From the NCBI RefSeq assembly GCF_900102215.1, contig NZ_FNBG01000025.1, positions 1 to 64,000 on the forward strand: DNA of 64,000 nucleotides, in the 5' to 3' direction. The notes under the pieces were generated by a model. The model saw only the letters and a list, made by a program, of their open reading frames with translations. It ran no database searches and was not told the origin of the DNA. This DNA comes from Fontibacillus panacisegetis. GTDB taxonomy: Bacteria; Bacillota; Bacilli; Paenibacillales; Paenibacillaceae. This document shows positions 1 to 64,000 of the stretch, piece by piece. Position 1 is the first letter of the stretch, and every line of letters starts with the position of its first letter. Both the position numbers and the translations under genes were made by a program.

Positions 1-524
1 AAGGGCAACCTTTCGCTTCTTAGAAACTGCTTATCCCATAAACTTCCAGTAAGTGGAGGTTTATTTGCTATGCTTAAAATCAGTATATCAAAAATCTCTT
101 TCCTACAAAACTGTCTATTGACAAAGTATTAGCTGGTTTTTTATTAAGCCCCTGCGAAAGAACAGTAGCGATTGCTGGCAAAGCTAAACAGCTCAGTCCC
201 ATGGAATTAGAGCGAAATTACTTCCCTATTCTCATATTCTCCCCATATGTGGATCGTAATCCGCCGATGCTCTCCGAATGATTCAGCCAGATGGCTGCGG
301 CTCAGGTCTTTGCGGTTAATCCTTCTCCCATCCATCCAGGATCACTATCATTTGCATTGCTGGACGAGTTCATTTAAGGCAAATTAATTCCAATACAAGA
401 CTATGTCTTTGATTAATCTCGATGGGATTTTTGTATAATCACCATAATTGATTCTTTTTTTAAAGGAGTCATGTGTATAATAGAGAATTATTTAAAATAA
501 AGAAAATACTCGGAGGACATCACT
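1..524. other. Gene-poor left edge
   Basis: I find no convincing coding region in this stretch. A hairpin at 38-64 (arms ATAAACTTCC and GGAGGTTTAT, one G-T pair) is followed by TTTG and could be a terminator for a gene outside the window. Short open frames exist on both strands around 200-380, but none has a ribosome binding site or a recognisable motif. The last 60 bases are AT-rich and lead into the next gene. Confidence 0.4.
38..64 (+). terminator. Possible terminator hairpin
   Basis: The 10-base arms ATAAACTTCC (38-47) and GGAGGTTTAT (55-64) pair with one G-T wobble around a 7-base loop. The run of T after it is short, so it may only be a hairpin. Confidence 0.35.
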
Positions 525-1127
525 TTGGCGTACAATATTACTAAAAGAGATACATTAAGTAACATTGCTAAAAAGTACAAACTAAGTTCTATTTACGCAC
601 AACAAGTCTTTGAAAATATTGTGTATGAAAAAAGAACCAGTCCATACTCACCTCCTATTGGAATCACAAGAGCTATAGATCATTATAATAACTTTGATGT
701 TGAAAAAACATTGCTCGAATCAAGTCATGTTGAGCAACTATATAAAATTTTTGATGAAAGAAGAACTCTTGTTCAATTATCCAGAGTACACTGCATAGAT
801 CTTGCTATTCTTCGTGGATCAGTACGCCGGAAATTAGGCGGAAATGTATCAAATTCTATGATTGTTCCCAAAGAAAAGATTGGAATTCTTATTAATGACG
901 CAAAGCAAAAAAAAGATCTATGTAAATCCTACGGGATTATTCCGTGCGATATCGAATTCTTGAATCAAGAAGAAATCAACATACTAATTCGGAAACTAAC
1001 TTTACATGTTAAAAAACCACAAGTTCTTCCTACACGTTATGTTTACGGAAGGACGCCGAATAGTTCCTTAGGTAAAGGGGGCGTAGGAAAAGAAGATAAG
1101 CGAATCCCGCCTCATTCAAGGTACTAG
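525..1127 (+). CDS. Hypothetical protein, AT-rich orphan gene
   Basis: I do not recognise this 200-residue protein. It begins at a TTG codon preceded by a good GGAGG site at 512-516 (8-base spacing), which supports this start. The N-terminal 30 residues (KRDTLSNIAKKYKLSSIYAQ) could form a helix-turn-helix, and the tail after about residue 165 is glycine/lysine-rich and probably disordered. No signal peptide or membrane segment is visible. The gene is clearly richer in A and T than the sporulation and metabolic genes that follow and is on the opposite strand to spoIIM, which suggests an acquired gene. A DNA-binding role is only a guess. Confidence 0.6.
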   Translation: MAYNITKRDTLSNIAKKYKLSSIYAQQVFENIVYEKRTSPYSPPIGITRAIDHYNNFDVEKTLLESSHVEQLYKIFDERRTLVQLSRVHCIDLAILRGSVRRKLGGNVSNSMIVPKEKIGILINDAKQKKDLCKSYGIIPCDIEFLNQEEINILIRKLTLHVKKPQVLPTRYVYGRTPNSSLGKGGVGKEDKRIPPHSRY

Positions 1128-1327
1128 TCATCAAAGTAGTTAAAAAAAATAGGGCCCCAAGGGTTGTATACATACATAACAAAAGCCATTAAAAAACAAG
1201 ATGAGATCATCCTGATTTTTGGAAACGTCCTGAACGCAGACAATCTGCAGTAAATGTGATTTTTCCGTGATTTTCTGCTTAATCAAGTATTTCAAAAATC
1301 CAGAGACACCAATGTATATGCACCCTT

Positions 1328-1954
1328 TTATGTAATTAAAGGAGTAACCCACCCCATCATCACCGGAGTAACCCACGTCTCAAACGACGAGACTGCAAGC
1401 AGAACCCCCGCCATAGCCAAAGTCAGACCTGTGTAGGATAGAAACGGACGGGCTACATTTCTCGTAGTATTCATCAGTACCCTGTTGCGGATAATGCCAA
1501 GGGAGAACCCTACTGCAGCTACACTGGTTATAAGAAGAGCAGGAATAACGATCATATTATGGGGAGCAATGGATACCAGGGCAAATAATAACCCCTTCCA
1601 TGTAAACTGACCTACCAGGCATCCTACTGCAAAGCCGATCAAAACACCCTTTAGAAAATCAAGAATTAAAATACCGGGAAGTCCGATTACCGAAAGTCCA
1701 AGCAGCCAAATAAGCCCTAACCATTTAAGATGCAAGCCCGCTACTTCCCAAAACGAATGCCCTTCAAACTCCCCGCCTCCCTCATTAACCGAAACGAAAA
1801 AATTGCCTAAATACCGGGATATATCCTGCTGCTGCTCTAGCGTCAATGCATTTACCATCAGAGCTCCAAACACGACCCCCATTAAAAATAATACGGCTAC
1901 AAAAATATACAACGGCGTTTGATCCTTAAGGCTATGCCGGAACGGCTGAAGCAT
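1328..1954 (-). CDS. spoIIM: Stage II sporulation protein M
   Basis: SpoIIM is an integral membrane protein of the DMP complex (SpoIID-SpoIIM-SpoIIP), which thins septal peptidoglycan and drives engulfment of the forespore. The 208-residue product has about five hydrophobic segments spread along its length, as expected for the family (about 210 residues). I chose the ATG at 1954 and not the upstream GTG at 1984 because AAGGAGG lies 7-8 bases before it. The gene stands with endoQ-like and nudF genes upstream, an arrangement near the B. subtilis yqk region. It probably belongs to a mother-cell (sigma-E) regulon, by knowledge of the family; I did not identify the promoter. Confidence 0.9.
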   Translation of the reverse strand: MLQPFRHSLKDQTPLYIFVAVLFLMGVVFGALMVNALTLEQQQDISRYLGNFFVSVNEGGGEFEGHSFWEVAGLHLKWLGLIWLLGLSVIGLPGILILDFLKGVLIGFAVGCLVGQFTWKGLLFALVSIAPHNMIVIPALLITSVAAVGFSLGIIRNRVLMNTTRNVARPFLSYTGLTLAMAGVLLAVSSFETWVTPVMMGWVTPLIT

Positions 1955-2051
1955 ACGAGGTTCCCTCCTTGTCCATCCTCTCACTAAATGGAGTGATATA
2001 TAAAGCTATGAACAAGCTGTGTCCCGTATGCGTGTTTCGGAAGTGAAGATT

Positions 2052-3254
2052 TTACGATTTCGCGACTTTCCCGTATATTCCTCCCCCGCCTGTTTCCAAC
2101 TGAAGCTTGCCCTCCCGTGCATCACATATTTTAGATGCCAGATCGTCCCCAACAACATGACTTAGATCCTGATAAGAGACCTGATGCAATATGTTCATCT
2201 CCGTACCAAAGCTGCCAAGCAGCAGCTCCAGCTTGGCAGGACCAAGACCTGGAATGAACTCAAGCGGAACTTGATAATGATAGAGCGGCCGATTCTCGGG
2301 AACCTGTGGGGCGCTCCGATCCCCAATCGAAACTATCCGATCCAGAACGCCTCGAACCAGCTTTGTTTTCCCGCAATAAGGGCAGCGTTCTACTGATACA
2401 TTTGCCTCATCAATAATGTAATTACAGCTGGAGCAATATGTTCTGTGATATTTGCCAAGACGTGGATTCAGCCCGAAATTTCCTTCCACTTTACGGCCAT
2501 CAGTGCAAGCTAACGCTTTTACAAATTCACCGTAGGTCGGCTCTGCAAGGACAAGCTTATTATATTCCCTGCCGATTTTCTTCAATGAGTGAGCATCTGA
2601 ATTAGTCAGATACGTGTAACGATCCAATTCACTGATCCATCCAGCCATTTCGCTATCTGCGCTGAGTCCCAGCTCTACTGCACTAATCAGGTCAGGGTCA
2701 AGAACATCCCCAATACGTGGCGCACAGCTGCCATATATGCTTCGGTGAGGAGTGAAAATATGAGCTGGAATGATCATTCCGCCACGTGCGTAAACTTCCT
2801 TCTGCAGCTCTTTAGCTGGAGCATAAACCCGTTGTGAGCTCAGATTTACGTTTTTCATTCGTACTTTAAGCCATTGTGTAAAAGATTGCATTGTTTCAAG
2901 ATACGGGAAAAATGCGAGTAAATGTGCCGGACCCATGCCTGGCTCACGTATTTCAAGTTCGCTGCCAAGCAAGATGGTTGTATTTCTGTAGGAAATCCCC
3001 CCGTCTGCTAGCTCTTGCATTTCTCCCTGCTTCAGACAAGTCAGGATATCGTCCTGCACACCTGGAGAATGACAATCGATAATTCCGACAAGCTGAATGC
3101 CTTTGCGTTCGGCTGCCTCCCTTGCAATGTTGGCAAAAGTGAGATCGCGGCTGCCGCTAATTTTAACTGGTGCACCTTGTTCAGTACGTCCGATATGGAT
3201 ATGGAGATCGCCATAATACATGTCTAAATTCGGATGATTTGTCATCATAGTCAC
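2052..3254 (-). CDS. Endonuclease Q (EndoQ/YqxK-like PHP nuclease)
   Basis: This 400-residue protein has the layout of EndoQ, a nuclease that nicks DNA 5' of deaminated bases such as uracil and hypoxanthine. An N-terminal PHP metal site is visible: DLHIH at residues 16-20, D60/H62, and SDAH at 219-222. A four-cysteine zinc ribbon follows (CSSC 274-277 and CPYC 291-294), and a helix-hairpin-helix element PGLGPAK sits at 335-341. The gene begins right at the nudF stop codon, so the two are probably translated together. The start is uncertain: GTG at 3254, or the in-frame ATG codons at 3248 and 3245 that follow AGGTGA. Function is inferred from motif order, with good confidence in the family. 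Confidence 0.85.
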   Translation of the reverse strand: MTMMTNHPNLDMYYGDLHIHIGRTEQGAPVKISGSRDLTFANIAREAAERKGIQLVGIIDCHSPGVQDDILTCLKQGEMQELADGGISYRNTTILLGSELEIREPGMGPAHLLAFFPYLETMQSFTQWLKVRMKNVNLSSQRVYAPAKELQKEVYARGGMIIPAHIFTPHRSIYGSCAPRIGDVLDPDLISAVELGLSADSEMAGWISELDRYTYLTNSDAHSLKKIGREYNKLVLAEPTYGEFVKALACTDGRKVEGNFGLNPRLGKYHRTYCSSCNYIIDEANVSVERCPYCGKTKLVRGVLDRIVSIGDRSAPQVPENRPLYHYQVPLEFIPGLGPAKLELLLGSFGTEMNILHQVSYQDLSHVVGDDLASKICDAREGKLQLETGGGGIYGKVAKS

Positions 3255-3824
3255 CTAAGCTTCATTCTTGGTTGCCAGATGCAACTGCCAGTAATACGCC
3301 GCTAGAATCGTTTTGGCATCTGCAATTCGGCCTTCACTAATATAACGTTGTGTTTCCTCCAATGTAGCCTCATACACTTCAATAAATTCGTCATCGTCCA
3401 AAGCCATCTCTCCGGCAGTCAATTCCTCAGCTAAATACAAATGAATGATTTCGTCGGCAAATCCGGGTGAAGTATAAAAGGAATGCAGATGAGTAATTTT
3501 ACCGCAAGTGTAGCCTGTTTCCTCCTGAAGCTCTCTCCGGGCGGCTTCCATTGGATCTTCGCCTTTTTCCAGCTTGCCTGCCGGAATTTCCAGCTCACAG
3601 CGGCCCATAGCCTGACGGAACTGATCCACGAGCAAAAGTCGACCATCTCTTATTGCGACTACAGCAACAGCGCCTGGATGCTTTACTATCTCTCTTTTTC
3701 CTGTGCTTCCGTCTGGAAGCTCTACCGTATCCACCTGCAGAGAAATAACCTTTCCTGCAAAAATATGCTCTGTCGATACCGTTATTTCATTCAATTTATT
3801 CGTCATCTTCATCCATCCCATCAA
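3255..3824 (-). CDS. nudF: Nudix hydrolase, ADP-ribose pyrophosphatase
   Basis: The protein carries a complete Nudix box beginning at G83 (G-x5-E-x7-REL-x-EE-x-G, residues about 83-105). The sequence IPAGKLEKGED and the 189-residue length fit the ADP-ribose pyrophosphatase subfamily (NudF/YqkG), which hydrolyses ADP-ribose to AMP and ribose-5-phosphate. It lies just before the EndoQ gene with no gap. The exact start is unclear because several Met codons (3824, 3806) lie close together and no strong ribosome binding site separates them. The divergent mciZ-like gene upstream repeats the B. subtilis neighbourhood of nudF. Confidence 0.9.
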   Translation of the reverse strand: MMGWMKMTNKLNEITVSTEHIFAGKVISLQVDTVELPDGSTGKREIVKHPGAVAVVAIRDGRLLLVDQFRQAMGRCELEIPAGKLEKGEDPMEAARRELQEETGYTCGKITHLHSFYTSPGFADEIIHLYLAEELTAGEMALDDDEFIEVYEATLEETQRYISEGRIADAKTILAAYYWQLHLATKNEA

Positions 3825-3851
3825 TTTAATAAATTTCTTGTCTCAACCTAA

Positions 3852-3881
3852 GGCATAACTTGTCCAGCCGCTACATAAGGT
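3852..3881 (+). promoter_or_regulatory. Possible sigma-E promoter of mciZ
   Basis: A -35-like GGCATAAC (3852-3859) and a -10-like CATAAGGT (3874-3881) are 14 bases apart, in reasonable agreement with the sigma-E consensus (GKCATATT, 13-15 bases, CATACAMT). The start codon follows about 39 bases later. The match is moderate. It fits the known mother-cell control of mciZ in B. subtilis. Confidence 0.4.
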
Positions 3882-3919
3882 GTTAATATACAAACCCTTC
3901 TAAATAAAGGAGCCCTATC

Positions 3920-4063
3920 ATGATGAAGAGCTATGTTAGAATGAATTCCATCCATTTTCAGGGTAAAGCCTGGCAAATCAAAATGCTTCTCTCCCAGTGG
4001 CAAAAAGAAGCTGGTCCCACTGCCAAGGTTATTGACGTGATCCATTCGCGTTATAAAAAATAA
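3920..4063 (+). CDS. mciZ: MciZ-like FtsZ inhibitor, 47 aa
   Basis: A 47-residue ORF starts at ATG 3920 (or 3923), with AAAGGAG at 3906-3912 as ribosome binding site. Its N-terminal half (KSYVRM, then a gap, then GKAWQIK) matches my memory of B. subtilis MciZ (RM near residue 5 and GKAWEIR near residue 15), a 40-residue mother-cell peptide that caps FtsZ filaments during sporulation. The position beside nudF also agrees with B. subtilis. The C-terminal half is less conserved and lysine/arginine-rich. The identification rests on a short motif and synteny, so alignment to curated MciZ families should settle it. If real, it would stop Z-ring formation in the mother cell after the asymmetric division. 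Confidence 0.75.
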   Translation: MMKSYVRMNSIHFQGKAWQIKMLLSQWQKEAGPTAKVIDVIHSRYKK

Positions 4064-4080
4064 TGCGAGGTGACTTTGCA

Positions 4081-4830
4081 ATGAATCAAAATGAAGCCAT
4101 GATCGAACTGCATTTGGAAAGTCTAATTAGAGATGGACAAGCCCGCGCTGCCCTGGAGCTTATTCTGGAGTCGGAACAGAAAGAAAGCTCTAGCCGATCA
4201 GCTGATTTCACCCTTAGTTTAACCCAATTGTCCCATTTGTGTCGTCTGCATCTATATATCTGCGATACCTGCGCCCCACACGAGCTTGGACAAGAGATCA
4301 TGATCTCGGATCTGATCCTTCGTTCCGTTCAATTAGGACTCCTAGATGTAGCAAATACGCTCGCTGGAGATTCGGATATTCATTTACAATGTATTTTGAT
4401 AAATGCACTATACGGTGAAGGATATATATCCATTGTTAAAGAAAAAATTGCCCCAATCGATCATTCTCTTCTTACTTCAGCTAAAGCACCTTATCGCGAA
4501 ATCGCCTATATTTATGCAGAAATTCTGCATGATGACGAACGCTACAATGATGCTGCAATCATTTTTGAAGCCTTGGCGGAAGAGACTCCATATATGGCAA
4601 AAGCAAGATACGCAGCTTGCTCATGTTACTTGAATGAAACGATGAATTTTTTACTGGCAAGGATCGAGCTGTACCATCCGGGCAAGGATGAGCAAGCTAA
4701 AATCTCAAAATATTTAGACGACATTTCCACTACACTGCAAATTATCCACTCAACCCGTTGGCATACTGAATGGTCATTGTCCCAAAGTAAACGCAGCTTA
4801 TCCGAGCTTCCTGATTCCACTCTTCACTAA
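4081..4830 (+). CDS. Hypothetical protein, helical-repeat-like
   Basis: I do not recognise the family. The start at ATG 4081 is chosen because GAGGTGA lies just upstream; an in-frame ATG at 4063 has none. The 249-residue product is soluble and mostly alpha-helical in appearance. Short stretches around residues 140-190 (YAEILHDDERYNDAAIIFEA and following) resemble one or two TPR units (Y/A spacing), so a tetratricopeptide scaffold is possible. It lies 17 bases after the mciZ-like gene on the same strand, and the two may share a transcript, which hints at a sporulation role. Confidence 0.65.
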   Translation: MNQNEAMIELHLESLIRDGQARAALELILESEQKESSSRSADFTLSLTQLSHLCRLHLYICDTCAPHELGQEIMISDLILRSVQLGLLDVANTLAGDSDIHLQCILINALYGEGYISIVKEKIAPIDHSLLTSAKAPYREIAYIYAEILHDDERYNDAAIIFEALAEETPYMAKARYAACSCYLNETMNFLLARIELYHPGKDEQAKISKYLDDISTTLQIIHSTRWHTEWSLSQSKRSLSELPDSTLH

Positions 4831-4850
4831 AAAGAAAAGTTTATAACAAA

Positions 4851-4883
4851 ACCGCCCGGAGCATTTGTCGCTTACCGGACGGT
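4851..4883 (-). terminator. Terminator between convergent genes
   Basis: The arms ACCGCCCGG (4851-4859) and CCGGACGGT (4875-4883) pair at 8 of 9 positions around a 15-base loop. On the minus strand TTTTGTTATA follows, so it probably ends the peptidase transcript. It may also serve the plus-strand gene. Confidence 0.6.
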
Positions 4884-4900
4884 AAATATAGAACAGTGAA

Positions 4901-6028
4901 TTATACAGATTGCTTAATGATTTCAAGTGCATATTCCGAGATTTTTACAATATCCTCGACCTTGATTCGTTCCGAAGTCGTATGAATATCCTCATACCCG
5001 ACAGCCAAATTGACGGTAGGTACCCCTAGCCCGTTGAAATTGTTCGCATCGCTGCCACCGCCGGAGCTAAAAGTGTCCCCCGAAAGTCCAAGCTGTCTGG
5101 CCGCTTTCTTCGCTTTAACGACCACCTCATCATCATCGCTAAAATGGAATGAAGGGTATGCGACGACACTATGGAATTCTCCTCTAGTATCGTATTCTTT
5201 GCATACCAACTCTACAGCATCCTTCATTTCCTGGATTTGCTTGTTCAGTTTATCCTGATTAGTACTGCGTGCTTCAGCATACAGCTTCACATAATCCGGG
5301 ACAATATTCGTAGCCCCACCGCCTTCAAATTTGCCGATGTTGGCCGTTGTTTCTTCATCAATGCGTCCCAGATTCATACGGGAAATGATCTTTCCGGCTA
5401 CTTGAATAGCACTGATTCCATCCTCAGGATTAACACCAGCATGAGCCGACTTACCATAAATTTCAATATCGATCTGGGCACGGGACGGAGATGATGTGCA
5501 AATCGTTCCAACCTCACCATTAGAATCGATAGCAAAACCGTATTTTGCATCAAGCAGACTTGCATCAATCAATCTGGACCCAATGAGCGCGGACTCCTCA
5601 CCCGCTGTAATGACGAATTGAATTTGTCCGTGAGGCAGTTGATTTTCATTCACCGTCTGAATAACTTCGAGCAATGCGGCTACACCAGCTTTATCATCTG
5701 AGCCAAGAATGGTAGTCCCGTTACTTCTTATCCACCCATCATCACCAATAACAGGCTTGATTCCATTGCCAGGTGCAACTGTATCCATGTGACATGTGAA
5801 CAGGAAAGGCTCAACCTCCTTACCGTCAATTCCGTTAGACTTCCAGGTCGCGACCAGATTCCCTGCAGCATGCCCTGTTCTTGACATAGAATCGTCCTCA
5901 ACAACTTCAAGTCCAAGCTCAATGAACTTGGCTTTTAAATAATCCGCAATCTGACGTTCACTTCTCGTCTCACTATCGATTTGTACTAAATCCAAAAATT
6001 GTGAGATTACTCTTTCCTTATTAACCAC
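4901..6028 (-). CDS. M20 family peptidase (PepT-like, YqjE)
   Basis: A 375-residue zinc peptidase of the M20/tripeptidase-T type. Metal and catalytic residues are visible: H80 and D82 in CHMDTV, D111 in GSDDKAG, and E144/E145 in TAGEES. A later HTTSERI supplies the C-terminal histidine. A dimerisation (lid) domain is expected in between, around the SAHAGVNPEDG stretch. It resembles B. subtilis YqjE, which is described as peptidase-T-like and whose natural substrate is not certain to me. The gene ends at a hairpin terminator and is transcribed alone, with the Prli42-like gene starting divergently about 90 bases upstream. Confidence 0.85.
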   Translation of the reverse strand: MVNKERVISQFLDLVQIDSETRSERQIADYLKAKFIELGLEVVEDDSMSRTGHAAGNLVATWKSNGIDGKEVEPFLFTCHMDTVAPGNGIKPVIGDDGWIRSNGTTILGSDDKAGVAALLEVIQTVNENQLPHGQIQFVITAGEESALIGSRLIDASLLDAKYGFAIDSNGEVGTICTSSPSRAQIDIEIYGKSAHAGVNPEDGISAIQVAGKIISRMNLGRIDEETTANIGKFEGGGATNIVPDYVKLYAEARSTNQDKLNKQIQEMKDAVELVCKEYDTRGEFHSVVAYPSFHFSDDDEVVVKAKKAARQLGLSGDTFSSGGGSDANNFNGLGVPTVNLAVGYEDIHTTSERIKVEDIVKISEYALEIIKQSV

Positions 6029-6118
6029 TGGACTTTCCTCACTTTCTTCTGTACGATGATTACGTTAAAATATAGTTTAACTGCAACACTTAATATACCT
6101 GAAGGAGATTTGTAACAT

Positions 6119-6217
6119 ATGCAGAAAAAATGGTTAAAAATCGTCGTATTTATCATGCTGTTTGCTATGGTAGGTTCTACTCTTCTTGCACTGCTTGAGC
6201 CTTTGTTTATTCGTTAA
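6119..6217 (+). CDS. Prli42-like stressosome membrane mini-protein, 32 aa
   Basis: A 32-residue ORF has a strong GAAGGAG site at 6101-6107 and codes for a basic start (MQKKWLK) followed by a single membrane helix (residues about 7-27). This is the layout of Prli42, the small protein reported in Listeria to tether the stressosome to the membrane. Its 3' end overlaps the convergent lipB gene by 11 bases. The sequence is too short for certainty, but the ribosome binding site, the K-K-W-x-K-I-V-x(4)-ML pattern and the membrane helix all fit. Confidence 0.65.
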   Translation: MQKKWLKIVVFIMLFAMVGSTLLALLEPLFIR

Positions 6218-6896
6218 TAACAATGCTGCCATTGTATCCGAACACTTCATTAAAATAGGGGATGATGTCACGTGCGGTTTGCTCTACGGTCATCGACTGT
6301 CCTGTGACATCTTCCAGCGAAGTTACCCCGTACTGCTGAATACCACACGGAATAATTCCCCGAAACCCTTCGGCTTCAATCCCCGATTTAATGTTAAAAG
6401 CAAATCCATGACTCGTAACAAACCCCTTACGATGTCGACATTTATTGAACTTCACGCCGATTGCCGTAATTTTCCTGTCTCCGACCCATACTCCGGTAAA
6501 TTCCGGTTTTCTAGTGCCAACAACCCCAAAGCTGCTTAAGTAATTTATGATGACCTGCTCAAGCTGTCTTAAATAACCATGCAGGTCAAGTCCCTTCGAA
6601 CCGTCCAGCCATAACAGCGGGTATCCAACCAATTGTCCAGGCCCATGATAAGTAATATCCCCGCCGCGATCAATTTCAAACACGGAGATCCCTTGCTCAC
6701 GCAGCTGCTCTGGTCCGAGCAATAGATGCTCAGGATGACGCTGTGAGCCTATTGTATAAGTAGGTGGATGCTGAAGAAGCAGCAGGTGCTCCTGCTGCTG
6801 TCCTTCATCAATATCCTTGACCAGCTTCTTCTGTTTGTCCCATGCATCGCCATATTCCATCATAGGAATATATTGAATTTGTAACGGTTGGGTCAT
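6207..6896 (-). CDS. lipB: Octanoyl-[acyl carrier protein]:protein N-octanoyltransferase
   Basis: LipB transfers octanoate from acyl carrier protein to a lysine on lipoyl domains, the first step of lipoate assembly. The protein (229 residues) has HGPGQ at 84-88, the catalytic lysine K142 in DRKITAIG and the catalytic cysteine C184 in IIPCGI. It follows bkdB by 21 bases, and bkdB carries a lipoyl domain, so the gene directly supplies the cofactor of the enzyme complex encoded upstream. Many Bacillus species use LipM/LipL instead, and Paenibacillus having a true LipB next to a 2-oxoacid dehydrogenase is a useful detail. Confidence 0.93.
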   Translation of the reverse strand: MTQPLQIQYIPMMEYGDAWDKQKKLVKDIDEGQQQEHLLLLQHPPTYTIGSQRHPEHLLLGPEQLREQGISVFEIDRGGDITYHGPGQLVGYPLLWLDGSKGLDLHGYLRQLEQVIINYLSSFGVVGTRKPEFTGVWVGDRKITAIGVKFNKCRHRKGFVTSHGFAFNIKSGIEAEGFRGIIPCGIQQYGVTSLEDVTGQSMTVEQTARDIIPYFNEVFGYNGSIVINE

Positions 6897-6917
6897 GCCG
6901 CATCAGCCCTCCAAGGA

Positions 6918-8297
6918 TTAATAGACTTGAGTATCAAGAGAATAACTCTCCATATTATCCTTAACACGCTGCATAAATCTTCCGCAAATGACCCCATCCA
7001 AAATACGATGGTCTAACGACAGACATAAATTTGCCATTGAACGCACCGCGAGCATATCATTAATTACGACCGGACGCTTCACAATCGATTCAAATGTTAA
7101 AATAGCAGCCTGTGGATAATTAATAATCGGCTGAGTCAAAATAGACCCGAAGGAACCTGTATTATTGATAGTAAATGTGCCGCCCTGCATATCATCAAGT
7201 TTTAATTTACCTGCACGTACCTTTGTAGCCAGCTCTTCGATTTCACGAGCAAGACCCGCAATGTTCTTCTGATCGGCTTTCTTAATAACTGGAGTCAGTA
7301 CCGAATCCTCAGTACCTACCGCAAGCGAAATGTTGATATCCCGCTTCACGATGATTTTATCGACTCCCCATACAGAGTTCATGATAGGATAATCCTTAAT
7401 TGCACTAACTACTGCCTTCATAAGAAAAGCCAGATACGTCAGGTTTACGCCTTCCTTTTGCTTGAACTCATTTTTGATCTTATTACGAAGCTGCACAAGA
7501 TTCGTCACATCAACTTCAATCATCATCCAGCCATGTGGAATTTCAGATACGCTCTGACGCATACGCGTCGCAATCGTATTACGAATAGGCGTGACGTCGA
7601 TAAAATACTCTGAACGATCTCCACCTTCCACTTCGATTGTAGGAATTCGTGGCGTTTCCGTCAGATGTAGGCCTGAATGACGAACTGGCTCGTTAGCAGC
7701 CTGATTCAGTACTGCCGGAGCTGCTTGTGCTTGGCTCACAGGCTGAGATACAGGAGCTGCCTGAGGTGCAGATGGAGCTATTGCTTGCGAAGTAGGATGA
7801 CCTGCCGACCCGCCATTTTCGAGATAAGTTAATACATCCTTACGTGTAATTCGTCCACCTAATCCGGTTCCCTGAATAGTCCGCAAGTCTAGACCATGCT
7901 CAGCTGCTAAGGTTTGAACGGCTGGAGAGTACCGACTGCGACTCGCGACATCCTGGGAAATCCCAGCTGCGTTTCCATGATCAACCGCAGTTGTCCCAGT
8001 AGAGGAACTGGCAATTGCTGCTGAGCCAGCTGCAGGCGCATCAACTGTGGTTTCAATCCGGCATATTATAGAACCAACCTGAATCTCTTGTCCCTCTTCT
8101 GCAAGCAGCTCTCCCATAACTCCATCGAGAGTGGACGGGATTTCCGCATTGACTTTGTCCGTAATGACTTCGCAAATGGGTTCATACTGCTCCACAGCAT
8201 CGCCCGGCTTTTTCAGCCATTTACCGATCGTTGCTGAGACAAGTGATTCCGCTAACTGAGGCATAACGACATCAATTAATTGTTTGTTGGATGACAT
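6918..8297 (-). CDS. bkdB: Branched-chain 2-oxoacid dehydrogenase E2
   Basis: This is the dihydrolipoamide acyltransferase core of a 2-oxoacid dehydrogenase complex. From ATG 8297 the protein has a lipoyl domain (lipoyl lysine K48 in TDKVNAE), an Ala/Pro/Gln-rich linker, a peripheral-subunit-binding domain (about 125-165), a second linker, and a catalytic domain ending in HRILDG (H430, D434, G435). I preferred ATG 8297 to the upstream TTG 8315 because GGGAGTGAG precedes it. The branched-chain assignment rests on the gene set with E1 alpha, E1 beta and E3. Its acyl-CoA products would prime iso and anteiso fatty acids, which dominate membranes of this group. Confidence 0.9.
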   Translation of the reverse strand: MSSNKQLIDVVMPQLAESLVSATIGKWLKKPGDAVEQYEPICEVITDKVNAEIPSTLDGVMGELLAEEGQEIQVGSIICRIETTVDAPAAGSAAIASSSTGTTAVDHGNAAGISQDVASRSRYSPAVQTLAAEHGLDLRTIQGTGLGGRITRKDVLTYLENGGSAGHPTSQAIAPSAPQAAPVSQPVSQAQAAPAVLNQAANEPVRHSGLHLTETPRIPTIEVEGGDRSEYFIDVTPIRNTIATRMRQSVSEIPHGWMMIEVDVTNLVQLRNKIKNEFKQKEGVNLTYLAFLMKAVVSAIKDYPIMNSVWGVDKIIVKRDINISLAVGTEDSVLTPVIKKADQKNIAGLAREIEELATKVRAGKLKLDDMQGGTFTINNTGSFGSILTQPIINYPQAAILTFESIVKRPVVINDMLAVRSMANLCLSLDHRILDGVICGRFMQRVKDNMESYSLDTQVY

Positions 8298-8317
8298 TTT
8301 CTCACTCACTCCCAAGG

Positions 8318-9304
8318 TTAATACAGCGCCAATTGAAGCATTGCTTCTTTGACCTTGTCTTTATTTAGCATGAAAAATTTCTCCATAGGCGGACTGATTG
8401 GCATAGCTGGCACATCCGGTCCGCACAATCTTTGGATCGGCGCATCCAGCTCGAACAGACATTCCTCAGAAATAATAGCAGCTACCTCTGCCCCAACACC
8501 ACCGGTTTTGTTATCCTCATGAATAATCAGCACCTTGCCTGTCTTGCGTGTAGACTCGATGATTGCATCACGATCAAGCGGCTGCAGGGTGCGTAGATCC
8601 AGAATGTGCGCACTAATTCCTTGCTCATTCTCTAGTTCTTCAGCAGCCTGCATTGCAAAGTGCAGAGGGAGACTATAGCCGATCACCGTGATGTCAGAAC
8701 CTTCTCTGATGACATTTGCCTTACCGATCGGTACGATGTAATCGTCCTCCGGCACATCTTCCTTGATCAGCTTGTAGCATTTTTTATGTTCAAAAAAAAG
8801 TACCGGGTCCGGATCGCGAACAGCCGCCTTAAGTAGCCCCTTCGCATCATATGCTGAATAAGGAGCTACGATTTTAAGCCCCGGAGTACCGAAAAATATC
8901 GATTCAGCGCATTGGGAATGATATAATCCACCAAAAATTCCTCCACCGATTGGAGCACGAACGACTAACGGGCAATTCCAGTCATTATTTGAACGATAAC
9001 GGATTTTAGCTGCTTCACTAATGATCTGATTAGTAGCTGGCAGCATGAAATCCGAATACTGCATTTCCGCAATAGGCTTCATTCCAACCATGGCTGCCCC
9101 GATCGCTACACCTGCAATTGCAGATTCAGCAAGAGGTGTATCGATGACACGCTCTTCTCCAAATTGCTCCTGCAGGCCTTTTGTCGTGGTGAATACGCCG
9201 CCTTTTACACCGACATCTTCACCAAGTACAAATACATCCTCATCCCGCTCCATTTCCTCTTTCATGGCAAGGCGAATGGCGTCGATATATTCCATAACTG
9301 GCAT
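8318..9304 (-). CDS. bkdAB: Branched-chain 2-oxoacid dehydrogenase E1 beta
   Basis: A 328-residue transketolase-like beta subunit. The opening MPVMEYIDAIRLAMKEEMER, the GEDVGVKGGVF motif and the RAPIGGG segment are typical of E1 beta. With E1 alpha it makes the thiamine-diphosphate enzyme that decarboxylates branched-chain 2-oxoacids. The gene begins 2 bases after the bkdAA stop and ends 20 bases before the bkdB start, so the cluster is an operon. Confidence 0.93.
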   Translation of the reverse strand: MPVMEYIDAIRLAMKEEMERDEDVFVLGEDVGVKGGVFTTTKGLQEQFGEERVIDTPLAESAIAGVAIGAAMVGMKPIAEMQYSDFMLPATNQIISEAAKIRYRSNNDWNCPLVVRAPIGGGIFGGLYHSQCAESIFFGTPGLKIVAPYSAYDAKGLLKAAVRDPDPVLFFEHKKCYKLIKEDVPEDDYIVPIGKANVIREGSDITVIGYSLPLHFAMQAAEELENEQGISAHILDLRTLQPLDRDAIIESTRKTGKVLIIHEDNKTGGVGAEVAAIISEECLFELDAPIQRLCGPDVPAMPISPPMEKFFMLNKDKVKEAMLQLALY

Positions 9305-9306
9305 AA

Positions 9307-10329
9307 TTAGACCTCCCCTTCGCTGGCATACACATGCAGCAGCGTATCTTCCGGCTTAGGAAACGGCGCTTGCTCAGCACTCATAATCGCTTCTTTCAAT
9401 TGCTGTTGAATCTCTCTAAGCAATGACTCTTCCTGTTCTTCACTCCAGAGACCATGATCTATTAAATACTGCTTCATTTTAGGTAAACCATCTTTTTTCC
9501 AGTTCTCATCAACTTCCTCTTTGGTACGATAAGCGAGGTCGTTATCCGAAGTGGAATGCGGCGAAAGGCGATACATCATCGCTTCGATCAAAGTAGGACC
9601 TTCGCCGCGAACAGCACGTTCACGCGCTTCTTTGACAACACGATAAACTTCAAATGCATCATTGCCATCCACTTGAACTCCAGGGATTCCATAACCAAGC
9701 GCACGATCACTTACTTTACCGCCAAGCTGCTTTTTGATAGGTACTGAGATCGCGTATTGGTTGTTCTCACACATTACAATAACCGGCAGCTTCTGAACCC
9801 CGGCAAAATTTAATCCCTCATGAAAATCCCCTTGGTTGCTGGACCCCTCGCCAAAGGTTACGAATGAAACGATATCCTTCTTTTTCATTTTAGCAGCGAG
9901 AGCTAAGCCTACCGCATGCGGAACTTGTGTCGTTACAGGACTTGATCCTGTGACGATGCGTAGTCTTTTACATCCAAAGTGTCCAGGCATTTGCCGTCCG
10001 CCACTGTTTGGGTCCTCCGCTTTTGCAAAAACCGATAGAAACAATTCCTTAAGTGTCATCCCAACCGAGAGTACAAATCCATAGTCTCGATAGTATGGCA
10101 GAAAATAGTCCCTCTCACGATCTAACGCAAATGCAGCAGCAACCTGCGCTACCTCTTGACCAATGCCAGATACGTGAAAATTAATTTTTCCAGCCCGCTG
10201 AAGCAATAAACTTCGTTCATCGTATTTACGCGCGAGCAGCATATATTTATACATGTCCACCACTTCGGTGTTACTTAATCCGAGCTGCTCATGTTTAGAC
10301 TTGGTTGAAACTGAACTTTTCGCATTCAT
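9307..10329 (-). CDS. bkdAA: Branched-chain 2-oxoacid dehydrogenase E1 alpha
   Basis: The alpha subunit of the E1 heterotetramer. The thiamine diphosphate signature is visible (GEGSSNQGDFHEG, then CENNQYA about 25 residues later), as is the SPHSTSDND stretch near the phosphorylation loop of the family. I chose ATG 10329, which has GGAGG with a 9-base spacing; the in-frame ATG at 10347 lacks one. The product is 340 residues. A 119-base gap to lpdV contains TATAAT on the minus strand, so a second promoter for the E1-E2 genes is possible. Confidence 0.93.
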   Translation of the reverse strand: MNAKSSVSTKSKHEQLGLSNTEVVDMYKYMLLARKYDERSLLLQRAGKINFHVSGIGQEVAQVAAAFALDRERDYFLPYYRDYGFVLSVGMTLKELFLSVFAKAEDPNSGGRQMPGHFGCKRLRIVTGSSPVTTQVPHAVGLALAAKMKKKDIVSFVTFGEGSSNQGDFHEGLNFAGVQKLPVIVMCENNQYAISVPIKKQLGGKVSDRALGYGIPGVQVDGNDAFEVYRVVKEARERAVRGEGPTLIEAMMYRLSPHSTSDNDLAYRTKEEVDENWKKDGLPKMKQYLIDHGLWSEEQEESLLREIQQQLKEAIMSAEQAPFPKPEDTLLHVYASEGEV

Positions 10330-10448
10330 GGGAGTTACCTCCTTCATTTGGCACCATCATCTATGACCATGTCCTTATCTTAAAACCTGGTACTAAGACT
10401 TGGATTAACCTTATTATAATCCCTTTCACTGCAAAAAGAAAATAATAG

Positions 10449-11870
10449 TTATATGGAGATGGATTTGCCATCTACGGCTAATGCGGCCTCACCCAAAATT
10501 TCAGAAAGTGTTGGATGGGCGAAAACCGCTTGACCAATCTCCCAAGGAGTAGCATCCAGCAATTGCGCCAAAGCAGCTTGTCCGATAAGTTCAGTAACAT
10601 GTGCCCCAATCATTTGAACGCCAACAATGTCATTGGTCAGTTTATCCGCTACGATCTTCACAAAGCCTTCCTTCTCACCTTGAACCATTGCCTTGCCGAT
10701 CGCTGAAAATGGAACCTTGCCGATTTTTACTTTAATGCCCCTCTCAACTGCTTCTTTTTCGGTTATCCCAACTGAAGCGACTTCAGGCCGAGTATATACG
10801 CAGCGCGGGGTCTGATCAGCCTGATATCCATGGGAAGCTTCGCCCGCCAAATGATTAACAGCCACCAAGCCTTCGTGGCTTGCCGCATGTGCCAATTGCA
10901 GCCCGCCAATGCAATCGCCAATCGCATAAATATGTGGTTCTGTCGTCTGCATATGTTCATTGACACGGATATATCCCCGATCCAGAGCGACGTCAGTATT
11001 TTCCAGTCCGATATTTTCCAGGTTACCTTGTCTGCCAATGGATACCAGAAGCTTATCACCAGTAAGGATGGTCTGCTTCTCACCCTGAGTCGATGAAATC
11101 TGTACTTTATTATCCCTAACTTCAAATGTATCTGGCTGCACCATAGCCCCTGTTACGACAATAATACCCCGACGTTCCAATTGCTTCTGGAGCTCCTTGG
11201 CCACTTCCGTATCCTCAGTCGGTAAAAGCTGATTTGCCGCCTCGACAACGGTTACCTTTACACCAAAATCATTTAGCAGTGATGCCCATTCGACACCTAT
11301 TACTCCCCCTCCTACAATTATCATTGAATCAGGAAGTTCATCTAGCAGAAGTGCTTCATCACTACTAAGCACATACTGTCCATCCGGAGTCAGACCAGGC
11401 AAATTACGTGGTCTTGAGCCAGTAGCGATAATCAGGTTCGTTGGAACAACTGTCTCCATCTCACCATCATTTAATTCAACAGCAACTGCACCACTCTTAG
11501 GAGAAAAGATCGAAGGCCCAATAACACGTCCAGAACCTTGGATTACAGTAATTTTATTTTTACGCATCAAATATTGAACGCCCTTATGCAATTGATTTAC
11601 GATTTCCTGTTTTCTCTCTTGAACCTTGGGAAAAACGAGTGACAAGCCGCTGGTTTCAATACCATAGCTCGCACTTTCCTTCATTTGAGCAAATAACTCT
11701 GCGCTGCGCAGCAAGGCTTTAGTAGGAATACATCCTCTATGCAAGCATGTCCCTCCCAGCTTATCCTGCTCAATAATAACAACTTCTTTACCTAATTGAG
11801 CCGCACGGATTGCTGCCACATAACCGCCAGTTCCGCCGCCTAATACCGCTACATCGCATGAAATTGCCAT
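10449..11870 (-). CDS. lpdV: Dihydrolipoamide dehydrogenase (E3)
   Basis: A 473-residue FAD disulfide reductase that reoxidises lipoyl groups of the E2 subunit. It has the FAD motif GGGTGGYVAA (11-20), the redox cysteines C42 and C47 (GGTCLHRGC), a central NAD-binding VGGGVIGVEWA motif, and the C-terminal FAHPTLSE active-site histidine. The start at ATG 11870 follows GGTGGAGAT; the longer in-frame extension up to 11936 has a hydrophobic run but no site. Being first in the bkd cluster, I call it LpdV, not PdhD. No ptb, buk, bcd or bkdR gene is linked here, unlike in B. subtilis. Confidence 0.92.
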   Translation of the reverse strand: MAISCDVAVLGGGTGGYVAAIRAAQLGKEVVIIEQDKLGGTCLHRGCIPTKALLRSAELFAQMKESASYGIETSGLSLVFPKVQERKQEIVNQLHKGVQYLMRKNKITVIQGSGRVIGPSIFSPKSGAVAVELNDGEMETVVPTNLIIATGSRPRNLPGLTPDGQYVLSSDEALLLDELPDSMIIVGGGVIGVEWASLLNDFGVKVTVVEAANQLLPTEDTEVAKELQKQLERRGIIVVTGAMVQPDTFEVRDNKVQISSTQGEKQTILTGDKLLVSIGRQGNLENIGLENTDVALDRGYIRVNEHMQTTEPHIYAIGDCIGGLQLAHAASHEGLVAVNHLAGEASHGYQADQTPRCVYTRPEVASVGITEKEAVERGIKVKIGKVPFSAIGKAMVQGEKEGFVKIVADKLTNDIVGVQMIGAHVTELIGQAALAQLLDATPWEIGQAVFAHPTLSEILGEAALAVDGKSISI

Positions 11871-12056
11871 TAGATTATCTCCACCTATTCTTATTAAAAA
11901 TACATAATATAATATAATTTGAAACTTTCTAATCATAGCGCTACGTTTATTTTACCTTGTTTTTCACGTAATACAAATAAGGATCAAATAGACAGAATTT
12001 CATGAAACGGGTATGATTAAAATCATAACCACATCAGAAAGGAAAGAGCTACATAG

Positions 12057-12353
12057 ATGAAATTAATGATCTCTCGCTTCATCGCCATTATCATTTTAGT
12101 TATTCCCGGGATTTTGGCTATGATCGGCTTCCTGAAAATGAAGGATGCTCTATTCCTGTTTATGTCAAGACACGGTGATGATTCGCTTACAAGTATAACA
12201 TTCGATTGGCTGGATTTTGGAGTAGGACTTATTCTGTTTGTCATTGGGATCGGTTTTCTTGGAGGCTGGATATTTTTCCGGGATCGCAAGCGTAATTATG
12301 TTGGTCCCAGATTTCGGAAGAAGACGACCGAGGAACCAACTACTGATCAATAA
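12057..12353 (+). CDS. DUF2627 small membrane protein (YqzF-like)
   Basis: A 98-residue protein with two membrane helices (about 6-25 and 58-80) separated by a short loop, and a basic C-terminal tail. It matches my memory of DUF2627, represented by YqzF next to the B. subtilis bkd genes. It is divergent from lpdV and ends in a strong terminator. Function is unknown. Confidence 0.8.
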   Translation: MKLMISRFIAIIILVIPGILAMIGFLKMKDALFLFMSRHGDDSLTSITFDWLDFGVGLILFVIGIGFLGGWIFFRDRKRNYVGPRFRKKTTEEPTTDQ

Positions 12354-12365
12354 AATATAATTACA

Positions 12366-12413
12366 AAAGGACCTTTTCCCTCAAGCATCCAAAATCGAGT
12401 GATAAGGTCCTTT
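12366..12413. terminator. Bidirectional terminator
   Basis: Perfect 10-base arms AAAGGACCTT (12366-12375) and AAGGTCCTTT (12404-12413) enclose a 28-base loop. A T-rich tract follows on the plus strand (CTATTTTTG) and TTTTGTAA on the minus strand. It sits between convergent genes. Confidence 0.8.
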
Positions 12414-12428
12414 CTATTTTTGTTGTAC

Positions 12429-12644
12429 TTACTCATATAGAGCTTCTTTTAATTTGGTAGACATTCTTGGGTGATTCGCCGCATTCACTCGAAGCAGAGT
12501 TTTTCGGAGCCTGGCATTTTCTGCATGCAGCTCTTCAACATGCTCGATCAGTTCTTGAATCATAACCTTTTCCTTATCCTGAAGCCCACCATGCTGCAAT
12601 AACTCTCTAAAAGAATTCAAGTCCAATTGTGGACGATCCGGCAT
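12429..12644 (-). CDS. Small coiled-coil protein, unknown
   Basis: A 71-residue product that I do not recognise. The start at ATG 12644 follows GGAGGGGAGCAGG closely and overlaps the 3' end of the pabBC fusion by 38 bases, so coupled translation is likely. Residues about 22-55 are rich in charged residues with a leucine/isoleucine heptad (IQELIEHVEELHAENARLR), typical of a short coiled coil that could mediate dimerisation. It ends the operon before the terminator. No link to folate synthesis is evident. Confidence 0.6.
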   Translation of the reverse strand: MPDRPQLDLNSFRELLQHGGLQDKEKVMIQELIEHVEELHAENARLRKTLLRVNAANHPRMSTKLKEALYE

Positions 12645-14439
12645 CCTGCTCCCCTCCAGCATTTATAATTATTTTGATCCATTTACGTACACTGTTAATA
12701 TACCACAGCTGAGTTGCTCTAGAGATATCGGTCACTTTTAGCACAGACTCCTTGATTACATTTGTAGATAAAAGATAATTGCGATACGTTCCAGCAAGCA
12801 ATCCACTCCCAAGAGCTGGAGTTAATAGCTCCCCATCAATTTCAACAACTAAATTGCCGGTTGTAAATTCGGTCAGCTCTCCGTCTTCATTCCACAGCAA
12901 CACATCAAAAACGTCACTTGCAGCCTCCTGTTTGTGCTTCTCGTAAACTTGCCTATGGGTCGTCTTATGGTATAAAAAACGATCATTTCGAGACACTGGT
13001 GTTTTGGCAAGTACTACAGTTCTTGCTGCAGCCTCTCTATTTTTGCCATGCTGACATGGTGTCATTTCCGGTAATGGCGAGGTTTCTGTAACAATATCTC
13101 CGTCTCTGGAAACAAGTAATCTCACTTTATGAACTCCCAGCGGATGGCGCAGAGCAAGATTTTGGAGCTCCTTAACAACCTGTTCCCTTGAAAAAGAGTA
13201 ATCAAAATATTGGGCCGAATCAGCTAATCTGTGTAAATGCTCGTCCACTAGAAAATACTCACCATCCTCAAGCTTGAGCGATTCCAGCAGCTTGAAATCA
13301 GGACTTCGTTCCGTGAGCAATAACGCCTTGGTCAGAACCTCAGCATATTCGTTCTCTGCAGTTGAATCCCATGTGATTCCCCCACCAACACCGTACTCGG
13401 CCACGTTTGAAGCATGATCAATTCGTACCGTTCGAATCGCAACGCTAAATAAGGATGATCCATCTGGTTCAACAATTCCGATAGCACCGCAATACACTTC
13501 CCGTGGAGTATCCTCCAGCTCTGCAATAATTCCCATCGTACTCACCTTTGGAGCCCCTGTAATAGACCCGCAAGGAAATAATGCCGAGAATATCGCTTCA
13601 AGATCCGTATCCTCTTCAATTTCAGCAGTAATCGTAGACGTCATTTGATAGAGCGTATAATATTTTTCTATATCAAACAAATTAGGAACCGACACTGTAC
13701 CTGTCTTTGCAATCATACCAAGATCGTTGCGTAAAAGATCCGTAATCATGACGTTCTCTGCCTGATTTTTTGCCGATGCCTTCAGCCATTCGCCTTGTCT
13801 CTTATCATCTTCAAGCCAAAGTCCGCGTCCTACTGTTCCTTTCATAGGGCGAGTTAGAATTTGATTACCCTTTTTACAGAAAAACAACTCCGGAGAAGCA
13901 CTAAGAACACTATGACCATCTATCCGCAGAAAAGCATTATAGTCTCCCTGCTGGGCAGCACACAGCTCTTTATACAGTGCATACTCATCACCTTGAAACT
14001 GTGCCCGGAGACGAGTCGTATAATTCACTTGATAAGTCTCGCCTCGAGCAATGGCCTCATGAATCCCGCCGATACTAGCATGATACGTATCTTCGCTCTG
14101 AGTATGCTTCCATGAAGAAATGCGGAAGTCATCTCCCGCACCTTCAGTTTCCACTATGGTATAACCTTCATATATTCCGAACCAAAGCAGCGGCATGACA
14201 GCAGCACCGTTAACCTTATATGATCGATCAAATGCCGGGGCGGCTTCATAAGATACATAACCAACCGCAAAATATCCCTGCTTTACCGCTTCTTGTATCC
14301 TTCTTAAGGCAGGTCTAACATCCTGGAGCCCCTTTACGGAGACGATTTCTACCGGGTTTGTAAACGCCCTCTTTAAGCGTTCATTGTATTCATTCTTAAA
14401 ATCAAGTTCCACATAAGTTGAAGTAAAGCCAGACTCCAA
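12607..14439 (-). CDS. pabB: Aminodeoxychorismate synthase/lyase fusion (PabB-PabC)
   Basis: A 610-residue fusion. The N-terminal two-thirds is a chorismate-binding domain of aminodeoxychorismate synthase component I, with the GSITGAPK and YCGAIG motifs. The C-terminal third is a class IV aminotransferase (aminodeoxychorismate lyase), with KTTHR carrying the probable pyridoxal lysine, then ELTEFTTGNL and LAGTYR. Together they would turn chorismate into 4-aminobenzoate for folate, given ammonia or a glutamine amidotransferase (PabA), which is not encoded in this window. The gene lies after a membrane methyltransferase and ahead of the coiled-coil ORF. Confidence 0.9.
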   Translation of the reverse strand: MESGFTSTYVELDFKNEYNERLKRAFTNPVEIVSVKGLQDVRPALRRIQEAVKQGYFAVGYVSYEAAPAFDRSYKVNGAAVMPLLWFGIYEGYTIVETEGAGDDFRISSWKHTQSEDTYHASIGGIHEAIARGETYQVNYTTRLRAQFQGDEYALYKELCAAQQGDYNAFLRIDGHSVLSASPELFFCKKGNQILTRPMKGTVGRGLWLEDDKRQGEWLKASAKNQAENVMITDLLRNDLGMIAKTGTVSVPNLFDIEKYYTLYQMTSTITAEIEEDTDLEAIFSALFPCGSITGAPKVSTMGIIAELEDTPREVYCGAIGIVEPDGSSLFSVAIRTVRIDHASNVAEYGVGGGITWDSTAENEYAEVLTKALLLTERSPDFKLLESLKLEDGEYFLVDEHLHRLADSAQYFDYSFSREQVVKELQNLALRHPLGVHKVRLLVSRDGDIVTETSPLPEMTPCQHGKNREAAARTVVLAKTPVSRNDRFLYHKTTHRQVYEKHKQEAASDVFDVLLWNEDGELTEFTTGNLVVEIDGELLTPALGSGLLAGTYRNYLLSTNVIKESVLKVTDISRATQLWYINSVRKWIKIIINAGGEQDAGSSTIGLEFF

Positions 14440-14460
14440 TTCGCAACACCCCCTTAGCTA

Positions 14461-15072
14461 TTATAATCGAAACCACAGATAACGAGGTGTCTTTTGTGAG
14501 AAAAGATGATAAGACTCTCCAAAGGTACTTCTAAGATGCTTCTCCTCCTGCAGAATCAAACAGTGAAAAGCCACTAAATTCAGTACAGCTACACAGAGCG
14601 TCACCCAATTCGGATACATTAGATACAAACCGATAAACATCAAATCAAAGCCAACAAATGCGGGATTACGGCTATATCGATAAACTCCGCTTGTTATAAG
14701 TGTCGTTCTTGACGTATCATCGATTCCCACTCTCCACGATGTTCTCATTTGCACCATAGCTATAATAAAAATAGCAACTCCCGCTCCAGTAGCTATGATC
14801 CCGATCAAGCTGACAGCTGAGCTTTGAAACATTGTCTTGAACAAAGTATTTCCGAACAAACTATGAAAACACCATACAGCAGCCCAACCAAAAGAGGATA
14901 ATTTCACAATCATTTCGACGATAGTAACCCCAGCACTTTTGCCTTTTTTGCCAAGGACGTTCGCTTTAATCTGATTTCTTCCTGATAAAATATACAACTT
15001 CAAGAAGTAACTGATTACAAATACAAGGAACAGGATAAAGCTTATGAAATTAATAATTACCATTGTTTTCAC
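14461..15072 (-). CDS. Membrane methyltransferase (isoprenylcysteine/phospholipid type)
   Basis: The 203-residue protein has four or five membrane helices and a C-terminal SAM-binding signature of the ICMT/PEMT-like superfamily (GVYRYSRNP at about 129-137, then EEKHLRSTFG-SYHLF). Members methylate lipids or lipid-linked carboxyl groups; the substrate here is not known. It is 21 bases upstream of the pabBC fusion on the same strand. Confidence 0.75.
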   Translation of the reverse strand: MKTMVIINFISFILFLVFVISYFLKLYILSGRNQIKANVLGKKGKSAGVTIVEMIVKLSSFGWAAVWCFHSLFGNTLFKTMFQSSAVSLIGIIATGAGVAIFIIAMVQMRTSWRVGIDDTSRTTLITSGVYRYSRNPAFVGFDLMFIGLYLMYPNWVTLCVAVLNLVAFHCLILQEEKHLRSTFGESYHLFSQKTPRYLWFRL

Positions 15073-15110
15073 CGTCCTAACTACGTCTATAGAGATCTCA
15101 TCAATCTACA

Positions 15111-16070
15111 CTATACAAGCAGCTCTTGATGTCTTATTTGCGGAGTTTCAATCTGAATCGTCGTATGCCCGATATTGAACTTCACTTCTAAAATCTCAAT
15201 AGCCTCCTGTAAAATACGTTGTTGTCCTGGCTCCTCGCCCGTTACCAAATGACAGCTGAGAGCGTTCATCCCTGAAGTAATGCTCCACACGTGCAGATCA
15301 TGTACCTCAATGACACCGGAGATTTTCTCAAGCTGGGACTTGATCTCTTCCATATCTACACCATATGGGGTTCCTTCCATAAGCACATGTACAGACTGAG
15401 TAATTACTCCCCACGCACCTTTTAGAATCAACAATGCTACAATAACACTTACAATCGGGTCAAAAATATACCATTCAAACACTATCATCACAATCCCGCC
15501 AAGAATAGCACCAATCGAGCCGAGCGCATCACCTAGAACGTGTAAATATGCACTTCTCATATTGATATTTCCTTTGACATCCCCTTTTCTCAGAAGAGCC
15601 CAAGCACTGGCAAGATTGGCCAACAGACCAATTGATGCAATGATAATCATAGTACCACTCGACACCACCGGAGGTTCCATCAGCCGTCCGTAGGCTTCCC
15701 AGATAATAATAGCGGCAATAACAAATAGTGTGACTCCGTTCAACAAGGCAACCAGAATTTCAGTCCGATAGTAACCGTAAGTTTTGCGTGAATTAGCTGC
15801 TCTGGATGCAAACCATAGTGCAAATAAACTAAGCACCAACGAACTGGCATCACTTAGCATGTGACCCGAGTCCGACAAAAGAGCCAGACTGTTGGTTACG
15901 AGTCCACCAATGAATTCCAATACAGCAATGGAGCCCGTAATCACTAGTGCAATAAGCAGCCCCTTTTTGCCTCCTGATCTGGCTGCATGATGATCATGGC
16001 TATGGCCGTGGTGATGTCCATGACTATGGCTGGGATGATGTTCGTCATGATCGTGATTGTGATTATGCAT
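15111..16070 (-). CDS. Cation diffusion facilitator, CzcD-type metal exporter
   Basis: A 319-residue CDF antiporter that expels Zn2+, Cd2+ or Co2+ in exchange for protons. It has a histidine-rich N-terminus (more than a dozen His in the first 30 residues), six membrane helices including the metal-binding SDSGHMLSD segment in TM2 and HVLGDALGS in TM5, and a cytoplasmic C-terminal domain. The start at ATG 16070 follows GGTGGAG and overlaps the arsR-type stop codon, so the pair is translationally coupled. The metal is inferred from the regulator and the His-rich tail. Confidence 0.9.
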   Translation of the reverse strand: MHNHNHDHDEHHPSHSHGHHHGHSHDHHAARSGGKKGLLIALVITGSIAVLEFIGGLVTNSLALLSDSGHMLSDASSLVLSLFALWFASRAANSRKTYGYYRTEILVALLNGVTLFVIAAIIIWEAYGRLMEPPVVSSGTMIIIASIGLLANLASAWALLRKGDVKGNINMRSAYLHVLGDALGSIGAILGGIVMIVFEWYIFDPIVSVIVALLILKGAWGVITQSVHVLMEGTPYGVDMEEIKSQLEKISGVIEVHDLHVWSITSGMNALSCHLVTGEEPGQQRILQEAIEILEVKFNIGHTTIQIETPQIRHQELLV

Positions 16071-16395
16071 GTTCTCCACCCCTTCTGTGGTCACATTCAG
16101 CATGTTCAATTGCTTGGATCAGCAACGAGATGACATGCTCATCATCGCAGCTGTAGTAAAGCGTATTTGCTGATCTTCTGAACTTCACAAGCCTCAAATT
16201 TCGCAAAAAACTGAGCTGATGTGAAATAGCGGATTGGGATAAGCTCAAAACCTCCGAAATATGCGATACCGAACACTCTTCCTGAGACAACAAATACAAT
16301 ATCCGAAGCCGTGTTGGATCAGCTAAAGCTTTAAAAATGGATGCTACATTTTGCGTCGTTTCATCACTTAGAAAAGAATGATTACTTTTGTCCAT
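16063..16395 (-). CDS. ArsR/SmtB family metal-sensing repressor
   Basis: A 110-residue winged-helix repressor. The recognition helix region reads SVSHISEVLSLSQSAISHQL. The last helix has a DEHVISLLIQAIEH stretch, which resembles the alpha-5 zinc site of CzrA and SmtB, with the D-x-H pair followed ten residues later by H. The position three residues after that is Cys, where CzrA has His and SmtB has Glu. The residues CDHRRGGEH at the tail could contribute further ligands. It lies just downstream of a perfect palindrome and overlaps the CDF exporter gene, so it probably releases the pair when zinc or a similar metal is high. Confidence 0.9.
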   Translation of the reverse strand: MDKSNHSFLSDETTQNVASIFKALADPTRLRILYLLSQEECSVSHISEVLSLSQSAISHQLSFLRNLRLVKFRRSANTLYYSCDDEHVISLLIQAIEHAECDHRRGGEHA

Positions 16396-16430
16396 TTATA
16401 ACAACTCCATTCAAAATTTGATACCTCGTA

Positions 16431-16464
16431 ATTCTGTATATGAGCATATGCTCATATACAGAAT
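16431..16464. promoter_or_regulatory. 34-bp perfect palindrome, probable ArsR operator
   Basis: The half-site ATTCTGTATATGAGCAT is followed immediately by its exact complement. The centre contains the TATATGAG...CTCATATA pattern of SmtB/CzrA-type operators. It lies 36 bases upstream of the repressor start codon, so it likely overlaps the promoter and gives autoregulation. At 34 bases without mismatch it is longer than the typical imperfect operator. Confidence 0.75.
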
Positions 16465-16496
16465 ATACCTGTACACCGGCTTTGTCAATCAGTGTA

Positions 16497-16631
16497 ATGG
16501 AGTCGGTGGAATATTCTTTAACTGCTCAAGGGGAAAGCCTGATGCCTATTTGGGATGCGATGTACGATTGGGGCAAGCAGTATATGGAAAACGTAGTACA
16601 GGATAAGGTTACTATTAAAGAAAGTGTTTAA
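16497..16631 (+). pseudogene. HxlR-type regulator, 3' fragment
   Basis: The reading frame ending at 16631 contains [20 protein letters not shown] and DWG, the C-terminal signature of HxlR-family winged-helix regulators. Only about 45 residues are left and nothing of the DNA-binding half can be seen upstream, where the palindrome begins. It therefore looks like the tail of a lost gene, and not a functional protein. Confidence 0.7.
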
Positions 16632-16713
16632 AAACGGGGCTGTCCGTTACGTGGGCTGGAGAAAGTGAAGCATCAAAAACTTATCGAAAATAAAAATCGG
16701 GGGCCATAAAAAA

Positions 16714-16750
16714 CTCCTTTACTGGTGATTTACCTGAACCAATAAAGGAG
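16714..16750 (-). terminator. Terminator after spo0A
   Basis: The arms CTCCTTTA and TAAAGGAG, extended inward by TGGT and ACCA, form a strong hairpin. On the minus strand it is followed by six T. It also has AAAAAA on the other side, so it may work in both directions. Confidence 0.7.
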
Positions 16751-16843
16751 CAAAAAAATATTCATTTACCAAGTAGATATTTATGGGTATAGAATAATTT
16801 CCACAAACAAAATCTCTTGCGGTTCCCCTTACTCCTTACCCTT

Positions 16844-17644
16844 TCAGCTCACCTTATGCTCAATTCTAAGCTTGTCAGCAACCATCGCGATGAATTCAGA
16901 GTTCGTGGGCTTCGATTTGCTGATATTGATCGTGTAACCGAACAGGTGCGAGATGCTGTCGATGTTGCCACGGGTCCAAGCTACTTCGATCGCGTGTCGA
17001 ATGGCACGTTCGACGCGGGAGGGCGTCGTTTTGAATTTCTCAGCGATGGCCGGATACAGAGTCTTCGTAATTGCTCCCAATATTTCGATGTTGTTATAAA
17101 CCATCGTGATTGCTTCACGTAAGTATTGATATCCTTTAATATGCGCAGGAACGCCAATTTCATGTATGATCGACGTGATGTTTGCATCCAAATTTTTCCC
17201 TTTGCCAAGCGGTACAACATTTGACTTCGCAAATGTCTGAGACGTCGTTGAGCTTGACATCTGCACTCCAACAAGTTGACGAATCCGGTTGGCCAGTACC
17301 TCCATATCGAACGGCTTCAGGATATAATAAGACGCTCCAAGCTGTACAGCACGCTGTGTGATATTTTCTTGTCCGAAAGCGGTCAGCATAATGATCTTAG
17401 GCTGTGGTGACAAATTTATATCACGTAAACGTTCCAACACGCCCAGTCCATCCAAATGTGGCATAATGATGTCCAGTATAAGCACGTCCGGAACTTTAGA
17501 AGCGTTGTCGATCATCTCCAGCACTTCTTCACCATTATAAGCAATACCTGAGACGACCATATCGTCCTGCTCCGAAATGTATTCTGCGAGCAAACTTGTA
17601 AATTCCCGATTATCATCCGCCAACAACACTTCAATTTTATGCAC
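16844..17644 (-). CDS. spo0A: Sporulation master regulator Spo0A
   Basis: The 266-residue response regulator that decides entry into sporulation. The receiver has the acidic pair D10/D11, the phosphorylation site D58 (in LILDII), T89 and K111. The C-terminal DNA-binding domain contains the family-typical [17 protein letters not shown] and the [12 protein letters not shown] end. It starts with GTG at 17644 behind AAGGAGG (10-base spacing). Three 0A boxes upstream indicate self-control. It sits downstream of spoIVB, as in Bacillus. Confidence 0.97.
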
Positions 17645-17700
17645 TGACTACCTTCCTCCTTAGAATTATCAATCTCTTTTCTCTTCTTCCAGAATAAGGA

Positions 17701-17818
17701 TTCGACATCCAAAAGTAAATTCCTTCTGTCGAATTTTATTTTCTTTATTTTTTTTAATAATTAAGTTATAATTATTTATTTACTTACATAAAATGAGATG
17801 TTTCAGTCGAATTCGACA
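17701..17818. promoter_or_regulatory. Three 0A boxes upstream of spo0A
   Basis: TGTCGAA-type boxes occur at 17701-17707 (TTCGACA), 17727-17733 (TGTCGAA) and 17812-17818 (TTCGACA). The last is part of a 12-base palindrome GTCGAATTCGAC at 17806-17817. They match the known Spo0A binding consensus exactly, which points to autoregulation of spo0A. Confidence 0.75.
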
Positions 17819-17923
17819 ATCCATTCAGCAATTTTCTTTGCCAAGGCTATAAACATCATACTTACTATTTAAACCAAATTATTAAACCGAAAACAACATA
17901 TTGTAACATAAAAATAAAAATCC

Positions 17924-17943
17924 TAAGGCGTTAACTCGCCTTA
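17924..17943 (-). terminator. Terminator of spoIVB
   Basis: The arms TAAGGCG and CGCCTTA enclose a 6-base loop and overlap the spoIVB stop codon. On the minus strand GGATTTTTATTTTTAT follows, a good T-rich tract. Confidence 0.75.
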
Positions 17944-19265
17944 AGATTTTGAGATAGCTGATTGCTATTACCTTTAAGGATTCCAGCATCCTGAAGCATC
18001 CACTCAATAAAGCATCCATAACCTGAGCGTGGATCGTTAACAAATACGTGTGTTACCGCTCCGATAAGCTTACCGTTCTGTATAATGGGACTACCACTCA
18101 TGCCTTGAACGATACCGCCTGTTTTTTCCACTAGTCTAGGATCAGTTATCCTTATAACAAGCCCTTTCGTTTCAGGGGCATTTTGTCTCGATACATGAAC
18201 GATTTCGATTTTAAACCGCTCAACACGTTGTCCTTCAACAACCGTTAATATTTCAGCCGGCCCTTCTTTAACCTCTTCAGCAAAAGCTACAGGAATACCT
18301 TCATTATACACACTATGCTCAGGGTTTTGTTCCATTTTGCCAAAAATTCCGAAAGGGGTATTTCGTTCAATATTTCCTAGCGTCTTACCTTCTTTAATAA
18401 AGTGAGCTCTTTTCTCTCCCGGTTCTCCACTTTCACTTTTGGAAATGGACGTAACACTGGATTGAAGAATTTGACCGCTTCCCACTACAATTGGAGTTTG
18501 AGTATTCATATCTGTAATAACATGACCGAGTGCCCCATAGACACCTTGATCCGGTGCATAGAATGTCAAAGTACCGACTCCCGCTGCAGAATCACGAATG
18601 TACAAACCTAATCTCCAAGCCCCATCACTTTTGTCAAAAGCAGGGGACAATGAAGTGGTAAATGTCTGACCTCCACGCTTGTAAGTGAGCTTTAACGGCT
18701 TCTTACCTTGACCGGCACGAGCAGCTATGTCAGATACATCCTTTACATCTTTTAACTCAATGCCGTTCATATGCGTGATGAGGTCGCCAATCTGTATTCC
18801 GGCAGATTCGCCTGGGGACACTTTCTGGCCTTCGTTAGTGACCTGATGGTGACCTACAACTAAAATACCGGCGGACTTCACTTTAACTCCTATAGTTTGA
18901 CCGCCGGGAATCACCTTTAAATCGGGGATAACATTCACTTTTACTGTCTTCAGGGGAATTTGTCCGAATAATTTCATGCGAAGCTTGGCTTCTCCACTAC
19001 TCACAGGTGACAAATTGAGCGGCTCACCGAGCGATACAGTCATCGTTGGTGTAGCCTGTCCGTTAACCATAACTACATCTGGCCGATCAACGCTAACCTT
19101 TGCCTGCACAGGTAAAGATAACCTTAATTGCTTACCCTGACCCTGAAACAAGCGAAGTTCGTCCGGAAAAACAGGGAATTGACCATTAGCTGCCGACGTG
19201 ATAAGTGCACAAAAAGTAAAAGCAGATAAAAGACCGAGCAATCTCTTCCTGAGGTTACGGTTCAA
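17931..19265 (-). CDS. spoIVB: SpoIVB serine peptidase
   Basis: SpoIVB is made in the forespore, secreted into the intermembrane space and starts pro-sigma-K processing by cleaving SpoIVFA. The 444-residue protein has an N-terminal membrane/signal segment (about 8-27) and a PDZ domain (about 120-215). The serine peptidase core has the nucleophile S392 in GMSGSPI, YGALGHVITD supplying the histidine, and ITDPRL supplying the aspartate. It lies between recN and spo0A, as in Bacillus. Confidence 0.95.
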   Translation of the reverse strand: MNRNLRKRLLGLLSAFTFCALITSAANGQFPVFPDELRLFQGQGKQLRLSLPVQAKVSVDRPDVVMVNGQATPTMTVSLGEPLNLSPVSSGEAKLRMKLFGQIPLKTVKVNVIPDLKVIPGGQTIGVKVKSAGILVVGHHQVTNEGQKVSPGESAGIQIGDLITHMNGIELKDVKDVSDIAARAGQGKKPLKLTYKRGGQTFTTSLSPAFDKSDGAWRLGLYIRDSAAGVGTLTFYAPDQGVYGALGHVITDMNTQTPIVVGSGQILQSSVTSISKSESGEPGEKRAHFIKEGKTLGNIERNTPFGIFGKMEQNPEHSVYNEGIPVAFAEEVKEGPAEILTVVEGQRVERFKIEIVHVSRQNAPETKGLVIRITDPRLVEKTGGIVQGMSGSPIIQNGKLIGAVTHVFVNDPRSGYGCFIEWMLQDAGILKGNSNQLSQNLKAS

Positions 19266-19379
19266 TGGCTGTCACGCTCCCTTAACTTCTATCGCTTGAC
19301 GAAAAGGTGGTCGCCAATTGCGTACCTATAACATACCCCGGGCAAGGTCTTTTATTACTGTTAAACATTGTCCCGATCG

Positions 19380-21104
19380 TTAAATTGCATCCTTCTGTGC
19401 CTTAGCGAGACCGATCATTTCCTGCGCATGATGTAATGTCTTTTCAGTTATTTCTACGCCCCCGAGCATTCTAGCCAATTCCTTAACTCGTCCATCTTCA
19501 TCCAGTGATTCTACACGAGTCATTGTACGTCCGTCTTCGATGATCTTCTCGATTAAATATTGTTGATCAGCCATACAAGCCACCTGAGGCAAATGAGTAA
19601 TTGAGAACACCTGACACGTGCTTGACAGTCGGTACAGCTTCTCGGCGATGGACTGTGCCGCTCTGCCACTAACTCCTGTATCCACTTCATCGAAAATAAG
19701 TACTGGCACTTCATCATGTCTTGCAAAAATACTCTTCAATGCCAGCATCATCCGTGACAATTCACCACCAGAAGCAATCTTGCTAAGTGGGCGAAGCGGT
19801 TCACCTGGATTTGGTGATATCAGAAACTCAGCGTTATCAATTCCATTCTTACCAGGGCGCAGTTTTTTTCCATCCCATTCAATACCATGAACATCCTCAT
19901 TCAAGGATAGCTTCACCTGAAGTGAGGTTCGTCCCATTTGTAAATCCTTAAGCTCTTGCTCGATTTGAACAGCAAGCTCTTCCGCCTTTACCTTTCGAAC
20001 GGCGCTAAGCTTAAATGCATCATTCATAAGTTCATCTAATAATTCTTCGCGTTGAGACTCCAATTTTTCGAGCAACTCATCCTTATTCTCAAGCATGTCA
20101 CTCTCAAGCCGAATTTTCTCATAATATTGCAAAATTCCTTCAACATTATCACCGTACTTGCGGCGCAATGATGAAATAAGATCCAAACGTTCTTCTACCT
20201 CTTCCAGTCGCTCCGGATTGAATTCAATGTGCTCACGATATGCTCTCAAACTAAATGCAGCATCTTCAAGTTGATAATACGCGGACTGTAGCTGTTCAAG
20301 AAGTGGGGCAATTCCCTTGCTGTCATAGTTCGAAACATCACCCAGGCGAGATACCGCTTTGGCAATAGCTTCAAGTCCTTGATTTCCATATAAGTACTCA
20401 TATGCTTGTGAGACTGAATCCATCATTTTCTCGCTATGAGATAGCTTGACCTTTTCTTCAGCAAGAAATTCATCCTCACCCGATTTTAATCCTGCTGCTG
20501 CAATTTCCTCCAGTTGAAAACGGTACAAATCAAGCATCTGCAGCGCTTGTTGGCTTGTGCTGCGAAGCTCATTCCATTCTTTATTAACCTTGGCAAAGGA
20601 GGCATATGTATCCTGATACTTCGCCTTGACTGGTCCGATTATATCAGCACCATAAGCATCAAGAAGTTCTAAATGCCGATCAGGACTCAGCAAAGATTGA
20701 TGCTCATGCTGACCATGCAAATTGATCAAGCCTTCTCCTACCTCGCGAAGCATCGACAAATTAACGAGCTGTCCATTTATTCTCGCTGTACTTTTTCCTT
20801 GCATGCTAATTTCCCGGCGAATAATTAGGGACTCGTCGGAATTTGCGATAATGCCCAATTTCATAAGTGTTGTCCAGACGGAATGATTGCTGGGTAAATC
20901 AAAGGAAGCCTCCATCTCAGTCCGCTCACAGCCGTATCGTATTAAATCAGCGGAACCCCGACCTCCTGCAATTAGACCCAAAGCATCGATAATAATGGAC
21001 TTCCCAGCCCCTGTCTCCCCTGACAATACATGAAAACCGGCATGGAATGTAACATCCACTGACTCCACTACTGCCAAATTCCGAATCGATAAATGGACTA
21101 ACAC
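19380..21104 (-). CDS. recN: DNA repair protein RecN
   Basis: RecN is an SMC-like ATPase that gathers DNA ends at double-strand breaks. Walker A (GETGAGKSIIIDAL) lies near the N-terminus, a long coiled-coil middle follows, and the signature ASGGELSRMMLALK with Walker B LIFDEVDTGVSG is near the C-terminus. I place the start at the GTG at 21104, which has AAGGGAG 8 bases upstream and gives the usual VLVHLSIRNLAVVE opening; the frame extends to 21125. It follows argR. Confidence 0.95.
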   Translation of the reverse strand: MLVHLSIRNLAVVESVDVTFHAGFHVLSGETGAGKSIIIDALGLIAGGRGSADLIRYGCERTEMEASFDLPSNHSVWTTLMKLGIIANSDESLIIRREISMQGKSTARINGQLVNLSMLREVGEGLINLHGQHEHQSLLSPDRHLELLDAYGADIIGPVKAKYQDTYASFAKVNKEWNELRSTSQQALQMLDLYRFQLEEIAAAGLKSGEDEFLAEEKVKLSHSEKMMDSVSQAYEYLYGNQGLEAIAKAVSRLGDVSNYDSKGIAPLLEQLQSAYYQLEDAAFSLRAYREHIEFNPERLEEVEERLDLISSLRRKYGDNVEGILQYYEKIRLESDMLENKDELLEKLESQREELLDELMNDAFKLSAVRKVKAEELAVQIEQELKDLQMGRTSLQVKLSLNEDVHGIEWDGKKLRPGKNGIDNAEFLISPNPGEPLRPLSKIASGGELSRMMLALKSIFARHDEVPVLIFDEVDTGVSGRAAQSIAEKLYRLSSTCQVFSITHLPQVACMADQQYLIEKIIEDGRTMTRVESLDEDGRVKELARMLGGVEITEKTLHHAQEMIGLAKAQKDAI

Positions 21105-21139
21105 AATGGCAACTCCCTTCGCCAAACCAATATAAATTG

Positions 21140-21589
21140 CTAAGAAATAAATCCTAAAATTTGGTCAATTATAAATTGACTGTACTCTTCATTTCTGCAT
21201 ATCAGCAAAATTGTATCATCACCACAAATGGTTCCGAGCAAGTCTGCCCACTCCATATTATCGATCAGTACAGCCACCGAGTTAGCTGTTCCCGGAAGAC
21301 ATTTCACAACAACGAGGTTGCCGGTGTGATCAATATGAACAAAATTATCAATCAAAGCACGCTGCAGCTTCAAAACCGGATTGTATCTTTGAGCTGTAGG
21401 CATTGAATATTTATATCTTCCATCATCTGTAGGAACCTTTATCAACATCAATTCCTTAATGTCCCTTGATACTGTAGCCTGAGTAACCTGAAAGCCAGCT
21501 TTGCGGAGCGCTTCCACTAATTCATCCTGAGTTTCAATTTCTTGTCCTGCAATAATTTCACGTATTTTAATATGTCGTTGACCCTTCAT
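21140..21589 (-). CDS. argR: Arginine repressor
   Basis: A 149-residue ArgR/AhrC: an N-terminal winged helix ([17 protein letters not shown]...[12 protein letters not shown]) and a C-terminal hexamerisation and arginine-binding domain with [14 protein letters not shown]. It represses arginine synthesis and activates catabolism when arginine is bound. The gene is just upstream of recN, as in Bacillus. Confidence 0.95.
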
Positions 21590-21617
21590 AACATCCTCCC
21601 AGTCCCTTTAAGAACGA

Positions 21618-22082
21618 TTACTCATCATCATCTGTAGTTAAGGTGATTTCTTTGATCTCTCCGTGGTCTGCATCTACATAAAGAACACCAGCACACTCAG
21701 GATAAAGCAGCAGATATGGCAAAAGCTCCTTACGGATACCACTGCCTGTCCATTCGATGCCAGAACGTTCACGAGCCATCCTTACCAAATAGAGTTCCCC
21801 GTCCCTCTGGACAATATAGTCGATAAACATACGGCTATGCAACAAGCTGTCATTTACTTTGAAAGTTAGCGGGACCTTCAGCTTATCGCTGACGACTTCA
21901 TAACCCGCCCTCTCGAGAAGATGCACAGCAGGATGATCCAGAATGACTTCATTCATTTGAAACCCTAATCTGGACCTCAGCGTCAAAGGTTTTCTAACCC
22001 AGGTACGAAACGAGCGGTAGCTAATAAAAAACACTATTCCAGCGATAAGCACCATCAGCAATCCGTCCCAGTGTTCCTCCAT
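21618..22082 (-). CDS. Hypothetical membrane-anchored protein
   Basis: I do not recognise this 154-residue protein. The start at ATG 22082 follows GAGGTGATTTC. A single membrane helix lies at about residues 8-24, followed by a soluble domain ending in an acidic tail (TTDDDE). It lies between tlyA and argR and probably belongs to the same transcript. Residues 100-150 (RKELLPYLLLYPECAGVLYVDADHGEIKEI) read like an alpha/beta fold, which could suggest a nuclease-like or restriction-enzyme-like core, but this is speculative. Confidence 0.6.
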   Translation of the reverse strand: MEEHWDGLLMVLIAGIVFFISYRSFRTWVRKPLTLRSRLGFQMNEVILDHPAVHLLERAGYEVVSDKLKVPLTFKVNDSLLHSRMFIDYIVQRDGELYLVRMARERSGIEWTGSGIRKELLPYLLLYPECAGVLYVDADHGEIKEITLTTDDDE

Positions 22083-22214
22083 CGAAATCACCTCAAATGA
22101 TAATTCGACGCTGGATGCCTACCTCCTGTTCATCGTCACCAACAATTTATTGCAAAGGATGTATATCTCCATTATAGAGAACGTTTGTTCTGTTTTCAAT
22201 ATCCATCCAGACAA

Positions 22215-22237
22215 AAACCCGTCATTTCGACGGGTTT
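22215..22237 (-). terminator. Terminator at the end of tlyA
   Basis: The arms AAACCCGTC (22215-22223) and GACGGGTTT (22229-22237) enclose a 5-base loop and overlap the tlyA stop codon. On the minus strand TTTTTG follows. Confidence 0.75.
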
Positions 22238-23091
22238 GTATGAAAAGTATTTGAAGCCTCCTCGACTACTTGCCGAGCTATTTTCTGAATTTCTACCAAG
22301 CTTGCCGAAGTTTTCTGTTCTGCCACTACCGGGTCAAGCTCATTATTGGGTTCCAATCCAAGGTGAGCAAGAAACTCAATATTCCCTTCACCACCAGTAA
22401 TTGGGGAGAACGTCAAGCCCTTTAGCGTATACCCAATACTAATTGCAAAACTGAGCACCGTCTCCAGCACATCCAAATGAACTTTGGGATCACGGACAAC
22501 CCCGGATTTTCCTACCTTCTCACGTCCTGCCTCAAATTGAGGTTTAATAAGGGCTGCGATATCCGCTGGTCGTTGCAGCAATTCAATTAATGGAGGTAAA
22601 ATAATTTTTAGCGAAATGAAAGATACATCGATACTGGCAAAGTCAGGCTGAGGACCATCCAGATCACTTGGGGTCATATAGCGGAAATTCGTTCGCTCTT
22701 TAACATTTACCCGTTCATCATTTCGTAGCGACCAGTCCAGCTGGTTATAACCTACATCGATCGCGTACACGTAGCTAGCCCCATGCTGCAAAGCGCAATC
22801 CGTAAAACCTCCTGTCGAGGAACCGATATCCAGCATCACTCGCTCGTTCATATCGATCCCAAACTGCTTGATTGCCTTCTCCAGCTTCAGGCCACCGCGA
22901 CTAACATAAGGATGAATGGCGCCCTTTACAGTCAGCGAAATATCCCGTGGTACTTTAGTGCCCGCCTTCTCGATTCTCTCCTGACCTCCAAAAATCAGTC
23001 CGGCCATAATCGCTGCTTTCGCTTTTTCACGACTGTCAAAATAGCCCTGCTCAACTAATAGAACATCTATACGTTCTTTGGATACTGACAT
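22222..23091 (-). CDS. tlyA: TlyA-type rRNA 2'-O-methyltransferase
   Basis: A 289-residue protein with an N-terminal S4 RNA-binding domain (about 1-65) and an FtsJ-like methyltransferase domain. MLDIGSSTGGFTDCALQ binds SAM, and the VDVGYNQLDW and DVSFISL segments follow. TlyA of other bacteria methylates 16S and 23S rRNA and is also called a haemolysin, but the methyltransferase role is better founded. The start at ATG 23091 follows AGGAGA; the longer frame to 23118 has no site. It lies 39 bases after dxs. Confidence 0.9.
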   Translation of the reverse strand: MSVSKERIDVLLVEQGYFDSREKAKAAIMAGLIFGGQERIEKAGTKVPRDISLTVKGAIHPYVSRGGLKLEKAIKQFGIDMNERVMLDIGSSTGGFTDCALQHGASYVYAIDVGYNQLDWSLRNDERVNVKERTNFRYMTPSDLDGPQPDFASIDVSFISLKIILPPLIELLQRPADIAALIKPQFEAGREKVGKSGVVRDPKVHLDVLETVLSFAISIGYTLKGLTFSPITGGEGNIEFLAHLGLEPNNELDPVVAEQKTSASLVEIQKIARQVVEEASNTFHTNPSK

Positions 23092-23130
23092 GAAATTCTC
23101 CTGACTAACGGCTATCAAGCCGCCCTATAA

Positions 23131-25038
23131 CTAGGACGGCTTTACCTTTTTGCCGTACGTATATTGTTGTCCGGAGCGATACTCTTGAACTTTACGAACT
23201 ACTGCTTCAGCCGTAAGGCCAACTTCCTGCAGCTGCTCCTTAATACTTCCATGTTCAATAAAGCGATCCGGAACACCCATCAAACTAATATCTAGACCGG
23301 ACAGTCCATGCTCTGCAAAAAATTCAAGCACAGCGCTTCCAAGGCTTCCTGCCTGTGAAGCTTCCTCCAGAACAATCATATGATGTCCATGCTGTGCAAG
23401 ATCAAGAAGCATGTGGTTATCGAGCGGCTTAAGGAAACGGGCATTTACAACAGTAACCGAGGTTCCGTCACGCCGCAATATTTCCGCTGCTTCTTCCGCA
23501 ACCTGTACCATCGGTCCAACTGCAATAATCGTTGTTCCTTCACCTTCACGAAGCTTCTCCCAGCTTCCGATCCGAATGGTATGCAGTTCCTCATCCAACG
23601 GTACACCAAGAACATTAATTCTTGGATAGCGATAAGCGATAGGACCATCATTATAATCTAAAGCTGTTTTCATCATATGACGGAGCTCATTCTCATCCTT
23701 CGGCATCATAAGAACCATATTAGGAATATGACGTAAGAATGCAATATCAAACACACCCTGATGAGTTTCACCATCTGCTCCAACAAATCCTGCACGGTCA
23801 ATTGCAAACATGACGTTCGCATTATGTCGGCAAATATCGTGTACTATTTGGTCATAGGCCCGCTGCATAAACGTAGAATATACAGCAAATACGGGTTTCA
23901 TTCCTTCCATAGCAAGCGCAGCACACATCGTTGCAGCATGCTGCTCGGCAATACCCACATCGATCATCCGGTCAGGAAAATACTCGGCGAATTTAACGAG
24001 ACCCGATCCGCCTGGCATTGCAGGGGTCACCGCTATAATCCGTTCGTCCTTCTCCGCAAGCTCAATCAAAGTCTGTCCGAACACTTCAGTATACATCGGA
24101 TTACCGACTGCCTTCAGCACCTGGCCAGACTCGATTTTGTATGGGGTAATACCATGCCATTTGAAGGAATCCTCTTCGGCGGGAGAATAACCTTTACCTT
24201 TTGTAGTGAGGACATGAACCAGCACTGGACCGTTCACATTATTCGCTTGATTGAATGAATCAATTAGTCCAGGTAAGTCGTGACCATCAACTGGACCTAA
24301 ATACTTAAATCCAAGCTCTTCGAACAGAACTCCAGAGACCATCATGTATTTGAGGCTATCTTTCAGCTTCTCAGCGGTTTTTGCTAACTTGCCGCCTATA
24401 GCCGGTATTTTCTTCAGAAGTTGTTCCACTTCGTCCTTGGCACGCAAATAATTGCGATCAGAACGAATTTTCGTTAAATAATTGTGAAGCGCACCGACAT
24501 TGGGCGCGATAGACATTTCATTATCGTTCAAAACGACCATCAGGTTTTTTTTCTCATGTCCGATGTGATTAAGCGCTTCAAAAGCCATGCCGCCTGTAAG
24601 AGCTCCATCTCCGATAATGGCAACAACTTTATTGTTCTCGCCTTTCAAATCACGAGCAAGCGCCATACCCATTGCAGCCGACAAGGAAGTGCTGCTGTGA
24701 CCGGCCTCCCACACGTCATGCTCACTCTCACAGCGTTTTACAAAACCGCAAAGTCCGTTTTGCTTGCGCAAAGTATCAAACTGATCTTTCCGACCGGTAA
24801 GAATTTTATGGACATAAGCCTGATGACCAACATCAAAAATAAACTTATCCTGAGGGCTGTTATAACAATAATGAAGTGCAATTGTAAGCTCAACTACGCC
24901 TAAATTGGGTGCAAGATGTCCACCTGTCACCGACAGCTTCTCAATAAGAAATTGACGAATTTCAGCAGCCAGTGGCGTTAATTGCTCTACTGAGTATTTT
25001 TTCAAATCACTGGGATCGTTTATTTGTGAAAGCAGCAC
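23131..25038 (-). CDS. dxs: 1-deoxy-D-xylulose-5-phosphate synthase
   Basis: The first enzyme of the methylerythritol phosphate route to isoprenoids, joining pyruvate and glyceraldehyde-3-phosphate with thiamine diphosphate. The 635-residue protein has [18 protein letters not shown] (thiamine site) and [15 protein letters not shown] in the transketolase-like pyrimidine domain. It starts at GTG 25038. It is followed by tlyA and preceded by ispA, a classic arrangement. Confidence 0.96.
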
Positions 25039-25120
25039 TCGATTTCCCCGCTTTCCTTGTTTAGTTAGTAATAGCCATTATTATACCACAGACATTTATC
25101 ATATCGAAATCATCCAAAAT

Positions 25121-26020
25121 TTAATGATCTCTCTTCAGCAAATAATCTGCGATATCCAGCAGCATTTCGGGGTTCGGTATGTCGCCATTAGTGAGCGCGT
25201 CTTTAGCGACACGTGTAAGGCGATCCACTTCTGCACGGGAATCCTCAAGTCCGATAAAATATGGATAGGTCACTTTTCCCTGCTTCACATCACTTTGCGT
25301 CTTCTTCCCAAGCTTGCTCTCATCCCCAACCAAATCGAGGATATCATCCTGAATTTGAAAAGCCAGACCGATCGCGCGTCCGTAGCACTCAAGTGCTTCA
25401 AGCTGCTGCTCAGTCGCTGAAGCAATGCGGCCTCCTGCCTTCAATGAGAACACGATAAGATCCGCAGTCTTGTGTTCATGGATATAACGGAGCTGCTCCA
25501 GATCCGTAATGCCCTGTTCACCTTCCATATCAGCAACCTGACCACCTACCATCCCGGATGGCCCAGCATATACTGCCATATCCTCTACAATCGCAAGCAC
25601 ATCAGATGCCGGAACCCCCAAGCGGGCTGTCTGGGCAATGCTGTAGAATGCATGAGTAAGCAAGCCGTCACCTGCCAAAATTGCCATTGCCTCACCGAAC
25701 ACTTTATGATTCGTCAATTTTCCACGACGGTAATCATCATTATCCATTGCCGGCAAATCATCATGTATAAGCGAATAGGTATGTACCATTTCCACAGCGC
25801 AGGCGACGGGAAGCGCCACCTCTTGGCTTGCCCCCAGCGACTCCGCCGCAGCAATGACAAGCACTGGTCGTAGACGTTTACCTCCCGCCATTAGAGAGTA
25901 TTCCATTGAACGCTGCAAATTGTCAGGAACCTCGTGATGGTCAGGAATAATTGCATGAAGCCGATCCCCGACAAGCTGAGCTATTTCCTCGATGTAGCGA
26001 GAAAGCGAAGGATTAACCAA
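25121..26020 (-). CDS. ispA: Farnesyl diphosphate synthase
   Basis: Polyprenyl synthase, 299 residues from the TTG start at 26020 (behind AGAGGAGAG). The aspartate-rich motifs are DDLPAMDND (first, DDxxD) and QDDILD (second). It joins C5 units to geranyl and farnesyl diphosphate, the precursors of undecaprenyl lipid and quinones. The start overlaps the xseB stop codon, so translation is coupled. The frame extends to 26050, but without a better site. Confidence 0.95.
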   Translation of the reverse strand: MVNPSLSRYIEEIAQLVGDRLHAIIPDHHEVPDNLQRSMEYSLMAGGKRLRPVLVIAAAESLGASQEVALPVACAVEMVHTYSLIHDDLPAMDNDDYRRGKLTNHKVFGEAMAILAGDGLLTHAFYSIAQTARLGVPASDVLAIVEDMAVYAGPSGMVGGQVADMEGEQGITDLEQLRYIHEHKTADLIVFSLKAGGRIASATEQQLEALECYGRAIGLAFQIQDDILDLVGDESKLGKKTQSDVKQGKVTYPYFIGLEDSRAEVDRLTRVAKDALTNGDIPNPEMLLDIADYLLKRDH

Positions 26021-26267
26021 GTGAATCGCTCTCCTCTGTCTGTGGTACAAAAGGCTTTTTACTGATGTCTCCGCCTTCTTCCACGATCATTTCGATTTTA
26101 CGTTCCACCTGTGACAGCTTTTGACCACAGAGCTGGGATAATTGCATTCCTGTCTGAAACAGATCAATCGCTTTCTCTAACGGAACATCGCCATGCTCCA
26201 ATTGGGATACGACGTCCTCTAATTGCTTCATTGCTTCTTCAAAACTCATTTCCTGTTCCTGCGTCAT
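26013..26267 (-). CDS. xseB: Exodeoxyribonuclease VII small subunit
   Basis: An 84-residue helical protein (MSFEEAMKQLEDVVSQLEHG...LEKAIDLFQTG), which is the classic XseB sequence. It forms a complex with XseA that degrades single-stranded DNA to short fragments. It overlaps xseA by 29 bases and ispA by 8. Confidence 0.95.
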   Translation of the reverse strand: MTQEQEMSFEEAMKQLEDVVSQLEHGDVPLEKAIDLFQTGMQLSQLCGQKLSQVERKIEMIVEEGGDISKKPFVPQTEESDSLG

Positions 26268-27624
26268 GCTCTTCCTCAGCTCCTCTTCGCCTCATGCCCC
26301 ATACTTGGCAATCGAGTTCTCCATCGATAACCTTCACCTTTAACATATCACCAGGTTCAACGTCATCAAGTGATTTTATCAAAGTCTTCTCTTGTTCGTC
26401 GTAAATCAAACTATATCCACGTCCCATAACCTTCAGTGGACTTAATGCATCAAGCTGCCTTATCCCAGATGTTAATTGTGAGGATTTCTCTTTCATAATG
26501 CCCATCATCGCAGCTCGAAGAAGACGTCCTGCTTCTACATGCCGTTTCTTAGCATACAGTAAGGACTCTTCAGGATGATAGCGAAGCAGACGCTGATGCA
26601 TTCGTTCATAGGATGCTCGCATCAATTCCTTGCGAGACATCATCCGTCCCTGCAGGCGCGATGCAAGATGATCCAGCCGCTCCGCGTGCTGGATCAAGCT
26701 TCGCTGCGGCTGAAGCAGCGCAGGCGAGTTCTGTAAACGACGAAGTCGTTCACGCGCCTGCGACAAGCGGTGCTGCAGCCCTCGCTGCAGCACCTGCTCG
26801 GTTTGGCGGAGCTGAGCTTTAAGCTCCGCCATATGCGGCACGGCGAGCTCTGCCGCCGCTGTTGGCGTTGCTGCTCTCAGGTCGCTGACAAAATCGGCGA
26901 TCGTAAAATCCGTCTCATGGCCTACGGCCGAAATAACCGGAATTTGCGATTCATAGATCGCCCTGGCGACCCCTTCTTCATTGAACGCCCACAGCTCCTC
27001 CAGCGAGCCGCCTCCTCGGCCGACGATAAGAACGTCGGCCTCTCCCATCTCATTCAGCGTCCTAATCGCTTTGACGATGGAAAGCGCAGCCCCTTTGCCT
27101 TGTACAAGTACTGGGTACAAAATAACCGCAGCCTGTGGATAGCGTCGCTGAAGCGTCGTCAAAATATCACGGACAGCAGCTCCCGTTGGTGATGTCACTA
27201 CCCCGATCACCTTTGGAAAGCGAGGCAGCGGTTGCTTCCGCTCAACGGCAAAGAGCCCCTCTGCTTCAAGCTTGCCTTTTAGCTGCTCGTAAGCCAGATA
27301 CAGACTGCCGATCCCATCAGGCTGCATATGCGTCGCATAGAATTGATATTGTCCATCTCGTTCATAGACCGATACATTCCCTCTAGCGATTACCCTTGTT
27401 CCTTCTTTCGGAATAAAGGCCAATCGCTGATTATGCGATGCAAACATAATGCTCTTGATCCGACTGTCCGCATCCTTCAGGGTAAAATACATATGCCCAC
27501 TGGAATGGTGAGTGAAGTTCGAGATCTCTCCCCGAATCCACACCTCAGACAATAAAGTGTCCGATTCCAGCTTCATCCGAATATATCGGTTCAATTCCTT
27601 AACGGAGAAAATACGCTGTTCCAC
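26239..27624 (-). CDS. xseA: Exodeoxyribonuclease VII large subunit
   Basis: A 461-residue subunit with an N-terminal OB-fold (about 1-105, SVKELNRYIRMKLESD opening) and the catalytic domain with RGGGSLEELWAFNEE and PVISAVGHETDFTIADFVSD. It starts at GTG 27624 after GGGGGCGAC. The C-terminal half is a coiled coil. It lies between folD and xseB. Confidence 0.95.
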   Translation of the reverse strand: MEQRIFSVKELNRYIRMKLESDTLLSEVWIRGEISNFTHHSSGHMYFTLKDADSRIKSIMFASHNQRLAFIPKEGTRVIARGNVSVYERDGQYQFYATHMQPDGIGSLYLAYEQLKGKLEAEGLFAVERKQPLPRFPKVIGVVTSPTGAAVRDILTTLQRRYPQAAVILYPVLVQGKGAALSIVKAIRTLNEMGEADVLIVGRGGGSLEELWAFNEEGVARAIYESQIPVISAVGHETDFTIADFVSDLRAATPTAAAELAVPHMAELKAQLRQTEQVLQRGLQHRLSQARERLRRLQNSPALLQPQRSLIQHAERLDHLASRLQGRMMSRKELMRASYERMHQRLLRYHPEESLLYAKKRHVEAGRLLRAAMMGIMKEKSSQLTSGIRQLDALSPLKVMGRGYSLIYDEQEKTLIKSLDDVEPGDMLKVKVIDGELDCQVWGMRRRGAEEEHDAGTGNEF

Positions 27625-27691
27625 GGAGTCGCCCCCTTCTATCCTGCCGCGATCATTTATAGCTATCTGCGTATGCTGCGTAGTAAGACTT

Positions 27692-28549
27692 TTACGCTTG
27701 ATCTCTTAATCTTTTGGCAGCGATCAACGTGTTTTGCATCAGCATCGTAATCGTCATTGGACCAACGCCGCCCGGAACCGGAGTAATTGGACCGGAAACT
27801 TCCTTCACGCTCTCAAAGTCAACGTCTCCAGCCAGTTTTCCGTTATCCAGACGATTCATGCCTACATCGATTATTACGGCTCCTGGTTTCACATAGGACG
27901 CATCTACAAAGTTAGCCCGCCCAATTGCAACTACAAGAATATCAGCCTGCCTGGTTAATTCTTTCATGTTTGCAGTGCGGGAATGACACATCGTAACGGT
28001 AGCATTCTCACGTTGAAGCAGTAAGGATACAGGCTTACCCACAATGTTGCTGCGGCCGATAACAACTGCATGCTTTCCGGAAATTTCGATGCCTGTACGT
28101 TTGATCAGTTCGATGACTCCCGCTGGAGTACAAGGAAGCAGACTGTCATCACCAATTACCAGATTACCAACATTCACTGGATGAAATCCATCCACATCTT
28201 TTTCAACAGCAATTGCATCAATAACTGCTTTTTCGTTAATATGCTTAGGAAGAGGAAGCTGTACAAGAATACCGTGAATATCCTCTTGCTTGTTCAGCTT
28301 GTCCACCAGCGCAAGAAGATCGCTCTCGGAAGTGGACTCCGACAAACGATGCACCTCGGAATAGTAACCCAGATCATGACACGCCTTCTCTTTGTTGCGA
28401 ACATACACTTGTGATGCTGCATCTTCACCAACAAGCACTACTGCCAGTCCAGGTGTAAAACCAAGCTTATTCAAACGTTCAACTTCTTCACGAAGAGCTC
28501 CTCTAATATCCTCTGATACCTGTTTTCCATTAATCACTGGTGCTGACAT
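27692..28549 (-). CDS. folD: Methylene-THF dehydrogenase/cyclohydrolase
   Basis: A bifunctional enzyme that interconverts 5,10-methylene- and 10-formyl-tetrahydrofolate using NADP. Visible motifs are [15 protein letters not shown] (catalytic lysine region), VQLPLPKH, and [16 protein letters not shown] at the C-terminus. I chose ATG 28549 (285 residues, 12 bases after AAGGAG); another ATG at 28558 is too close to the site. It lies between nusB and xseA. Confidence 0.95.
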
Positions 28550-28647
28550 GATTGACATCCTCTCCTTAATTGTTACAAATTTATAATATAAATTATAAGG
28601 ATAATCTAATGCTTATTGCCACTTTAATCTCAATGTCTGTTAGTTCT

Positions 28648-29097
28648 TTAGATTTTAGCTTTTAACTGATCTACATCCTGAATCATTTTACCAAGCACAC
28701 CATTAACAAATTTACCCGATTCAATCGTCCCAAAATGTTTGGCAAGCTCGATAGCTTCATTAACTGCAACCTTACCAGGTACATCATTACGTATAATCAT
28801 TTCATATACAGCCAGACGCAGCACCTGTCGATCTACCTTTGACAATCGACTAACCTGCCAGCCTTTCAAATAATCACTTAGCAAGCCGTCAATAGCTTCT
28901 TTATGGCTCCATGTCCCGTTTACGATTTCCAACACGAAATCACGAGTCGCACCCTCATCTGACAGCTTAACCTCACTCTCGTTGTCACCAGCTGCTTCCA
29001 TAAGCAGCATCATTACTGCCTCCAAAGCCTCCACTTCATTCATTTCCATATGATACAGACTTTGTACTGCAATTTCTCTTGCTAATCGCCGTTTCAT
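28648..29097 (-). CDS. nusB: Transcription antitermination factor NusB
   Basis: A 149-residue all-helical protein with the opening MKRRLAREIAVQSLYHMEMN and the C-terminal VDRQVLRLAVYEMI...VAVNEAIELAKHFG signature. With NusE it loads on boxA of rRNA leader RNA. It starts behind AAGGAGG (spacing 7). Upstream lie the DUF2273, AmaP and Asp23 genes. Confidence 0.96.
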   Translation of the reverse strand: MKRRLAREIAVQSLYHMEMNEVEALEAVMMLLMEAAGDNESEVKLSDEGATRDFVLEIVNGTWSHKEAIDGLLSDYLKGWQVSRLSKVDRQVLRLAVYEMIIRNDVPGKVAVNEAIELAKHFGTIESGKFVNGVLGKMIQDVDQLKAKI

Positions 29098-29288
29098 GGA
29101 TGTCCTCCTTCTTTATTTTGAAGCCTCTATATAACTTAATCCAAATTTGTATTTCTAATCTTCACTATTCCCGTTCTTTAAACACAAACAACCTTATTTA
29201 AACAGAAAAAAAACCTGTAGCATGCTACCTCCACAAAATGGGCAAGATGAAACCGAGCTCTTTTTCCGGAGAAAGCATATCACAGGAA

Positions 29289-29522
29289 TCATTTAAAAGG
29301 ACGCCAACGTGACTCCAGCCACTGCTTCATCTCACTCCAGGGCAGGAGCGTCCCCTGATCCAAATCCTTATATTTGCCGATCGTATAGCCGACATATAAC
29401 AAGAGCGCGCAAAACAACATATTCCAAAATCCGAAAAACAGATAGATCGGGCATAAAAACACGGCCGCCGCCAATCCTAGCAGGCGTCCCCTGTGACTCT
29501 CCCACAATTGTTTCCAGAACAC
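29289..29522 (-). CDS. DUF2273 small membrane protein
   Basis: A 77-residue protein with two hydrophobic stretches (about 14-29 and 31-47) and charged ends, matching my memory of DUF2273, which is usually encoded beside AmaP and Asp23. It starts at GTG 29522 after GGGAG. It may act with AmaP in anchoring Asp23, but its own role is unknown. Confidence 0.85.
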   Translation of the reverse strand: MFWKQLWESHRGRLLGLAAAVFLCPIYLFFGFWNMLFCALLLYVGYTIGKYKDLDQGTLLPWSEMKQWLESRWRPFK

Positions 29523-29536
29523 CCTGCTACTCCCTC

Positions 29537-30076
29537 CTATTCAACACGGCTTTTGATAACCGTTGATTGGACAAGGTTAGCTATATATACAGAGACATTA
29601 GAAACAGGTATACCTGTAATCTCCTCGACATAATCATGAACCTGCTTCTGTACTTCCTCAGTTAAGGTCAAGATAGAAGCTTCTCCATCAACCATTGCCC
29701 GTACAACAATTTCAAGACCTGCGTCAGTGATCCGTATTCTTGTCTTGACTTCCCTGATGCCGCGAACACGAGTTGCTGCCTTGTAAGACAAATTCTCAAT
29801 CGTCTCGATTGAAATCTGAATATCCCCGTATTCGGTCCGTTGATCAATAGACGGCAACGAATGACGATCACGTTTCACTGAAATGTAAAAGAAACGGATG
29901 CTTAATAAAAATAAAACAGCAGCCACAATAATGGAAACGAGCGTTAGCATCTGTTCATCAGACTCAGTCAACGACAGCGGTAACACGTTACTCAGCAGGA
30001 GGATGGCGATAAGGGATAATATTCCAATACTCAAGCTGTACACAAACAGCAAAAGTCTGTCAAAAATTTTGGCCAC
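29537..30076 (-). CDS. amaP: Alkaline shock response membrane anchor AmaP
   Basis: AmaP anchors Asp23 to the membrane in Staphylococcus. The 179-residue protein has two N-terminal membrane helices (about 7-30 and 44-66) followed by a domain similar to Asp23 itself (about 75-179). It starts at GTG 30076 with AAGGAGG upstream. It lies between the Asp23 gene and the DUF2273 gene. Confidence 0.9.
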   Translation of the reverse strand: MAKIFDRLLLFVYSLSIGILSLIAILLLSNVLPLSLTESDEQMLTLVSIIVAAVLFLLSIRFFYISVKRDRHSLPSIDQRTEYGDIQISIETIENLSYKAATRVRGIREVKTRIRITDAGLEIVVRAMVDGEASILTLTEEVQKQVHDYVEEITGIPVSNVSVYIANLVQSTVIKSRVE

Positions 30077-30147
30077 GACAGAAACAGCCTCCTTATAGGG
30101 TAGTCGCGATAAGCCGTTGTACTCGCTTATCTCAAAATTATAGTAAA

Positions 30148-30174
30148 CCCCTGACGCTGGTGGTCGGGGGTTCG
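30148..30174 (-). terminator. Weak hairpin between asp23 and amaP
   Basis: The arms AACCCC...GGGGTT, with a partial inner stem, enclose about 15 bases in the gap between the two genes. There is no T-rich tract on either side, so it may be a processing or attenuating hairpin and not a full terminator. Confidence 0.4.
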
Positions 30175-30185
30175 TTACCTTGCAA

Positions 30186-30593
30186 TTATTTCACCCTGTG
30201 GCTTGGTTCAATCTCTTCATTTTTCTCAGCTGTCTTGAAGATAACGTCGTGAATATGTACATTCACTTCAACCACCGTGAGACCTGTCATCGTCTCAATA
30301 GAGCGCTTAACGTTACGCTGAATCTCGGTAGCCACCTCTGGAAGACGATTACCATACTCAACAATAACAGATACATCAACAGCTGCTTCACGTTGGCCTA
30401 CTTCTACCTTAACGCCCTTGGAAAGATTCTTTCTTCCGAGCAATTCAGCGATTCCGCCAACAAATCCACCGCTCATGCCAGCTACACCTTTAACTTCAAC
30501 TGTAGCCAACCCTGCAATCACTTCAATAACCTCGGGAGCAATTTGGATCTCACCGATTTCTGTACGTTCAAATTCCGTAGGTAAAGTACTCAT
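30186..30593 (-). CDS. Asp23/Gls24 family envelope stress protein (YqhY-like)
   Basis: A 135-residue protein with the typical PEVIEVIAGLATVEVKGVAG opening and VNVHIHDVIF close of the family. The family forms filaments near the membrane under alkaline or envelope stress. The closest context is B. subtilis yqhY between accC and nusB, which is linked to acetyl-CoA carboxylase control. The start at ATG 30593 follows GAGGTGG. It is downstream of accC on the same strand. Confidence 0.9.
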   Translation of the reverse strand: MSTLPTEFERTEIGEIQIAPEVIEVIAGLATVEVKGVAGMSGGFVGGIAELLGRKNLSKGVKVEVGQREAAVDVSVIVEYGNRLPEVATEIQRNVKRSIETMTGLTVVEVNVHIHDVIFKTAEKNEEIEPSHRVK

Positions 30594-30751
30594 ATTATTC
30601 ATCCACCTCTCAATAAGTATGACGCAGTCAACCCTAATTCAGAGACTCCGCACTTATTATAAATACTATATCATTTTGGACTCATTATGACAAACTCCTG
30701 TCCTCTAAAAAAGAGACGTCCACATAAAGAAACTCGCAAAAAAGGCCGTAC

Positions 30752-30789
30752 TGATGTATGAAGCCAAACATGATCGGCTTCATACATCA
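30752..30789. terminator. Perfect 14-bp hairpin after accC
   Basis: The arms TGATGTATGAAGCC and GGCTTCATACATCA are exact complements around a 10-base loop. No clear T-tract follows on the minus strand, so termination may be weak and let transcription reach the Asp23 gene. Confidence 0.55.
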
Positions 30790-30833
30790 ATTTCAACCTC
30801 AAGCGAGTTCATCACAAAACTTCTGATAAAAGC

Positions 30834-32177
30834 TTAAAGCTCGTGTTCTTCCAAAAACTTAATATCAAATGTTCCCTCGACAAAAACAGGATGATCTAAT
30901 AGCTTCTGATGGAAAGGAATCGTCGTATGAATACCTTCGATAACAAATTCAGATAAAGCACGCTTCATCTTGGCGATAGCTTCTTCACGCGTCGCTCCCC
31001 ATACGATCAGTTTGGCAATCATCGAATCATAATACGGTGAGATCACATATCCAGGATAAGCCGCACTGTCAACACGAACTCCCGGCCCGCCCGGGGCAAG
31101 GTAGAACCCTATTTTGCCCGGTGAAGGCATAAAGTTACGCAATGGATCCTCAGCGTTGATCCGGCACTCAATCGACCAGCCATTCAGTTTAATATCATCT
31201 TGTGAAAAAGACAGAGGATTACCTTCCGCTACCGAAATCATTTCCTGTATCAGATCCACCCCGGTAATCATCTCAGTCACCGGATGTTCAACCTGGATTC
31301 TCGTATTCATTTCCATAAAATAAAATTTACCGTCCGGACCATATAAAAATTCAAGTGTTCCTGCACCGGAGTAATTTACAGCAAGCGCAGCTCTTACAGC
31401 AGCTTCGCCCATTTCCTTACGCTTGTCTGGAGTCATAACAGGACAAGGTGCTTCCTCAACCAGCTTCTGCCGACGACGTTGCACAGAGCAATCACGTTCC
31501 CCCAAATAGACGGCGTTTCCGTGCTTATCTGCGATAAGTTGAATTTCAACGTGCTTCATGCCTGTTAAATACTTCTCCAGATACACACCCGCATTACCAA
31601 ACGCCTTCTGTGCTTCTTGCTGTGCGGTTGCAATTTGCTGAATCAGTGATGTTTCGTCCTCTGCAATACGAATCCCTTTACCGCCACCACCAGCGGTTGC
31701 TTTAATAATAACCGGATAACCAATATCACGCGCTACCATTACAGCTTCGTCCAAATCCTCTATAAGTCCGTCTGAACCCGGGATAACTGGAACATTCGCC
31801 GTTTTCATCGTCTGCTTCGCTACCGCTTTATCGCCCATTCTAGTAATCGCATCAGGAGATGGACCTATAAATGTGATGTTGCATGAACCGCATATTTCTG
31901 CAAAATCAGCATTTTCTGCAAGAAAACCATATCCCGGGTGAATAGCGTCACACTCAGTTAAAGTAGCAACGCTCATTAAATTCGTAAAGTTCAGATAACT
32001 GTCTTTGGACAGTGTCGGACCGATGCAGTAAGCTTCATCAGCCAAACGGACATGGAGCGAATCTTTATCGGCCTCCGAATAAACGGCTACAGTTGAAATG
32101 TCTAATTCACGGCATGCGCGAATAATTCTAACCGCTATTTCACCGCGATTCGCGATCAATATTTTATGAAATTTCAC
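30834..32177 (-). CDS. accC: Acetyl-CoA carboxylase, biotin carboxylase subunit
   Basis: A 447-residue ATP-grasp enzyme that carboxylates biotin on AccB. Key segments are [17 protein letters not shown] at the N-terminus, the glycine-rich [11 protein letters not shown] loop, [18 protein letters not shown] and [13 protein letters not shown]. It starts with GTG 32177 behind GGAGG. It lies after accB and before yqhY. Confidence 0.97.
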
Positions 32178-32235
32178 GTATCTTGATCCTCCTTTAAAAA
32201 CTCTCTAGCACCTTAACAGGTATAATGGCCGAAGA

Positions 32236-32727
32236 TTACTCCGGCTTCACCAGAAAGAGAGGCTGTCCATATTCGACAAGCTGGCCATTCTCAACTAGAA
32301 CATTTACGATTTCACCTTTGACTTCAGCTTCAAGCTCATTCATAAGCTTCATAGCTTCGATAATACATACCGTAGTCTTCTCGCCCACACGGTCGCCAAT
32401 GTTCACAAAAGCATTGGCTTCAGGTGAAGCCGAGCGATAGAAGGTACCTACCATCGGTGATACAATGGTATGTAAGCCTGCAGTTTGATCGACAACAGCT
32501 GGTGCATTCGACCCCGCTACAGCTTGACTAGCTGCTTCAACAGGTGAAGGTGCTGCTGTAACAGGCGCAACTGCACTAGCAACTAGTGTTGGTTGGACCT
32601 GAACAATTTCACTCTTCCCAGGCTTGCGGATGCTGATCCGGGAACCTTCATTTTCAATTTCAAGCTCATGTACGGACGTTTTGTCCAGAAGTTCAATCAA
32701 TTCTTTGATTTCATCTAAATTAAACAT
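32236..32727 (-). CDS. accB: Acetyl-CoA carboxylase, biotin carboxyl carrier protein
   Basis: A 163-residue BCCP with the biotinyl lysine in EAMKLMNE at about residue 128 of the C-terminal domain and an Ala/Pro linker. It carries biotin for AccC in the first step of fatty-acid synthesis. It lies 59 bases before accC. The branched-chain acyl-CoA made by the bkd enzymes would be elongated by the malonyl-CoA made here. Confidence 0.96.
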
Positions 32728-32820
32728 GTACTAGACACACTCTCCTTCAAGCTTTTCCAAAGCCTTGGCCTTTGCTTCACCATAACTTTATGTATTATAT
32801 CACAATCGATAAAAATGGAA

Positions 32821-32846
32821 AGAGTCCAGGAAATCACCTGAACTCT
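32821..32846 (-). terminator. Terminator between spoIIIAH and accB
   Basis: The arms AGAGTCCAGG (32821-32830) and CCTGAACTCT (32837-32846) pair at 9 of 10 positions. On the minus strand a T-rich stretch (TTTCCATTTTT) follows. It separates the sporulation operon from the acc genes. Confidence 0.65.
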
Positions 32847-32878
32847 ACCAATAATTTCATATCTCTAGGTATTAGAAT

Positions 32879-33703
32879 CTATTGAGTAATGTATTGAACA
32901 CTGATTTTATCCTGCGATACACCAAGCTCTTTAATGACCAAATCCATAATACCTACGGCATCTTTTGCTTCCAATTTGTCGCTGACTACAAGCACTTTAT
33001 ATTTATTATCCGACTCGGTCACGACAGCATTGGAATATGTTTGCTGAAGCTTTTCTTCGATATCATAAATTTTTTCTTCCTTTTCTTCAAGAGCGCTCAA
33101 TTCCTTTTGTGCCATAACTGCTTCATCGAGCGTTTTATTCTCATCGTTAATCGCTTGAAGCAATTCATCCTGCTTCTTCATATTCTGTTCAGAACGCTGG
33201 AATTGATATGCAGTAAGCGTATCGGCGCCGGAAGAACCCTGATATTCCAGCTGCTTAAGTACATCTTCATCCTTCACAGCTGTATTACTGGTCCCTTCTC
33301 CTGTCGCTTTAGCAGAGTTATCCGTTGATGAATTTACATCGGAATCTTTCTTAGAGTCTTTATCAGAGTCTTTATTAGAATTTTTACTAGAATCTTTTGC
33401 TCCTTCTTCTGTTGTGCTGCCCGTCTGGTCAGACTTTCCGGCGTCGCTTTCACTTGTTTCGTTTGTAATCACATCGGTACCATTTTCGCTCACCACTTCA
33501 GAGAGAATCACTTCATCGTTCTGAGGCAATGCGTCACCTGAAGTGGTCTCTTGAGTATTACCATTTTCCATAGTAGTCACCTTTTGACCTTCTGCCACGG
33601 GTGACTTGGATGGATTATCCTCTGTAAACAAGTAGTACGCGGACAACAGCACCATCAAACTGAGCATCGATACAAGCCAAACTGTCTGTCTTTTGGATTT
33701 CAT
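32879..33703 (-). CDS. spoIIIAH: Stage III sporulation protein AH
   Basis: SpoIIIAH of the mother cell binds SpoIIQ of the forespore across the intermembrane space and forms part of the feeding-tube channel. The 274-residue protein has one N-terminal membrane helix (about 8-26), a long Ser/Asp/Thr/Lys-rich low-complexity region (about 30-150), and a C-terminal ring-building (YscJ/FliF-like) domain after about residue 170. The low-complexity region is longer than in B. subtilis. Confidence 0.93.
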   Translation of the reverse strand: MKSKRQTVWLVSMLSLMVLLSAYYLFTEDNPSKSPVAEGQKVTTMENGNTQETTSGDALPQNDEVILSEVVSENGTDVITNETSESDAGKSDQTGSTTEEGAKDSSKNSNKDSDKDSKKDSDVNSSTDNSAKATGEGTSNTAVKDEDVLKQLEYQGSSGADTLTAYQFQRSEQNMKKQDELLQAINDENKTLDEAVMAQKELSALEEKEEKIYDIEEKLQQTYSNAVVTESDNKYKVLVVSDKLEAKDAVGIMDLVIKELGVSQDKISVQYITQ

Positions 33704-33742
33704 ACTTAAAATTCCTCCTAAATGTTTTTAGTAATATATGAA

Positions 33743-34384
33743 TTATTGTGACTGCTTACGTGGTACAACCGAGATGCGGTAAGCTGGCACATTCAGACCT
33801 TTTTCAACTGCATCCACGATCAGTGATTTAACCGTTTTGTTCTCAGCTCCCTTAGCAACAATCAACACTCCACGCACCTTGGGCTTTATTTTTTTCGTTA
33901 CGATGGGCTGCTCATTTCCTGAAGATTCATACGTTACAATTTGACCGTCCTTCGTATACTCTGTAATATGCCGTTTTCCCCCGTTTGGATCGGTCTCCTC
34001 AGTCAATTCCTGGGTATCTTTCACATTTCGCTGGACGATAACCTCTTCTGTTGAATCAATCGTGACCATCACATCTACAGCACCAACCCCAACTATTTTC
34101 TCCAAAATATCCTTCGTCTTGGTCTCAAGGGATAATTCAATTTTGGCAAAAGGGCTCTCGGCTATGTCCTCGGAAAGCGCCGTTACAGGTAAATCCTGCA
34201 TAACCGGAGGCTCCCTTCCTTCACCTCCAGTATCCACCTTCTTTACGTTCACGAATGAATTAAAAAGCATGATGGCGATCCCAATTAGACCTATAATTAG
34301 CAGCAGACGAAATGTCTGTGTTCTTTTTTTACCGTCCGTTCCTTTACCGATCCATTGTTCCAGCTTTTTAAGCCATCCCGGCAT
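33743..34384 (-). CDS. spoIIIAG: Stage III sporulation protein AG
   Basis: A 213-residue ring-forming channel component. One membrane helix at about 26-44 is followed by an extracytoplasmic domain with VGVGAVDVMVTIDSTEEVIVQ and GVLIVAKGAEN, as in known SpoIIIAG. It starts behind GGAGGTGATG. It follows spoIIIAF by 24 bases. Confidence 0.94.
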   Translation of the reverse strand: MPGWLKKLEQWIGKGTDGKKRTQTFRLLLIIGLIGIAIMLFNSFVNVKKVDTGGEGREPPVMQDLPVTALSEDIAESPFAKIELSLETKTKDILEKIVGVGAVDVMVTIDSTEEVIVQRNVKDTQELTEETDPNGGKRHITEYTKDGQIVTYESSGNEQPIVTKKIKPKVRGVLIVAKGAENKTVKSLIVDAVEKGLNVPAYRISVVPRKQSQ

Positions 34385-34408
34385 TTACATCACCTCCCTA
34401 TCGATCTT

Positions 34409-35179
34409 CTATGTCTCTTTTAACACTACAGTCACTGCTTCTCGCGGAACCCCCCATTCCTCGCGCAGTAAGTTTTCTATTTGACGGATTGTTTGATCTT
34501 TAGCTTCTTGTAAACTGTCTTTGATGCTTGAATTAGCTGTAATGGAGCTGTTATTAGAAGCATCCGGCGGTATCGCTACAGTAACTTGTACATTCTCGAC
34601 TGGCTCCACATTATCCACTTTTTTCGGATCATCACTAATTGTCTTGCCATCGGATTCAATATTTGATGGATCACCCATTACAACTTCTACTGCTGTTATT
34701 CTCGGTTCTAACTGCTGCTCTGACGATAACTCGCTTGCATTGCTTTTCGAATTCCTTTTGTCGCTCCTTGCGTCGCTTCCGGTTGACAGCTTAACCATGA
34801 CTCTTACGACAGACTGTCCGGTTTCGTCCTGAATCTGCACCTTCATTTGTCTTGCCGCCTCTTCACCAGTCCATTGCAACGCCTCTGATTCTCTTTGCCT
34901 TCTAAGCTCATTACCTTGCTGTAAAATTTGCTGCGTGCTCTGGTTCATCTCCGGGTTGTCCATATCGCTTATATTGTCTGAGATTGCCATTTCCAGCTTC
35001 TCTGCCGATTGCATGGACAGAAGTTTCATAACCGGTGACAACAGTGTCAGCAAAATAATGAGACTTACAACAAACTTCACATAACGCTCCATGGAACGAT
35101 TCGGGAGTAGCAAGTCAATAAAGACGGCGATGAGGACGACAAAAATGATTTCCTTCAGCCATTCGCTCAGTATGGACAA
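34409..35179 (-). CDS. spoIIIAF: Stage III sporulation protein AF
   Basis: A 256-residue protein with two N-terminal membrane helices (about 9-27 and 34-52) and a large extracytoplasmic domain. The C-terminal segment (LLREEWGVPREAVTVVL) is typical of the family. It starts at TTG 35179 behind a modest GGCGGTG site. It is part of the spoIIIA channel apparatus. Confidence 0.9.
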   Translation of the reverse strand: MSILSEWLKEIIFVVLIAVFIDLLLPNRSMERYVKFVVSLIILLTLLSPVMKLLSMQSAEKLEMAISDNISDMDNPEMNQSTQQILQQGNELRRQRESEALQWTGEEAARQMKVQIQDETGQSVVRVMVKLSTGSDARSDKRNSKSNASELSSEQQLEPRITAVEVVMGDPSNIESDGKTISDDPKKVDNVEPVENVQVTVAIPPDASNNSSITANSSIKDSLQEAKDQTIRQIENLLREEWGVPREAVTVVLKET

Positions 35180-35208
35180 GTTATCGACACCGCCTTGCTA
35201 TAATCAGT

Positions 35209-36408
35209 TCAACGCATCATCACTGTAATATTCCCGGCTGATAGCATGATTGTTATTGCCAGAAAAAACATCATTCCAACTGCTGCAAGAGCAGCAAATA
35301 CATAGAGCATGCTCTTTCCTATAGTTTCCAGGCAACTCACAATCGGTGTATCTCCAAGAGGCTGCATTACTGCTGAAGCAAGGTTAAAAATCAGCGCTAA
35401 AGTTAAAATTTTAATTGCGGGAAAAGCGCATAGAAAAAGCAAGATGACTACTCCAACCAAGCCTATCGAGTTTTTGACGAGTAATGATGCTGATATTACG
35501 GTATCTGTAGCATCGGCAAACACTTTTCCCACTACGGGAACAAAGTTGCCTGTCAAATATTTGGCTGCCCGCAGCGTTACTCCATCTGTGACTGATCCGG
35601 CGATTCCCTTTACTGAAATGACCCCTAGAAAGACGGTTAACAATATTCCCAACAGAGCCATACTTACTGTCCTCAGCAGGTTGGCAAGCTGTGTTAATTT
35701 GTATTTATCAGATAACGAACTGACAATATGCAGAACCGCCGAGAAAAACAGCAATGGAAATACTACGGAGTGAATCATCGTACCCACCGTATGCACCATA
35801 AATACAACAAGCGGATGCGTAACCGATACAGTAACTACATTTCCCATAGATGCCAGCAGTGTAAATAGCAAAGGAACCATGGCCATCATAAAATCTATCA
35901 TTCCCGTGATAGCCTCAGTTGCATAAGTAATCGCAACATGGAAGCTGTTAATCGCCAGGATCAAAATCACCATATAGCAGATAGAGTAGGCCACCTTGCT
36001 TACCTGCTTCCTCTCAAATGCCGTTTGCAGCGTCTCCAGAATCATACTGAATACTGAAAGAATCACTATGGTAACAAGAATATGACCGTTATAGAGCACC
36101 TCGTGCCACATGTATCGCATAAGTCCTGAAAATGCAGATTTCAAAGATAAACTCTGGTCCTTCTGAAGCAACATATCCATGAAGGAGGGGATCTTCTGAT
36201 CCGGGAAAAAACCTCCGTATTCCTTCATCAGCTTCTGCCAATAAGTCTCCACCTCTCCAGTGGGAAGCTCTTCTGCCTGTGTCTGGAGCCAATAGTTATC
36301 TTGAGTTTCGGGTGCTTCCGCATAGATGCGTATCGGCCACATAAGCAGGAGTCCGAAGATGATCATTATCCATGTTTTTTGCTGCCACAATAAATCCCTG
36401 CGTTCCAT
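35209..36408 (-). CDS. spoIIIAE: Stage III sporulation protein AE
   Basis: A polytopic membrane protein of 399 residues, with a signal-like segment at the N-terminus and about seven membrane helices from residue 95 on. It is homologous to other SpoIIIAE, including the MIDFMMAMVPLLFTLLASMG and TDTVISASLLVKNSIG segments. I chose ATG 36408, which follows AGGTGG by 8 bases; the frame continues to 36420. It probably forms the membrane base of the channel. Confidence 0.94.
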   Translation of the reverse strand: MERRDLLWQQKTWIMIIFGLLLMWPIRIYAEAPETQDNYWLQTQAEELPTGEVETYWQKLMKEYGGFFPDQKIPSFMDMLLQKDQSLSLKSAFSGLMRYMWHEVLYNGHILVTIVILSVFSMILETLQTAFERKQVSKVAYSICYMVILILAINSFHVAITYATEAITGMIDFMMAMVPLLFTLLASMGNVVTVSVTHPLVVFMVHTVGTMIHSVVFPLLFFSAVLHIVSSLSDKYKLTQLANLLRTVSMALLGILLTVFLGVISVKGIAGSVTDGVTLRAAKYLTGNFVPVVGKVFADATDTVISASLLVKNSIGLVGVVILLFLCAFPAIKILTLALIFNLASAVMQPLGDTPIVSCLETIGKSMLYVFAALAAVGMMFFLAITIMLSAGNITVMMR

Positions 36409-36424
36409 ACTCTGTACCACCTAT

Positions 36425-36814
36425 CTACGTCGGCAACAGTTTGAGGACTGTTTCAATAATGATGCTGATAATTGGAATGGCAAGCACCATAATTAGCACT
36501 TTACCCGCCAGCTCGATTTTGGAAGCGATGCTTTCCTGCCCGGCATCACGGACAATTTGAGCTCCAAATTCCGCGATATACGCAATTCCAATTATTTTGA
36601 GAATCGTCTTTAAATAAATCATTTGAATGCCTGAGGATTCAGCTAACTGCTCCAGAACCTCAATTATCCCGCCAATCTTGCCAACGATGTACAGAAAGAT
36701 AAGGATTCCTGTACTTGCGGCTATTAAAAAAGCGAATATCGGCTTTTGTTCTTTGATGACCAGAATTAACACCGTCGCCACAAGTCCCAGTCCAACAATC
36801 TGAATCATTTCCAC
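36425..36814 (-). CDS. spoIIIAD: Stage III sporulation protein AD
   Basis: A 129-residue membrane protein with three or four helices, showing the family pattern IQMIYLKTILKIIGIAYIAE and DAGQESIASKIELAGK. It starts at GTG 36814 behind AGGTGAAG. It lies 11 bases after spoIIIAC and 5 bases before the spoIIIAE frame. Confidence 0.94.
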   Translation of the reverse strand: MEMIQIVGLGLVATVLILVIKEQKPIFAFLIAASTGILIFLYIVGKIGGIIEVLEQLAESSGIQMIYLKTILKIIGIAYIAEFGAQIVRDAGQESIASKIELAGKVLIMVLAIPIISIIIETVLKLLPT

Positions 36815-36825
36815 AGCCGCTTCAC

Positions 36826-37029
36826 CTACTGAAACAAAAAGATGCTCTTAATTTCCTGAAACAGACTGTCCAAGAGTCGAATGACCATAAATAATACGAC
36901 AACAAAACCGATCAAAGTCACCCAATGCGCCATATCTTCTTTTCCCATCTGCTTCAGCACCGTATGAATCATGGCGATAATTATTCCAATGCCTGCAATT
37001 TGAAAAATAGCGTTCACTTCTATGTTCAT
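36826..37029 (-). CDS. spoIIIAC: Stage III sporulation protein AC
   Basis: A 67-residue protein with two membrane helices (about 7-25 and 32-57), the shortest member of the operon and usual in size. It lies between spoIIIAB and spoIIIAD. Confidence 0.94.
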   Translation of the reverse strand: MNIEVNAIFQIAGIGIIIAMIHTVLKQMGKEDMAHWVTLIGFVVVLFMVIRLLDSLFQEIKSIFLFQ

Positions 37030-37089
37030 TGATTTGGCACCTCGCTATCATTTTCACTGGCGACAATCTGAGCTGGATGGGAAGAAATA

Positions 37090-37608
37090 TCAGTAGAACA
37101 AAATAACGATGAACGCACCGCATAATACTCCCAGACTCTTATACATTTTCTCGTAGCGATTTTGTTCTTCACGAGCTATTTCTTCCTCACTTTCAAGCTG
37201 CCGGACCGCCGTCGCGATATGGCCAAGCTGGTCCTTGCGATCGCTTGTCCCGAGTGTAAAACTGAGCTGGTGCAATACATCCTTCTCCGCGTTCTTCATC
37301 GCAGTGTACTTCCAGCCTGACTGAACGGCCTTTTGCAAGCTTTCCTGCGCTGTCCGATGATGGGGCGAATTCATCCATTTGGCAGCTTCACTCAAGATAA
37401 ATTGAATCGGCTCCCCGCTCTGCTCTCCAATCCGCAATAGCGCATCAGGAAGCGGAGTGAAACCGTACATGATCTCTGTTTCCAGCCGTCTAAGAGCCAG
37501 AATAGTTCTTCGAATTTGGTTGGGCCGCCTAGCATACTCTCTGGACCGTATCCATCCGGCCAACGCTGCAGCTGCGATTACCATAACGGCACCCAGGATT
37601 TTAAGCAT
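37090..37608 (-). CDS. spoIIIAB: Stage III sporulation protein AB
   Basis: A 172-residue protein with membrane helices at both ends and a helical cytoplasmic middle that contains RRLETEIMYGFTPLPDAL, the family hallmark. The start at ATG 37608 overlaps the spoIIIAA stop codon (ATGCTTAA), so the pair is coupled. The longer frame to 37674 is inside spoIIIAA. The length equals that of B. subtilis SpoIIIAB (171). Confidence 0.95.
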   Translation of the reverse strand: MLKILGAVMVIAAAALAGWIRSREYARRPNQIRRTILALRRLETEIMYGFTPLPDALLRIGEQSGEPIQFILSEAAKWMNSPHHRTAQESLQKAVQSGWKYTAMKNAEKDVLHQLSFTLGTSDRKDQLGHIATAVRQLESEEEIAREEQNRYEKMYKSLGVLCGAFIVILFY

Positions 37609-38608
37609 TAACTTCCCTGCCCTTCGCTTCTCTAGCAGGCCCATCAGGCAATTGAACCCTTCTACGCTTGTCATCCCATAATCTGAACGCCATACCTTGA
37701 TCAGTCCGCTTTAATACGGCATACATCTGAAAGAAGGAGCACTCCAGCAGCCTGGACATTGCCGGACGAGACGATAAATCATCCACGTTTGAACCGTGTG
37801 CTGTAGCAATTACTCGAACTCCTGCATGAAGAGCCTCAGCCAAAGCATCAACATCCTCTGACCGACCAATTTCATCTACGATGAGAACATCCGGTGACAT
37901 GGACCTGATCATCATCATCATGCCTTCCGCTTTTGGACATCCATCCATCACATCCGTCCTTGGTCCTACATCAAAGCTTGGTACACCACGCTTGCTGCCG
38001 GCAATTTCTGACCGCTCGTCAATTATTCCAACCTTCATTCCCGGCCATCTTGCCTCTGGATGCCGCCAAGTCCCACTGCTAATCTGTCTTGCCAGGTCTC
38101 GAATTAAAGTGGTCTTACCCTGCTGGGGAGGAGAGAGGATCAGTGTGTGCAGGACACTTTTGTGCTTGAAATCAAGTATCTGCGGCAATAATGTGTTCGC
38201 TAAACCCTTGATTTCGCGAGCCAAACGAACATTGTAGCCACTTATGTCCCGTAGATGCTCTACTTTTCCTCCCCCAAGCACTGTCCTGCCGGCAAGTCCA
38301 ATTCGATGGCCGCCTTCGATCGTAATGAAGCCTTTACGAAGCTCCTCTTCCATCGTGTACAGGGAATGATTGGTAATAAGATCCAGGAGTCGGTTGCATT
38401 CCTGCTTGCTTGGCATAAATGCTTTTGCAGCATCCAGGGTCATTCCACCCTCCGATGTGAGATAGCAGAATCGCCCTCCGGCATTAATTTCTAGCGGACG
38501 TCCCTCACGGATTCGTATTTCCTCAAGTCCTCCAAATACTGAAGGCGGGAGAGCAGATAACAAAGAGCGGATATTGTCGGGAAATACGGTTAACCAACTA
38601 GGGCTCAT
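37601..38608 (-). CDS. spoIIIAA: Stage III sporulation protein AA (ATPase)
   Basis: A 335-residue AAA-type ATPase that resembles secretion ATPases and powers or assembles the channel. It has Walker A in PPQQGKTTLIRDLARQ and Walker B in DVLIVDEIGR, followed by ATAHG. I chose ATG 38608, which has GGGGG 7 bases upstream; the frame extends to 38665. A good sigma-E promoter lies upstream, so it opens the eight-gene operon. Confidence 0.95.
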   Translation of the reverse strand: MSPSWLTVFPDNIRSLLSALPPSVFGGLEEIRIREGRPLEINAGGRFCYLTSEGGMTLDAAKAFMPSKQECNRLLDLITNHSLYTMEEELRKGFITIEGGHRIGLAGRTVLGGGKVEHLRDISGYNVRLAREIKGLANTLLPQILDFKHKSVLHTLILSPPQQGKTTLIRDLARQISSGTWRHPEARWPGMKVGIIDERSEIAGSKRGVPSFDVGPRTDVMDGCPKAEGMMMMIRSMSPDVLIVDEIGRSEDVDALAEALHAGVRVIATAHGSNVDDLSSRPAMSRLLECSFFQMYAVLKRTDQGMAFRLWDDKRRRVQLPDGPAREAKGREVNA

Positions 38609-38664
38609 AGGCGTACCCCCTGAAATCTTTCTCTTATTTTTTAGAATGTTATGCTTATATCTCA

Positions 38665-38693
38665 TTTGTATGCCTGTACTTCATCTTTATGAC
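38665..38693 (-). promoter_or_regulatory. Sigma-E promoter of the spoIIIA operon
   Basis: On the minus strand GTCATAAA (38693-38686) and CATACAAA (38672-38665) are 13 bases apart, close to the sigma-E consensus. It lies about 57 bases upstream of the spoIIIAA start codon. This agrees with the known mother-cell expression of spoIIIA. Confidence 0.7.
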
Positions 38694-38703
38694 TGCAAAT
38701 CTA

Positions 38704-38970
38704 TCATTTCTTCAAAATTCCAATTAAGAGACACGCGACACCGCTGCCGATCCATATGATTTTGCCCCAGGACAGCCTATCAGCCATTCCAGACAGCCCT
38801 ATCGCCGTAGTGATGATTAAAACGCTTGGTCCAACAAAAGCCAGTGCTGAATTAACCGCCAGCGCCTTATCGACCCGTCCCAGCTTCAACATGAATAGCG
38901 CGGCCAAGATCTCAATAGACCCTGATATAATCCTGAGCGACGCCATACTAGTCACAAATTTATCAAGCAT
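38704..38970 (-). CDS. yqhV: YqhV family membrane protein (DUF2619)
   Basis: An 88-residue membrane protein with three hydrophobic helices, in the same relative position as B. subtilis yqhV upstream of spoIIIA. The opening MLDKFVTSMASLRIISGSIE and the GRVDKALAVNS stretch fit the family. Its function is unknown. Confidence 0.88.
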   Translation of the reverse strand: MLDKFVTSMASLRIISGSIEILAALFMLKLGRVDKALAVNSALAFVGPSVLIITTAIGLSGMADRLSWGKIIWIGSGVACLLIGILKK

Positions 38971-39099
38971 GATGTCTTGATTGACCCCCTTCTTGTCCTA
39001 TTGCACTCTCTAACTTATGCTTGAGAAACTCTATTTAGAAAAGCTTTGTTGAATATTTCTTATCGTTATGTATGATAAAATGTAGTGATCAAACATTAG

Positions 39100-39420
39100 A
39101 ATTTCAAAAGTCTTTGTTGTCTATTATTTATATGGGTTAAAGGATATCTGTTTACATTCAATGGAATAGAAGAGGCCTATCACGAAGACTCTATTGTTTC
39201 ACCGAATGGTGACTATTCAGCTAAAAATTTATTATGAATATTATGGAGGAGCAGCAGGAGTATTCTATTAAAAGGCACTTATACAAACTGTTATTCTAAA
39301 GAATAGATAGCAATTAAGGTGTCAGTCCAGTTGACGAGAGGAATACATACGCTGTGTTTGTACGCGTAGATGTGATATTCAGGGAATGAGTGATACAGAG
39401 GTATTAGAGGAATTAATTTA
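39100..39420 (+). pseudogene. Decayed gene, DUF5412-like fragments
   Basis: One frame reads WVKGYLFTFNGIEEAYHEDS, continues with IVSPNGDYSAK, and then shifts by one base in a run of five A to give IYYEYYGGAAGVFY. A third frame gives SPVDERNTYAVFVRVDVIF before a stop. The SPNG-Y and GGAAG pattern reminds me of DUF5412 membrane proteins. At least two frameshifts and several stops indicate a dead gene. The family is from memory and weak. Confidence 0.5.
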
Positions 39421-39459
39421 CCTTGATTTTTTTGAGAAAATGAATTCTAAAATAAGAGT

Positions 39460-39502
39460 GGGGTGTCACCACGTAGATAAAAATCTACTTATGGGACACC
39501 CC
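39460..39502 (-). terminator. Terminator of lysC
   Basis: The arms GGGGTGTC (39460-39467) and GACACCCC (39495-39502) pair exactly, with an inner stem GTAGAT/ATCTAC. On the minus strand ACTCTTATTTTAG follows, a partly T-rich tract. It lies 21 bases past the lysC stop codon. Confidence 0.7.
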
Positions 39503-39523
39503 AGCTTTATCTTGAACCTGTTC

Positions 39524-40777
39524 CTATCGACGATCTTTTGGTCCGCCTACAAATACTTGATTTTCAGTATCAAGTCCATATGCTGTATGCAACGCCTTAA
39601 CAACTTCAGTTAGTTTACCACTGTCGATTACGCAGGAAACCTTAATCTCTGAAGTGCTTACCATTTTAATATTCACATCTAGTTTGGAAATAACGTCGAA
39701 CATTTGTGCAGCAACGCCTGGATGGCTAACCATACCTGCACCAACGATAGAGATTTTCACCAAATCTTCTTCAGAGGTTACTTCTTCGTAAGGAACATCC
39801 CCGCGAATGCTCTCAAGTACCTTCAAAGCACGTTCACGATCAGATAGAGCTACAGTAAAGGAGAAGTCCGCTTTACCACCTTGAACACCGCTCTGTACAA
39901 TAATGTCTACATCGATTTTGGAGTCTGCCAGTGATCCGAAAACTTTGGCAAGAACTCCAGGGACGTGAGATACTCCTACAATGCTGATGCGTGCTACATT
40001 TTTATCGTAAGCGATACCGCTAACTACTACTCCTTGCTCCATGCTCGCTTCCTCCTTAACAACTGTACCTTCATTATGATTAAAGCTCGATCTTACTACG
40101 AGACGTACCTGATTATGCTTCGCATACTCAACTGCGCGCGGATGAAGCACCGCTGCCCCCAGGTTTGCCAGCTCAAGCATCTCGTCATAAGAGATCTCAT
40201 TCAGTTTACGCGCATTTTTCACGATGCGAGGGTCGGTTGAATACACTCCATCGACATCGGTATAAATCTCACAGTAATCTGCAGCTATAGCTGCAGCCAA
40301 GGCTACTGCTGTTGTATCTGATCCGCCGCGGCCGAAAGTCGTAATTTCTCCTTCTTCAGTCATCCCTTGGAATCCGGCAACAATAACGATACTTCCTTCC
40401 TCCAACGCTCTTTTAACGCGCTCAGGGTGAATATCCGTTATACGTGCTCTTCCAAATTCTGATTCCGTGCGGAATCCGGCTTGCCAGCCTGTAAAAGACA
40501 CCGCTTTACGGCCAAGTGCATTTATTGCAATGGACAAGAGTGCAATCGAAATCTGTTCTCCTGTCGTCATCAGCATATCCATTTCGCGTGCTGGCGGTTC
40601 ATTGCTGAGCAATTTCGCCTGATCAATCAAATCGTCGGTCGTATCTCCCATCGCTGATACAACAACTGCAACTTGATGTCCTTCATCCTGTTTCTCAACA
40701 ATACGCCGGGCAACGCGCTGCATACGCTCTGTATCGCCTACGGAGCTGCCGCCGAATTTCATAACATATAAAGCCAA
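39524..40777 (-). CDS. lysC: Aspartokinase
   Basis: Aspartate kinase phosphorylates aspartate at the start of the lysine, threonine, methionine and diaminopimelate pathways. The 417-residue protein has the kinase domain (MKFGGSSVGD, FTEEGEITTFGRGGSDTTA-like segments) and two C-terminal ACT domains (about 265-410). It starts at TTG 40777 behind AGGGAGG (8 bases). An internal start for a beta subunit, as in B. subtilis LysC, is possible, but I could not locate one. No lysine riboswitch is visible upstream; a plain sigma-A promoter is. Confidence 0.95.
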   Translation of the reverse strand: MALYVMKFGGSSVGDTERMQRVARRIVEKQDEGHQVAVVVSAMGDTTDDLIDQAKLLSNEPPAREMDMLMTTGEQISIALLSIAINALGRKAVSFTGWQAGFRTESEFGRARITDIHPERVKRALEEGSIVIVAGFQGMTEEGEITTFGRGGSDTTAVALAAAIAADYCEIYTDVDGVYSTDPRIVKNARKLNEISYDEMLELANLGAAVLHPRAVEYAKHNQVRLVVRSSFNHNEGTVVKEEASMEQGVVVSGIAYDKNVARISIVGVSHVPGVLAKVFGSLADSKIDVDIIVQSGVQGGKADFSFTVALSDRERALKVLESIRGDVPYEEVTSEEDLVKISIVGAGMVSHPGVAAQMFDVISKLDVNIKMVSTSEIKVSCVIDSGKLTEVVKALHTAYGLDTENQVFVGGPKDRR

Positions 40778-40842
40778 GTCAGACCCTCCCTAATGTGATC
40801 AATCCTTTAAACGCTTTTTAATCAGTAACGCTTTAAACCAGT

Positions 40843-40870
40843 ATAATACGAAAGACCGGAATAAAGTCAA
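40843..40870 (-). promoter_or_regulatory. Sigma-A promoter of lysC
   Basis: TTGACT (40870-40865) and TATTAT (40848-40843) on the minus strand are 16 bases apart. The start codon follows about 65 bases later, which is too short for a lysine riboswitch leader. Confidence 0.6.
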
Positions 40871-40947
40871 TGCTTTTGATGACATTATAAGAAAAACTAA
40901 AAAAATGGGGCTGTCCCAAAAGTAGGTTTAGTGTCAAAACTAGAAAT

Positions 40948-40979
40948 AGCGGTGCAAGGAAGACGATCCCTGCACCGCT
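40948..40979. repeat. 9-bp hairpin
   Basis: AGCGGTGCA (40948-40956) and TGCACCGCT (40971-40979) are exact complements around a 14-base loop. It lies upstream of the lysC promoter within the repeat element. Confidence 0.55.
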
Positions 40980-41048
40980 TGATCCCGCCACACATTCTAT
41001 GACCGTATCTTATGTGTAATAGTGTCATGCTGCGGAATTCCTGAAATT

Positions 41049-41227
41049 CCTGCAAATGTGCAGGTTTTGTTTATGTAAAGCCTCTAAATGCCCTAAATTG
41101 CTGCAAATGTACAGGCTTTCTCTAACAATTCTCTTCAAACCAGTCTATTCTGAACCTTATTCCTGCATTTTTGCAGGCTTTTGTTCATCCTTTCATGGCT
41201 ACCTTTAAAAACCTGCATTTTTACATG
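41049..41227. repeat. Four CCTGCA-hairpin repeats
   Basis: CCTGCA-AATG-TGCAGG (41049-41064), a variant at 41100-41115, CCTGCA-TTTT-TGCAGG (41162-41177) and a degraded copy at 41212-41227 are spaced 50-62 bases apart. Two are perfect 6-bp stems with 4-base loops. The two middle spacers have little in common, so they look like separate insertions or a decaying array, not CRISPR. Confidence 0.65.
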
Positions 41228-41267
41228 TTTTTCCTGATATCTTGCCTTTCCACTGCTAAACAAGAAG

Positions 41268-41303
41268 CGTCCCTCAAAGTTATCTTAGATAACTTTTGGG
41301 ACG
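41268..41303 (-). terminator. Hairpin terminator after efp
   Basis: CGTCCC and AAAGTTATC pair with GATAACTTT and GGGACG through a stem of 15 pairs with a 2-base internal loop. It lies about 63 bases after the efp stop. On the minus strand GCTTCTTGTTTAG follows. Confidence 0.6.
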
Positions 41304-41365
41304 GCCTCCGTACACTTCCACATCATGTGAGAGTAAAAGCACTTGTTACGATCCCGCTCCAGTTC

Positions 41366-41923
41366 CTACGCGCGCGAGATGTATTTACCTTCGCGAGTAT
41401 CGATCAGCAATACATCATCTTCATTAATGAAGAGAGGAACCTGTACATTAAGTCCTGTTTCTACCTTAGCGTTCTTCGTAGCACCAGTAGCTGTGTTACC
41501 CTTGATACCTGGCTCAGTCTCAACTACTTTAAGCTCAACACTGTTTGGCAGGTTAATCCCAAGAATTTCACCTTGGTAGCTAACGATTTTTACATTCATG
41601 TTTTCTTTAAGGAAGTTAAGCTCCCATTTAAGCTGATCCTGAGTCAATGTGAATTGATCATAAGTTTCGTTGTCCATGAAAGCATGGTCTTGTCCACTGG
41701 CATACAAATACTGAACATCACGGTTCTCGATCAACGCACGACCGATAGTTTCACCAGCACGGAATGTTTTTTCTACCGTATTACCATTGCGGAGGTTTTT
41801 CAATTTGGAGCGTACAAAGGCAGCGCCTTTACCTGGTTTAACATGCTGAAAATCAAGCACCGTAAAAATATCTCCGTCTACCTCGACGGTCAAGCCTGTT
41901 TTAAAATCGTTTACTGAAATCAC
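41366..41923 (-). CDS. efp: Translation elongation factor P
   Basis: A 185-residue EF-P that rescues ribosomes stalled at polyproline. The tip loop [12 protein letters not shown] has K32, the position modified in many bacteria (5-aminopentanol in B. subtilis). The three-domain length is exact. It lies downstream of the Xaa-Pro peptidase, a conserved pairing of proline-related genes. Confidence 0.96.
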
Positions 41924-42002
41924 AAAAGAACCTCCTCAAATAGGGTTAACACCATATATTATAAATTTATAATTACCCAAAATCTAAAAACCGCATGCTT
42001 AT

Positions 42003-43076
42003 CTAACCGATGACAGTAAATTCCTTAGTTGATACAGTTAAACGGGTATTTCCGTCTTCTGTAATCACTACATCATCCTCAATGCGGACGCCACCAAGCC
42101 CTGGAATATAAATCCCCGGTTCAACAGTTACTACCATACCTGGTTTTAGAATTTGATCACTCAGCTTCGATACTCTTGGAGCTTCATGTACCTCCATACC
42201 TAGACCATGTCCGGTGCTATGACCGAATTGGTCTCCGTAACCGTAACGTGTAATCACATCACGTGCAAGTGCATCCGCTTCCCGTCCAGTTATGCCCGGA
42301 CGCAGAAACTCAAGGGTATGAAGCTGTGCTTCCAGAACGATATCATAAATTTCGCGAAGCTTGGCAATGGGTTCACCAATTGCCACAGTGCGCGTAATAT
42401 CGGAGCAGTAACCGTTCATCAACGCACCAAAATCCATTGTGACCAAATCACCGTTTTGGAGAATGCGATCACTTGCTACACCGTGAGGCAGTGCCGAACG
42501 TTCGCCAGAAGCAAGAATGGTATCAAAGGAAGGCGCTGATGCACCATTTTTGCGCATAAACGTTTCCAATTCCAAAGCCATGTCGCGTTCAGATTGCCCA
42601 GGCTTAAGTACATTCAGCATGTGAAGGAACGTCCGGTCAACCAAATCAGCTGCCTCCTTCATCAGCTTCAGTTCCACACTATCCTTGTACATTCTGAGTT
42701 CTTCAACCAAGCCACTAACAGGAACCAGTTGAACCGGCTTCAGATCCTGCTCATATTTCCGATATGTCGAGAAAACTACATTATCTTCCTCGAACCCAAG
42801 CTTGCTCACATTTTGAGAAATTAACAGTTCTTTTATGCTATCGCTCACTGAAGCACCGTGCTCTACAATTTCAAATCCAGTTGCTTGTTCAGCAGCTTGT
42901 GTCATATAACGGAAATCTGTCAGTAAATAAGCCTTCTGATGTGTAATTACTACATAACCGGAACTTCCGGTAAAACCCGTCAAATAGCGGCGGTTCACAT
43001 CACCGGTAATCAATACAGCCTCTATATTCTGAAGCGCCATCGCTTCACGAAGCTGGATAACACGTGTGCTCCCCAT
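42003..43076 (-). CDS. Xaa-Pro aminopeptidase/dipeptidase (M24)
   Basis: A 357-residue M24 peptidase. Ligands are visible in TMDFGA and CSDITRT (aspartates), FGHSTGHGLG (histidine) and VEPGIY and VRIEDD (glutamates). An N-terminal creatinase-like domain covers about 1-130. Members cut N-terminal residues before proline; whether it acts on tripeptides or dipeptides cannot be told here. It lies between aroQ and efp, as yqhT does in B. subtilis. Confidence 0.9.
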   Translation of the reverse strand: MGSTRVIQLREAMALQNIEAVLITGDVNRRYLTGFTGSSGYVVITHQKAYLLTDFRYMTQAAEQATGFEIVEHGASVSDSIKELLISQNVSKLGFEEDNVVFSTYRKYEQDLKPVQLVPVSGLVEELRMYKDSVELKLMKEAADLVDRTFLHMLNVLKPGQSERDMALELETFMRKNGASAPSFDTILASGERSALPHGVASDRILQNGDLVTMDFGALMNGYCSDITRTVAIGEPIAKLREIYDIVLEAQLHTLEFLRPGITGREADALARDVITRYGYGDQFGHSTGHGLGMEVHEAPRVSKLSDQILKPGMVVTVEPGIYIPGLGGVRIEDDVVITEDGNTRLTVSTKEFTVIG

Positions 43077-43100
43077 AATAAACTCTCCTTCAATATCAAA

Positions 43101-43541
43101 TTACTTTTTTTCCAAATGACGCTTAAGCGCCTGTAATCCAAAATCATACCCTAGCGATCCGAAGCCAGCTATTTGACCTATAGCTACAGGCGCAATGACC
43201 GATGTATGACGGAATGCCTCACGAGCATGGATATTGGACAAATGAACCTCTACCGTCGGAATGCTGACCGAAGTGATCGCGTCCCGAAGAGCATAGCTAT
43301 AATGCGTCAACGCACCAGGATTCATTAAAATGCCATCACAAGCTCCATAGGCAGCATGAATTTTGTCGATGAGCTCACCTTCGTGATTAGATTGAAAAAA
43401 AGAAAGGGTTAACCCGAGCCCCTCCGCTTGCTTCTCAAGACGTTTTTCGATATCACTTAACGTCTCCGCCCCGTAAATGCCAGGTTCACGAACGCCAAGA
43501 AAATTCAAATTTGGTCCGTTAAGCACCAGAATACGGTACAT
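43101..43541 (-). CDS. aroQ: 3-dehydroquinate dehydratase, type II
   Basis: A 146-residue enzyme of the shikimate pathway that removes water from 3-dehydroquinate. The [18 protein letters not shown] opening carries the catalytic tyrosine and arginine, and [16 protein letters not shown] and [17 protein letters not shown] follow. It is 24 bases upstream of the peptidase gene. Confidence 0.95.
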
Positions 43542-43651
43542 CGCCGCTCATCCCCATCTCTTAATTATGTTCTAACTACCACTATAATTAAAAATAACCA
43601 AAAATAATTTTAACATAGGAATAAGCAAGTTGAGAAGTTTTTTGTTCTTAA

Positions 43652-44143
43652 TTAATGTGACGTCTCAGGCTCCCTCCTTCTTTCATCCGTAAATTCTTCA
43701 GCTGTTGTGTAGCCGATAAAGAGTCCCCAGAGCAAATACAGGCAAAATTCACTGATCACTGTATTCGAAGTCAGCTCTCCAATCGGTCGCGTCAATTGGA
43801 GCATTGGCTGAGCTAATACAAAAATAATGAGCCACCATACCACTCCGTATACCATGCCGGGCAGAGGTCCTTTTGCTTTTCGAAAAAGAAGAGTATATAT
43901 GATGGTCGCAATGATGGAAAATACGATAAAAAACAACCATCCTACATAATAACCCGCCTTACTTTGCAAGAAAGTATTCTTAAAGAAAGGCTCCATTAAA
44001 TATCCTGGAAGTACCGTAGTAAATCTCATGTAATAAAAAAGCCCCTTTACAGCCCCCCATATTAATCCGGCAAAAAAACCAACCTCCAGAGCAAATAACC
44101 AAATATTCGTGTGATGTTTCCTTCTGTATACTTGCTGATTCAT
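43652..44143 (-). CDS. yqhR: YqhR family membrane protein
   Basis: A 163-residue protein with four membrane helices, matching YqhR of B. subtilis by position beside aroQ and yqhQ and by size. The role is unknown. It is divergent from yqhQ. Confidence 0.85.
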   Translation of the reverse strand: MNQQVYRRKHHTNIWLFALEVGFFAGLIWGAVKGLFYYMRFTTVLPGYLMEPFFKNTFLQSKAGYYVGWLFFIVFSIIATIIYTLLFRKAKGPLPGMVYGVVWWLIIFVLAQPMLQLTRPIGELTSNTVISEFCLYLLWGLFIGYTTAEEFTDERRREPETSH

Positions 44144-44299
44144 GGTTGATCTTTCCTTTCATAGCAGCGTAAAATAGCTTCATTCTATATGCAGTTTAGT
44201 ATGTACAATTCAAAAAAGACTAACCAACTAGAATTTGACCTGAAAGTTCGATACAATGGAAATAATCAAACTAATTACTATACTAGGAAGGTGAAGTTT

Positions 44300-45304
44300 T
44301 TGCCTGAGCAATCCAAACCCAACATTTATGGTGGTCAAGCCGTTATAGAAGGCGTTATGTTCGGCGGCAAATATGTTAACGTAACTGCAGTACGCCGCAA
44401 GAACGGAGAGATTACCTTTTTGGAAGTTCCAAAGCAGGATAAAGCATGGGTCAAACGACTTCGCAAAATACCTCTCATCCGCGGTATTGTCAGCATCGTT
44501 GATTCCAGTGCCAAAGGGTCCAAACATTTGAACTATGCAGCCGAAGCTATGGCTGATGATGAGATGGAGCCTGAAGAACGTGCCAAACAACAAGATAAAG
44601 AAGAATCTAAATGGTCGCTGACAATGATTCTGGGCGTCGCAGTTGTAGGTGTTCTCTCTTTTATTGTCGGAAAACTTATTTTTACGCTTGTACCTGCATT
44701 GCTCGAACAATACTTGTTCCAGCATGCATTCAGCAATCAAACTCTGCATTCACTTGTAGAAGGCGTCATCAAGATCGTTCTTTTGCTTTCATATTTATGG
44801 ATTATTTCTCAGACTCCAATTATCAAGCGTTTGTTCCAATATCACGGTGCAGAACATAAAGTTATTACCGCTTATGAAGCAGGCGAAGAGCTAACTCCTA
44901 AAAATGTACAAAAATACAGCCGCCTTCATTATCGCTGTGGCAGCAGTTTTATCATTTTAACGGTCATCGTTGGTATCATTTTATATTCGTTGCCTATTTT
45001 CCATTGGGAAAACGTTTGGGAGCGGATGTACATTCGTATTTTACTTCTCCCAATTGTTATCGGATTGTCCTTTGAGCTGCTTCGTATTACTAATGCAGTT
45101 CGTGAAATCCCTGTACTCAGATTTCTAGGTTATCCAGGACTATGGTTGCAGCTGCTTACTACCAAAGAACCAAATGACGAGCAAGTAGAAGTATCCATCG
45201 CTTCATTCAATCGCATGCTAGAATTGGATGCCAGCCTGGAGGAAAGCAACGGTCTTCTTCTTTCAGAAGCTAGCCATTCTTCTTTAGATCCCGTGAAAGG
45301 ATGA
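44300..45304 (+). CDS. yqhQ: YqhQ family membrane protein (DUF1385)
   Basis: A 334-residue protein with the family signature GGQAVIEGVMFGG and, later, HGAEHKVITAYE. About four membrane helices lie between 115 and 280. The start is TTG 44300, which follows AGGTGAAG; the frame begins at 44189, but the extension has no motif. The last 279 bases, from 45026 on, are repeated at 56274-56552. Function is unknown. Confidence 0.88.
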   Translation: MPEQSKPNIYGGQAVIEGVMFGGKYVNVTAVRRKNGEITFLEVPKQDKAWVKRLRKIPLIRGIVSIVDSSAKGSKHLNYAAEAMADDEMEPEERAKQQDKEESKWSLTMILGVAVVGVLSFIVGKLIFTLVPALLEQYLFQHAFSNQTLHSLVEGVIKIVLLLSYLWIISQTPIIKRLFQYHGAEHKVITAYEAGEELTPKNVQKYSRLHYRCGSSFIILTVIVGIILYSLPIFHWENVWERMYIRILLLPIVIGLSFELLRITNAVREIPVLRFLGYPGLWLQLLTTKEPNDEQVEVSIASFNRMLELDASLEESNGLLLSEASHSSLDPVKG

Positions 45305-45311
45305 TGAAGGC

Positions 45312-45647
45312 ATGAAAAAACAGACCATCATATTTTGGACTGCGATCCTGCTGGCAGCTTTCGCGATATTAGATGGGCTGTTTCTCAGAGGTGGAATCCA
45401 TATGAGTTCCATTCTGGTTCCGGTCCTTATATTCGGGATTGTGTTCCTGCTGTACAAATTTCCACCGAAAAAATATCGAAAGAACAATGCTAAAGTCAAG
45501 GTTAAGCCATCCGCTCGAACAATGGCCAAAGTTGCAGCTGAACGACGCAATCCCACCAATACGACGACTAAACGAAAACATTATCCTTTTCAGGTCATCG
45601 ATGGCCAAAAAGGGAAAAGCGACGACGACTATCCAAAGTACCATTAA
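45312..45647 (+). CDS. Small membrane protein, YqhP-like
   Basis: A 111-residue protein with two membrane helices (about 5-24 and 30-48) and a basic, lysine-rich tail ending in DDDYPKYH. It follows yqhQ by 7 bases, the place of yqhP in B. subtilis and of SA1362-type proteins in other Firmicutes. This copy is intact; a second one at 56560-56896 has a frameshift. Confidence 0.75.
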   Translation: MKKQTIIFWTAILLAAFAILDGLFLRGGIHMSSILVPVLIFGIVFLLYKFPPKKYRKNNAKVKVKPSARTMAKVAAERRNPTNTTTKRKHYPFQVIDGQKGKSDDDYPKYH

Positions 45648-45661
45648 GCATCAATAACATA

Positions 45662-45776
45662 ATTTATTTAGCCTGCTGATACTTTTTGAACTGCGCTTCG
45701 TAATACTGGATGTTCCAGTCTCCGAAGAAGCGATTCCCGGATATTAGACCGGATTCATAAAGCAGCAGGCTTTCTT
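45662..45776 (-). pseudogene. Patatin gene, 3' fragment
   Basis: This stretch equals the last 115 bases of the intact patatin gene (from about 56912 to 57025) with few differences. It is cut off at 45776, where unrelated sequence begins. It is the far end of a patatin copy separated by the island. Confidence 0.85.
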
Positions 45777-46159
45777 TCATCATCGCGTAGATTATCTTTA
45801 AGATAATCAAGAGGAGCTTATGCTACCCTGCAAGAGTTCTACTGGAAAGCGGAGAATAAGAGGAAGTATACGTCGAAGAAATATCGAGGTGACTAGCTTG
45901 AGTTCTAAGCTCATTTAAAGAGCTTGCGCTTGGCATTATCGACATATACCGATCAAATTCAAGGTGTTGGGGATACGGCTTGAAGTTACCTCATGATGTT
46001 AAAGGTAATTTTCTCAAAAGGGTACGAGCACACGAGCGAGATGAGTTTTCGAGAATCAAGATATCAATACCAAAGGGAGCGCTTATAGTTGTATTGATAT
46101 GTACCTAGCTAATATCCACGCTTATTTACCGATTTCAAACTGCGAAAGTTGAGTTAGTT
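45777..46159. other. Left edge of the island, no gene found
   Basis: This segment has stops in all six frames and no ribosome binding site before a useful ORF. A short frame ATLQEFYWKAENKRKYTSKK is odd but has no support. It is likely degenerate sequence at the junction between the repeated patatin end and the ABC gene. Confidence 0.45.
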
Positions 46160-47851
46160 TTAAACATTCTGTAGTAAATTTAATTCGTTAGTTTCTATTC
46201 TCTTGTTCATTACACTACATTCAATTATTGGAACATTAAACTTAAAATTTTCATGAGTAGCCAATAAAACAATAGCATTTGCCGAAATTTCTTCAATTAT
46301 CCTTAATACATCTTCAATATTTTTTTGATCAATAGCTGAAGTAATTTCATCAAATAAATATACATCGGGATTACTTACAATTGCTCTCGCAAAGCATACC
46401 CGCTGTATTTGTCCTCCAGAGAAGTTTAAACCCTCGTCATTAATCACAGTATCGTATTGATTTGGCAAATTTATGATTAGTTCATGTAAATTTAGGCGTT
46501 TGCATATATTTTCTATATCTTCCAACGGTACATCTCTGTATAAGGATATATTTTCTCGTATTGAAATTGAAAACATGTAGTGGTCTTGTGTGACATAGCT
46601 CACTTTATTTCTTAGGTTCTCTTCACTATAACATTTTAATTCTATACCATTTATTAATATTTCCCCAGTATATTCGTCAATTAATTTAGATAATATATTT
46701 AATAAGGATGTTTTTCCTGAACCACTTGCACCTTTAATAAGATATATATTATTTTTATAGAAATTAATATTTGTATCTTTGAAAACCTCTATGCTGCTTT
46801 GTGTAGTGTGACTTAGATTTTTAATTTCTATTTTTTCAATCTTGTTATATCTTTCTTTGTCATTGACATTCTCAATTTTCCCTATACTTTCAGAATCTAC
46901 TATCTCACCTACCCTACGTAACGAAACAGATACCTGCTGTATTTTAGAGTTAAGTTTTGACAATAGTAATAGGACACCTTTAAATCTGTCTGAATATTCA
47001 TTGAATGCTGTCATCATTCCCAAACTAAGCCTTCCGTTAAATATCAAATATATTGCTAAAATTATATTCAAATTGTTTATCAAAAACGTTACAACACCAA
47101 TGATAACTTGGGTTACTAGTTGAACATTAAACTTCTCTATATTTTTTTCATTAATATCCATAACATTCTTTCTAAACATCTCGTTCCACTTATTTTCAAC
47201 CTTAAAAATTTTTATTGATTTCAATCCTGATAAGGACTCATATAAAAAAGACATAAAAGAATCATGCATTTTTGTATACTCAATCTCTTTTGATTTGATC
47301 ATTCTCCCTGAATATATATATATCATGAATGTAATAGGGAATGTTACTATGGTTACAAGTGTTAGTATTGGACTTATATATACCATAAATATTAAAGAAA
47401 TTATCATACTTATAGTCTGTACTACTAAGTTCATATTATCAAAAAGAATTGAGGAAAAAATTGTCGAATCACTTTCAATGTTATTGACTAATCTCCCTTT
47501 GTCAATTTTATAAACCCTTGAATAAGGCATTTCTAAAATTGAGTTAAACAACTCTTCTTTGATATTGAGTTCGACTGAATAACTAAGCTTAATAATCATT
47601 TTTTGATTTTTGTAATCTAATACAGTAGAAACTACAAAACATAAGAACATGTAAAGTAAATTCATTTTTATTGTATAAAATGATTTACTTACTATACCAT
47701 TAATTATGTTCCCGAAGAATAGAGGGAATGCTAATGATAAAACATTCGACATTATCATGATAGATAATATTAACAATATTGCTCTTTTAGGTATATTCAA
47801 CTTTTTTATAGTATTAAAAAATAGCACAAAATCTTTTTTATAGTCTTTCAT
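46160..47851 (-). CDS. ABC exporter of the RiPP cluster
   Basis: A 563-residue fused ABC transporter: a six-helix membrane domain (about 20-300) and an ATPase domain. The latter has Walker A GASGSGKT at 374-381, the signature NFSGGQ at 476-481, Walker B VYLFDE at 497-502 and the switch histidine H533. The start at ATG 47851 follows GGAGGG. No N-terminal C39 peptidase domain is present, so leader removal would need another enzyme. It is the most AT-rich gene of the island and is the last of the cluster. It would export the modified peptide or act in self-protection. Confidence 0.85.
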   Translation of the reverse strand: MKDYKKDFVLFFNTIKKLNIPKRAILLILSIMIMSNVLSLAFPLFFGNIINGIVSKSFYTIKMNLLYMFLCFVVSTVLDYKNQKMIIKLSYSVELNIKEELFNSILEMPYSRVYKIDKGRLVNNIESDSTIFSSILFDNMNLVVQTISMIISLIFMVYISPILTLVTIVTFPITFMIYIYSGRMIKSKEIEYTKMHDSFMSFLYESLSGLKSIKIFKVENKWNEMFRKNVMDINEKNIEKFNVQLVTQVIIGVVTFLINNLNIILAIYLIFNGRLSLGMMTAFNEYSDRFKGVLLLLSKLNSKIQQVSVSLRRVGEIVDSESIGKIENVNDKERYNKIEKIEIKNLSHTTQSSIEVFKDTNINFYKNNIYLIKGASGSGKTSLLNILSKLIDEYTGEILINGIELKCYSEENLRNKVSYVTQDHYMFSISIRENISLYRDVPLEDIENICKRLNLHELIINLPNQYDTVINDEGLNFSGGQIQRVCFARAIVSNPDVYLFDEITSAIDQKNIEDVLRIIEEISANAIVLLATHENFKFNVPIIECSVMNKRIETNELNLLQNV

Positions 47852-47947
47852 TGTGCTACTTCCCTCCATCTTACACAGTATTCAACTATAGTTTATCGGG
47901 CAGATTGATAGAAAAACTAGCTTACTACTTAGTTGACTTCATTAATT

Positions 47948-49348
47948 TCATTTCTTTACAGCTTGATCAAGCACCGCTTGCGCTTCGGACCTTACTGTTG
48001 CTATTGCTTTATCAATATTTTTTTGTCCTTTTTCCACAAGTTCTAGTTCTCGACTTAATATCATAGCAAAATCGTTGAAAAATTGATCAGGTAGCTTGTA
48101 CCAATCATCACTGTGCCTTAGCCACTTTGATTTCAAATGATAGAAAGGCTCTAAACTGGTTCCTTCATAGTCAGTCATATATCCGGATCGACTTAATAAC
48201 ATTTGCTGACTTAACAACAATTCATTAGATTGGGAGCTGACATGGGCATAATCTTCACCGCACACATACTGAATAAATTCCCATGCTGTATCTTGATTGG
48301 CAGATGCTTTATTAATGGCGAATATATCACCTGGAGTTACAGCATAGGTTGATGTAGGATCAAGGGGATCGACGGGTCCGGCAGCAATACCGAGTTCAAA
48401 GGGTACATTATCTTTCAATTCATGCTTGTAATGATCAATAAATGCTAGCGACAGCACTGATCCCATGTGCATTGCAGAACGCCCCATGAGAAATCGTTGG
48501 CTATCATAAAACTCCTCATTCGTTCCACTGGTGAATAATTCATCCATAGAATTAAAGATAGTTCCCGATTGGTCTGCCTCGATAGCGGTCTGAATCAATT
48601 TCTTCCATGCATCCGTATCAATGGTCATCTTCATCTTATCTGTATTCACAATCGACAACCCTTCAGCCCGGCTCATCTTGTCAATTAGTGTTACTAGATC
48701 TATAGGGGCTTCATACACATCCCCACCGGTATATCCATAAATTCGTGTCTGTTTATCCCCTTCAGTAGGAAAACGACGGGCAAGATCAATGATGTCGTAC
48801 CAACTTATTCCATCAGATGGGAACTCTACACCATATTTCTTGAACAGATCTTTATTATAAAATATAGCACTGCTCTTGAACGTTGGGGCAAGACCATACA
48901 ATCTACCATCGCCAATTTCCCTAAGTTGATCAACGAGACCGGGAACGATCCCATCCAGTTTATAGTTGTCTCTAGTGCAAAGCGAATCAAGTTCGGTAAG
49001 CATCCCATCATTAATATGATTCTGAAACTCGTGAGCATCCAAAATAAAAATATCTGGCTGTTCTTCACGAATAAACTGTGCATACACCTCTTCCTTCGTC
49101 TTATCTCCCATATTCATGTAAATGTCCGCATCACTGATTAATTCCAGTTGGACATGATCATTCAGCGCAGTGAACAAATCTCCATATTGCCGACGGAATA
49201 ATTCCGAATCCTGATAGATGACCTTTAGCGTAGTCGTCTCTTGATTCTCCTTTGGTTCAATCGGACCCTTAGATTCACTTGTACAACCTACTACTACCAG
49301 GCAACTAATAACAAGCAGCGTAAGTACTTGCAACCATGTCTTGTTCAT
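47948..49348 (-). CDS. Lipoprotein solute-binding protein 2 of the cluster
   Basis: A family 1 extracellular solute-binding protein (466 residues). A signal helix leads to a lipobox V-V-G-C, with C22 as lipidation site. The ATG pair at 49351/49348 follows CAGGAG. Mature segments include LYGLAPTFKSSAIFYNKDLF, GDKQTRIYG and ATVRSEAQAVLDQAVKK, typical of sugar-binding members. It resembles its upstream paralogue over its whole length. No permease genes follow, which is unusual. It may bind the exported peptide (immunity or sensing) or a sugar taken up by an unlinked permease. Confidence 0.8.
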   Translation of the reverse strand: MNKTWLQVLTLLVISCLVVVGCTSESKGPIEPKENQETTTLKVIYQDSELFRRQYGDLFTALNDHVQLELISDADIYMNMGDKTKEEVYAQFIREEQPDIFILDAHEFQNHINDGMLTELDSLCTRDNYKLDGIVPGLVDQLREIGDGRLYGLAPTFKSSAIFYNKDLFKKYGVEFPSDGISWYDIIDLARRFPTEGDKQTRIYGYTGGDVYEAPIDLVTLIDKMSRAEGLSIVNTDKMKMTIDTDAWKKLIQTAIEADQSGTIFNSMDELFTSGTNEEFYDSQRFLMGRSAMHMGSVLSLAFIDHYKHELKDNVPFELGIAAGPVDPLDPTSTYAVTPGDIFAINKASANQDTAWEFIQYVCGEDYAHVSSQSNELLLSQQMLLSRSGYMTDYEGTSLEPFYHLKSKWLRHSDDWYKLPDQFFNDFAMILSRELELVEKGQKNIDKAIATVRSEAQAVLDQAVKK

Positions 49349-49383
49349 CATCGACTCCTGTCTCTGCTCAACATGCAGCATAG

Positions 49384-50844
49384 TCATTTAAAAGGTACAG
49401 TCTTGAAATCATCCCAATTGACGGTCATGTCTTCCGTTGCCATGCCTTCGTCCAGTTCTCCCCCCTCATTTTTTTCATTTACTTTCCTAGTAAGGTTCGC
49501 TTCATCAAGGGCAACTTGCGCATCTCGTTGAATCGTCTGTAGTGCGTCATCGAGGGTTTTTCGAGACTCCTCTACTTGGGTCAATTCACGATACGTAATC
49601 TCCTCATATTTTTCTTTGAATTCATCCGTAATAATAATATCATTAGGATCATCATAGTAATTACTTAGCGGCACGGAGGTTAAGTGGTAGAATCCATCTA
49701 GGTTAATTCCATAATAACCGCTTGTTTGACCCATGCGTGAAGGTATTCCATTATCAGGCCTTCTCGCCAATTTGCTTGCAACCTCATCACCCTGCATAAA
49801 CTTCAACAATTCCCATGCAGCATCTACATTAGAGGAATTGGCACGAATCGCATATACATAGTCATTATTCAAGTTCAGATCTCTTGTTATTTCTCGGTTA
49901 GACGTATCCACTGGACCAATTACCATACCTACTCTAAAGGGTTTACCCTCGCCTATATAGTTAAGTACGTCATAGACATAGTTGGGATCATCTAACAACA
50001 TTGCTTGTCGCCCCACAGCAAAAAGTTGCTGTTCATTGAAATCTTCATCCGTGTTATATCCTCCCACGTGGATGGCATTCGTAGATAATGCCGATTGGGC
50101 TTGTTGGTACGCTTGCTTCCAGCTCTCTGTATCCATTGTAACTTGCATTGTATCAAGGTTAACTGCCTTCAATCCCATAGAGAAACCGATCATCAAACCT
50201 AACTGTCTTAGAGGGCTTTCTTTGTCTAACCCGAAACACGTGAATCCACCATATATCTTAGATTGCTCATCTCCATCAGTAGGAAATCGCCCTGCTAACT
50301 CGACAAGTTCTTGCCAAGTCATGCCATCGTGTGGTGGCTCAATATTATATTTATCGAACAGGTCAATATTGTAAAAGATTACTTGTCGCTGGAATGTAGG
50401 CGCAAAACCATACAACTTTCCACCGCCTTGCTCCCTAAGAAAGCTGGTGATTGAAGGATAAATCGTGTCGATATTGTAGTGATCCCGCACCACTAGCGGT
50501 TCAAGATCTAACAAAAACCCTGCTGCTGACAACCGATTATAATCATCAATACTTAGCTGAAGAACATCCAGTTGTTCTTGTTCGATAGACTGTTGGAGAG
50601 CTTGCACATAGTTTGAAGCAGTCTTCTCAAGTTTCATACTTTTGGGTCTAATAAGCTCAATCTTAATCGAACCGTTCTGGGCATGGAACATATCACCATA
50701 TTTATCATTAAAGTATCTTTTTTCTTTGTCGTGATTCATCACCTTCAACTTTGAAACGTTAGGCTCCGGCAAGCTTGTACAACCTGCCAATCCAATCATA
50801 AGTAAACCTATAAGCAGCAAAGATGTTAAATTGAACTTGCTCAA
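49384..50844 (-). CDS. Lipoprotein solute-binding protein 1 of the cluster
   Basis: A 486-residue paralogue of the next gene. I chose the TTG at 50844, which has GGGGG 7 bases upstream and gives a proper lipoprotein signal with lipobox L-A-G-C (C22). The frame runs back to 50967, but this N-terminal part has no ribosome binding site and contains one arm of the inverted repeat, so I consider it non-coding. Segments shared with the paralogue include LYGFAPTF-RQVIFYN, DGMTWQELVELAGRFPTDGD and the RDAQVALDEA end. It lies about 180 bases after the precursor gene, on the same strand. Confidence 0.78.
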   Translation of the reverse strand: MSKFNLTSLLLIGLLMIGLAGCTSLPEPNVSKLKVMNHDKEKRYFNDKYGDMFHAQNGSIKIELIRPKSMKLEKTASNYVQALQQSIEQEQLDVLQLSIDDYNRLSAAGFLLDLEPLVVRDHYNIDTIYPSITSFLREQGGGKLYGFAPTFQRQVIFYNIDLFDKYNIEPPHDGMTWQELVELAGRFPTDGDEQSKIYGGFTCFGLDKESPLRQLGLMIGFSMGLKAVNLDTMQVTMDTESWKQAYQQAQSALSTNAIHVGGYNTDEDFNEQQLFAVGRQAMLLDDPNYVYDVLNYIGEGKPFRVGMVIGPVDTSNREITRDLNLNNDYVYAIRANSSNVDAAWELLKFMQGDEVASKLARRPDNGIPSRMGQTSGYYGINLDGFYHLTSVPLSNYYDDPNDIIITDEFKEKYEEITYRELTQVEESRKTLDDALQTIQRDAQVALDEANLTRKVNEKNEGGELDEGMATEDMTVNWDDFKTVPFK

Positions 50845-50906
50845 GCTGATTCCCCCTATTTGAAAAACTGATTCAACTTTCCCATAAAGCTCTGAAGCAT
50901 GATCAC

Positions 50907-51315
50907 ATGCGAATGTGCGAAGATTGAATGGCTTCATAATGAAATCCAAATTTATCACATCCTCCACTTTACGGGAAAGTCAAATCAAGACTAACTAATA
51001 TACCATGTGACTCTTCGTAATAAATTTAAAACATGTGTTTATTAGATCCGTTAGTGTAATTAGCACTCTGGTTATCTGATTTACTAGAACTCCCAGTACA
51101 ACCACATGAGCATCCGCAGTTTCCCAAGCAAACAAAAGTAGAATCAGCTTGCGACTTAGCATCTATTGTACTGCAGGTACAACCCGCTCTTGGTTGTAAA
51201 TTATTTACTGTTTTCCCAAATGGATTAATAATATTCATGCAATACCCTCCTCTCTATTTTTTTCACGATTGTGGTAAGCATATCGATTTTACGTGGTAGC
51301 TTCGCACATTCGCAT
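50907..51315. repeat. 16-bp inverted repeat enclosing the precursor gene
   Basis: ATGCGAATGTGCGAAG at 50907-50922 on the plus strand is repeated exactly on the minus strand at 51300-51315. The two arms lie on both sides of the precursor ORF (51026-51238). In the minus-strand transcript the arms could pair into a 16-bp stem; equally, they may be two binding sites for a regulator. Confidence 0.75.
51026..51238 (-). CDS. Cys-rich RiPP precursor peptide, 70 aa
   Basis: A short gene behind a strong GGAGGG (spacing about 7). The product has a leader-like start (MNIINPFGKTVNNLQPRA, 1-18) and a cysteine-rich part: C20 and C22, then C37, C41, C43, C45 and C47, seven in all. A Ser/Asn-rich tail follows (49-70) with no cysteine. 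The spacing (C-x-C, then C-x3-C-x-C-x-C-x-C) recalls Clostridium cysteine-rich peptides with radical SAM maturases (CcpM type, from memory). Two such maturases lie directly upstream. It probably becomes a sactipeptide or ranthipeptide with thioether links. Function is unknown; an antimicrobial or signalling role is an inference. Confidence 0.8.
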   Translation of the reverse strand: MNIINPFGKTVNNLQPRAGCTCSTIDAKSQADSTFVCLGNCGCSCGCTGSSSKSDNQSANYTNGSNKHMF

Positions 51316-51345
51316 ATTACGATACTTTCCATTAATCCACGTAAA
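51288..51345. promoter_or_regulatory. 9-bp inverted repeat upstream of the precursor gene
   Basis: TTTACGTGG (51288-51296) and CCACGTAAA (51337-51345) are exact complements 40 bases apart. The pair lies in the maturase-precursor gap, about 50 bases before the precursor start. It may be an operator or a leader-RNA stem that sets the level of precursor relative to maturase. A small hairpin (AGGAAG/CTTCCT, about 51362-51378) just after the maturase could reduce read-through. Confidence 0.5.
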
Positions 51346-51397
51346 TTCGTTTATATATTAAAGGAAGATTGCTTCCTCTAATAACTAGATAACTGTC

Positions 51398-52969
51398 CTA
51401 TCCGTAAAATATTTCATTCAGATACTCTAATGACTCGGGATTCTTTTCTAATATTTCATGATATAATACCAATCTCTGCTCTGTTATGACTCTATATTCT
51501 AAGCATTTTTCGTGCCTGTAGGATATATTAATACCATCACGATCATAACATTGCTTATAGCATAGATGGCATATATTAACAGCCCAACAATCATTACAAT
51601 ATTTTGTTGCTTCATTCATAAAGTCATTAATATAGTGTTTATTAATTTTCTCATAGTCTAAGCCTTCATTTATTGTCCCAATGAAAGGGGATGTTCCCAT
51701 ACGTTCACATATTGCAAGTTCACCATTTACTGTTATATATACTCTCCCCACTCCCGGTGTACAGCATCCATTCATAGGGAATTGTTGAACAGGCTCGTCT
51801 AAGAGCATTCTATTGTGTATACTAGCTAGAGCTTTATCGTAAGAATCTTTTGATATCAGTTTTTGTTTGTCTATATCACTGATTCCAGAGTTTAATTTAT
51901 CTACACTCCATTTTATTAGAGGGTCTATTCTCTGCCTTTTCGTCTCACTTAATTGTCTATCTCCCTCTGTACCAACTCCTAAGTAACTAGTCTTTTCGGG
52001 AGAAGTAATTTGATAGGATGTTGATAGGCTTGACCCGGCTGGTATATGCTCCGAATTCCTAAAGAAATGTTGTATTTCTTCCAACGTCTCTACACTTGTA
52101 TCCGCTAAAACTATGTTATAGTTAATGTTGTCTGCAGCTTTTGCACCCTCAGCTTCCACTAACCTCTTCAAACCATGCATGACGATTTGAAATGATCCGT
52201 TCCCATTACAAAAGACCCTATTTTGATCATGTATTAATTCCGGCCCATCTAAGCTAACTGTTGTAATATGATGCTCCAAAGACGCCCAATAATTAGCTAT
52301 TTCCTCAGTAATCAGCGTTGCGTTCGTCGTCATATTGTATACCACTTTTTTATTGTGAAGCTTTATTTTGCAATACTCTATTGTATCCTTTATGATATCG
52401 AATCGAAGCAAAGGTTCCCCACCGCAAAAAGTGATATAAACATCTTCTTTGGCTGACCTTGACAATATATCCACTGCCTTCTTCGCAGTATCTAAATCAA
52501 TATCCTTAGTTCCAAATGTACGGAATCCTGCTTCCCCTTCATGATAAATGCAATATTTGCACCTTAAATTACAACGTTCTGTTACCTCTAATGAAATTAG
52601 TTTAGTTTGATTACTGGGTGCATCAACATGACTTAACATCTTCTTAACCGGTGGCATCTGTAGTATGCTCTCACTCTTTACTGCTTCTTCTATCTCTTTT
52701 AAACCATTCAACAAATTTTTAGAAGACATCTCTAATTCTAACAATCGATCAAATTCATCCGTATTCCATAGGCATTCTAATATGAGATAGATGTCTTCAT
52801 TGACCATAAGCACTTTTCCAGTACCAGAATCAAAGAAATAATTATTTTCTGAAGTCTTAAAAGGCTTCCCAAGTCGAGAAAATCTCAAATCCTTCTTCAA
52901 ATTGGCAAACAGATCTTTAAAACCAAGAATTTCATTAAAATTCTTCGCTGATTCTACTGAATTCTTCAT
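51398..52969 (-). CDS. Radical SAM/SPASM peptide maturase A
   Basis: A 523-residue radical SAM enzyme. The iron-sulphur motif CNLRCKYC has C133, C137 and C140, and GGEP is at 183-186. A SPASM domain with auxiliary cluster ligands follows: C402/C403, C421, then C458, C461, C467, C470, C474 and C489. The N-terminal 110 residues (SGTGKVLMVNEDIYLILECL) resemble the PqqD-like peptide-recognition segments of such maturases. It starts behind GGAGGG and sits about 160 bases before the precursor gene. It probably forms a thioether between cysteine and another residue. It is a tandem copy of the next gene. Confidence 0.88.
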   Translation of the reverse strand: MKNSVESAKNFNEILGFKDLFANLKKDLRFSRLGKPFKTSENNYFFDSGTGKVLMVNEDIYLILECLWNTDEFDRLLELEMSSKNLLNGLKEIEEAVKSESILQMPPVKKMLSHVDAPSNQTKLISLEVTERCNLRCKYCIYHEGEAGFRTFGTKDIDLDTAKKAVDILSRSAKEDVYITFCGGEPLLRFDIIKDTIEYCKIKLHNKKVVYNMTTNATLITEEIANYWASLEHHITTVSLDGPELIHDQNRVFCNGNGSFQIVMHGLKRLVEAEGAKAADNINYNIVLADTSVETLEEIQHFFRNSEHIPAGSSLSTSYQITSPEKTSYLGVGTEGDRQLSETKRQRIDPLIKWSVDKLNSGISDIDKQKLISKDSYDKALASIHNRMLLDEPVQQFPMNGCCTPGVGRVYITVNGELAICERMGTSPFIGTINEGLDYEKINKHYINDFMNEATKYCNDCWAVNICHLCYKQCYDRDGINISYRHEKCLEYRVITEQRLVLYHEILEKNPESLEYLNEIFYG

Positions 52970-52993
52970 GCAACTCCCTCCAAACTAAATGCC

Positions 52994-54586
52994 TTATATA
53001 TAAGTAAGTTCATTTAGATAAGCTAATGACTCAGGATTTTTTTCTAACATTTCATGGTATAGTACCAATGTCTGTTCTGTTTTAACCCTAGTTAATATGC
53101 ATGATTTATGCCTGTAAGACATATTAATACCATCACTATCATAACACTTAATATAGCATAGATTACATATATTTACAGCCCAACAATCATTACAATATTT
53201 CGTTGCCTCGTTCATAAAGTCAGTAATATAATGTTTATTAATTTTCTCATAGTCTAAGCCTTCATTTACTGTCCCAATAAAAGGTGATGGTCCCAACCGT
53301 TCACATATCGCAAGCTCACCATTTACTGTAATATATAATCTACGTCCCCCCGGTATACAACATCCATTCATAGAGAATGCTTGAGTAGGTTCGCTTATGA
53401 GCATTCTATTGTGTACTCTAGCTAGTTCCTTATCATAAGAATCTTTTGATATTAGTGATTCATTATCTATATCACTCGCACCAGAATTTAATTTGTCTAC
53501 ATTCCACTCTGTTAATGGGTCGAATCCCTTCATTACCGACTCACATAATTGTCTATCTTCCTCTGTACCAACTCCTAAGTAACTCGACTTTTTAGCAGGG
53601 GTATTAAGATAGGATGTTGATATTCTTGACCCAGTTGGTATATGCTCCGAATTCCTAAAGAAATGTTGTATCTCTTCCAACGTTTCCACTCTTGCATCAG
53701 TTACAACGATGTTATAGCCAATATTGACCGCAGCTTTTGCACCCTCAGCTTCCACTAGCCTCTTTAACCCCCGCATGACCGATTTAAAAGATCCCTTCCC
53801 ATCACAATAGACTCTATTTTTATCATGAATCCATTCCGGTCCATCTAAGCTAACCAGTGTAGAATGATGCTCCAACGATGCCCAATAATTAGCTATTTCT
53901 TCTGTCATCAGCGTTGCATTCGTCGTCATATTATAAAATACTTTTTTATTGTGCAGCTTTACTTTGCTATACTCTATTGTATCCCTCATGATATCAAATC
54001 GTAGTAGAGGTTCCCCACCGTAAAAAGTAATATGGACTTCTTCTTTAGTTGATTTTGACAACAGATCCACTGCTTTCTTGCAAGTATCTAAATCAATATC
54101 TCTACTTCCAAATGTACGGAATCCTGCTTCCCCTTCATGATAAATGCAATATTTACACCTTAAATTACAACGTTCTGTCATCTCAAATGTAATATGTTCG
54201 GTTTGAATATTGGGTGCATCCTTATCGTATAAAACTTCACCATCAAAGATATACATCTTCTCAACTGGTGGCATCTGTAATATGTTCTCACTCTTTACAG
54301 CTTCCTCTACTTCTTTTAAGCCATTTAACAATTCCTCAGAAGACATCTCTAGCTCAAACAAACGTTCAAATTCATCAGTATTCCATAAGCATTCTAACAC
54401 GCGATAGGTGTTTTCATTGACCATAAACACTTTTCCAGTGCCGGAATCAAGAAAGTAATTGCAATTTGAAGTTCTGAAAGGTTTGCCTAGTCTAGAAAAT
54501 CTCAACCCCTTCTTCAAATTAACAAATAGCTCCTTGAACTTATGAATTTCATTATGATTTTCTGCTACCTTAACTGAGTTACTCAT
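52994..54586 (-). CDS. Radical SAM/SPASM peptide maturase B
   Basis: A 530-residue paralogue of maturase A, very similar from end to end and 24 bases upstream. The cysteines at 141, 145 and 148 (CNLRCKYC) and the SPASM cysteines are present. It has an insertion after MPPVE (YIFDGEVLYDK, about 112-122) that is absent from A. It begins at ATG 54586 behind GAGGAGG. Having two enzymes for one precursor suggests division of labour or redundancy. The 5' end of the transcript may lie in the AT-rich stretch upstream. Confidence 0.88.
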   Translation of the reverse strand: MSNSVKVAENHNEIHKFKELFVNLKKGLRFSRLGKPFRTSNCNYFLDSGTGKVFMVNENTYRVLECLWNTDEFERLFELEMSSEELLNGLKEVEEAVKSENILQMPPVEKMYIFDGEVLYDKDAPNIQTEHITFEMTERCNLRCKYCIYHEGEAGFRTFGSRDIDLDTCKKAVDLLSKSTKEEVHITFYGGEPLLRFDIMRDTIEYSKVKLHNKKVFYNMTTNATLMTEEIANYWASLEHHSTLVSLDGPEWIHDKNRVYCDGKGSFKSVMRGLKRLVEAEGAKAAVNIGYNIVVTDARVETLEEIQHFFRNSEHIPTGSRISTSYLNTPAKKSSYLGVGTEEDRQLCESVMKGFDPLTEWNVDKLNSGASDIDNESLISKDSYDKELARVHNRMLISEPTQAFSMNGCCIPGGRRLYITVNGELAICERLGPSPFIGTVNEGLDYEKINKHYITDFMNEATKYCNDCWAVNICNLCYIKCYDSDGINMSYRHKSCILTRVKTEQTLVLYHEMLEKNPESLAYLNELTYI

Positions 54587-54589
54587 CAA

Positions 54590-54878
54590 AATTCCTCCTC
54601 GTATTATACTTTCAAGCTATCCTCTGCCACTCTTATCTATAGATTGTCTAGCATGTTAGCCCAAAATCAATAAGTATTCGTGAATAACGAGTTTATGACG
54701 TAAATAGCGTTAATCATGCAATACATATAAATTTACTACTAATGGATAGTCCATATTTATGCATTTAATACATTTTTTAAATCCTGTTAATTAACCAATA
54801 AAAAGGTCCCGTTCGAATTAATCAAAAGATGCTTTCACTATTTGATTCAATAATGTAACCGCATTCAGGAAACGGAAA
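54590..54878. other. AT-rich leader region upstream of the RiPP genes
   Basis: The 289-base stretch has no ORF. It probably holds the promoter for the cluster, since it precedes the first maturase. On the minus strand a weak TTGCAT-17-TCATAA pair occurs. I cannot point to a convincing regulator site. Confidence 0.4.
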
Positions 54879-55127
54879 TTGACATTCCTGAAGGAGCTTT
54901 TGCTCATGGATTCAACGACAATTACCGTTGGAAAGATGCGTCTTCCTTGGGCTCCTAATCATGGCAATCGGGCAGGAATTAAACTGCATGTCGCCTTCTA
55001 TCCTGAATATGGACAACCCCAACAGGTGATTGAAAGTATCGGATCTAAACATGACGGTCCGATAGGCGAGGATCGCAAATCCAGACTTTATTCTGGTTGA
55101 GGATCGGGCATATGGAAAAATCGAGTA
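54879..55127 (+). pseudogene. IS4-type transposase fragment
   Basis: The frame contains MDSTTITVGKMRLPWAP and GIKLHVAF, the region around the first catalytic aspartate of IS4-type DDE transposases. After a frameshift, DFILVEDRAYGKIE follows, ending in TAA at 55125-55127. Neither end of the transposase nor any terminal repeat is left. It is a degraded insertion sequence at the right side of the island. Confidence 0.8.
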
Positions 55128-55139
55128 AGGTGAGCAAAA

Positions 55140-55443
55140 AATGAATGGCGTGACTTAGCTCATCACATTCGAAACACGTGCAATATGGTGCCAATTATAT
55201 TTATTACAGTTAATTCTCATCGAGTAACCGAGGGAGTATATTGTAGAGGTAATGGGTTATCTAATGAAACCTATAGATGTTAGCAGACTTGCTATATAAC
55301 TAGTTAAAATTATTGATAAAAGAAATAAACGGAAGATCATCGTGATTGATTGTAATGGTCAATTAACAAAGATCTATCAAAGTGATATCGTTTATATTGA
55401 AGCAAGTAACCATTTTGTCATACCACGCCTCTTGATTAATTAA
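55140..55443 (+). pseudogene. LytTR response regulator remnant
   Basis: In one frame, EWRDLAHHIRNTC followed by PIIFITVNSHRVTEGV matches the middle of a receiver domain. Shifted by one base, EVMGYLMKPIDVSRLAI continues with the receiver lysine, meets a stop, and then reads KIIVIDCNGQL...YQSDIVYIEASNHFVI, the start of a LytTR DNA-binding domain. At least one frameshift and one stop make it dead. Such regulators control peptide systems (AgrA/ComE type), which fits the nearby cluster. Confidence 0.7.
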
Positions 55444-55650
55444 GTGATACAATTCACAATAATATACACCCTCATACATTACCTCCTTTTTTTTCTATAT
55501 TAATCTATTATAGCATAAAATAACAGGAAATTTATGTATATACTATATTTGTTTTAAACTGATAAGGTTTGGTAAATCTAGCTTGCTGAACGATGTTTTA
55601 TCAGAAGTTCAGGGCTAGGCGCTCACGAGATAGCATCGTAAAAATTTTGC

Positions 55651-56262
55651 CTACCATTTCGCTGGAATGAAGTTCCTACTATCTATTCTGTGATCCTGAT
55701 CAAACAGCCATAATGGAAAATTGCTTAACAATCCGCCATCAACAATATGCAAAAACTGCTCAGAAAACGGTTTACCTTTAGACAGTTTTGGCGGCAGCCT
55801 CAGCAGCACTGGATCAAAAAAATATGGTATGTTGTAGCTCATTCGCACTGCTCGAGCAACTTCAAAACCTTTCGACTTAATACTGATCCGTTCCAAATCG
55901 TCTGGCAGTACAAGAATTCTGCCACTCGTAATGTCGGAAGCAATAATCCGTAATTTTCCTTTTGGCAAGTTACTAAAAGTACGGATCCCTTTTCTAGTAA
56001 AATGCATAGTGCGAGTCCTATCAAAGTTATATTAAAAAAAGCCGATCTTTTCAAAAAATGCGTGAAAGAAGTGTTCAGGAAAATCCCCTTCATCTCATCA
56101 GCTCTGTATCCCGCCGCAATAAGTGAAGCTACAATTGACCCTGATGATTGTACCCACGACTCGATGAAAGCAGAATCCCTGCTCTTCAGCAGCTCTCACT
56201 GCTCCTGCCAACGAGATTCCTTTAACTCCACCACCCTCAAATACACCATTGATCAACTAATG
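55651..56262 (-). pseudogene. Broken patatin-like gene
   Basis: This is a diverged copy of the intact patatin gene at 56913-57875. It lacks the 3' part (from about 57026 to 57215 in the intact gene), which is found partly on the other side of the island (45662-45776). It has an in-frame 57-base deletion between two AGTAAAA repeats, a one-base loss after it, and an extra base in the GTSSGS nucleophile elbow. All catalytic function is lost. Confidence 0.88.
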
Positions 56263-56273
56263 TGTGAGAACGT

Positions 56274-56552
56274 ATGTACATTCGTATTTTACTTCTCCCA
56301 ATCGTAATCGGCTTATCCTTTGAGCTGCTTCGTATTACTAATGCAGTTCGTGAAATCCCGGTTCTCAGATATCTGGGGTATCCAGGACTATGGCTGCAAT
56401 TGCTCACTACGAAAGAACCAAATGACGAGCAAGTAGAAGTATCCATCGCTTCATTCAATCGCATGCTAGAATTGGATGCCAGCCTGGAGGAAAGCAACGG
56501 TCTTCTTCTTTCAGAAGCTAGCCATTCTTCTTTAGATCCCGTGAAAGGATGA
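56274..56552 (+). pseudogene. yqhQ 3' fragment (second copy)
   Basis: The last 92 codons of yqhQ are repeated here in frame, beginning at MYIRILLLPIVIGLSFELL. The metal- or core-binding motif region (GGQAVIEG and HGAEHK) is missing. Three or so residues differ from the complete gene. It is a by-product of the duplication. Confidence 0.85.
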
Positions 56553-56559
56553 TGAAGGC

Positions 56560-56896
56560 ATGAAAAAACAGACCATCATATTTTGGAACTGCGATCCTGT
56601 TGGCAGCTTTCGCGATATTAGATGGGCTGTTTCTCAGAGGTGGAATCCATATGAGTTCCATTCTGATTCCGGTCCTTATATTCGGGATTGTGTTCCTGCT
56701 GTACAAATTTCCACCGAAAAAATATCGAAAGAACAATGCTAAAGTCAAGGTTAAGCCATCCGCTCGAACAATGGCCAAAGTTGCAGCTGAACGACGCAAT
56801 TCCACCAATACGACGACTAAACGAAAACATTATCCTTTTCAGGTCATCGATGGTCAAAAAGGGAAAAACGATGATGACTATCCAAAGTACCATTAA
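56560..56896 (+). pseudogene. yqhP-like gene, second copy, frameshifted
   Basis: The second copy reads TTTTGGAACTGCG where the first has TTTTGGACTGCG, so the ATG frame goes wrong after about nine codons. Downstream of a TTG at 56600 the old frame is open to the end, so a shortened protein is thinkable but lacks the first helix. I call it a pseudogene. Confidence 0.8.
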
Positions 56897-56912
56897 GCAT
56901 CAATAACATAAT

Positions 56913-57875
56913 TTATTTAGCCTGCTGATACTTTTTGAATTGCGCTTCGTAATACTGAATATTCCAGTCGCCAAAGAAGCGATTACCGGATATTAGACCG
57001 GATTCATAAAGCAGCAGGCTTTCTTCTTGTTCAATATCAAACTGTGTCGTTCCTATTCCCAAGGTTGGAATTTTAACCGTCCGATAGCGATTAAACTGCT
57101 CAATATACCTCTCGTCATGTGCCGATAGCATCGTCTCCACCAGCGCCTGAAGCATTGAAAACGGACCTTTAATAACATAAGGCTGGTTGCCGTTTTTTCC
57201 CACCATTTGAAATCCAACCGTTGGAATGAATTCCCCACTATCCACTCTATGATCGCGGTCAAACAGCCATAGCGGAAAATTACTTAACAGCCCGCCATCA
57301 ACAATATGCAAAAACTGCTCGGAAAATGGCTTGCCTTTAGATTGCTTTGGCGGTAGCCTCAGCAGCACTGGATCAAAGAAATATGGGATGCTGCAGCTCA
57401 TTCGCACTGCACGAGCAACTTCAAAGCTTCCAGGCTTTATGCTGATTCGTTCCAAATCATCCGGCAGCACGAGAATTCTACCACTCGTAATGTCTGAAGC
57501 AATAATCCGCAATTTCCCTGATGGTAAATCACTAAATGTACGTACCCCTTTTTCAAGTAAAATTTGCCTTATCCACTGTTCCAGCGCTTCACCCGAATAT
57601 AGTCCTTTTTTTAGTAAAACGCGCAGCGCCGGTCCAACCATAGCTACATTAAAAAATGCCGATCTCTTCAGAAAATGAGTAAACGAAGTGTTCAGAATGA
57701 TCTTTTTCATCTCCTCAGCTCTGTATCCCGCTGCAATAAGTGAAGCTACGATTGATCCTGAAGATGTACCAGCGACCCGATGAAAGCAGAATCCCTGCTC
57801 TTCAGCCCCTTTTACCGCTCCTGCCAACGATATTCCTTTAACACCACCACCCTCAAATACACCGTTGATTAACAC
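56913..57875 (-). CDS. Patatin-like phospholipase (YqhO-like)
   Basis: A 320-residue lipid acyl hydrolase. The oxyanion motif EGGGVKG is at 8-14, the nucleophile S38 lies in GTSSG (36-40), and VDGG provides the catalytic aspartate. It starts at GTG 57875 behind GGGGG. Its B. subtilis counterpart yqhO also lies beside yqhP and yqhQ. Substrate and role are not known; phospholipid turnover is likely. Confidence 0.88.
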   Translation of the reverse strand: MLINGVFEGGGVKGISLAGAVKGAEEQGFCFHRVAGTSSGSIVASLIAAGYRAEEMKKIILNTSFTHFLKRSAFFNVAMVGPALRVLLKKGLYSGEALEQWIRQILLEKGVRTFSDLPSGKLRIIASDITSGRILVLPDDLERISIKPGSFEVARAVRMSCSIPYFFDPVLLRLPPKQSKGKPFSEQFLHIVDGGLLSNFPLWLFDRDHRVDSGEFIPTVGFQMVGKNGNQPYVIKGPFSMLQALVETMLSAHDERYIEQFNRYRTVKIPTLGIGTTQFDIEQEESLLLYESGLISGNRFFGDWNIQYYEAQFKKYQQAK

Positions 57876-57946
57876 TAGAAAACCCCCATCCATACACAAG
57901 TTTATTGCTTATGTATGATAACGTGGGCTGTTTATATGCTATTTAA

Positions 57947-59617
57947 TTAGTCATTTACATAATATGATTGCAATAATGGAATGAGTCCTAATGGATTTCT
58001 TCTTAAATCTTTTGCACTGAAAAAAATACTGCCCGATATTTCTGAAATATTTTCGTTATACTTCAGCTGATCAATTATTTCTTGTGCACTGTTCCACCCA
58101 ATTTCAGGTGTACTGATTTTGTATGGCGCATGACCGATGTACAGCTTCACGTTCGTTCCTTTGACTTCGTTCGCCCACCAGTCAGCTAATATGTCGTATC
58201 GAACGATTGTCCGTGTCATGCTCCAATAGATCTGCGGTGTAACATAATCAACCCACTCGTTCTGAATCCACTTGCGCACATCGGCATAGGTACTATCATA
58301 AGCTGAAACGCTTGCCTTGGTATTAGAGCCAGTAACGTCACTAGCCTGATTTCTCCAAACACCATACGGACTAATACCATATGATATGTTTGGTTTCTTC
58401 TGATGAACTGTACCTCCCAGCTTTTGAACAAAGTCATTAATGTTGTCCCTGCGCCAATCTCCTTTATTACTCAGCTTCATGGAATTATATTTGTAAAATG
58501 TACTATCGTCATTAAATTTGCTAGATGCAGTCTCACCTGTCGGATAGAAATAGTCATCCAAATGAACCCCGTCAATATCATATCCGTTAACAACTTCCAT
58601 TATTGCGCTGATTATATGCTCACGAGCTTCCGGTATTCCGGGATTAATGTACAGCTTACCGCCAAACTTCACAATCCAGTCAGGATGTTCATTCGCTACG
58701 TGATTAGCCGGGAGTTTTGTAGTATCCGTGCCCGTGCTAGCTCTGAACGGATTGAACCATGCATGAAATTCCATCCCTCTTCGATGTGTCTCCTCAATCA
58801 AAAATTGAAGTGGATCATATCCAGGATCTTTTCCAGCCGTACCTGTCAGATAGGTTGACCAAGGAACCAGCTTTGAAGGATATATAGCATCAGCTGATGG
58901 CCGTACTTGAACAAATACTGCATTCATGCCCATAGCCTGAACATCATCCAGCAAAGCGATGTACTCCGCCTTCTGAGACTCAATATTGCCATATGATTTA
59001 TTACTAGGCCAATCAAGATTGGATACTGTTGATACCCATACACCCCTCATCTCTTTTTTAGCCGAGGTTCCAGAGCCGTTCTCTCCTGTGGATGGTTTGG
59101 ATGGCTGTGAAGGCTGTGAAGGCTGTGAGGGCTCTGAAGTTGTATCATCCTCACCTCCATTATTCGTTGGTCCCGAGGATACAAGAGTAATTGTCCGAAG
59201 ACTCTGATTCCAAATCACCTGCAATCCTAGCTGTTCACTGACAAAACGAATAGGCACCATCGTGCGGCCATTCACATTTTCAACGGAAACATCCAGACCA
59301 ACTTGTTCTCCGTTTACTTCAGCGGTCTTCTTGCCGATCACAAGAACGAGTGTATTGTTGTCCTTTTGAATAACTGCTGTTTTAGTCTGCTGAGACCACT
59401 CAACCCGCGCTCCCAAACCTTCACTGATTACTCTTAGCGGCACCATCGTTACATTCTCCTTGGGCTTGATGTAAGGTGATGTGTCACTAGGAACTAAAGC
59501 TCCATCCAGATAAATTTGGATTTCCTTCGCTGATGCAGCTCCAGCCTTCGGAGAGCCAACCATCGGGATAATCATCATCATAACAAGAAGAGGAATAAGC
59601 CATGTACGTAATTTCAT
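57947..59617 (-). CDS. Secreted GHL10-type glycoside hydrolase with CuAO-N domain
   Basis: A 556-residue secreted protein. The signal peptide covers about 1-27. A copper-amine-oxidase N-terminal-like domain (about 33-150) follows, which in Paenibacillus often binds cell wall. A PSQPSQPSQPSKPS linker comes next, and a family-10-like hydrolase (DUF187, YngK-type) domain from about 187 (MRGVWVSTVSNLDWPSN) to the end. DGVHLDDYFYP has the acidic residues of the active site. It probably cuts wall or other polysaccharide, but the substrate is not certain. It is a single gene. Confidence 0.88.
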   Translation of the reverse strand: MKLRTWLIPLLVMMMIIPMVGSPKAGAASAKEIQIYLDGALVPSDTSPYIKPKENVTMVPLRVISEGLGARVEWSQQTKTAVIQKDNNTLVLVIGKKTAEVNGEQVGLDVSVENVNGRTMVPIRFVSEQLGLQVIWNQSLRTITLVSSGPTNNGGEDDTTSEPSQPSQPSQPSKPSTGENGSGTSAKKEMRGVWVSTVSNLDWPSNKSYGNIESQKAEYIALLDDVQAMGMNAVFVQVRPSADAIYPSKLVPWSTYLTGTAGKDPGYDPLQFLIEETHRRGMEFHAWFNPFRASTGTDTTKLPANHVANEHPDWIVKFGGKLYINPGIPEAREHIISAIMEVVNGYDIDGVHLDDYFYPTGETASSKFNDDSTFYKYNSMKLSNKGDWRRDNINDFVQKLGGTVHQKKPNISYGISPYGVWRNQASDVTGSNTKASVSAYDSTYADVRKWIQNEWVDYVTPQIYWSMTRTIVRYDILADWWANEVKGTNVKLYIGHAPYKISTPEIGWNSAQEIIDQLKYNENISEISGSIFFSAKDLRRNPLGLIPLLQSYYVND

Positions 59618-59737
59618 CTGTTACCTCCAAAAACTTTTATAATGTAAATTCGTAAAATAACTGCTACTTTATTCTAACGCTAACTTTCATACTAGAGTTG
59701 CGGTTTAATAGAAAAATAGTAAAAAGAACATTAAAAA

Positions 59738-59764
59738 AGCATCTGCCTTTGCTGGGCAGATGCT
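59738..59764 (-). terminator. Terminator of mntR
   Basis: The arms AGCATCTGCC (59738-59747) and GGCAGATGCT (59755-59764) pair exactly around a 7-base loop. On the minus strand six T follow. It lies 5 bases after the mntR stop codon. Confidence 0.85.
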
Positions 59765-59768
59765 CATT

Positions 59769-60194
59769 TTACGATTCACCCAAAAGCTCTTGATGTACGC
59801 CTCTAAGCTCCTCTAATCTGGACTCGTCACGTTTGAAATATTCGATCAAAGTAGCAATGCAAGTAATGGAATCCCAGCTTAAATGATGCTCGATTCCTTC
59901 GACATCCTTATAAATATGATCAGGATCGACACCGATAAGCTCCAGAAATTCCTCTAGAAGCTGGTGGCGATCAACAAGTCGTTTACCTACCTTCTTGCCT
60001 TTACTCGTCAATACTAATCCGCGATACTTTTCATAAATCAAATATTCGTCTTTGTCCAATTTTTGAATCATCTTGGTGACGGAAGACGGATGAACCTCCA
60101 AACCTTCCGCAATATCGGACACCCGGGCATATCCCTTTTCGTCGATCAATTTGTAGATACGCTCCAAATAATCCTCCATACTGGGCGTTGGCAT
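59769..60194 (-). CDS. mntR: Manganese-dependent repressor MntR
   Basis: A 141-residue DtxR/MntR-family regulator. The winged helix has [23 protein letters not shown], and the dimer/metal domain has D-x(4)-E and H residues in [11 protein letters not shown] and [10 protein letters not shown] (known MntR ligands D8, E11, H77, E99, E102, H103). It represses manganese uptake. It stands alone here with its own terminator, and the metal operon nearby looks zinc-type. Confidence 0.93.
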
Positions 60195-60305
60195 CTAATG
60201 ATTACCTCTTTTCAGCTGAGTTGACGCGGAATTCTCTCATGATGATACCGCTACTCTGTTAATGATACATGTTATGCTTGTTCGTTGGCAAGTGTATCGG
60301 TCATT

Positions 60306-61019
60306 CTAAAATTTAAGCCATTCCGGAGTTAACTGCTGCAGCCATATCGTAATTTGCGCCATTTTATTGGTAAATAACAATACCCCCATCAGCAGCATTA
60401 ACGCTCCGCCTACCTTCATCATGATCCCGGAATAACGAAGAATCCATTTCGTAGAACCAATAAAAAAGGCAAGTATAAAAAAAGGCAAAGCAAAGCCAAC
60501 AGTATAAGCAGTAATCATACTAACCCATGTTCCCGGCTCGCTAACCGCCAAGGCAATAATGCTCGCCAGAATAGGGCCCACACAAGGCGACCAGCCTGCA
60601 GAGAACCCTATACCAAAAATAAAGGAACCTATGTATCCAGCTGGCTTAAATTTGAAATTCAGCTTCCTCTCTTTTAATAAAAATTGAGGCTGGAAAATAC
60701 CTAGCAAAAAAAGTCCCATTAAAATAATGAGGATAGCCGAAAGCTGGCGAATAAGGGTCCGATTCTGATTGAAAAAATCACCAAACAGTCCTGCGCCAAA
60801 ACCAAGTGTATAGAACACTACTGAGAATCCAAGGATAAAGGCCAGCGTATGCGTCAAGGTTTTGAATCGTACATCTCTTCTGTTCTGCTCCGTTTTCAAT
60901 GTCTGGACAGACATGCCTGTAATATATGATATATACGACGGATACAGCGGCAAGCAGCAAGGTGAAATGAAGGAAGCCACGCCCGCTCCAAATGCAACCC
61001 ATACATTAATATCGGACAT
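60306..61019 (-). CDS. ccdA: CcdA-type cytochrome c biogenesis protein
   Basis: A 237-residue membrane protein with six helices and the two reactive cysteines in SFISPCCLPLYPSY and SAGWSPCVGPIL. It carries electrons from thioredoxin to extracytoplasmic thiol proteins used for cytochrome c and spore maturation. The start at ATG 61019 has GGGGGT upstream; the GTG at 61031 is less good. It lies 50 bases downstream of the permease gene, so it may be co-transcribed. Confidence 0.92.
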   Translation of the reverse strand: MSDINVWVAFGAGVASFISPCCLPLYPSYISYITGMSVQTLKTEQNRRDVRFKTLTHTLAFILGFSVVFYTLGFGAGLFGDFFNQNRTLIRQLSAILIILMGLFLLGIFQPQFLLKERKLNFKFKPAGYIGSFIFGIGFSAGWSPCVGPILASIIALAVSEPGTWVSMITAYTVGFALPFFILAFFIGSTKWILRYSGIMMKVGGALMLLMGVLLFTNKMAQITIWLQQLTPEWLKF

Positions 61020-61068
61020 AACTACCCCCACAGCATTTATTTATATGTCGACTCAACTATTGCATCAA

Positions 61069-61881
61069 TCAAGCAGAAAAACCCTTTTTACCAATCAGTG
61101 TTAATATTAGCATTGCGATTAGCAAAAGTACAATCGTAGCACCAGGTGCTAGATTCCAGATCCCGGCAGCCATCAGTCCGATAACTACAGCAATTTCCGC
61201 GATAATAACAGAAAAAACAACTGATTGCTTAAAGCTTCTGGCGATTAGCAAGCTGCAGGCAGCAGGTATTGTCAGTAATGCAGAGACAAGCAGAGCGCCG
61301 ACGATTTTGATTGCTGTACTAATTACAAGCGCGGTCATCACAGTAATCAGAAGATTTAGCATCTTCACCGGTAAGCCGCTTACAGAAGCAGCATCCTCCT
61401 CAAAGGTGAGCAGGAACATTTCTTTGAAAAATAGAGTGATCACAATTACGACTACAACAGTTACCGCTCCCACTACGTACAAATCGGTAGTATCTAGGGT
61501 ATAGATGCTGCCGAATAAATAGCTCATTACATCATTATTGTAACCCATGCCAAGTGTGAAGAACAACGAAGCCAGGGCCACTCCTCCGGCCATAATAATG
61601 GCTATCGACAATTCGGCATAACCTTTATACGCTTTTCGCAGCTTTTCAATAGCAAAGGATGCCACAACAGCAAAAACAAGTCCCACCGCAATTGGATAAA
61701 TCCCTGTTAGAAATCCTAGCGCTACCCCTGCGATTGTCACGTGCGCCAAAGTATCTCCAATCATGGATAGCCTGCGTAATACAAGAAAAATGCCGATCAG
61801 GGGCGCTGTAATTCCGATTAGCAGCCCTCCTGTCAGCGCTCTTTGAAAAAAATCAGCAGTCAATATCTCCACAAACCACAT
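61069..61881 (-). CDS. znuB: Zinc ABC transporter permease
   Basis: A 270-residue ABC-3 type permease with about eight membrane helices, including IGDTLAHVTIAGVALG near the N-terminus, a typical segment of Zn/Mn permeases. It is 23 bases after the ATPase gene. Zinc is inferred from the Zur box and the His-rich binding protein. Confidence 0.9.
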   Translation of the reverse strand: MWFVEILTADFFQRALTGGLLIGITAPLIGIFLVLRRLSMIGDTLAHVTIAGVALGFLTGIYPIAVGLVFAVVASFAIEKLRKAYKGYAELSIAIIMAGGVALASLFFTLGMGYNNDVMSYLFGSIYTLDTTDLYVVGAVTVVVVIVITLFFKEMFLLTFEEDAASVSGLPVKMLNLLITVMTALVISTAIKIVGALLVSALLTIPAACSLLIARSFKQSVVFSVIIAEIAVVIGLMAAGIWNLAPGATIVLLLIAMLILTLIGKKGFSA

Positions 61882-61903
61882 CTCCTATAAAATATAGCTT
61901 CCA

Positions 61904-62671
61904 TCATTTTTTGATCGAGTGCTGTAAACCCGGCTTAGAGCAATCCTGATCATGTGAATGACGCACATAAAAATTAATCGCTCCACACTGATCACGAGGC
62001 TCTGTGCCCAAATATCCTTCGATCATTTCAATATCATGGGATACCATCAAAAAAGTCATGTGATGATGGGCATGCATATGTTTTATCAATTCGAAAAAAT
62101 CGGCCTGTGTCTGTGCATCAATTCCCACGGTAGGCTCATCTAAAATAAGTAAATCCGGTTGATTTATGAGCGCTCGCGCCAGAAATACACGCTGTTGCTG
62201 TCCCCCGGACAGCTGTCCAATTCGTTTGTCGGCAATATTCGTAATACGCATGACTTCTAACGCTTCATCACATTTCTGCTGGTCACTTCGACCGACACGT
62301 TTAAAAATTTTTTTGTTGCTATATAAGCCGGACAATACTACTTCGCGAACCGTAGCAGGAAACAGCGGATTAAAGGAGTTTTTTTGCGGCACATAGCCTA
62401 TGCGCTCCCAATCCTGAAACCGCCTGATCGGTTCTCCAAATAGTCGAATCTCGCCTTGTACAGGCTGTAGCAGACCAACCATCATTTTCATTAAAGTAGT
62501 TTTACCTGCACCGTTAGAGCCGATTACGCCTACAAAATCCCTCTCCTTGATCACAAAGCTAAAATCAGTGATAACCTTCTGATCTTTATAGGAGAACGAG
62601 ACATGATCCAGCTCAATAATATTGTCATGGCAATAAGCCCCTGTTGAGGTTGAAGCATTTTCAGAATTCAT
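61904..62671 (-). CDS. znuC: Zinc ABC transporter ATPase
   Basis: A 255-residue ATPase: Walker A GSNGAGKTTLMK, signature LSGGQQQRVFLARAL, Walker B LLILDEPTVGID and switch VSHD. The C-terminal tail (GTEPRDQCGAINFYVRHSHDQDC) has several Cys and His that might bind metal. It starts at ATG 62671 with GGACGA upstream. Confidence 0.9.
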   Translation of the reverse strand: MNSENASTSTGAYCHDNIIELDHVSFSYKDQKVITDFSFVIKERDFVGVIGSNGAGKTTLMKMMVGLLQPVQGEIRLFGEPIRRFQDWERIGYVPQKNSFNPLFPATVREVVLSGLYSNKKIFKRVGRSDQQKCDEALEVMRITNIADKRIGQLSGGQQQRVFLARALINQPDLLILDEPTVGIDAQTQADFFELIKHMHAHHHMTFLMVSHDIEMIEGYLGTEPRDQCGAINFYVRHSHDQDCSKPGLQHSIKK

Positions 62672-62708
62672 ATGGGTCGTCCTTTTCGTTAAGTAAAAAA
62701 TCCTCTCT

Positions 62709-63686
62709 TTATTGTAGTGCCAGAATAAGATTTTGCAAATTTTTCTCCATAAGGGTAAAGTAATTGTCCCCGGCCTTCTCCTGTGCAGATGTAAGCCCCT
62801 CTACAGGATTTAGAACCAGAGTTTCTACCCCTGCCTCTCCAGCTAGTGTCTTCGCAAGTTTATCCGAAACCAATTCTTCAAAGAAAATATACTTGATCCC
62901 TTTTTCCTTCACGATCTTTGACAAAACTACAATATCTTGAGCTCTTGGTTCTGCCTCGGGTGACAAACCCATAATAGCATACTGAGTAAGACCGTAATCA
63001 CGGCACAAATATCCGAATGCCTGATGTGATACGACAATTTCATTCTTTTGTGTCTTGGATAGCTCGCTCTCAAACTTGTTGTCCAGTTCATCAAGCTTCT
63101 TGCTCAGTTCTTCGTAACGCGCTTCATAATTGTCCCCATGATTAGGATCTGCTTCAACATAGCTGTTTTTGATATTCTCTGCTATCACTTTTGCAGATTT
63201 TGGGCTCACCCATGTGTGAGGGTCGATATGGTGATCATCATGCTCTTCCTCATGTGCTTCGCTTTCTTCGCCACCACCATGATTGTGTCCATCATCCTCG
63301 TCAGTATAGATCAGCTCAACGCCTTGACTGACTTCTACTGCCTTCACTGAAGCATCGCTTCCTATGCCTTTCAGGAAATTAGGAACCCAGCCCTCTAAAC
63401 CCGCGCCATTATACAAAAATAACTGTGCTTTGGAGGTGTTCATAATATCCTTGCTTCTCGGGGTCCAATCATGCGGTTCTACACCAGCTGGCAGCAGATT
63501 AATCACATTGACATCTTCACCGCCTATAGTCGTTGCGAATTCATAGATCGGATAAAAACTTGTTACCACATTCAGCTTGCCTGATACAATTTCTCCTCCG
63601 CCGCTTTTTCCACAGCCAGCTAAAACAACTACCAAAGAAAGTAGCAGCATTGTCAATTTCCAGGGTTTATTTAAAAACCAATTCAT
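62709..63686 (-). CDS. znuA: Zinc-binding lipoprotein
   Basis: A 325-residue cluster A-I metal-binding protein. The signal ends in LAGC (C25). The first metal histidine is H72 (PHDWTP). A His/Glu/Asp-rich loop covers about 131-157 (GHNHGGG, then HEEEHDDHH). The third and fourth ligand regions are SHQAFGYLC and FEELVSDK. This loop is typical of zinc carriers. The ribosome binding site is AGGAGA. A Zur-like box precedes the start codon. Confidence 0.92.
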   Translation of the reverse strand: MNWFLNKPWKLTMLLLSLVVVLAGCGKSGGGEIVSGKLNVVTSFYPIYEFATTIGGEDVNVINLLPAGVEPHDWTPRSKDIMNTSKAQLFLYNGAGLEGWVPNFLKGIGSDASVKAVEVSQGVELIYTDEDDGHNHGGGEESEAHEEEHDDHHIDPHTWVSPKSAKVIAENIKNSYVEADPNHGDNYEARYEELSKKLDELDNKFESELSKTQKNEIVVSHQAFGYLCRDYGLTQYAIMGLSPEAEPRAQDIVVLSKIVKEKGIKYIFFEELVSDKLAKTLAGEAGVETLVLNPVEGLTSAQEKAGDNYFTLMEKNLQNLILALQ

Positions 63687-63700
63687 CCAGTTCCATCTCC

Positions 63701-63724
63701 TTAATCGTAAACATTACAAGTTGG
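63701..63724. promoter_or_regulatory. Zur-like box upstream of znuA
   Basis: TTAATCGTAAACATTACAAG (63701-63720) resembles the Firmicute Zur consensus (AAATCGTAATNATTACGATTT). It lies 15 bases upstream of the znuA start codon. It would repress the importer when zinc is plentiful. Confidence 0.55.
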
Positions 63725-63826
63725 ATTATAGAACTTTTATAAATCTAGTGTCAACCCTGAAGCAGTAATTTACATCCTCTAAAGAAGAAAAATGCCTGTA
63801 AACCAGACGTAAAAATCGTTCTATTC

Positions 63827-63859
63827 AACAAGGCTGCCTCTAAATGAGACAGCCTTGTT
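63827..63859 (-). terminator. Terminator of metG
   Basis: The arms AACAAGGCTG (63827-63836) and CAGCCTTGTT (63850-63859) are exact complements around a 13-base loop. It lies 15 bases past the metG stop codon and between it and the zinc operon. Confidence 0.75.
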
Positions 63860-63873
63860 ATTGCTTCATTTAA

Positions 63874-64000
63874 TTACTTTACTATCGCACCGTTAGGCAT
63901 TGAGTCTGGCACAGTAGCTACCGTCAACTGATCCCCTTGCGATGCAGCAAGGATCATTCCTTGGGATAGTTCACCGCGCAGTTTGACTGGCTTCAGGTTC
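63874..64000 (-). CDS. metG: Methionyl-tRNA synthetase, C-terminal end (partial)
   Basis: Only the last 41 codons lie in the window. [20 protein letters not shown] is the end of the C-terminal tRNA-binding (Trbp111-like) domain of MetG in Bacillus-type enzymes. The stop TAA is at 63874-63876 and a terminator follows. The gene continues outside. Confidence 0.85.

Follow-up and report, generated by a model that had tools for sequence, protein, structure and literature searches.

A predicted RumC-type sactipeptide cluster of Fontibacillus panacisegetis with twin maturases and a pair of solute-binding-type lipoproteins

The first 64,000 nucleotides of contig NZ_FNBG01000025.1 of Fontibacillus panacisegetis (assembly GCF_900102215.1), hereafter the window, were found to harbour six minus-strand genes encoding, in order along that strand, two radical SAM/SPASM maturases (B, 52994..54589, the first gene of the unit, and A, 51398..52969), a precursor peptide (51026..51238), two solute-binding-type lipoproteins (SBP1, 49384..50844, and SBP2, 47948..49387) and an ABC exporter (46160..47869). 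This arrangement had been described in an earlier note made from the sequence, and all six open reading frames were recovered where it had placed them. Maturase B starts with a TTG at 54589, the ATG one codon on being the 54586 of the note, whilst SBP1, whose open reading frame spans 49384-50967, likely starts with the TTG at 50844, just ahead of a lipobox read from the sequence. As also noted earlier, the region is an AT-rich island, with GC contents of 27% (exporter), 35-36% (maturases), 37% (precursor) and 41% (lipoproteins) against 43-44% in the surroundings (stretches 1-44000 and 58000-64000). A genome of the same genus, G010, carries the same six genes in the same order at a different chromosomal locus, and DNA similarity to that copy (84-90% by blastn) sets the extent of the unit at 46153..54718. 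Since the whole order recurs at another locus and the precursor keeps 7/7 cysteines in G010, the gene set is not a chance arrangement, and the six genes are real.

Maturases A and B are tandem duplicates of 76% identity; both are under purifying selection (dN/dS of A relative to G010, 0.26) and the G010 orthologue of B is 84% identical. The complete CxxxCxxC and SPASM cysteine sets that the earlier note had reported were seen in both proteins, as CX3CX2C and CX13GX4CX36CX2CX5CX2CX18C, an exact match to the motif of the ruminococcin C maturases (RumMC) as given in the accessible portion of PMC6779426. NF035951 (RumMC) was the best family for both (440 bits for A, 464 for B), although neither reached its equivalog cut-off of 720 bits; the maturases of annotated Apre_1838 clusters in Sarcina (483) and Anaerococcus (465) also fall below this value. 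The resemblance to CcpM systems suggested in the note did not hold, and CcpM membership was rejected, as TIGR04068 gave 266 and 258 bits, short of its cut-off of 500 and lower than RumMC. Membership of the PapB ranthipeptide maturases (NF047865) was rejected at 156 and 151 bits against a cut-off of 340. In the maturase tree the window maturases group with Sarcina (support 93/91), and the A/B duplication predates the split from G010 (support 95/95 and 98/97). The nearest maturases found outside the Paenibacillaceae are located on two clostridial plasmids, from Paraclostridium (53% identity to A) and Sarcina (51%), where the exporters match too; within the Paenibacillaceae, G010 apart, identity to A is at most 45%. 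Matches in a phage collection were confined to 25-29%, in six unannotated records.

The precursor comprises 70 amino acids with seven cysteines and is preceded by a ribosome binding site (AGAGGAGGG), in agreement with the earlier description. Its leader probably corresponds to about residues 1-17, and the core has the cysteine pattern CxC-x14-CxxxC followed by GCxCxC. The pairs C20xC22 and C37xxxC41 are RumC-like and both are kept in G010, whilst three cysteines (C43, C45 and C47) lie beyond the RumC pattern and the total of seven is odd. Relative to G010, the peptide shows 56% amino acid identity, in-frame gaps and a dN/dS of 0.66. It aligns with Apre_1838-type putative sactipeptides, with scores of 28.6 bits (27.8 for G010) to TIGR04067 (Apre_1838; cut-off 45) and 24.4 bits (34.2 for G010) to NF035954 (CA_C0660 family; cut-off 60), both cut-offs being missed. 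The RumC precursor model, NF035950 (cut-off 40 bits), gave no match to the window peptide up to an E-value of 1, and a search for relatives with a solved structure returned none. Conservation of the precursor beside similar maturases, whose absence would have refuted the note, was borne out: all 20 further Paenibacillaceae loci that were retrieved have a Cys-rich open reading frame adjoining the maturase.

The precursor gene is flanked on the same strand by two predicted RNA structures. A hairpin in the 5' untranslated stretch (51284..51349) folds with z-scores of -3.5 in the window and -2.1 in G010, where its sequence is kept, and a long stem-loop separates the precursor from SBP1 (50868..50988; -47.1 kcal/mol, z -5.8), with a 23-pair outer stem that includes some G-U pairs. 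The sequence of the latter is kept in G010 and in another genome, G030, which is without the biosynthetic genes; across these three sequences and 36 pairs, one pair had changed on both sides and three were broken, each in one sequence. Neither structure matched Rfam up to an E-value of 0.5. A 28-nt inverted repeat (50895-50922 and 51300-51327) was also considered as an invertible switch, a reading that was rejected: the long stem-loop contains the downstream arm of the repeat and the 5' hairpin contains the upstream one, and RNA structure accounts better for both.

The exporter consists of a transmembrane domain (PF00664) and an ATPase (PF00005), with no peptidase domain among its Pfam matches, and is of the lineage found on the Paraclostridium and Sarcina plasmids (47-49% identity). 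The clostridial relatives, Sarcina sp. JB2 p2 and Anaerococcus prevotii pAPRE01, annotated as Apre_1838-family putative sactipeptide systems, and the similar Paraclostridium unnamed7, are plasmid-borne; their maturases are 40-53% identical to those of the window and their precursors share an MKxxNPxGR leader and a CxC...CxCxC core. They differ from the window cluster in having a single maturase, split into two pieces in the Paraclostridium annotation, rather than two, and ABC ATPase/permeases and/or VanZ without a lipoprotein pair; in Sarcina, the genes that separate precursor from exporter encode an ABC ATPase and two permeases. A mining study of 2011 had already put Apre_1838 itself forward as a structural gene (PMC3132745, in the part available). 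The biosynthetic cluster thus appears best explained as horizontally acquired, with kin that are partly clostridial.

Amongst characterized systems, ruminococcin C (RumC1-5) of Ruminococcus gnavus shares the exact RumMC motif, two maturases (RumMC1 and RumMC2) and the CxC and CxxxC pairs. According to the accessible parts of PMC6779426 and PMC8188230, however, RumMC1/2 are > 95% identical, five precursors carry four cysteines each where the window has one with seven, and putative proteases are encoded, in contrast to the six genes of the window; the two solute-binding lipoproteins are a further difference. SacP23, a CcpM-type system of Paenibacillus polymyxa active against Gram-positives once moved to Bacillus subtilis, likewise combines a radical SAM maturase with a Cys-rich precursor, yet has a TIGR04068 maturase, TIGR04066/TIGR04069 partners and a subtilisin-like protease, and its gene table has no solute-binding lipoprotein (PMC10731318, in the part available). 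The locus was thus correctly recognised in the note as a radical-SAM RiPP cluster; on the sequence comparisons it is not an undescribed kind, because the RumMC motif is exact, the best scores are to RumMC and the precursor aligns with the Apre_1838 type. Its assignment as a sactipeptide cluster, best read as one of the RumC type, is very probable, although the RumMC and Apre_1838 cut-offs were missed and the RumC precursor model was silent. Its unusual features are the twin, diverged maturases and the lipoprotein pair.

SBP1 (486 aa, lipobox LAGC) and SBP2 (479 aa, lipobox VVGC) are related at 37% identity and scored above the PF01547 gathering threshold of 26 bits (60.4, on the longer open reading frame, and 56.4, respectively). 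No importer permeases accompany them in the six-gene unit, by open reading frames and Pfam. Among proteins of solved structure, SBP2 comes closest to trehalose/maltose-type and sorbitol binding proteins, and a 32% identical relative on a P. urinalis plasmid is encoded divergently beside importer permeases. The pair is Paenibacillus-like in both GC and kinship: a search of 393 other genomes of the family gave SBP2 orthologues (66-83% identity) in nine, and SBP1 orthologues occurred in nine other genomes, one truncated, whilst relatives of these lipoproteins are widespread in the genus (38/39 genomes at 1e-40). In the open-licence literature searched, no link between solute-binding lipoproteins and sactipeptides or bacteriocin immunity was found, and among the parts of the cluster it is this pair, rightly singled out in the earlier note, for which the search brought up no precedent.

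The pair occupies the same place and order in the window and G010, at unrelated loci. In eight further genomes it was isolated: the 19 kb read there contained neither a maturase nor a precursor gene, and no permease was recognised by eye directly beside the pair. Both genes are open in six of these (G012, G030, G002, G013, G007 and G034; dN/dS 0.20-0.48 relative to the window), and in four of the six (G002, G007, G030 and G034) a RumMC-like maturase was absent genome-wide at 1e-70. Such a maturase is encoded elsewhere in three of the eight (G011, G012 and G013), which may therefore not be non-producers. The lipoprotein copies of G011 and G015 are decaying. G030 matches window positions 46156-51006 at 91%, a stretch that opens immediately after the precursor gene and closes where the exporter ends, with open lipoprotein genes and a disrupted exporter. 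Short maturase remnants of 95-117 nt were seen about 2 kb from the pair in G012 and 5 kb from it in G013.

Related lipoproteins were encountered in several other contexts. In G002 and G013 a regulator, a histidine kinase, an ATPase and an FtsX-type permease (Bce-like) precede the pair, and in G012 the permease alone; a neighbouring lipoprotein was, however, present at only 4 of the 23 Bce loci examined, and at one of the 23 (L203) the contig ends on the flank that would carry the lipoprotein. The 85% identical orthologue in G024 has no such lipoprotein neighbour, and a search of the window's own genome for that Bce permease was negative at 1e-40. Clusters of another maturase branch, in G011 and G016, close with one related lipoprotein, and remnants persist in G178; in G010, a VanZ-like gene is followed directly by a lipoprotein that shares 71% identity with its counterpart in the G016 cluster, so that both ends of that cluster are present without its middle. 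A RumMC-like maturase was found in 21 genomes, and in 16 of them the surrounding 17-19 kb that were read had no lipoprotein of the SBP family (E 1e-8). A second radical-SAM locus, with members of this lipoprotein family after it, was observed behind ligA. This neighbourhood may be mere synteny, because the maturase occurs in other genera without a lipoprotein at the loci checked and lipoproteins follow ligA without a maturase in some genomes of the genus (L094, L098, L100 and L102).

Taken together, we favour, with modest confidence, the reading that this is a horizontally acquired sactipeptide cluster of the RumC type, in which the lipoproteins protect the producer. The maturases would install S-to-alpha-carbon thioethers on the core, with C20/C22 and C37/C41 at RumC-like positions, and the additional C43, C45 and C47 perhaps require the second, diverged maturase. 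The exporter would secrete the peptide, probably an antibiotic, and a protease encoded elsewhere would remove the leader. SBP1 and SBP2 would be tethered to the outside of the membrane, with no permease partners in the cluster, binding the mature peptide or shielding its target, and would replace the separate ABC transporter or VanZ-type genes of sister clusters. Lantibiotic immunity lipoproteins such as NisI are likewise membrane-anchored and cluster-encoded, and protect the producer; those of the window differ in belonging to a solute-binding family, in being paired and in that their protective role is presumed. An immunity function for SBP1 and SBP2 is, on balance, the reading to which we lean, and against it stand their membership of a sugar-binding family, the 32% identical relative beside importer permeases, the RumMC-like maturase encoded elsewhere in three of the eight genomes with an isolated pair, the few Bce loci and maturase genomes with a lipoprotein, and the decay in G011 and G015.

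Their PF01547/PF13416 sugar-binding family, the solved relatives of SBP2 and the P. urinalis arrangement would also be expected if the lipoproteins captured or sensed the peptide itself, a sugar or a metal-peptide complex, for uptake or signalling via a shared importer elsewhere rather than protection; we regard this as unlikely, given that permeases were found neither in the unit nor, by eye, directly beside the isolated pairs, that the pair is kept without adjoining peptide genes, and that the corresponding place in the Sarcina cluster is taken by a separate ABC transporter. The pair could also be a bystander, a native Paenibacillus lipoprotein operon that gained foreign maturation genes as neighbours and from then on moved together with them, as its higher GC relative to the exporter and maturases, its solitary occurrence in eight genomes and the abundance of its relatives in the genus would suggest. 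Its position between precursor and exporter, rather than at an edge, makes this distinctly unlikely, as do the order held at two unrelated loci, with pair and exporter together at a third, and the single closing lipoprotein in clusters of another maturase branch. As for the product, the three cysteines beyond the RumC pattern, their odd total and the presence of PapB among the weaker matches could point away from a sactipeptide antibiotic and towards a thioether peptide of another kind, for instance a ranthipeptide-like one, or towards a metal-binding peptide that serves as a Cys-rich ligand; this is quite improbable, with RumMC scoring some 300 bits above PapB, the RumMC motif exact, CxC...CxxxC present and the kin annotated as sactipeptide bacteriocins.

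More tentatively than for the cluster itself, it is possible that Paenibacillus has recruited solute-binding-type lipoproteins, a family taken to be importer parts, for self-immunity to radical-SAM peptides. Encoded on their own or after a Bce-type transporter, they would have passed from cluster to cluster and persisted where peptide genes are missing; a clostridial cluster might then have been adopted by swapping its original protection genes for the native pair, with the duplicated maturase taking on the extra cysteines. A mutational study on immunity reportedly exists for subtilosin. In the accessible portions of the RumC and SacP23 papers, sactipeptide immunity genes are mostly named by prediction. 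The occurrence of the pair in the cluster, and in open form in six genomes without adjoining peptide genes, makes an immunity role directly testable, and the diverged natural maturase pair provides a system in which to ask whether each enzyme installs its own bridges. If the immunity reading is true, it would give a use to a much expanded Paenibacillus lipoprotein family that is classed as sugar-binding.

All six genes claimed in the earlier note were found by open reading frame analysis of 46160-54589, on the minus strand and in the proposed order: maturase B, maturase A, a precursor of 70 residues with seven cysteines, two lipoproteins (SBP1 and SBP2) and an ABC exporter. SBP1 probably starts at the TTG at 50844, as opposed to the GTG that opens its reading frame; a GGGGG stretch lies upstream of this codon and a lipobox just after it. 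The GC content was 27% in the exporter, 35-36% in the maturases, 37% in the precursor and 41% in the lipoproteins, against 43-44% in the rest of the window. The same six genes occur in identical order in a second genome of the genus, G010 (L016 6403-15416), with dN/dS values of 0.19-0.26 for the maturases and exporter. DNA similarity between the two copies extends from 46153 to 54718 and ends on both sides there, and the G010 copy has other neighbours, which argues that the unit has moved. The unit is real and conserved, and has moved as a whole.

On either side of the island lies one copy of a direct duplication (45011-45776 and 56259-57025, 96% over 767 nt), which comprises a DUF1385 gene's 3' end together with the gene that follows. 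To its right, a broken and diverged patatin-like copy (84%) accompanies an intact one (55660-56257 and 57219-57873), and a DDE transposase-like fragment (54879-55100; PF01609, 22.4 bits, cut-off 23) lies between the island and the broken copy. The duplicated borders look like the outcome of a recombination event that integrated the island through a homologous but diverged segment.

The earlier note had likened the unit to the CcpM systems of Clostridium Cys-rich peptides; for both maturases, the best NCBIfam match was rather RumMC, the ruminococcin C maturase (B 464 and A 440 bits, below the cut-off of 720), which outscored the second-best, CcpM (258 and 266 bits, below the cut-off of 500). 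The motifs CX3CX2C and CX13GX4CX36CX2CX5CX2CX18C, given as the RumMC signature in PMC6779426, are exact in maturases A and B. The window's genome encodes no other close maturase (next match 33% over 161 residues). RumMC-like maturases were present in 21 of 394 family genomes, including the window's own, at E values up to 1e-70, and only the latter and G010 have two. In a maturase tree, A and B had already duplicated when the G010 lineage diverged, and the window maturases joined Sarcina (93/91); several branches are long, which leaves the outer joins unsure.

Plasmid records matching maturase A at 1e-40 numbered three, from Paraclostridium (53%), Sarcina (51%) and Anaerococcus prevotii (pAPRE01, 40%), its best family match, G010 aside, being 45%. 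The maturase is adjoined by annotated Apre_1838-family peptides on the Sarcina and Anaerococcus plasmids, and by a 'putative bacteriocin precursor' on that of Paraclostridium. The window exporter aligned over nearly its full length with those of Sarcina (49%) and Paraclostridium (47%), the only plasmids in the collection to pass 1e-80, and in the ATPase part only with that of a cluster in G016 (28%).

A Cys-rich ORF of 64-88 residues adjoined the maturase in 20 of 20 other loci fetched, and the G010 precursor keeps 7/7 cysteines (56% amino-acid identity, in-frame gaps, dN/dS 0.66); the precursor is thus conserved beside similar maturases, a point on which the original proposal had been made to depend. 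Its matches to the precursor families Apre_1838 (28.6 bits, cut-off 45) and CA_C0660 (24.4 bits, cut-off 60) were sub-threshold. Residues P6, C20, C22, C41, C43, C45 and N60 are common to it and 12 aligned relatives, and its cysteines form a RumC-like CxC...CxxxC (C20, C22, C37, C41) plus GCxCxC. On sequence grounds, the product class is of the RumC/Apre_1838 kind, under the formal cut-offs of those families. By analogy with the RumC bridges (Cys22 and Cys24 to residues 31 and 35, Cys45 to 53, Cys41 to 61; PMC6779426), two hairpins would be expected in the modified precursor.

Two RNA structures were predicted: a stem-loop between the precursor and SBP1 (50868-50988; -47.1 kcal/mol, z -5.8) and, upstream of the precursor, a hairpin (51284-51349). 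They were compared across three sequences, too few for structure proof; both may determine how much precursor message there is relative to the messages downstream. A 28-nt inverted repeat (50895-50922/51300-51327; 82% complementarity, including 16 consecutive exact positions) flanks the precursor, with both arms kept in G010 and the downstream arm also in G030.

SBP1 and SBP2 are 37% identical, both belong to the solute-binding family PF01547, and no permease genes are encoded with them in the unit. SBP2 orthologues (66-83%) were identified in nine of 393 other genomes of the family; all nine belong to the window's genus and one is the G010 cluster, a count that leaves out G031 and second copies at 50-52%. 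In the plasmid collection, only two matches to SBP2 reached 1e-30, both Paenibacillus. Eight genomes (G002, G007, G011, G012, G013, G015, G030 and G034) harbour SBP1 beside SBP2 with no maturase or precursor genes in the 19 kb read. A RumMC-like maturase is encoded elsewhere in three of these (G011, G012 and G013), and none at 1e-70 in the other five. Six of the eight genomes have both lipoprotein genes open; SBP2 of G011 has an in-frame stop and the G015 copy is truncated. Maturase gene pieces (95-117 nt, 74-84% identical) lie approximately 2 kb (G012) and 5 kb (G013) from the pair. G030 matches the window at 91% from 51006, just behind the precursor, to 46156, the exporter end; its two lipoprotein genes are open and its exporter gene is disrupted. 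As the SBP2 tree places G030 outside the window-G010 pair, its state did not necessarily arise by recent loss from that lineage.

Genes for a regulator, kinase, ATPase and FtsX permease (families tested for G002) precede the pair in G002 and G013; from their architecture, we take these to be of the Bce kind. In G012 the pair comes after the FtsX permease. Such permease places numbered 49 in 27 of 39 genomes; a lipoprotein of the family stood directly behind the permease in 4 of 23 examined (G002, G013, G012 and G001), none being seen at the other 19, including an 85% orthologue in G024 and one place that runs off its contig. On another maturase branch, G011 and G016 encode a VanZ-like protein, maturase, precursor, exporter, M16-like peptidase and one lipoprotein, and G178 has this order with the lipoprotein broken (VanZ-like by family test in G016 and G010 only, M16-like by resemblance). 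At a second place in G010 (L095:6603-9053), the gene immediately after a VanZ-like one encodes a lipoprotein with 71% identity to its G016 counterpart, the maturase, precursor, exporter and peptidase being absent between them.

Ten listed matches to the lipoprotein family lie on one strand within a 20-kb stretch elsewhere in the window's genome (G000:C53:63131-83040). On a Paenibacillus urinalis plasmid (L239:3216-9668), a distant SBP2 relative (32%) is divergent beside importer-type permeases, and an ABC-F protein and more solute-binding proteins are encoded nearby; this gives a hint of the family's original function. A second peptide system (L097:5348-6780; also L096, L101, L209-L237) comprises a radical SAM/SPASM protein of 450 aa that resembles TIGR04463 (202 bits, cut-off 525) and, after it, a small ORF of 27-31 residues with KSVPG(N/S)L(S/K) at its end. 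At 1e-120 the maturase occurs in 34 of 394 family genomes. The small peptide, which a simple rule picked out in 18 of the 30 loci checked, is Cys-less in 16/18 and had no NCBIfam match. An SBP-family lipoprotein occurred within the 1.5-kb flanks in 16/16 loci of the window's genus, one being an upstream and weak match, and in 0/14 of other genera.

RumC (PMC6779426), the Apre_1838 gene (PMC3132745) and SacP23 (PMC10731318) have been described before, with further papers on these systems (PMC8172795, PMC8188230), and no paper on sactipeptides with SBP-family lipoproteins was found in searches of open-licence papers. What is new here is the pair of lipoproteins and the divergence of the twin maturases, the product class being already known. 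RumMC-like maturases elsewhere in G011, G012 and G013 reduce our confidence in the whole reading, a RumC-type sactipeptide cluster with lipoprotein self-protection, towards which we lean only slightly. The precursor would be translated from its own strong ribosome site and maturases A and B would form thioethers on it; the peptide would then be exported and its leader cut by a protease encoded outside the cluster, as the exporter has no peptidase domain among its Pfam matches. Gene position, what the lipoproteins replace and who retains them suggest that SBP1 and SBP2 would remain on the external face of the membrane and shield the producer.
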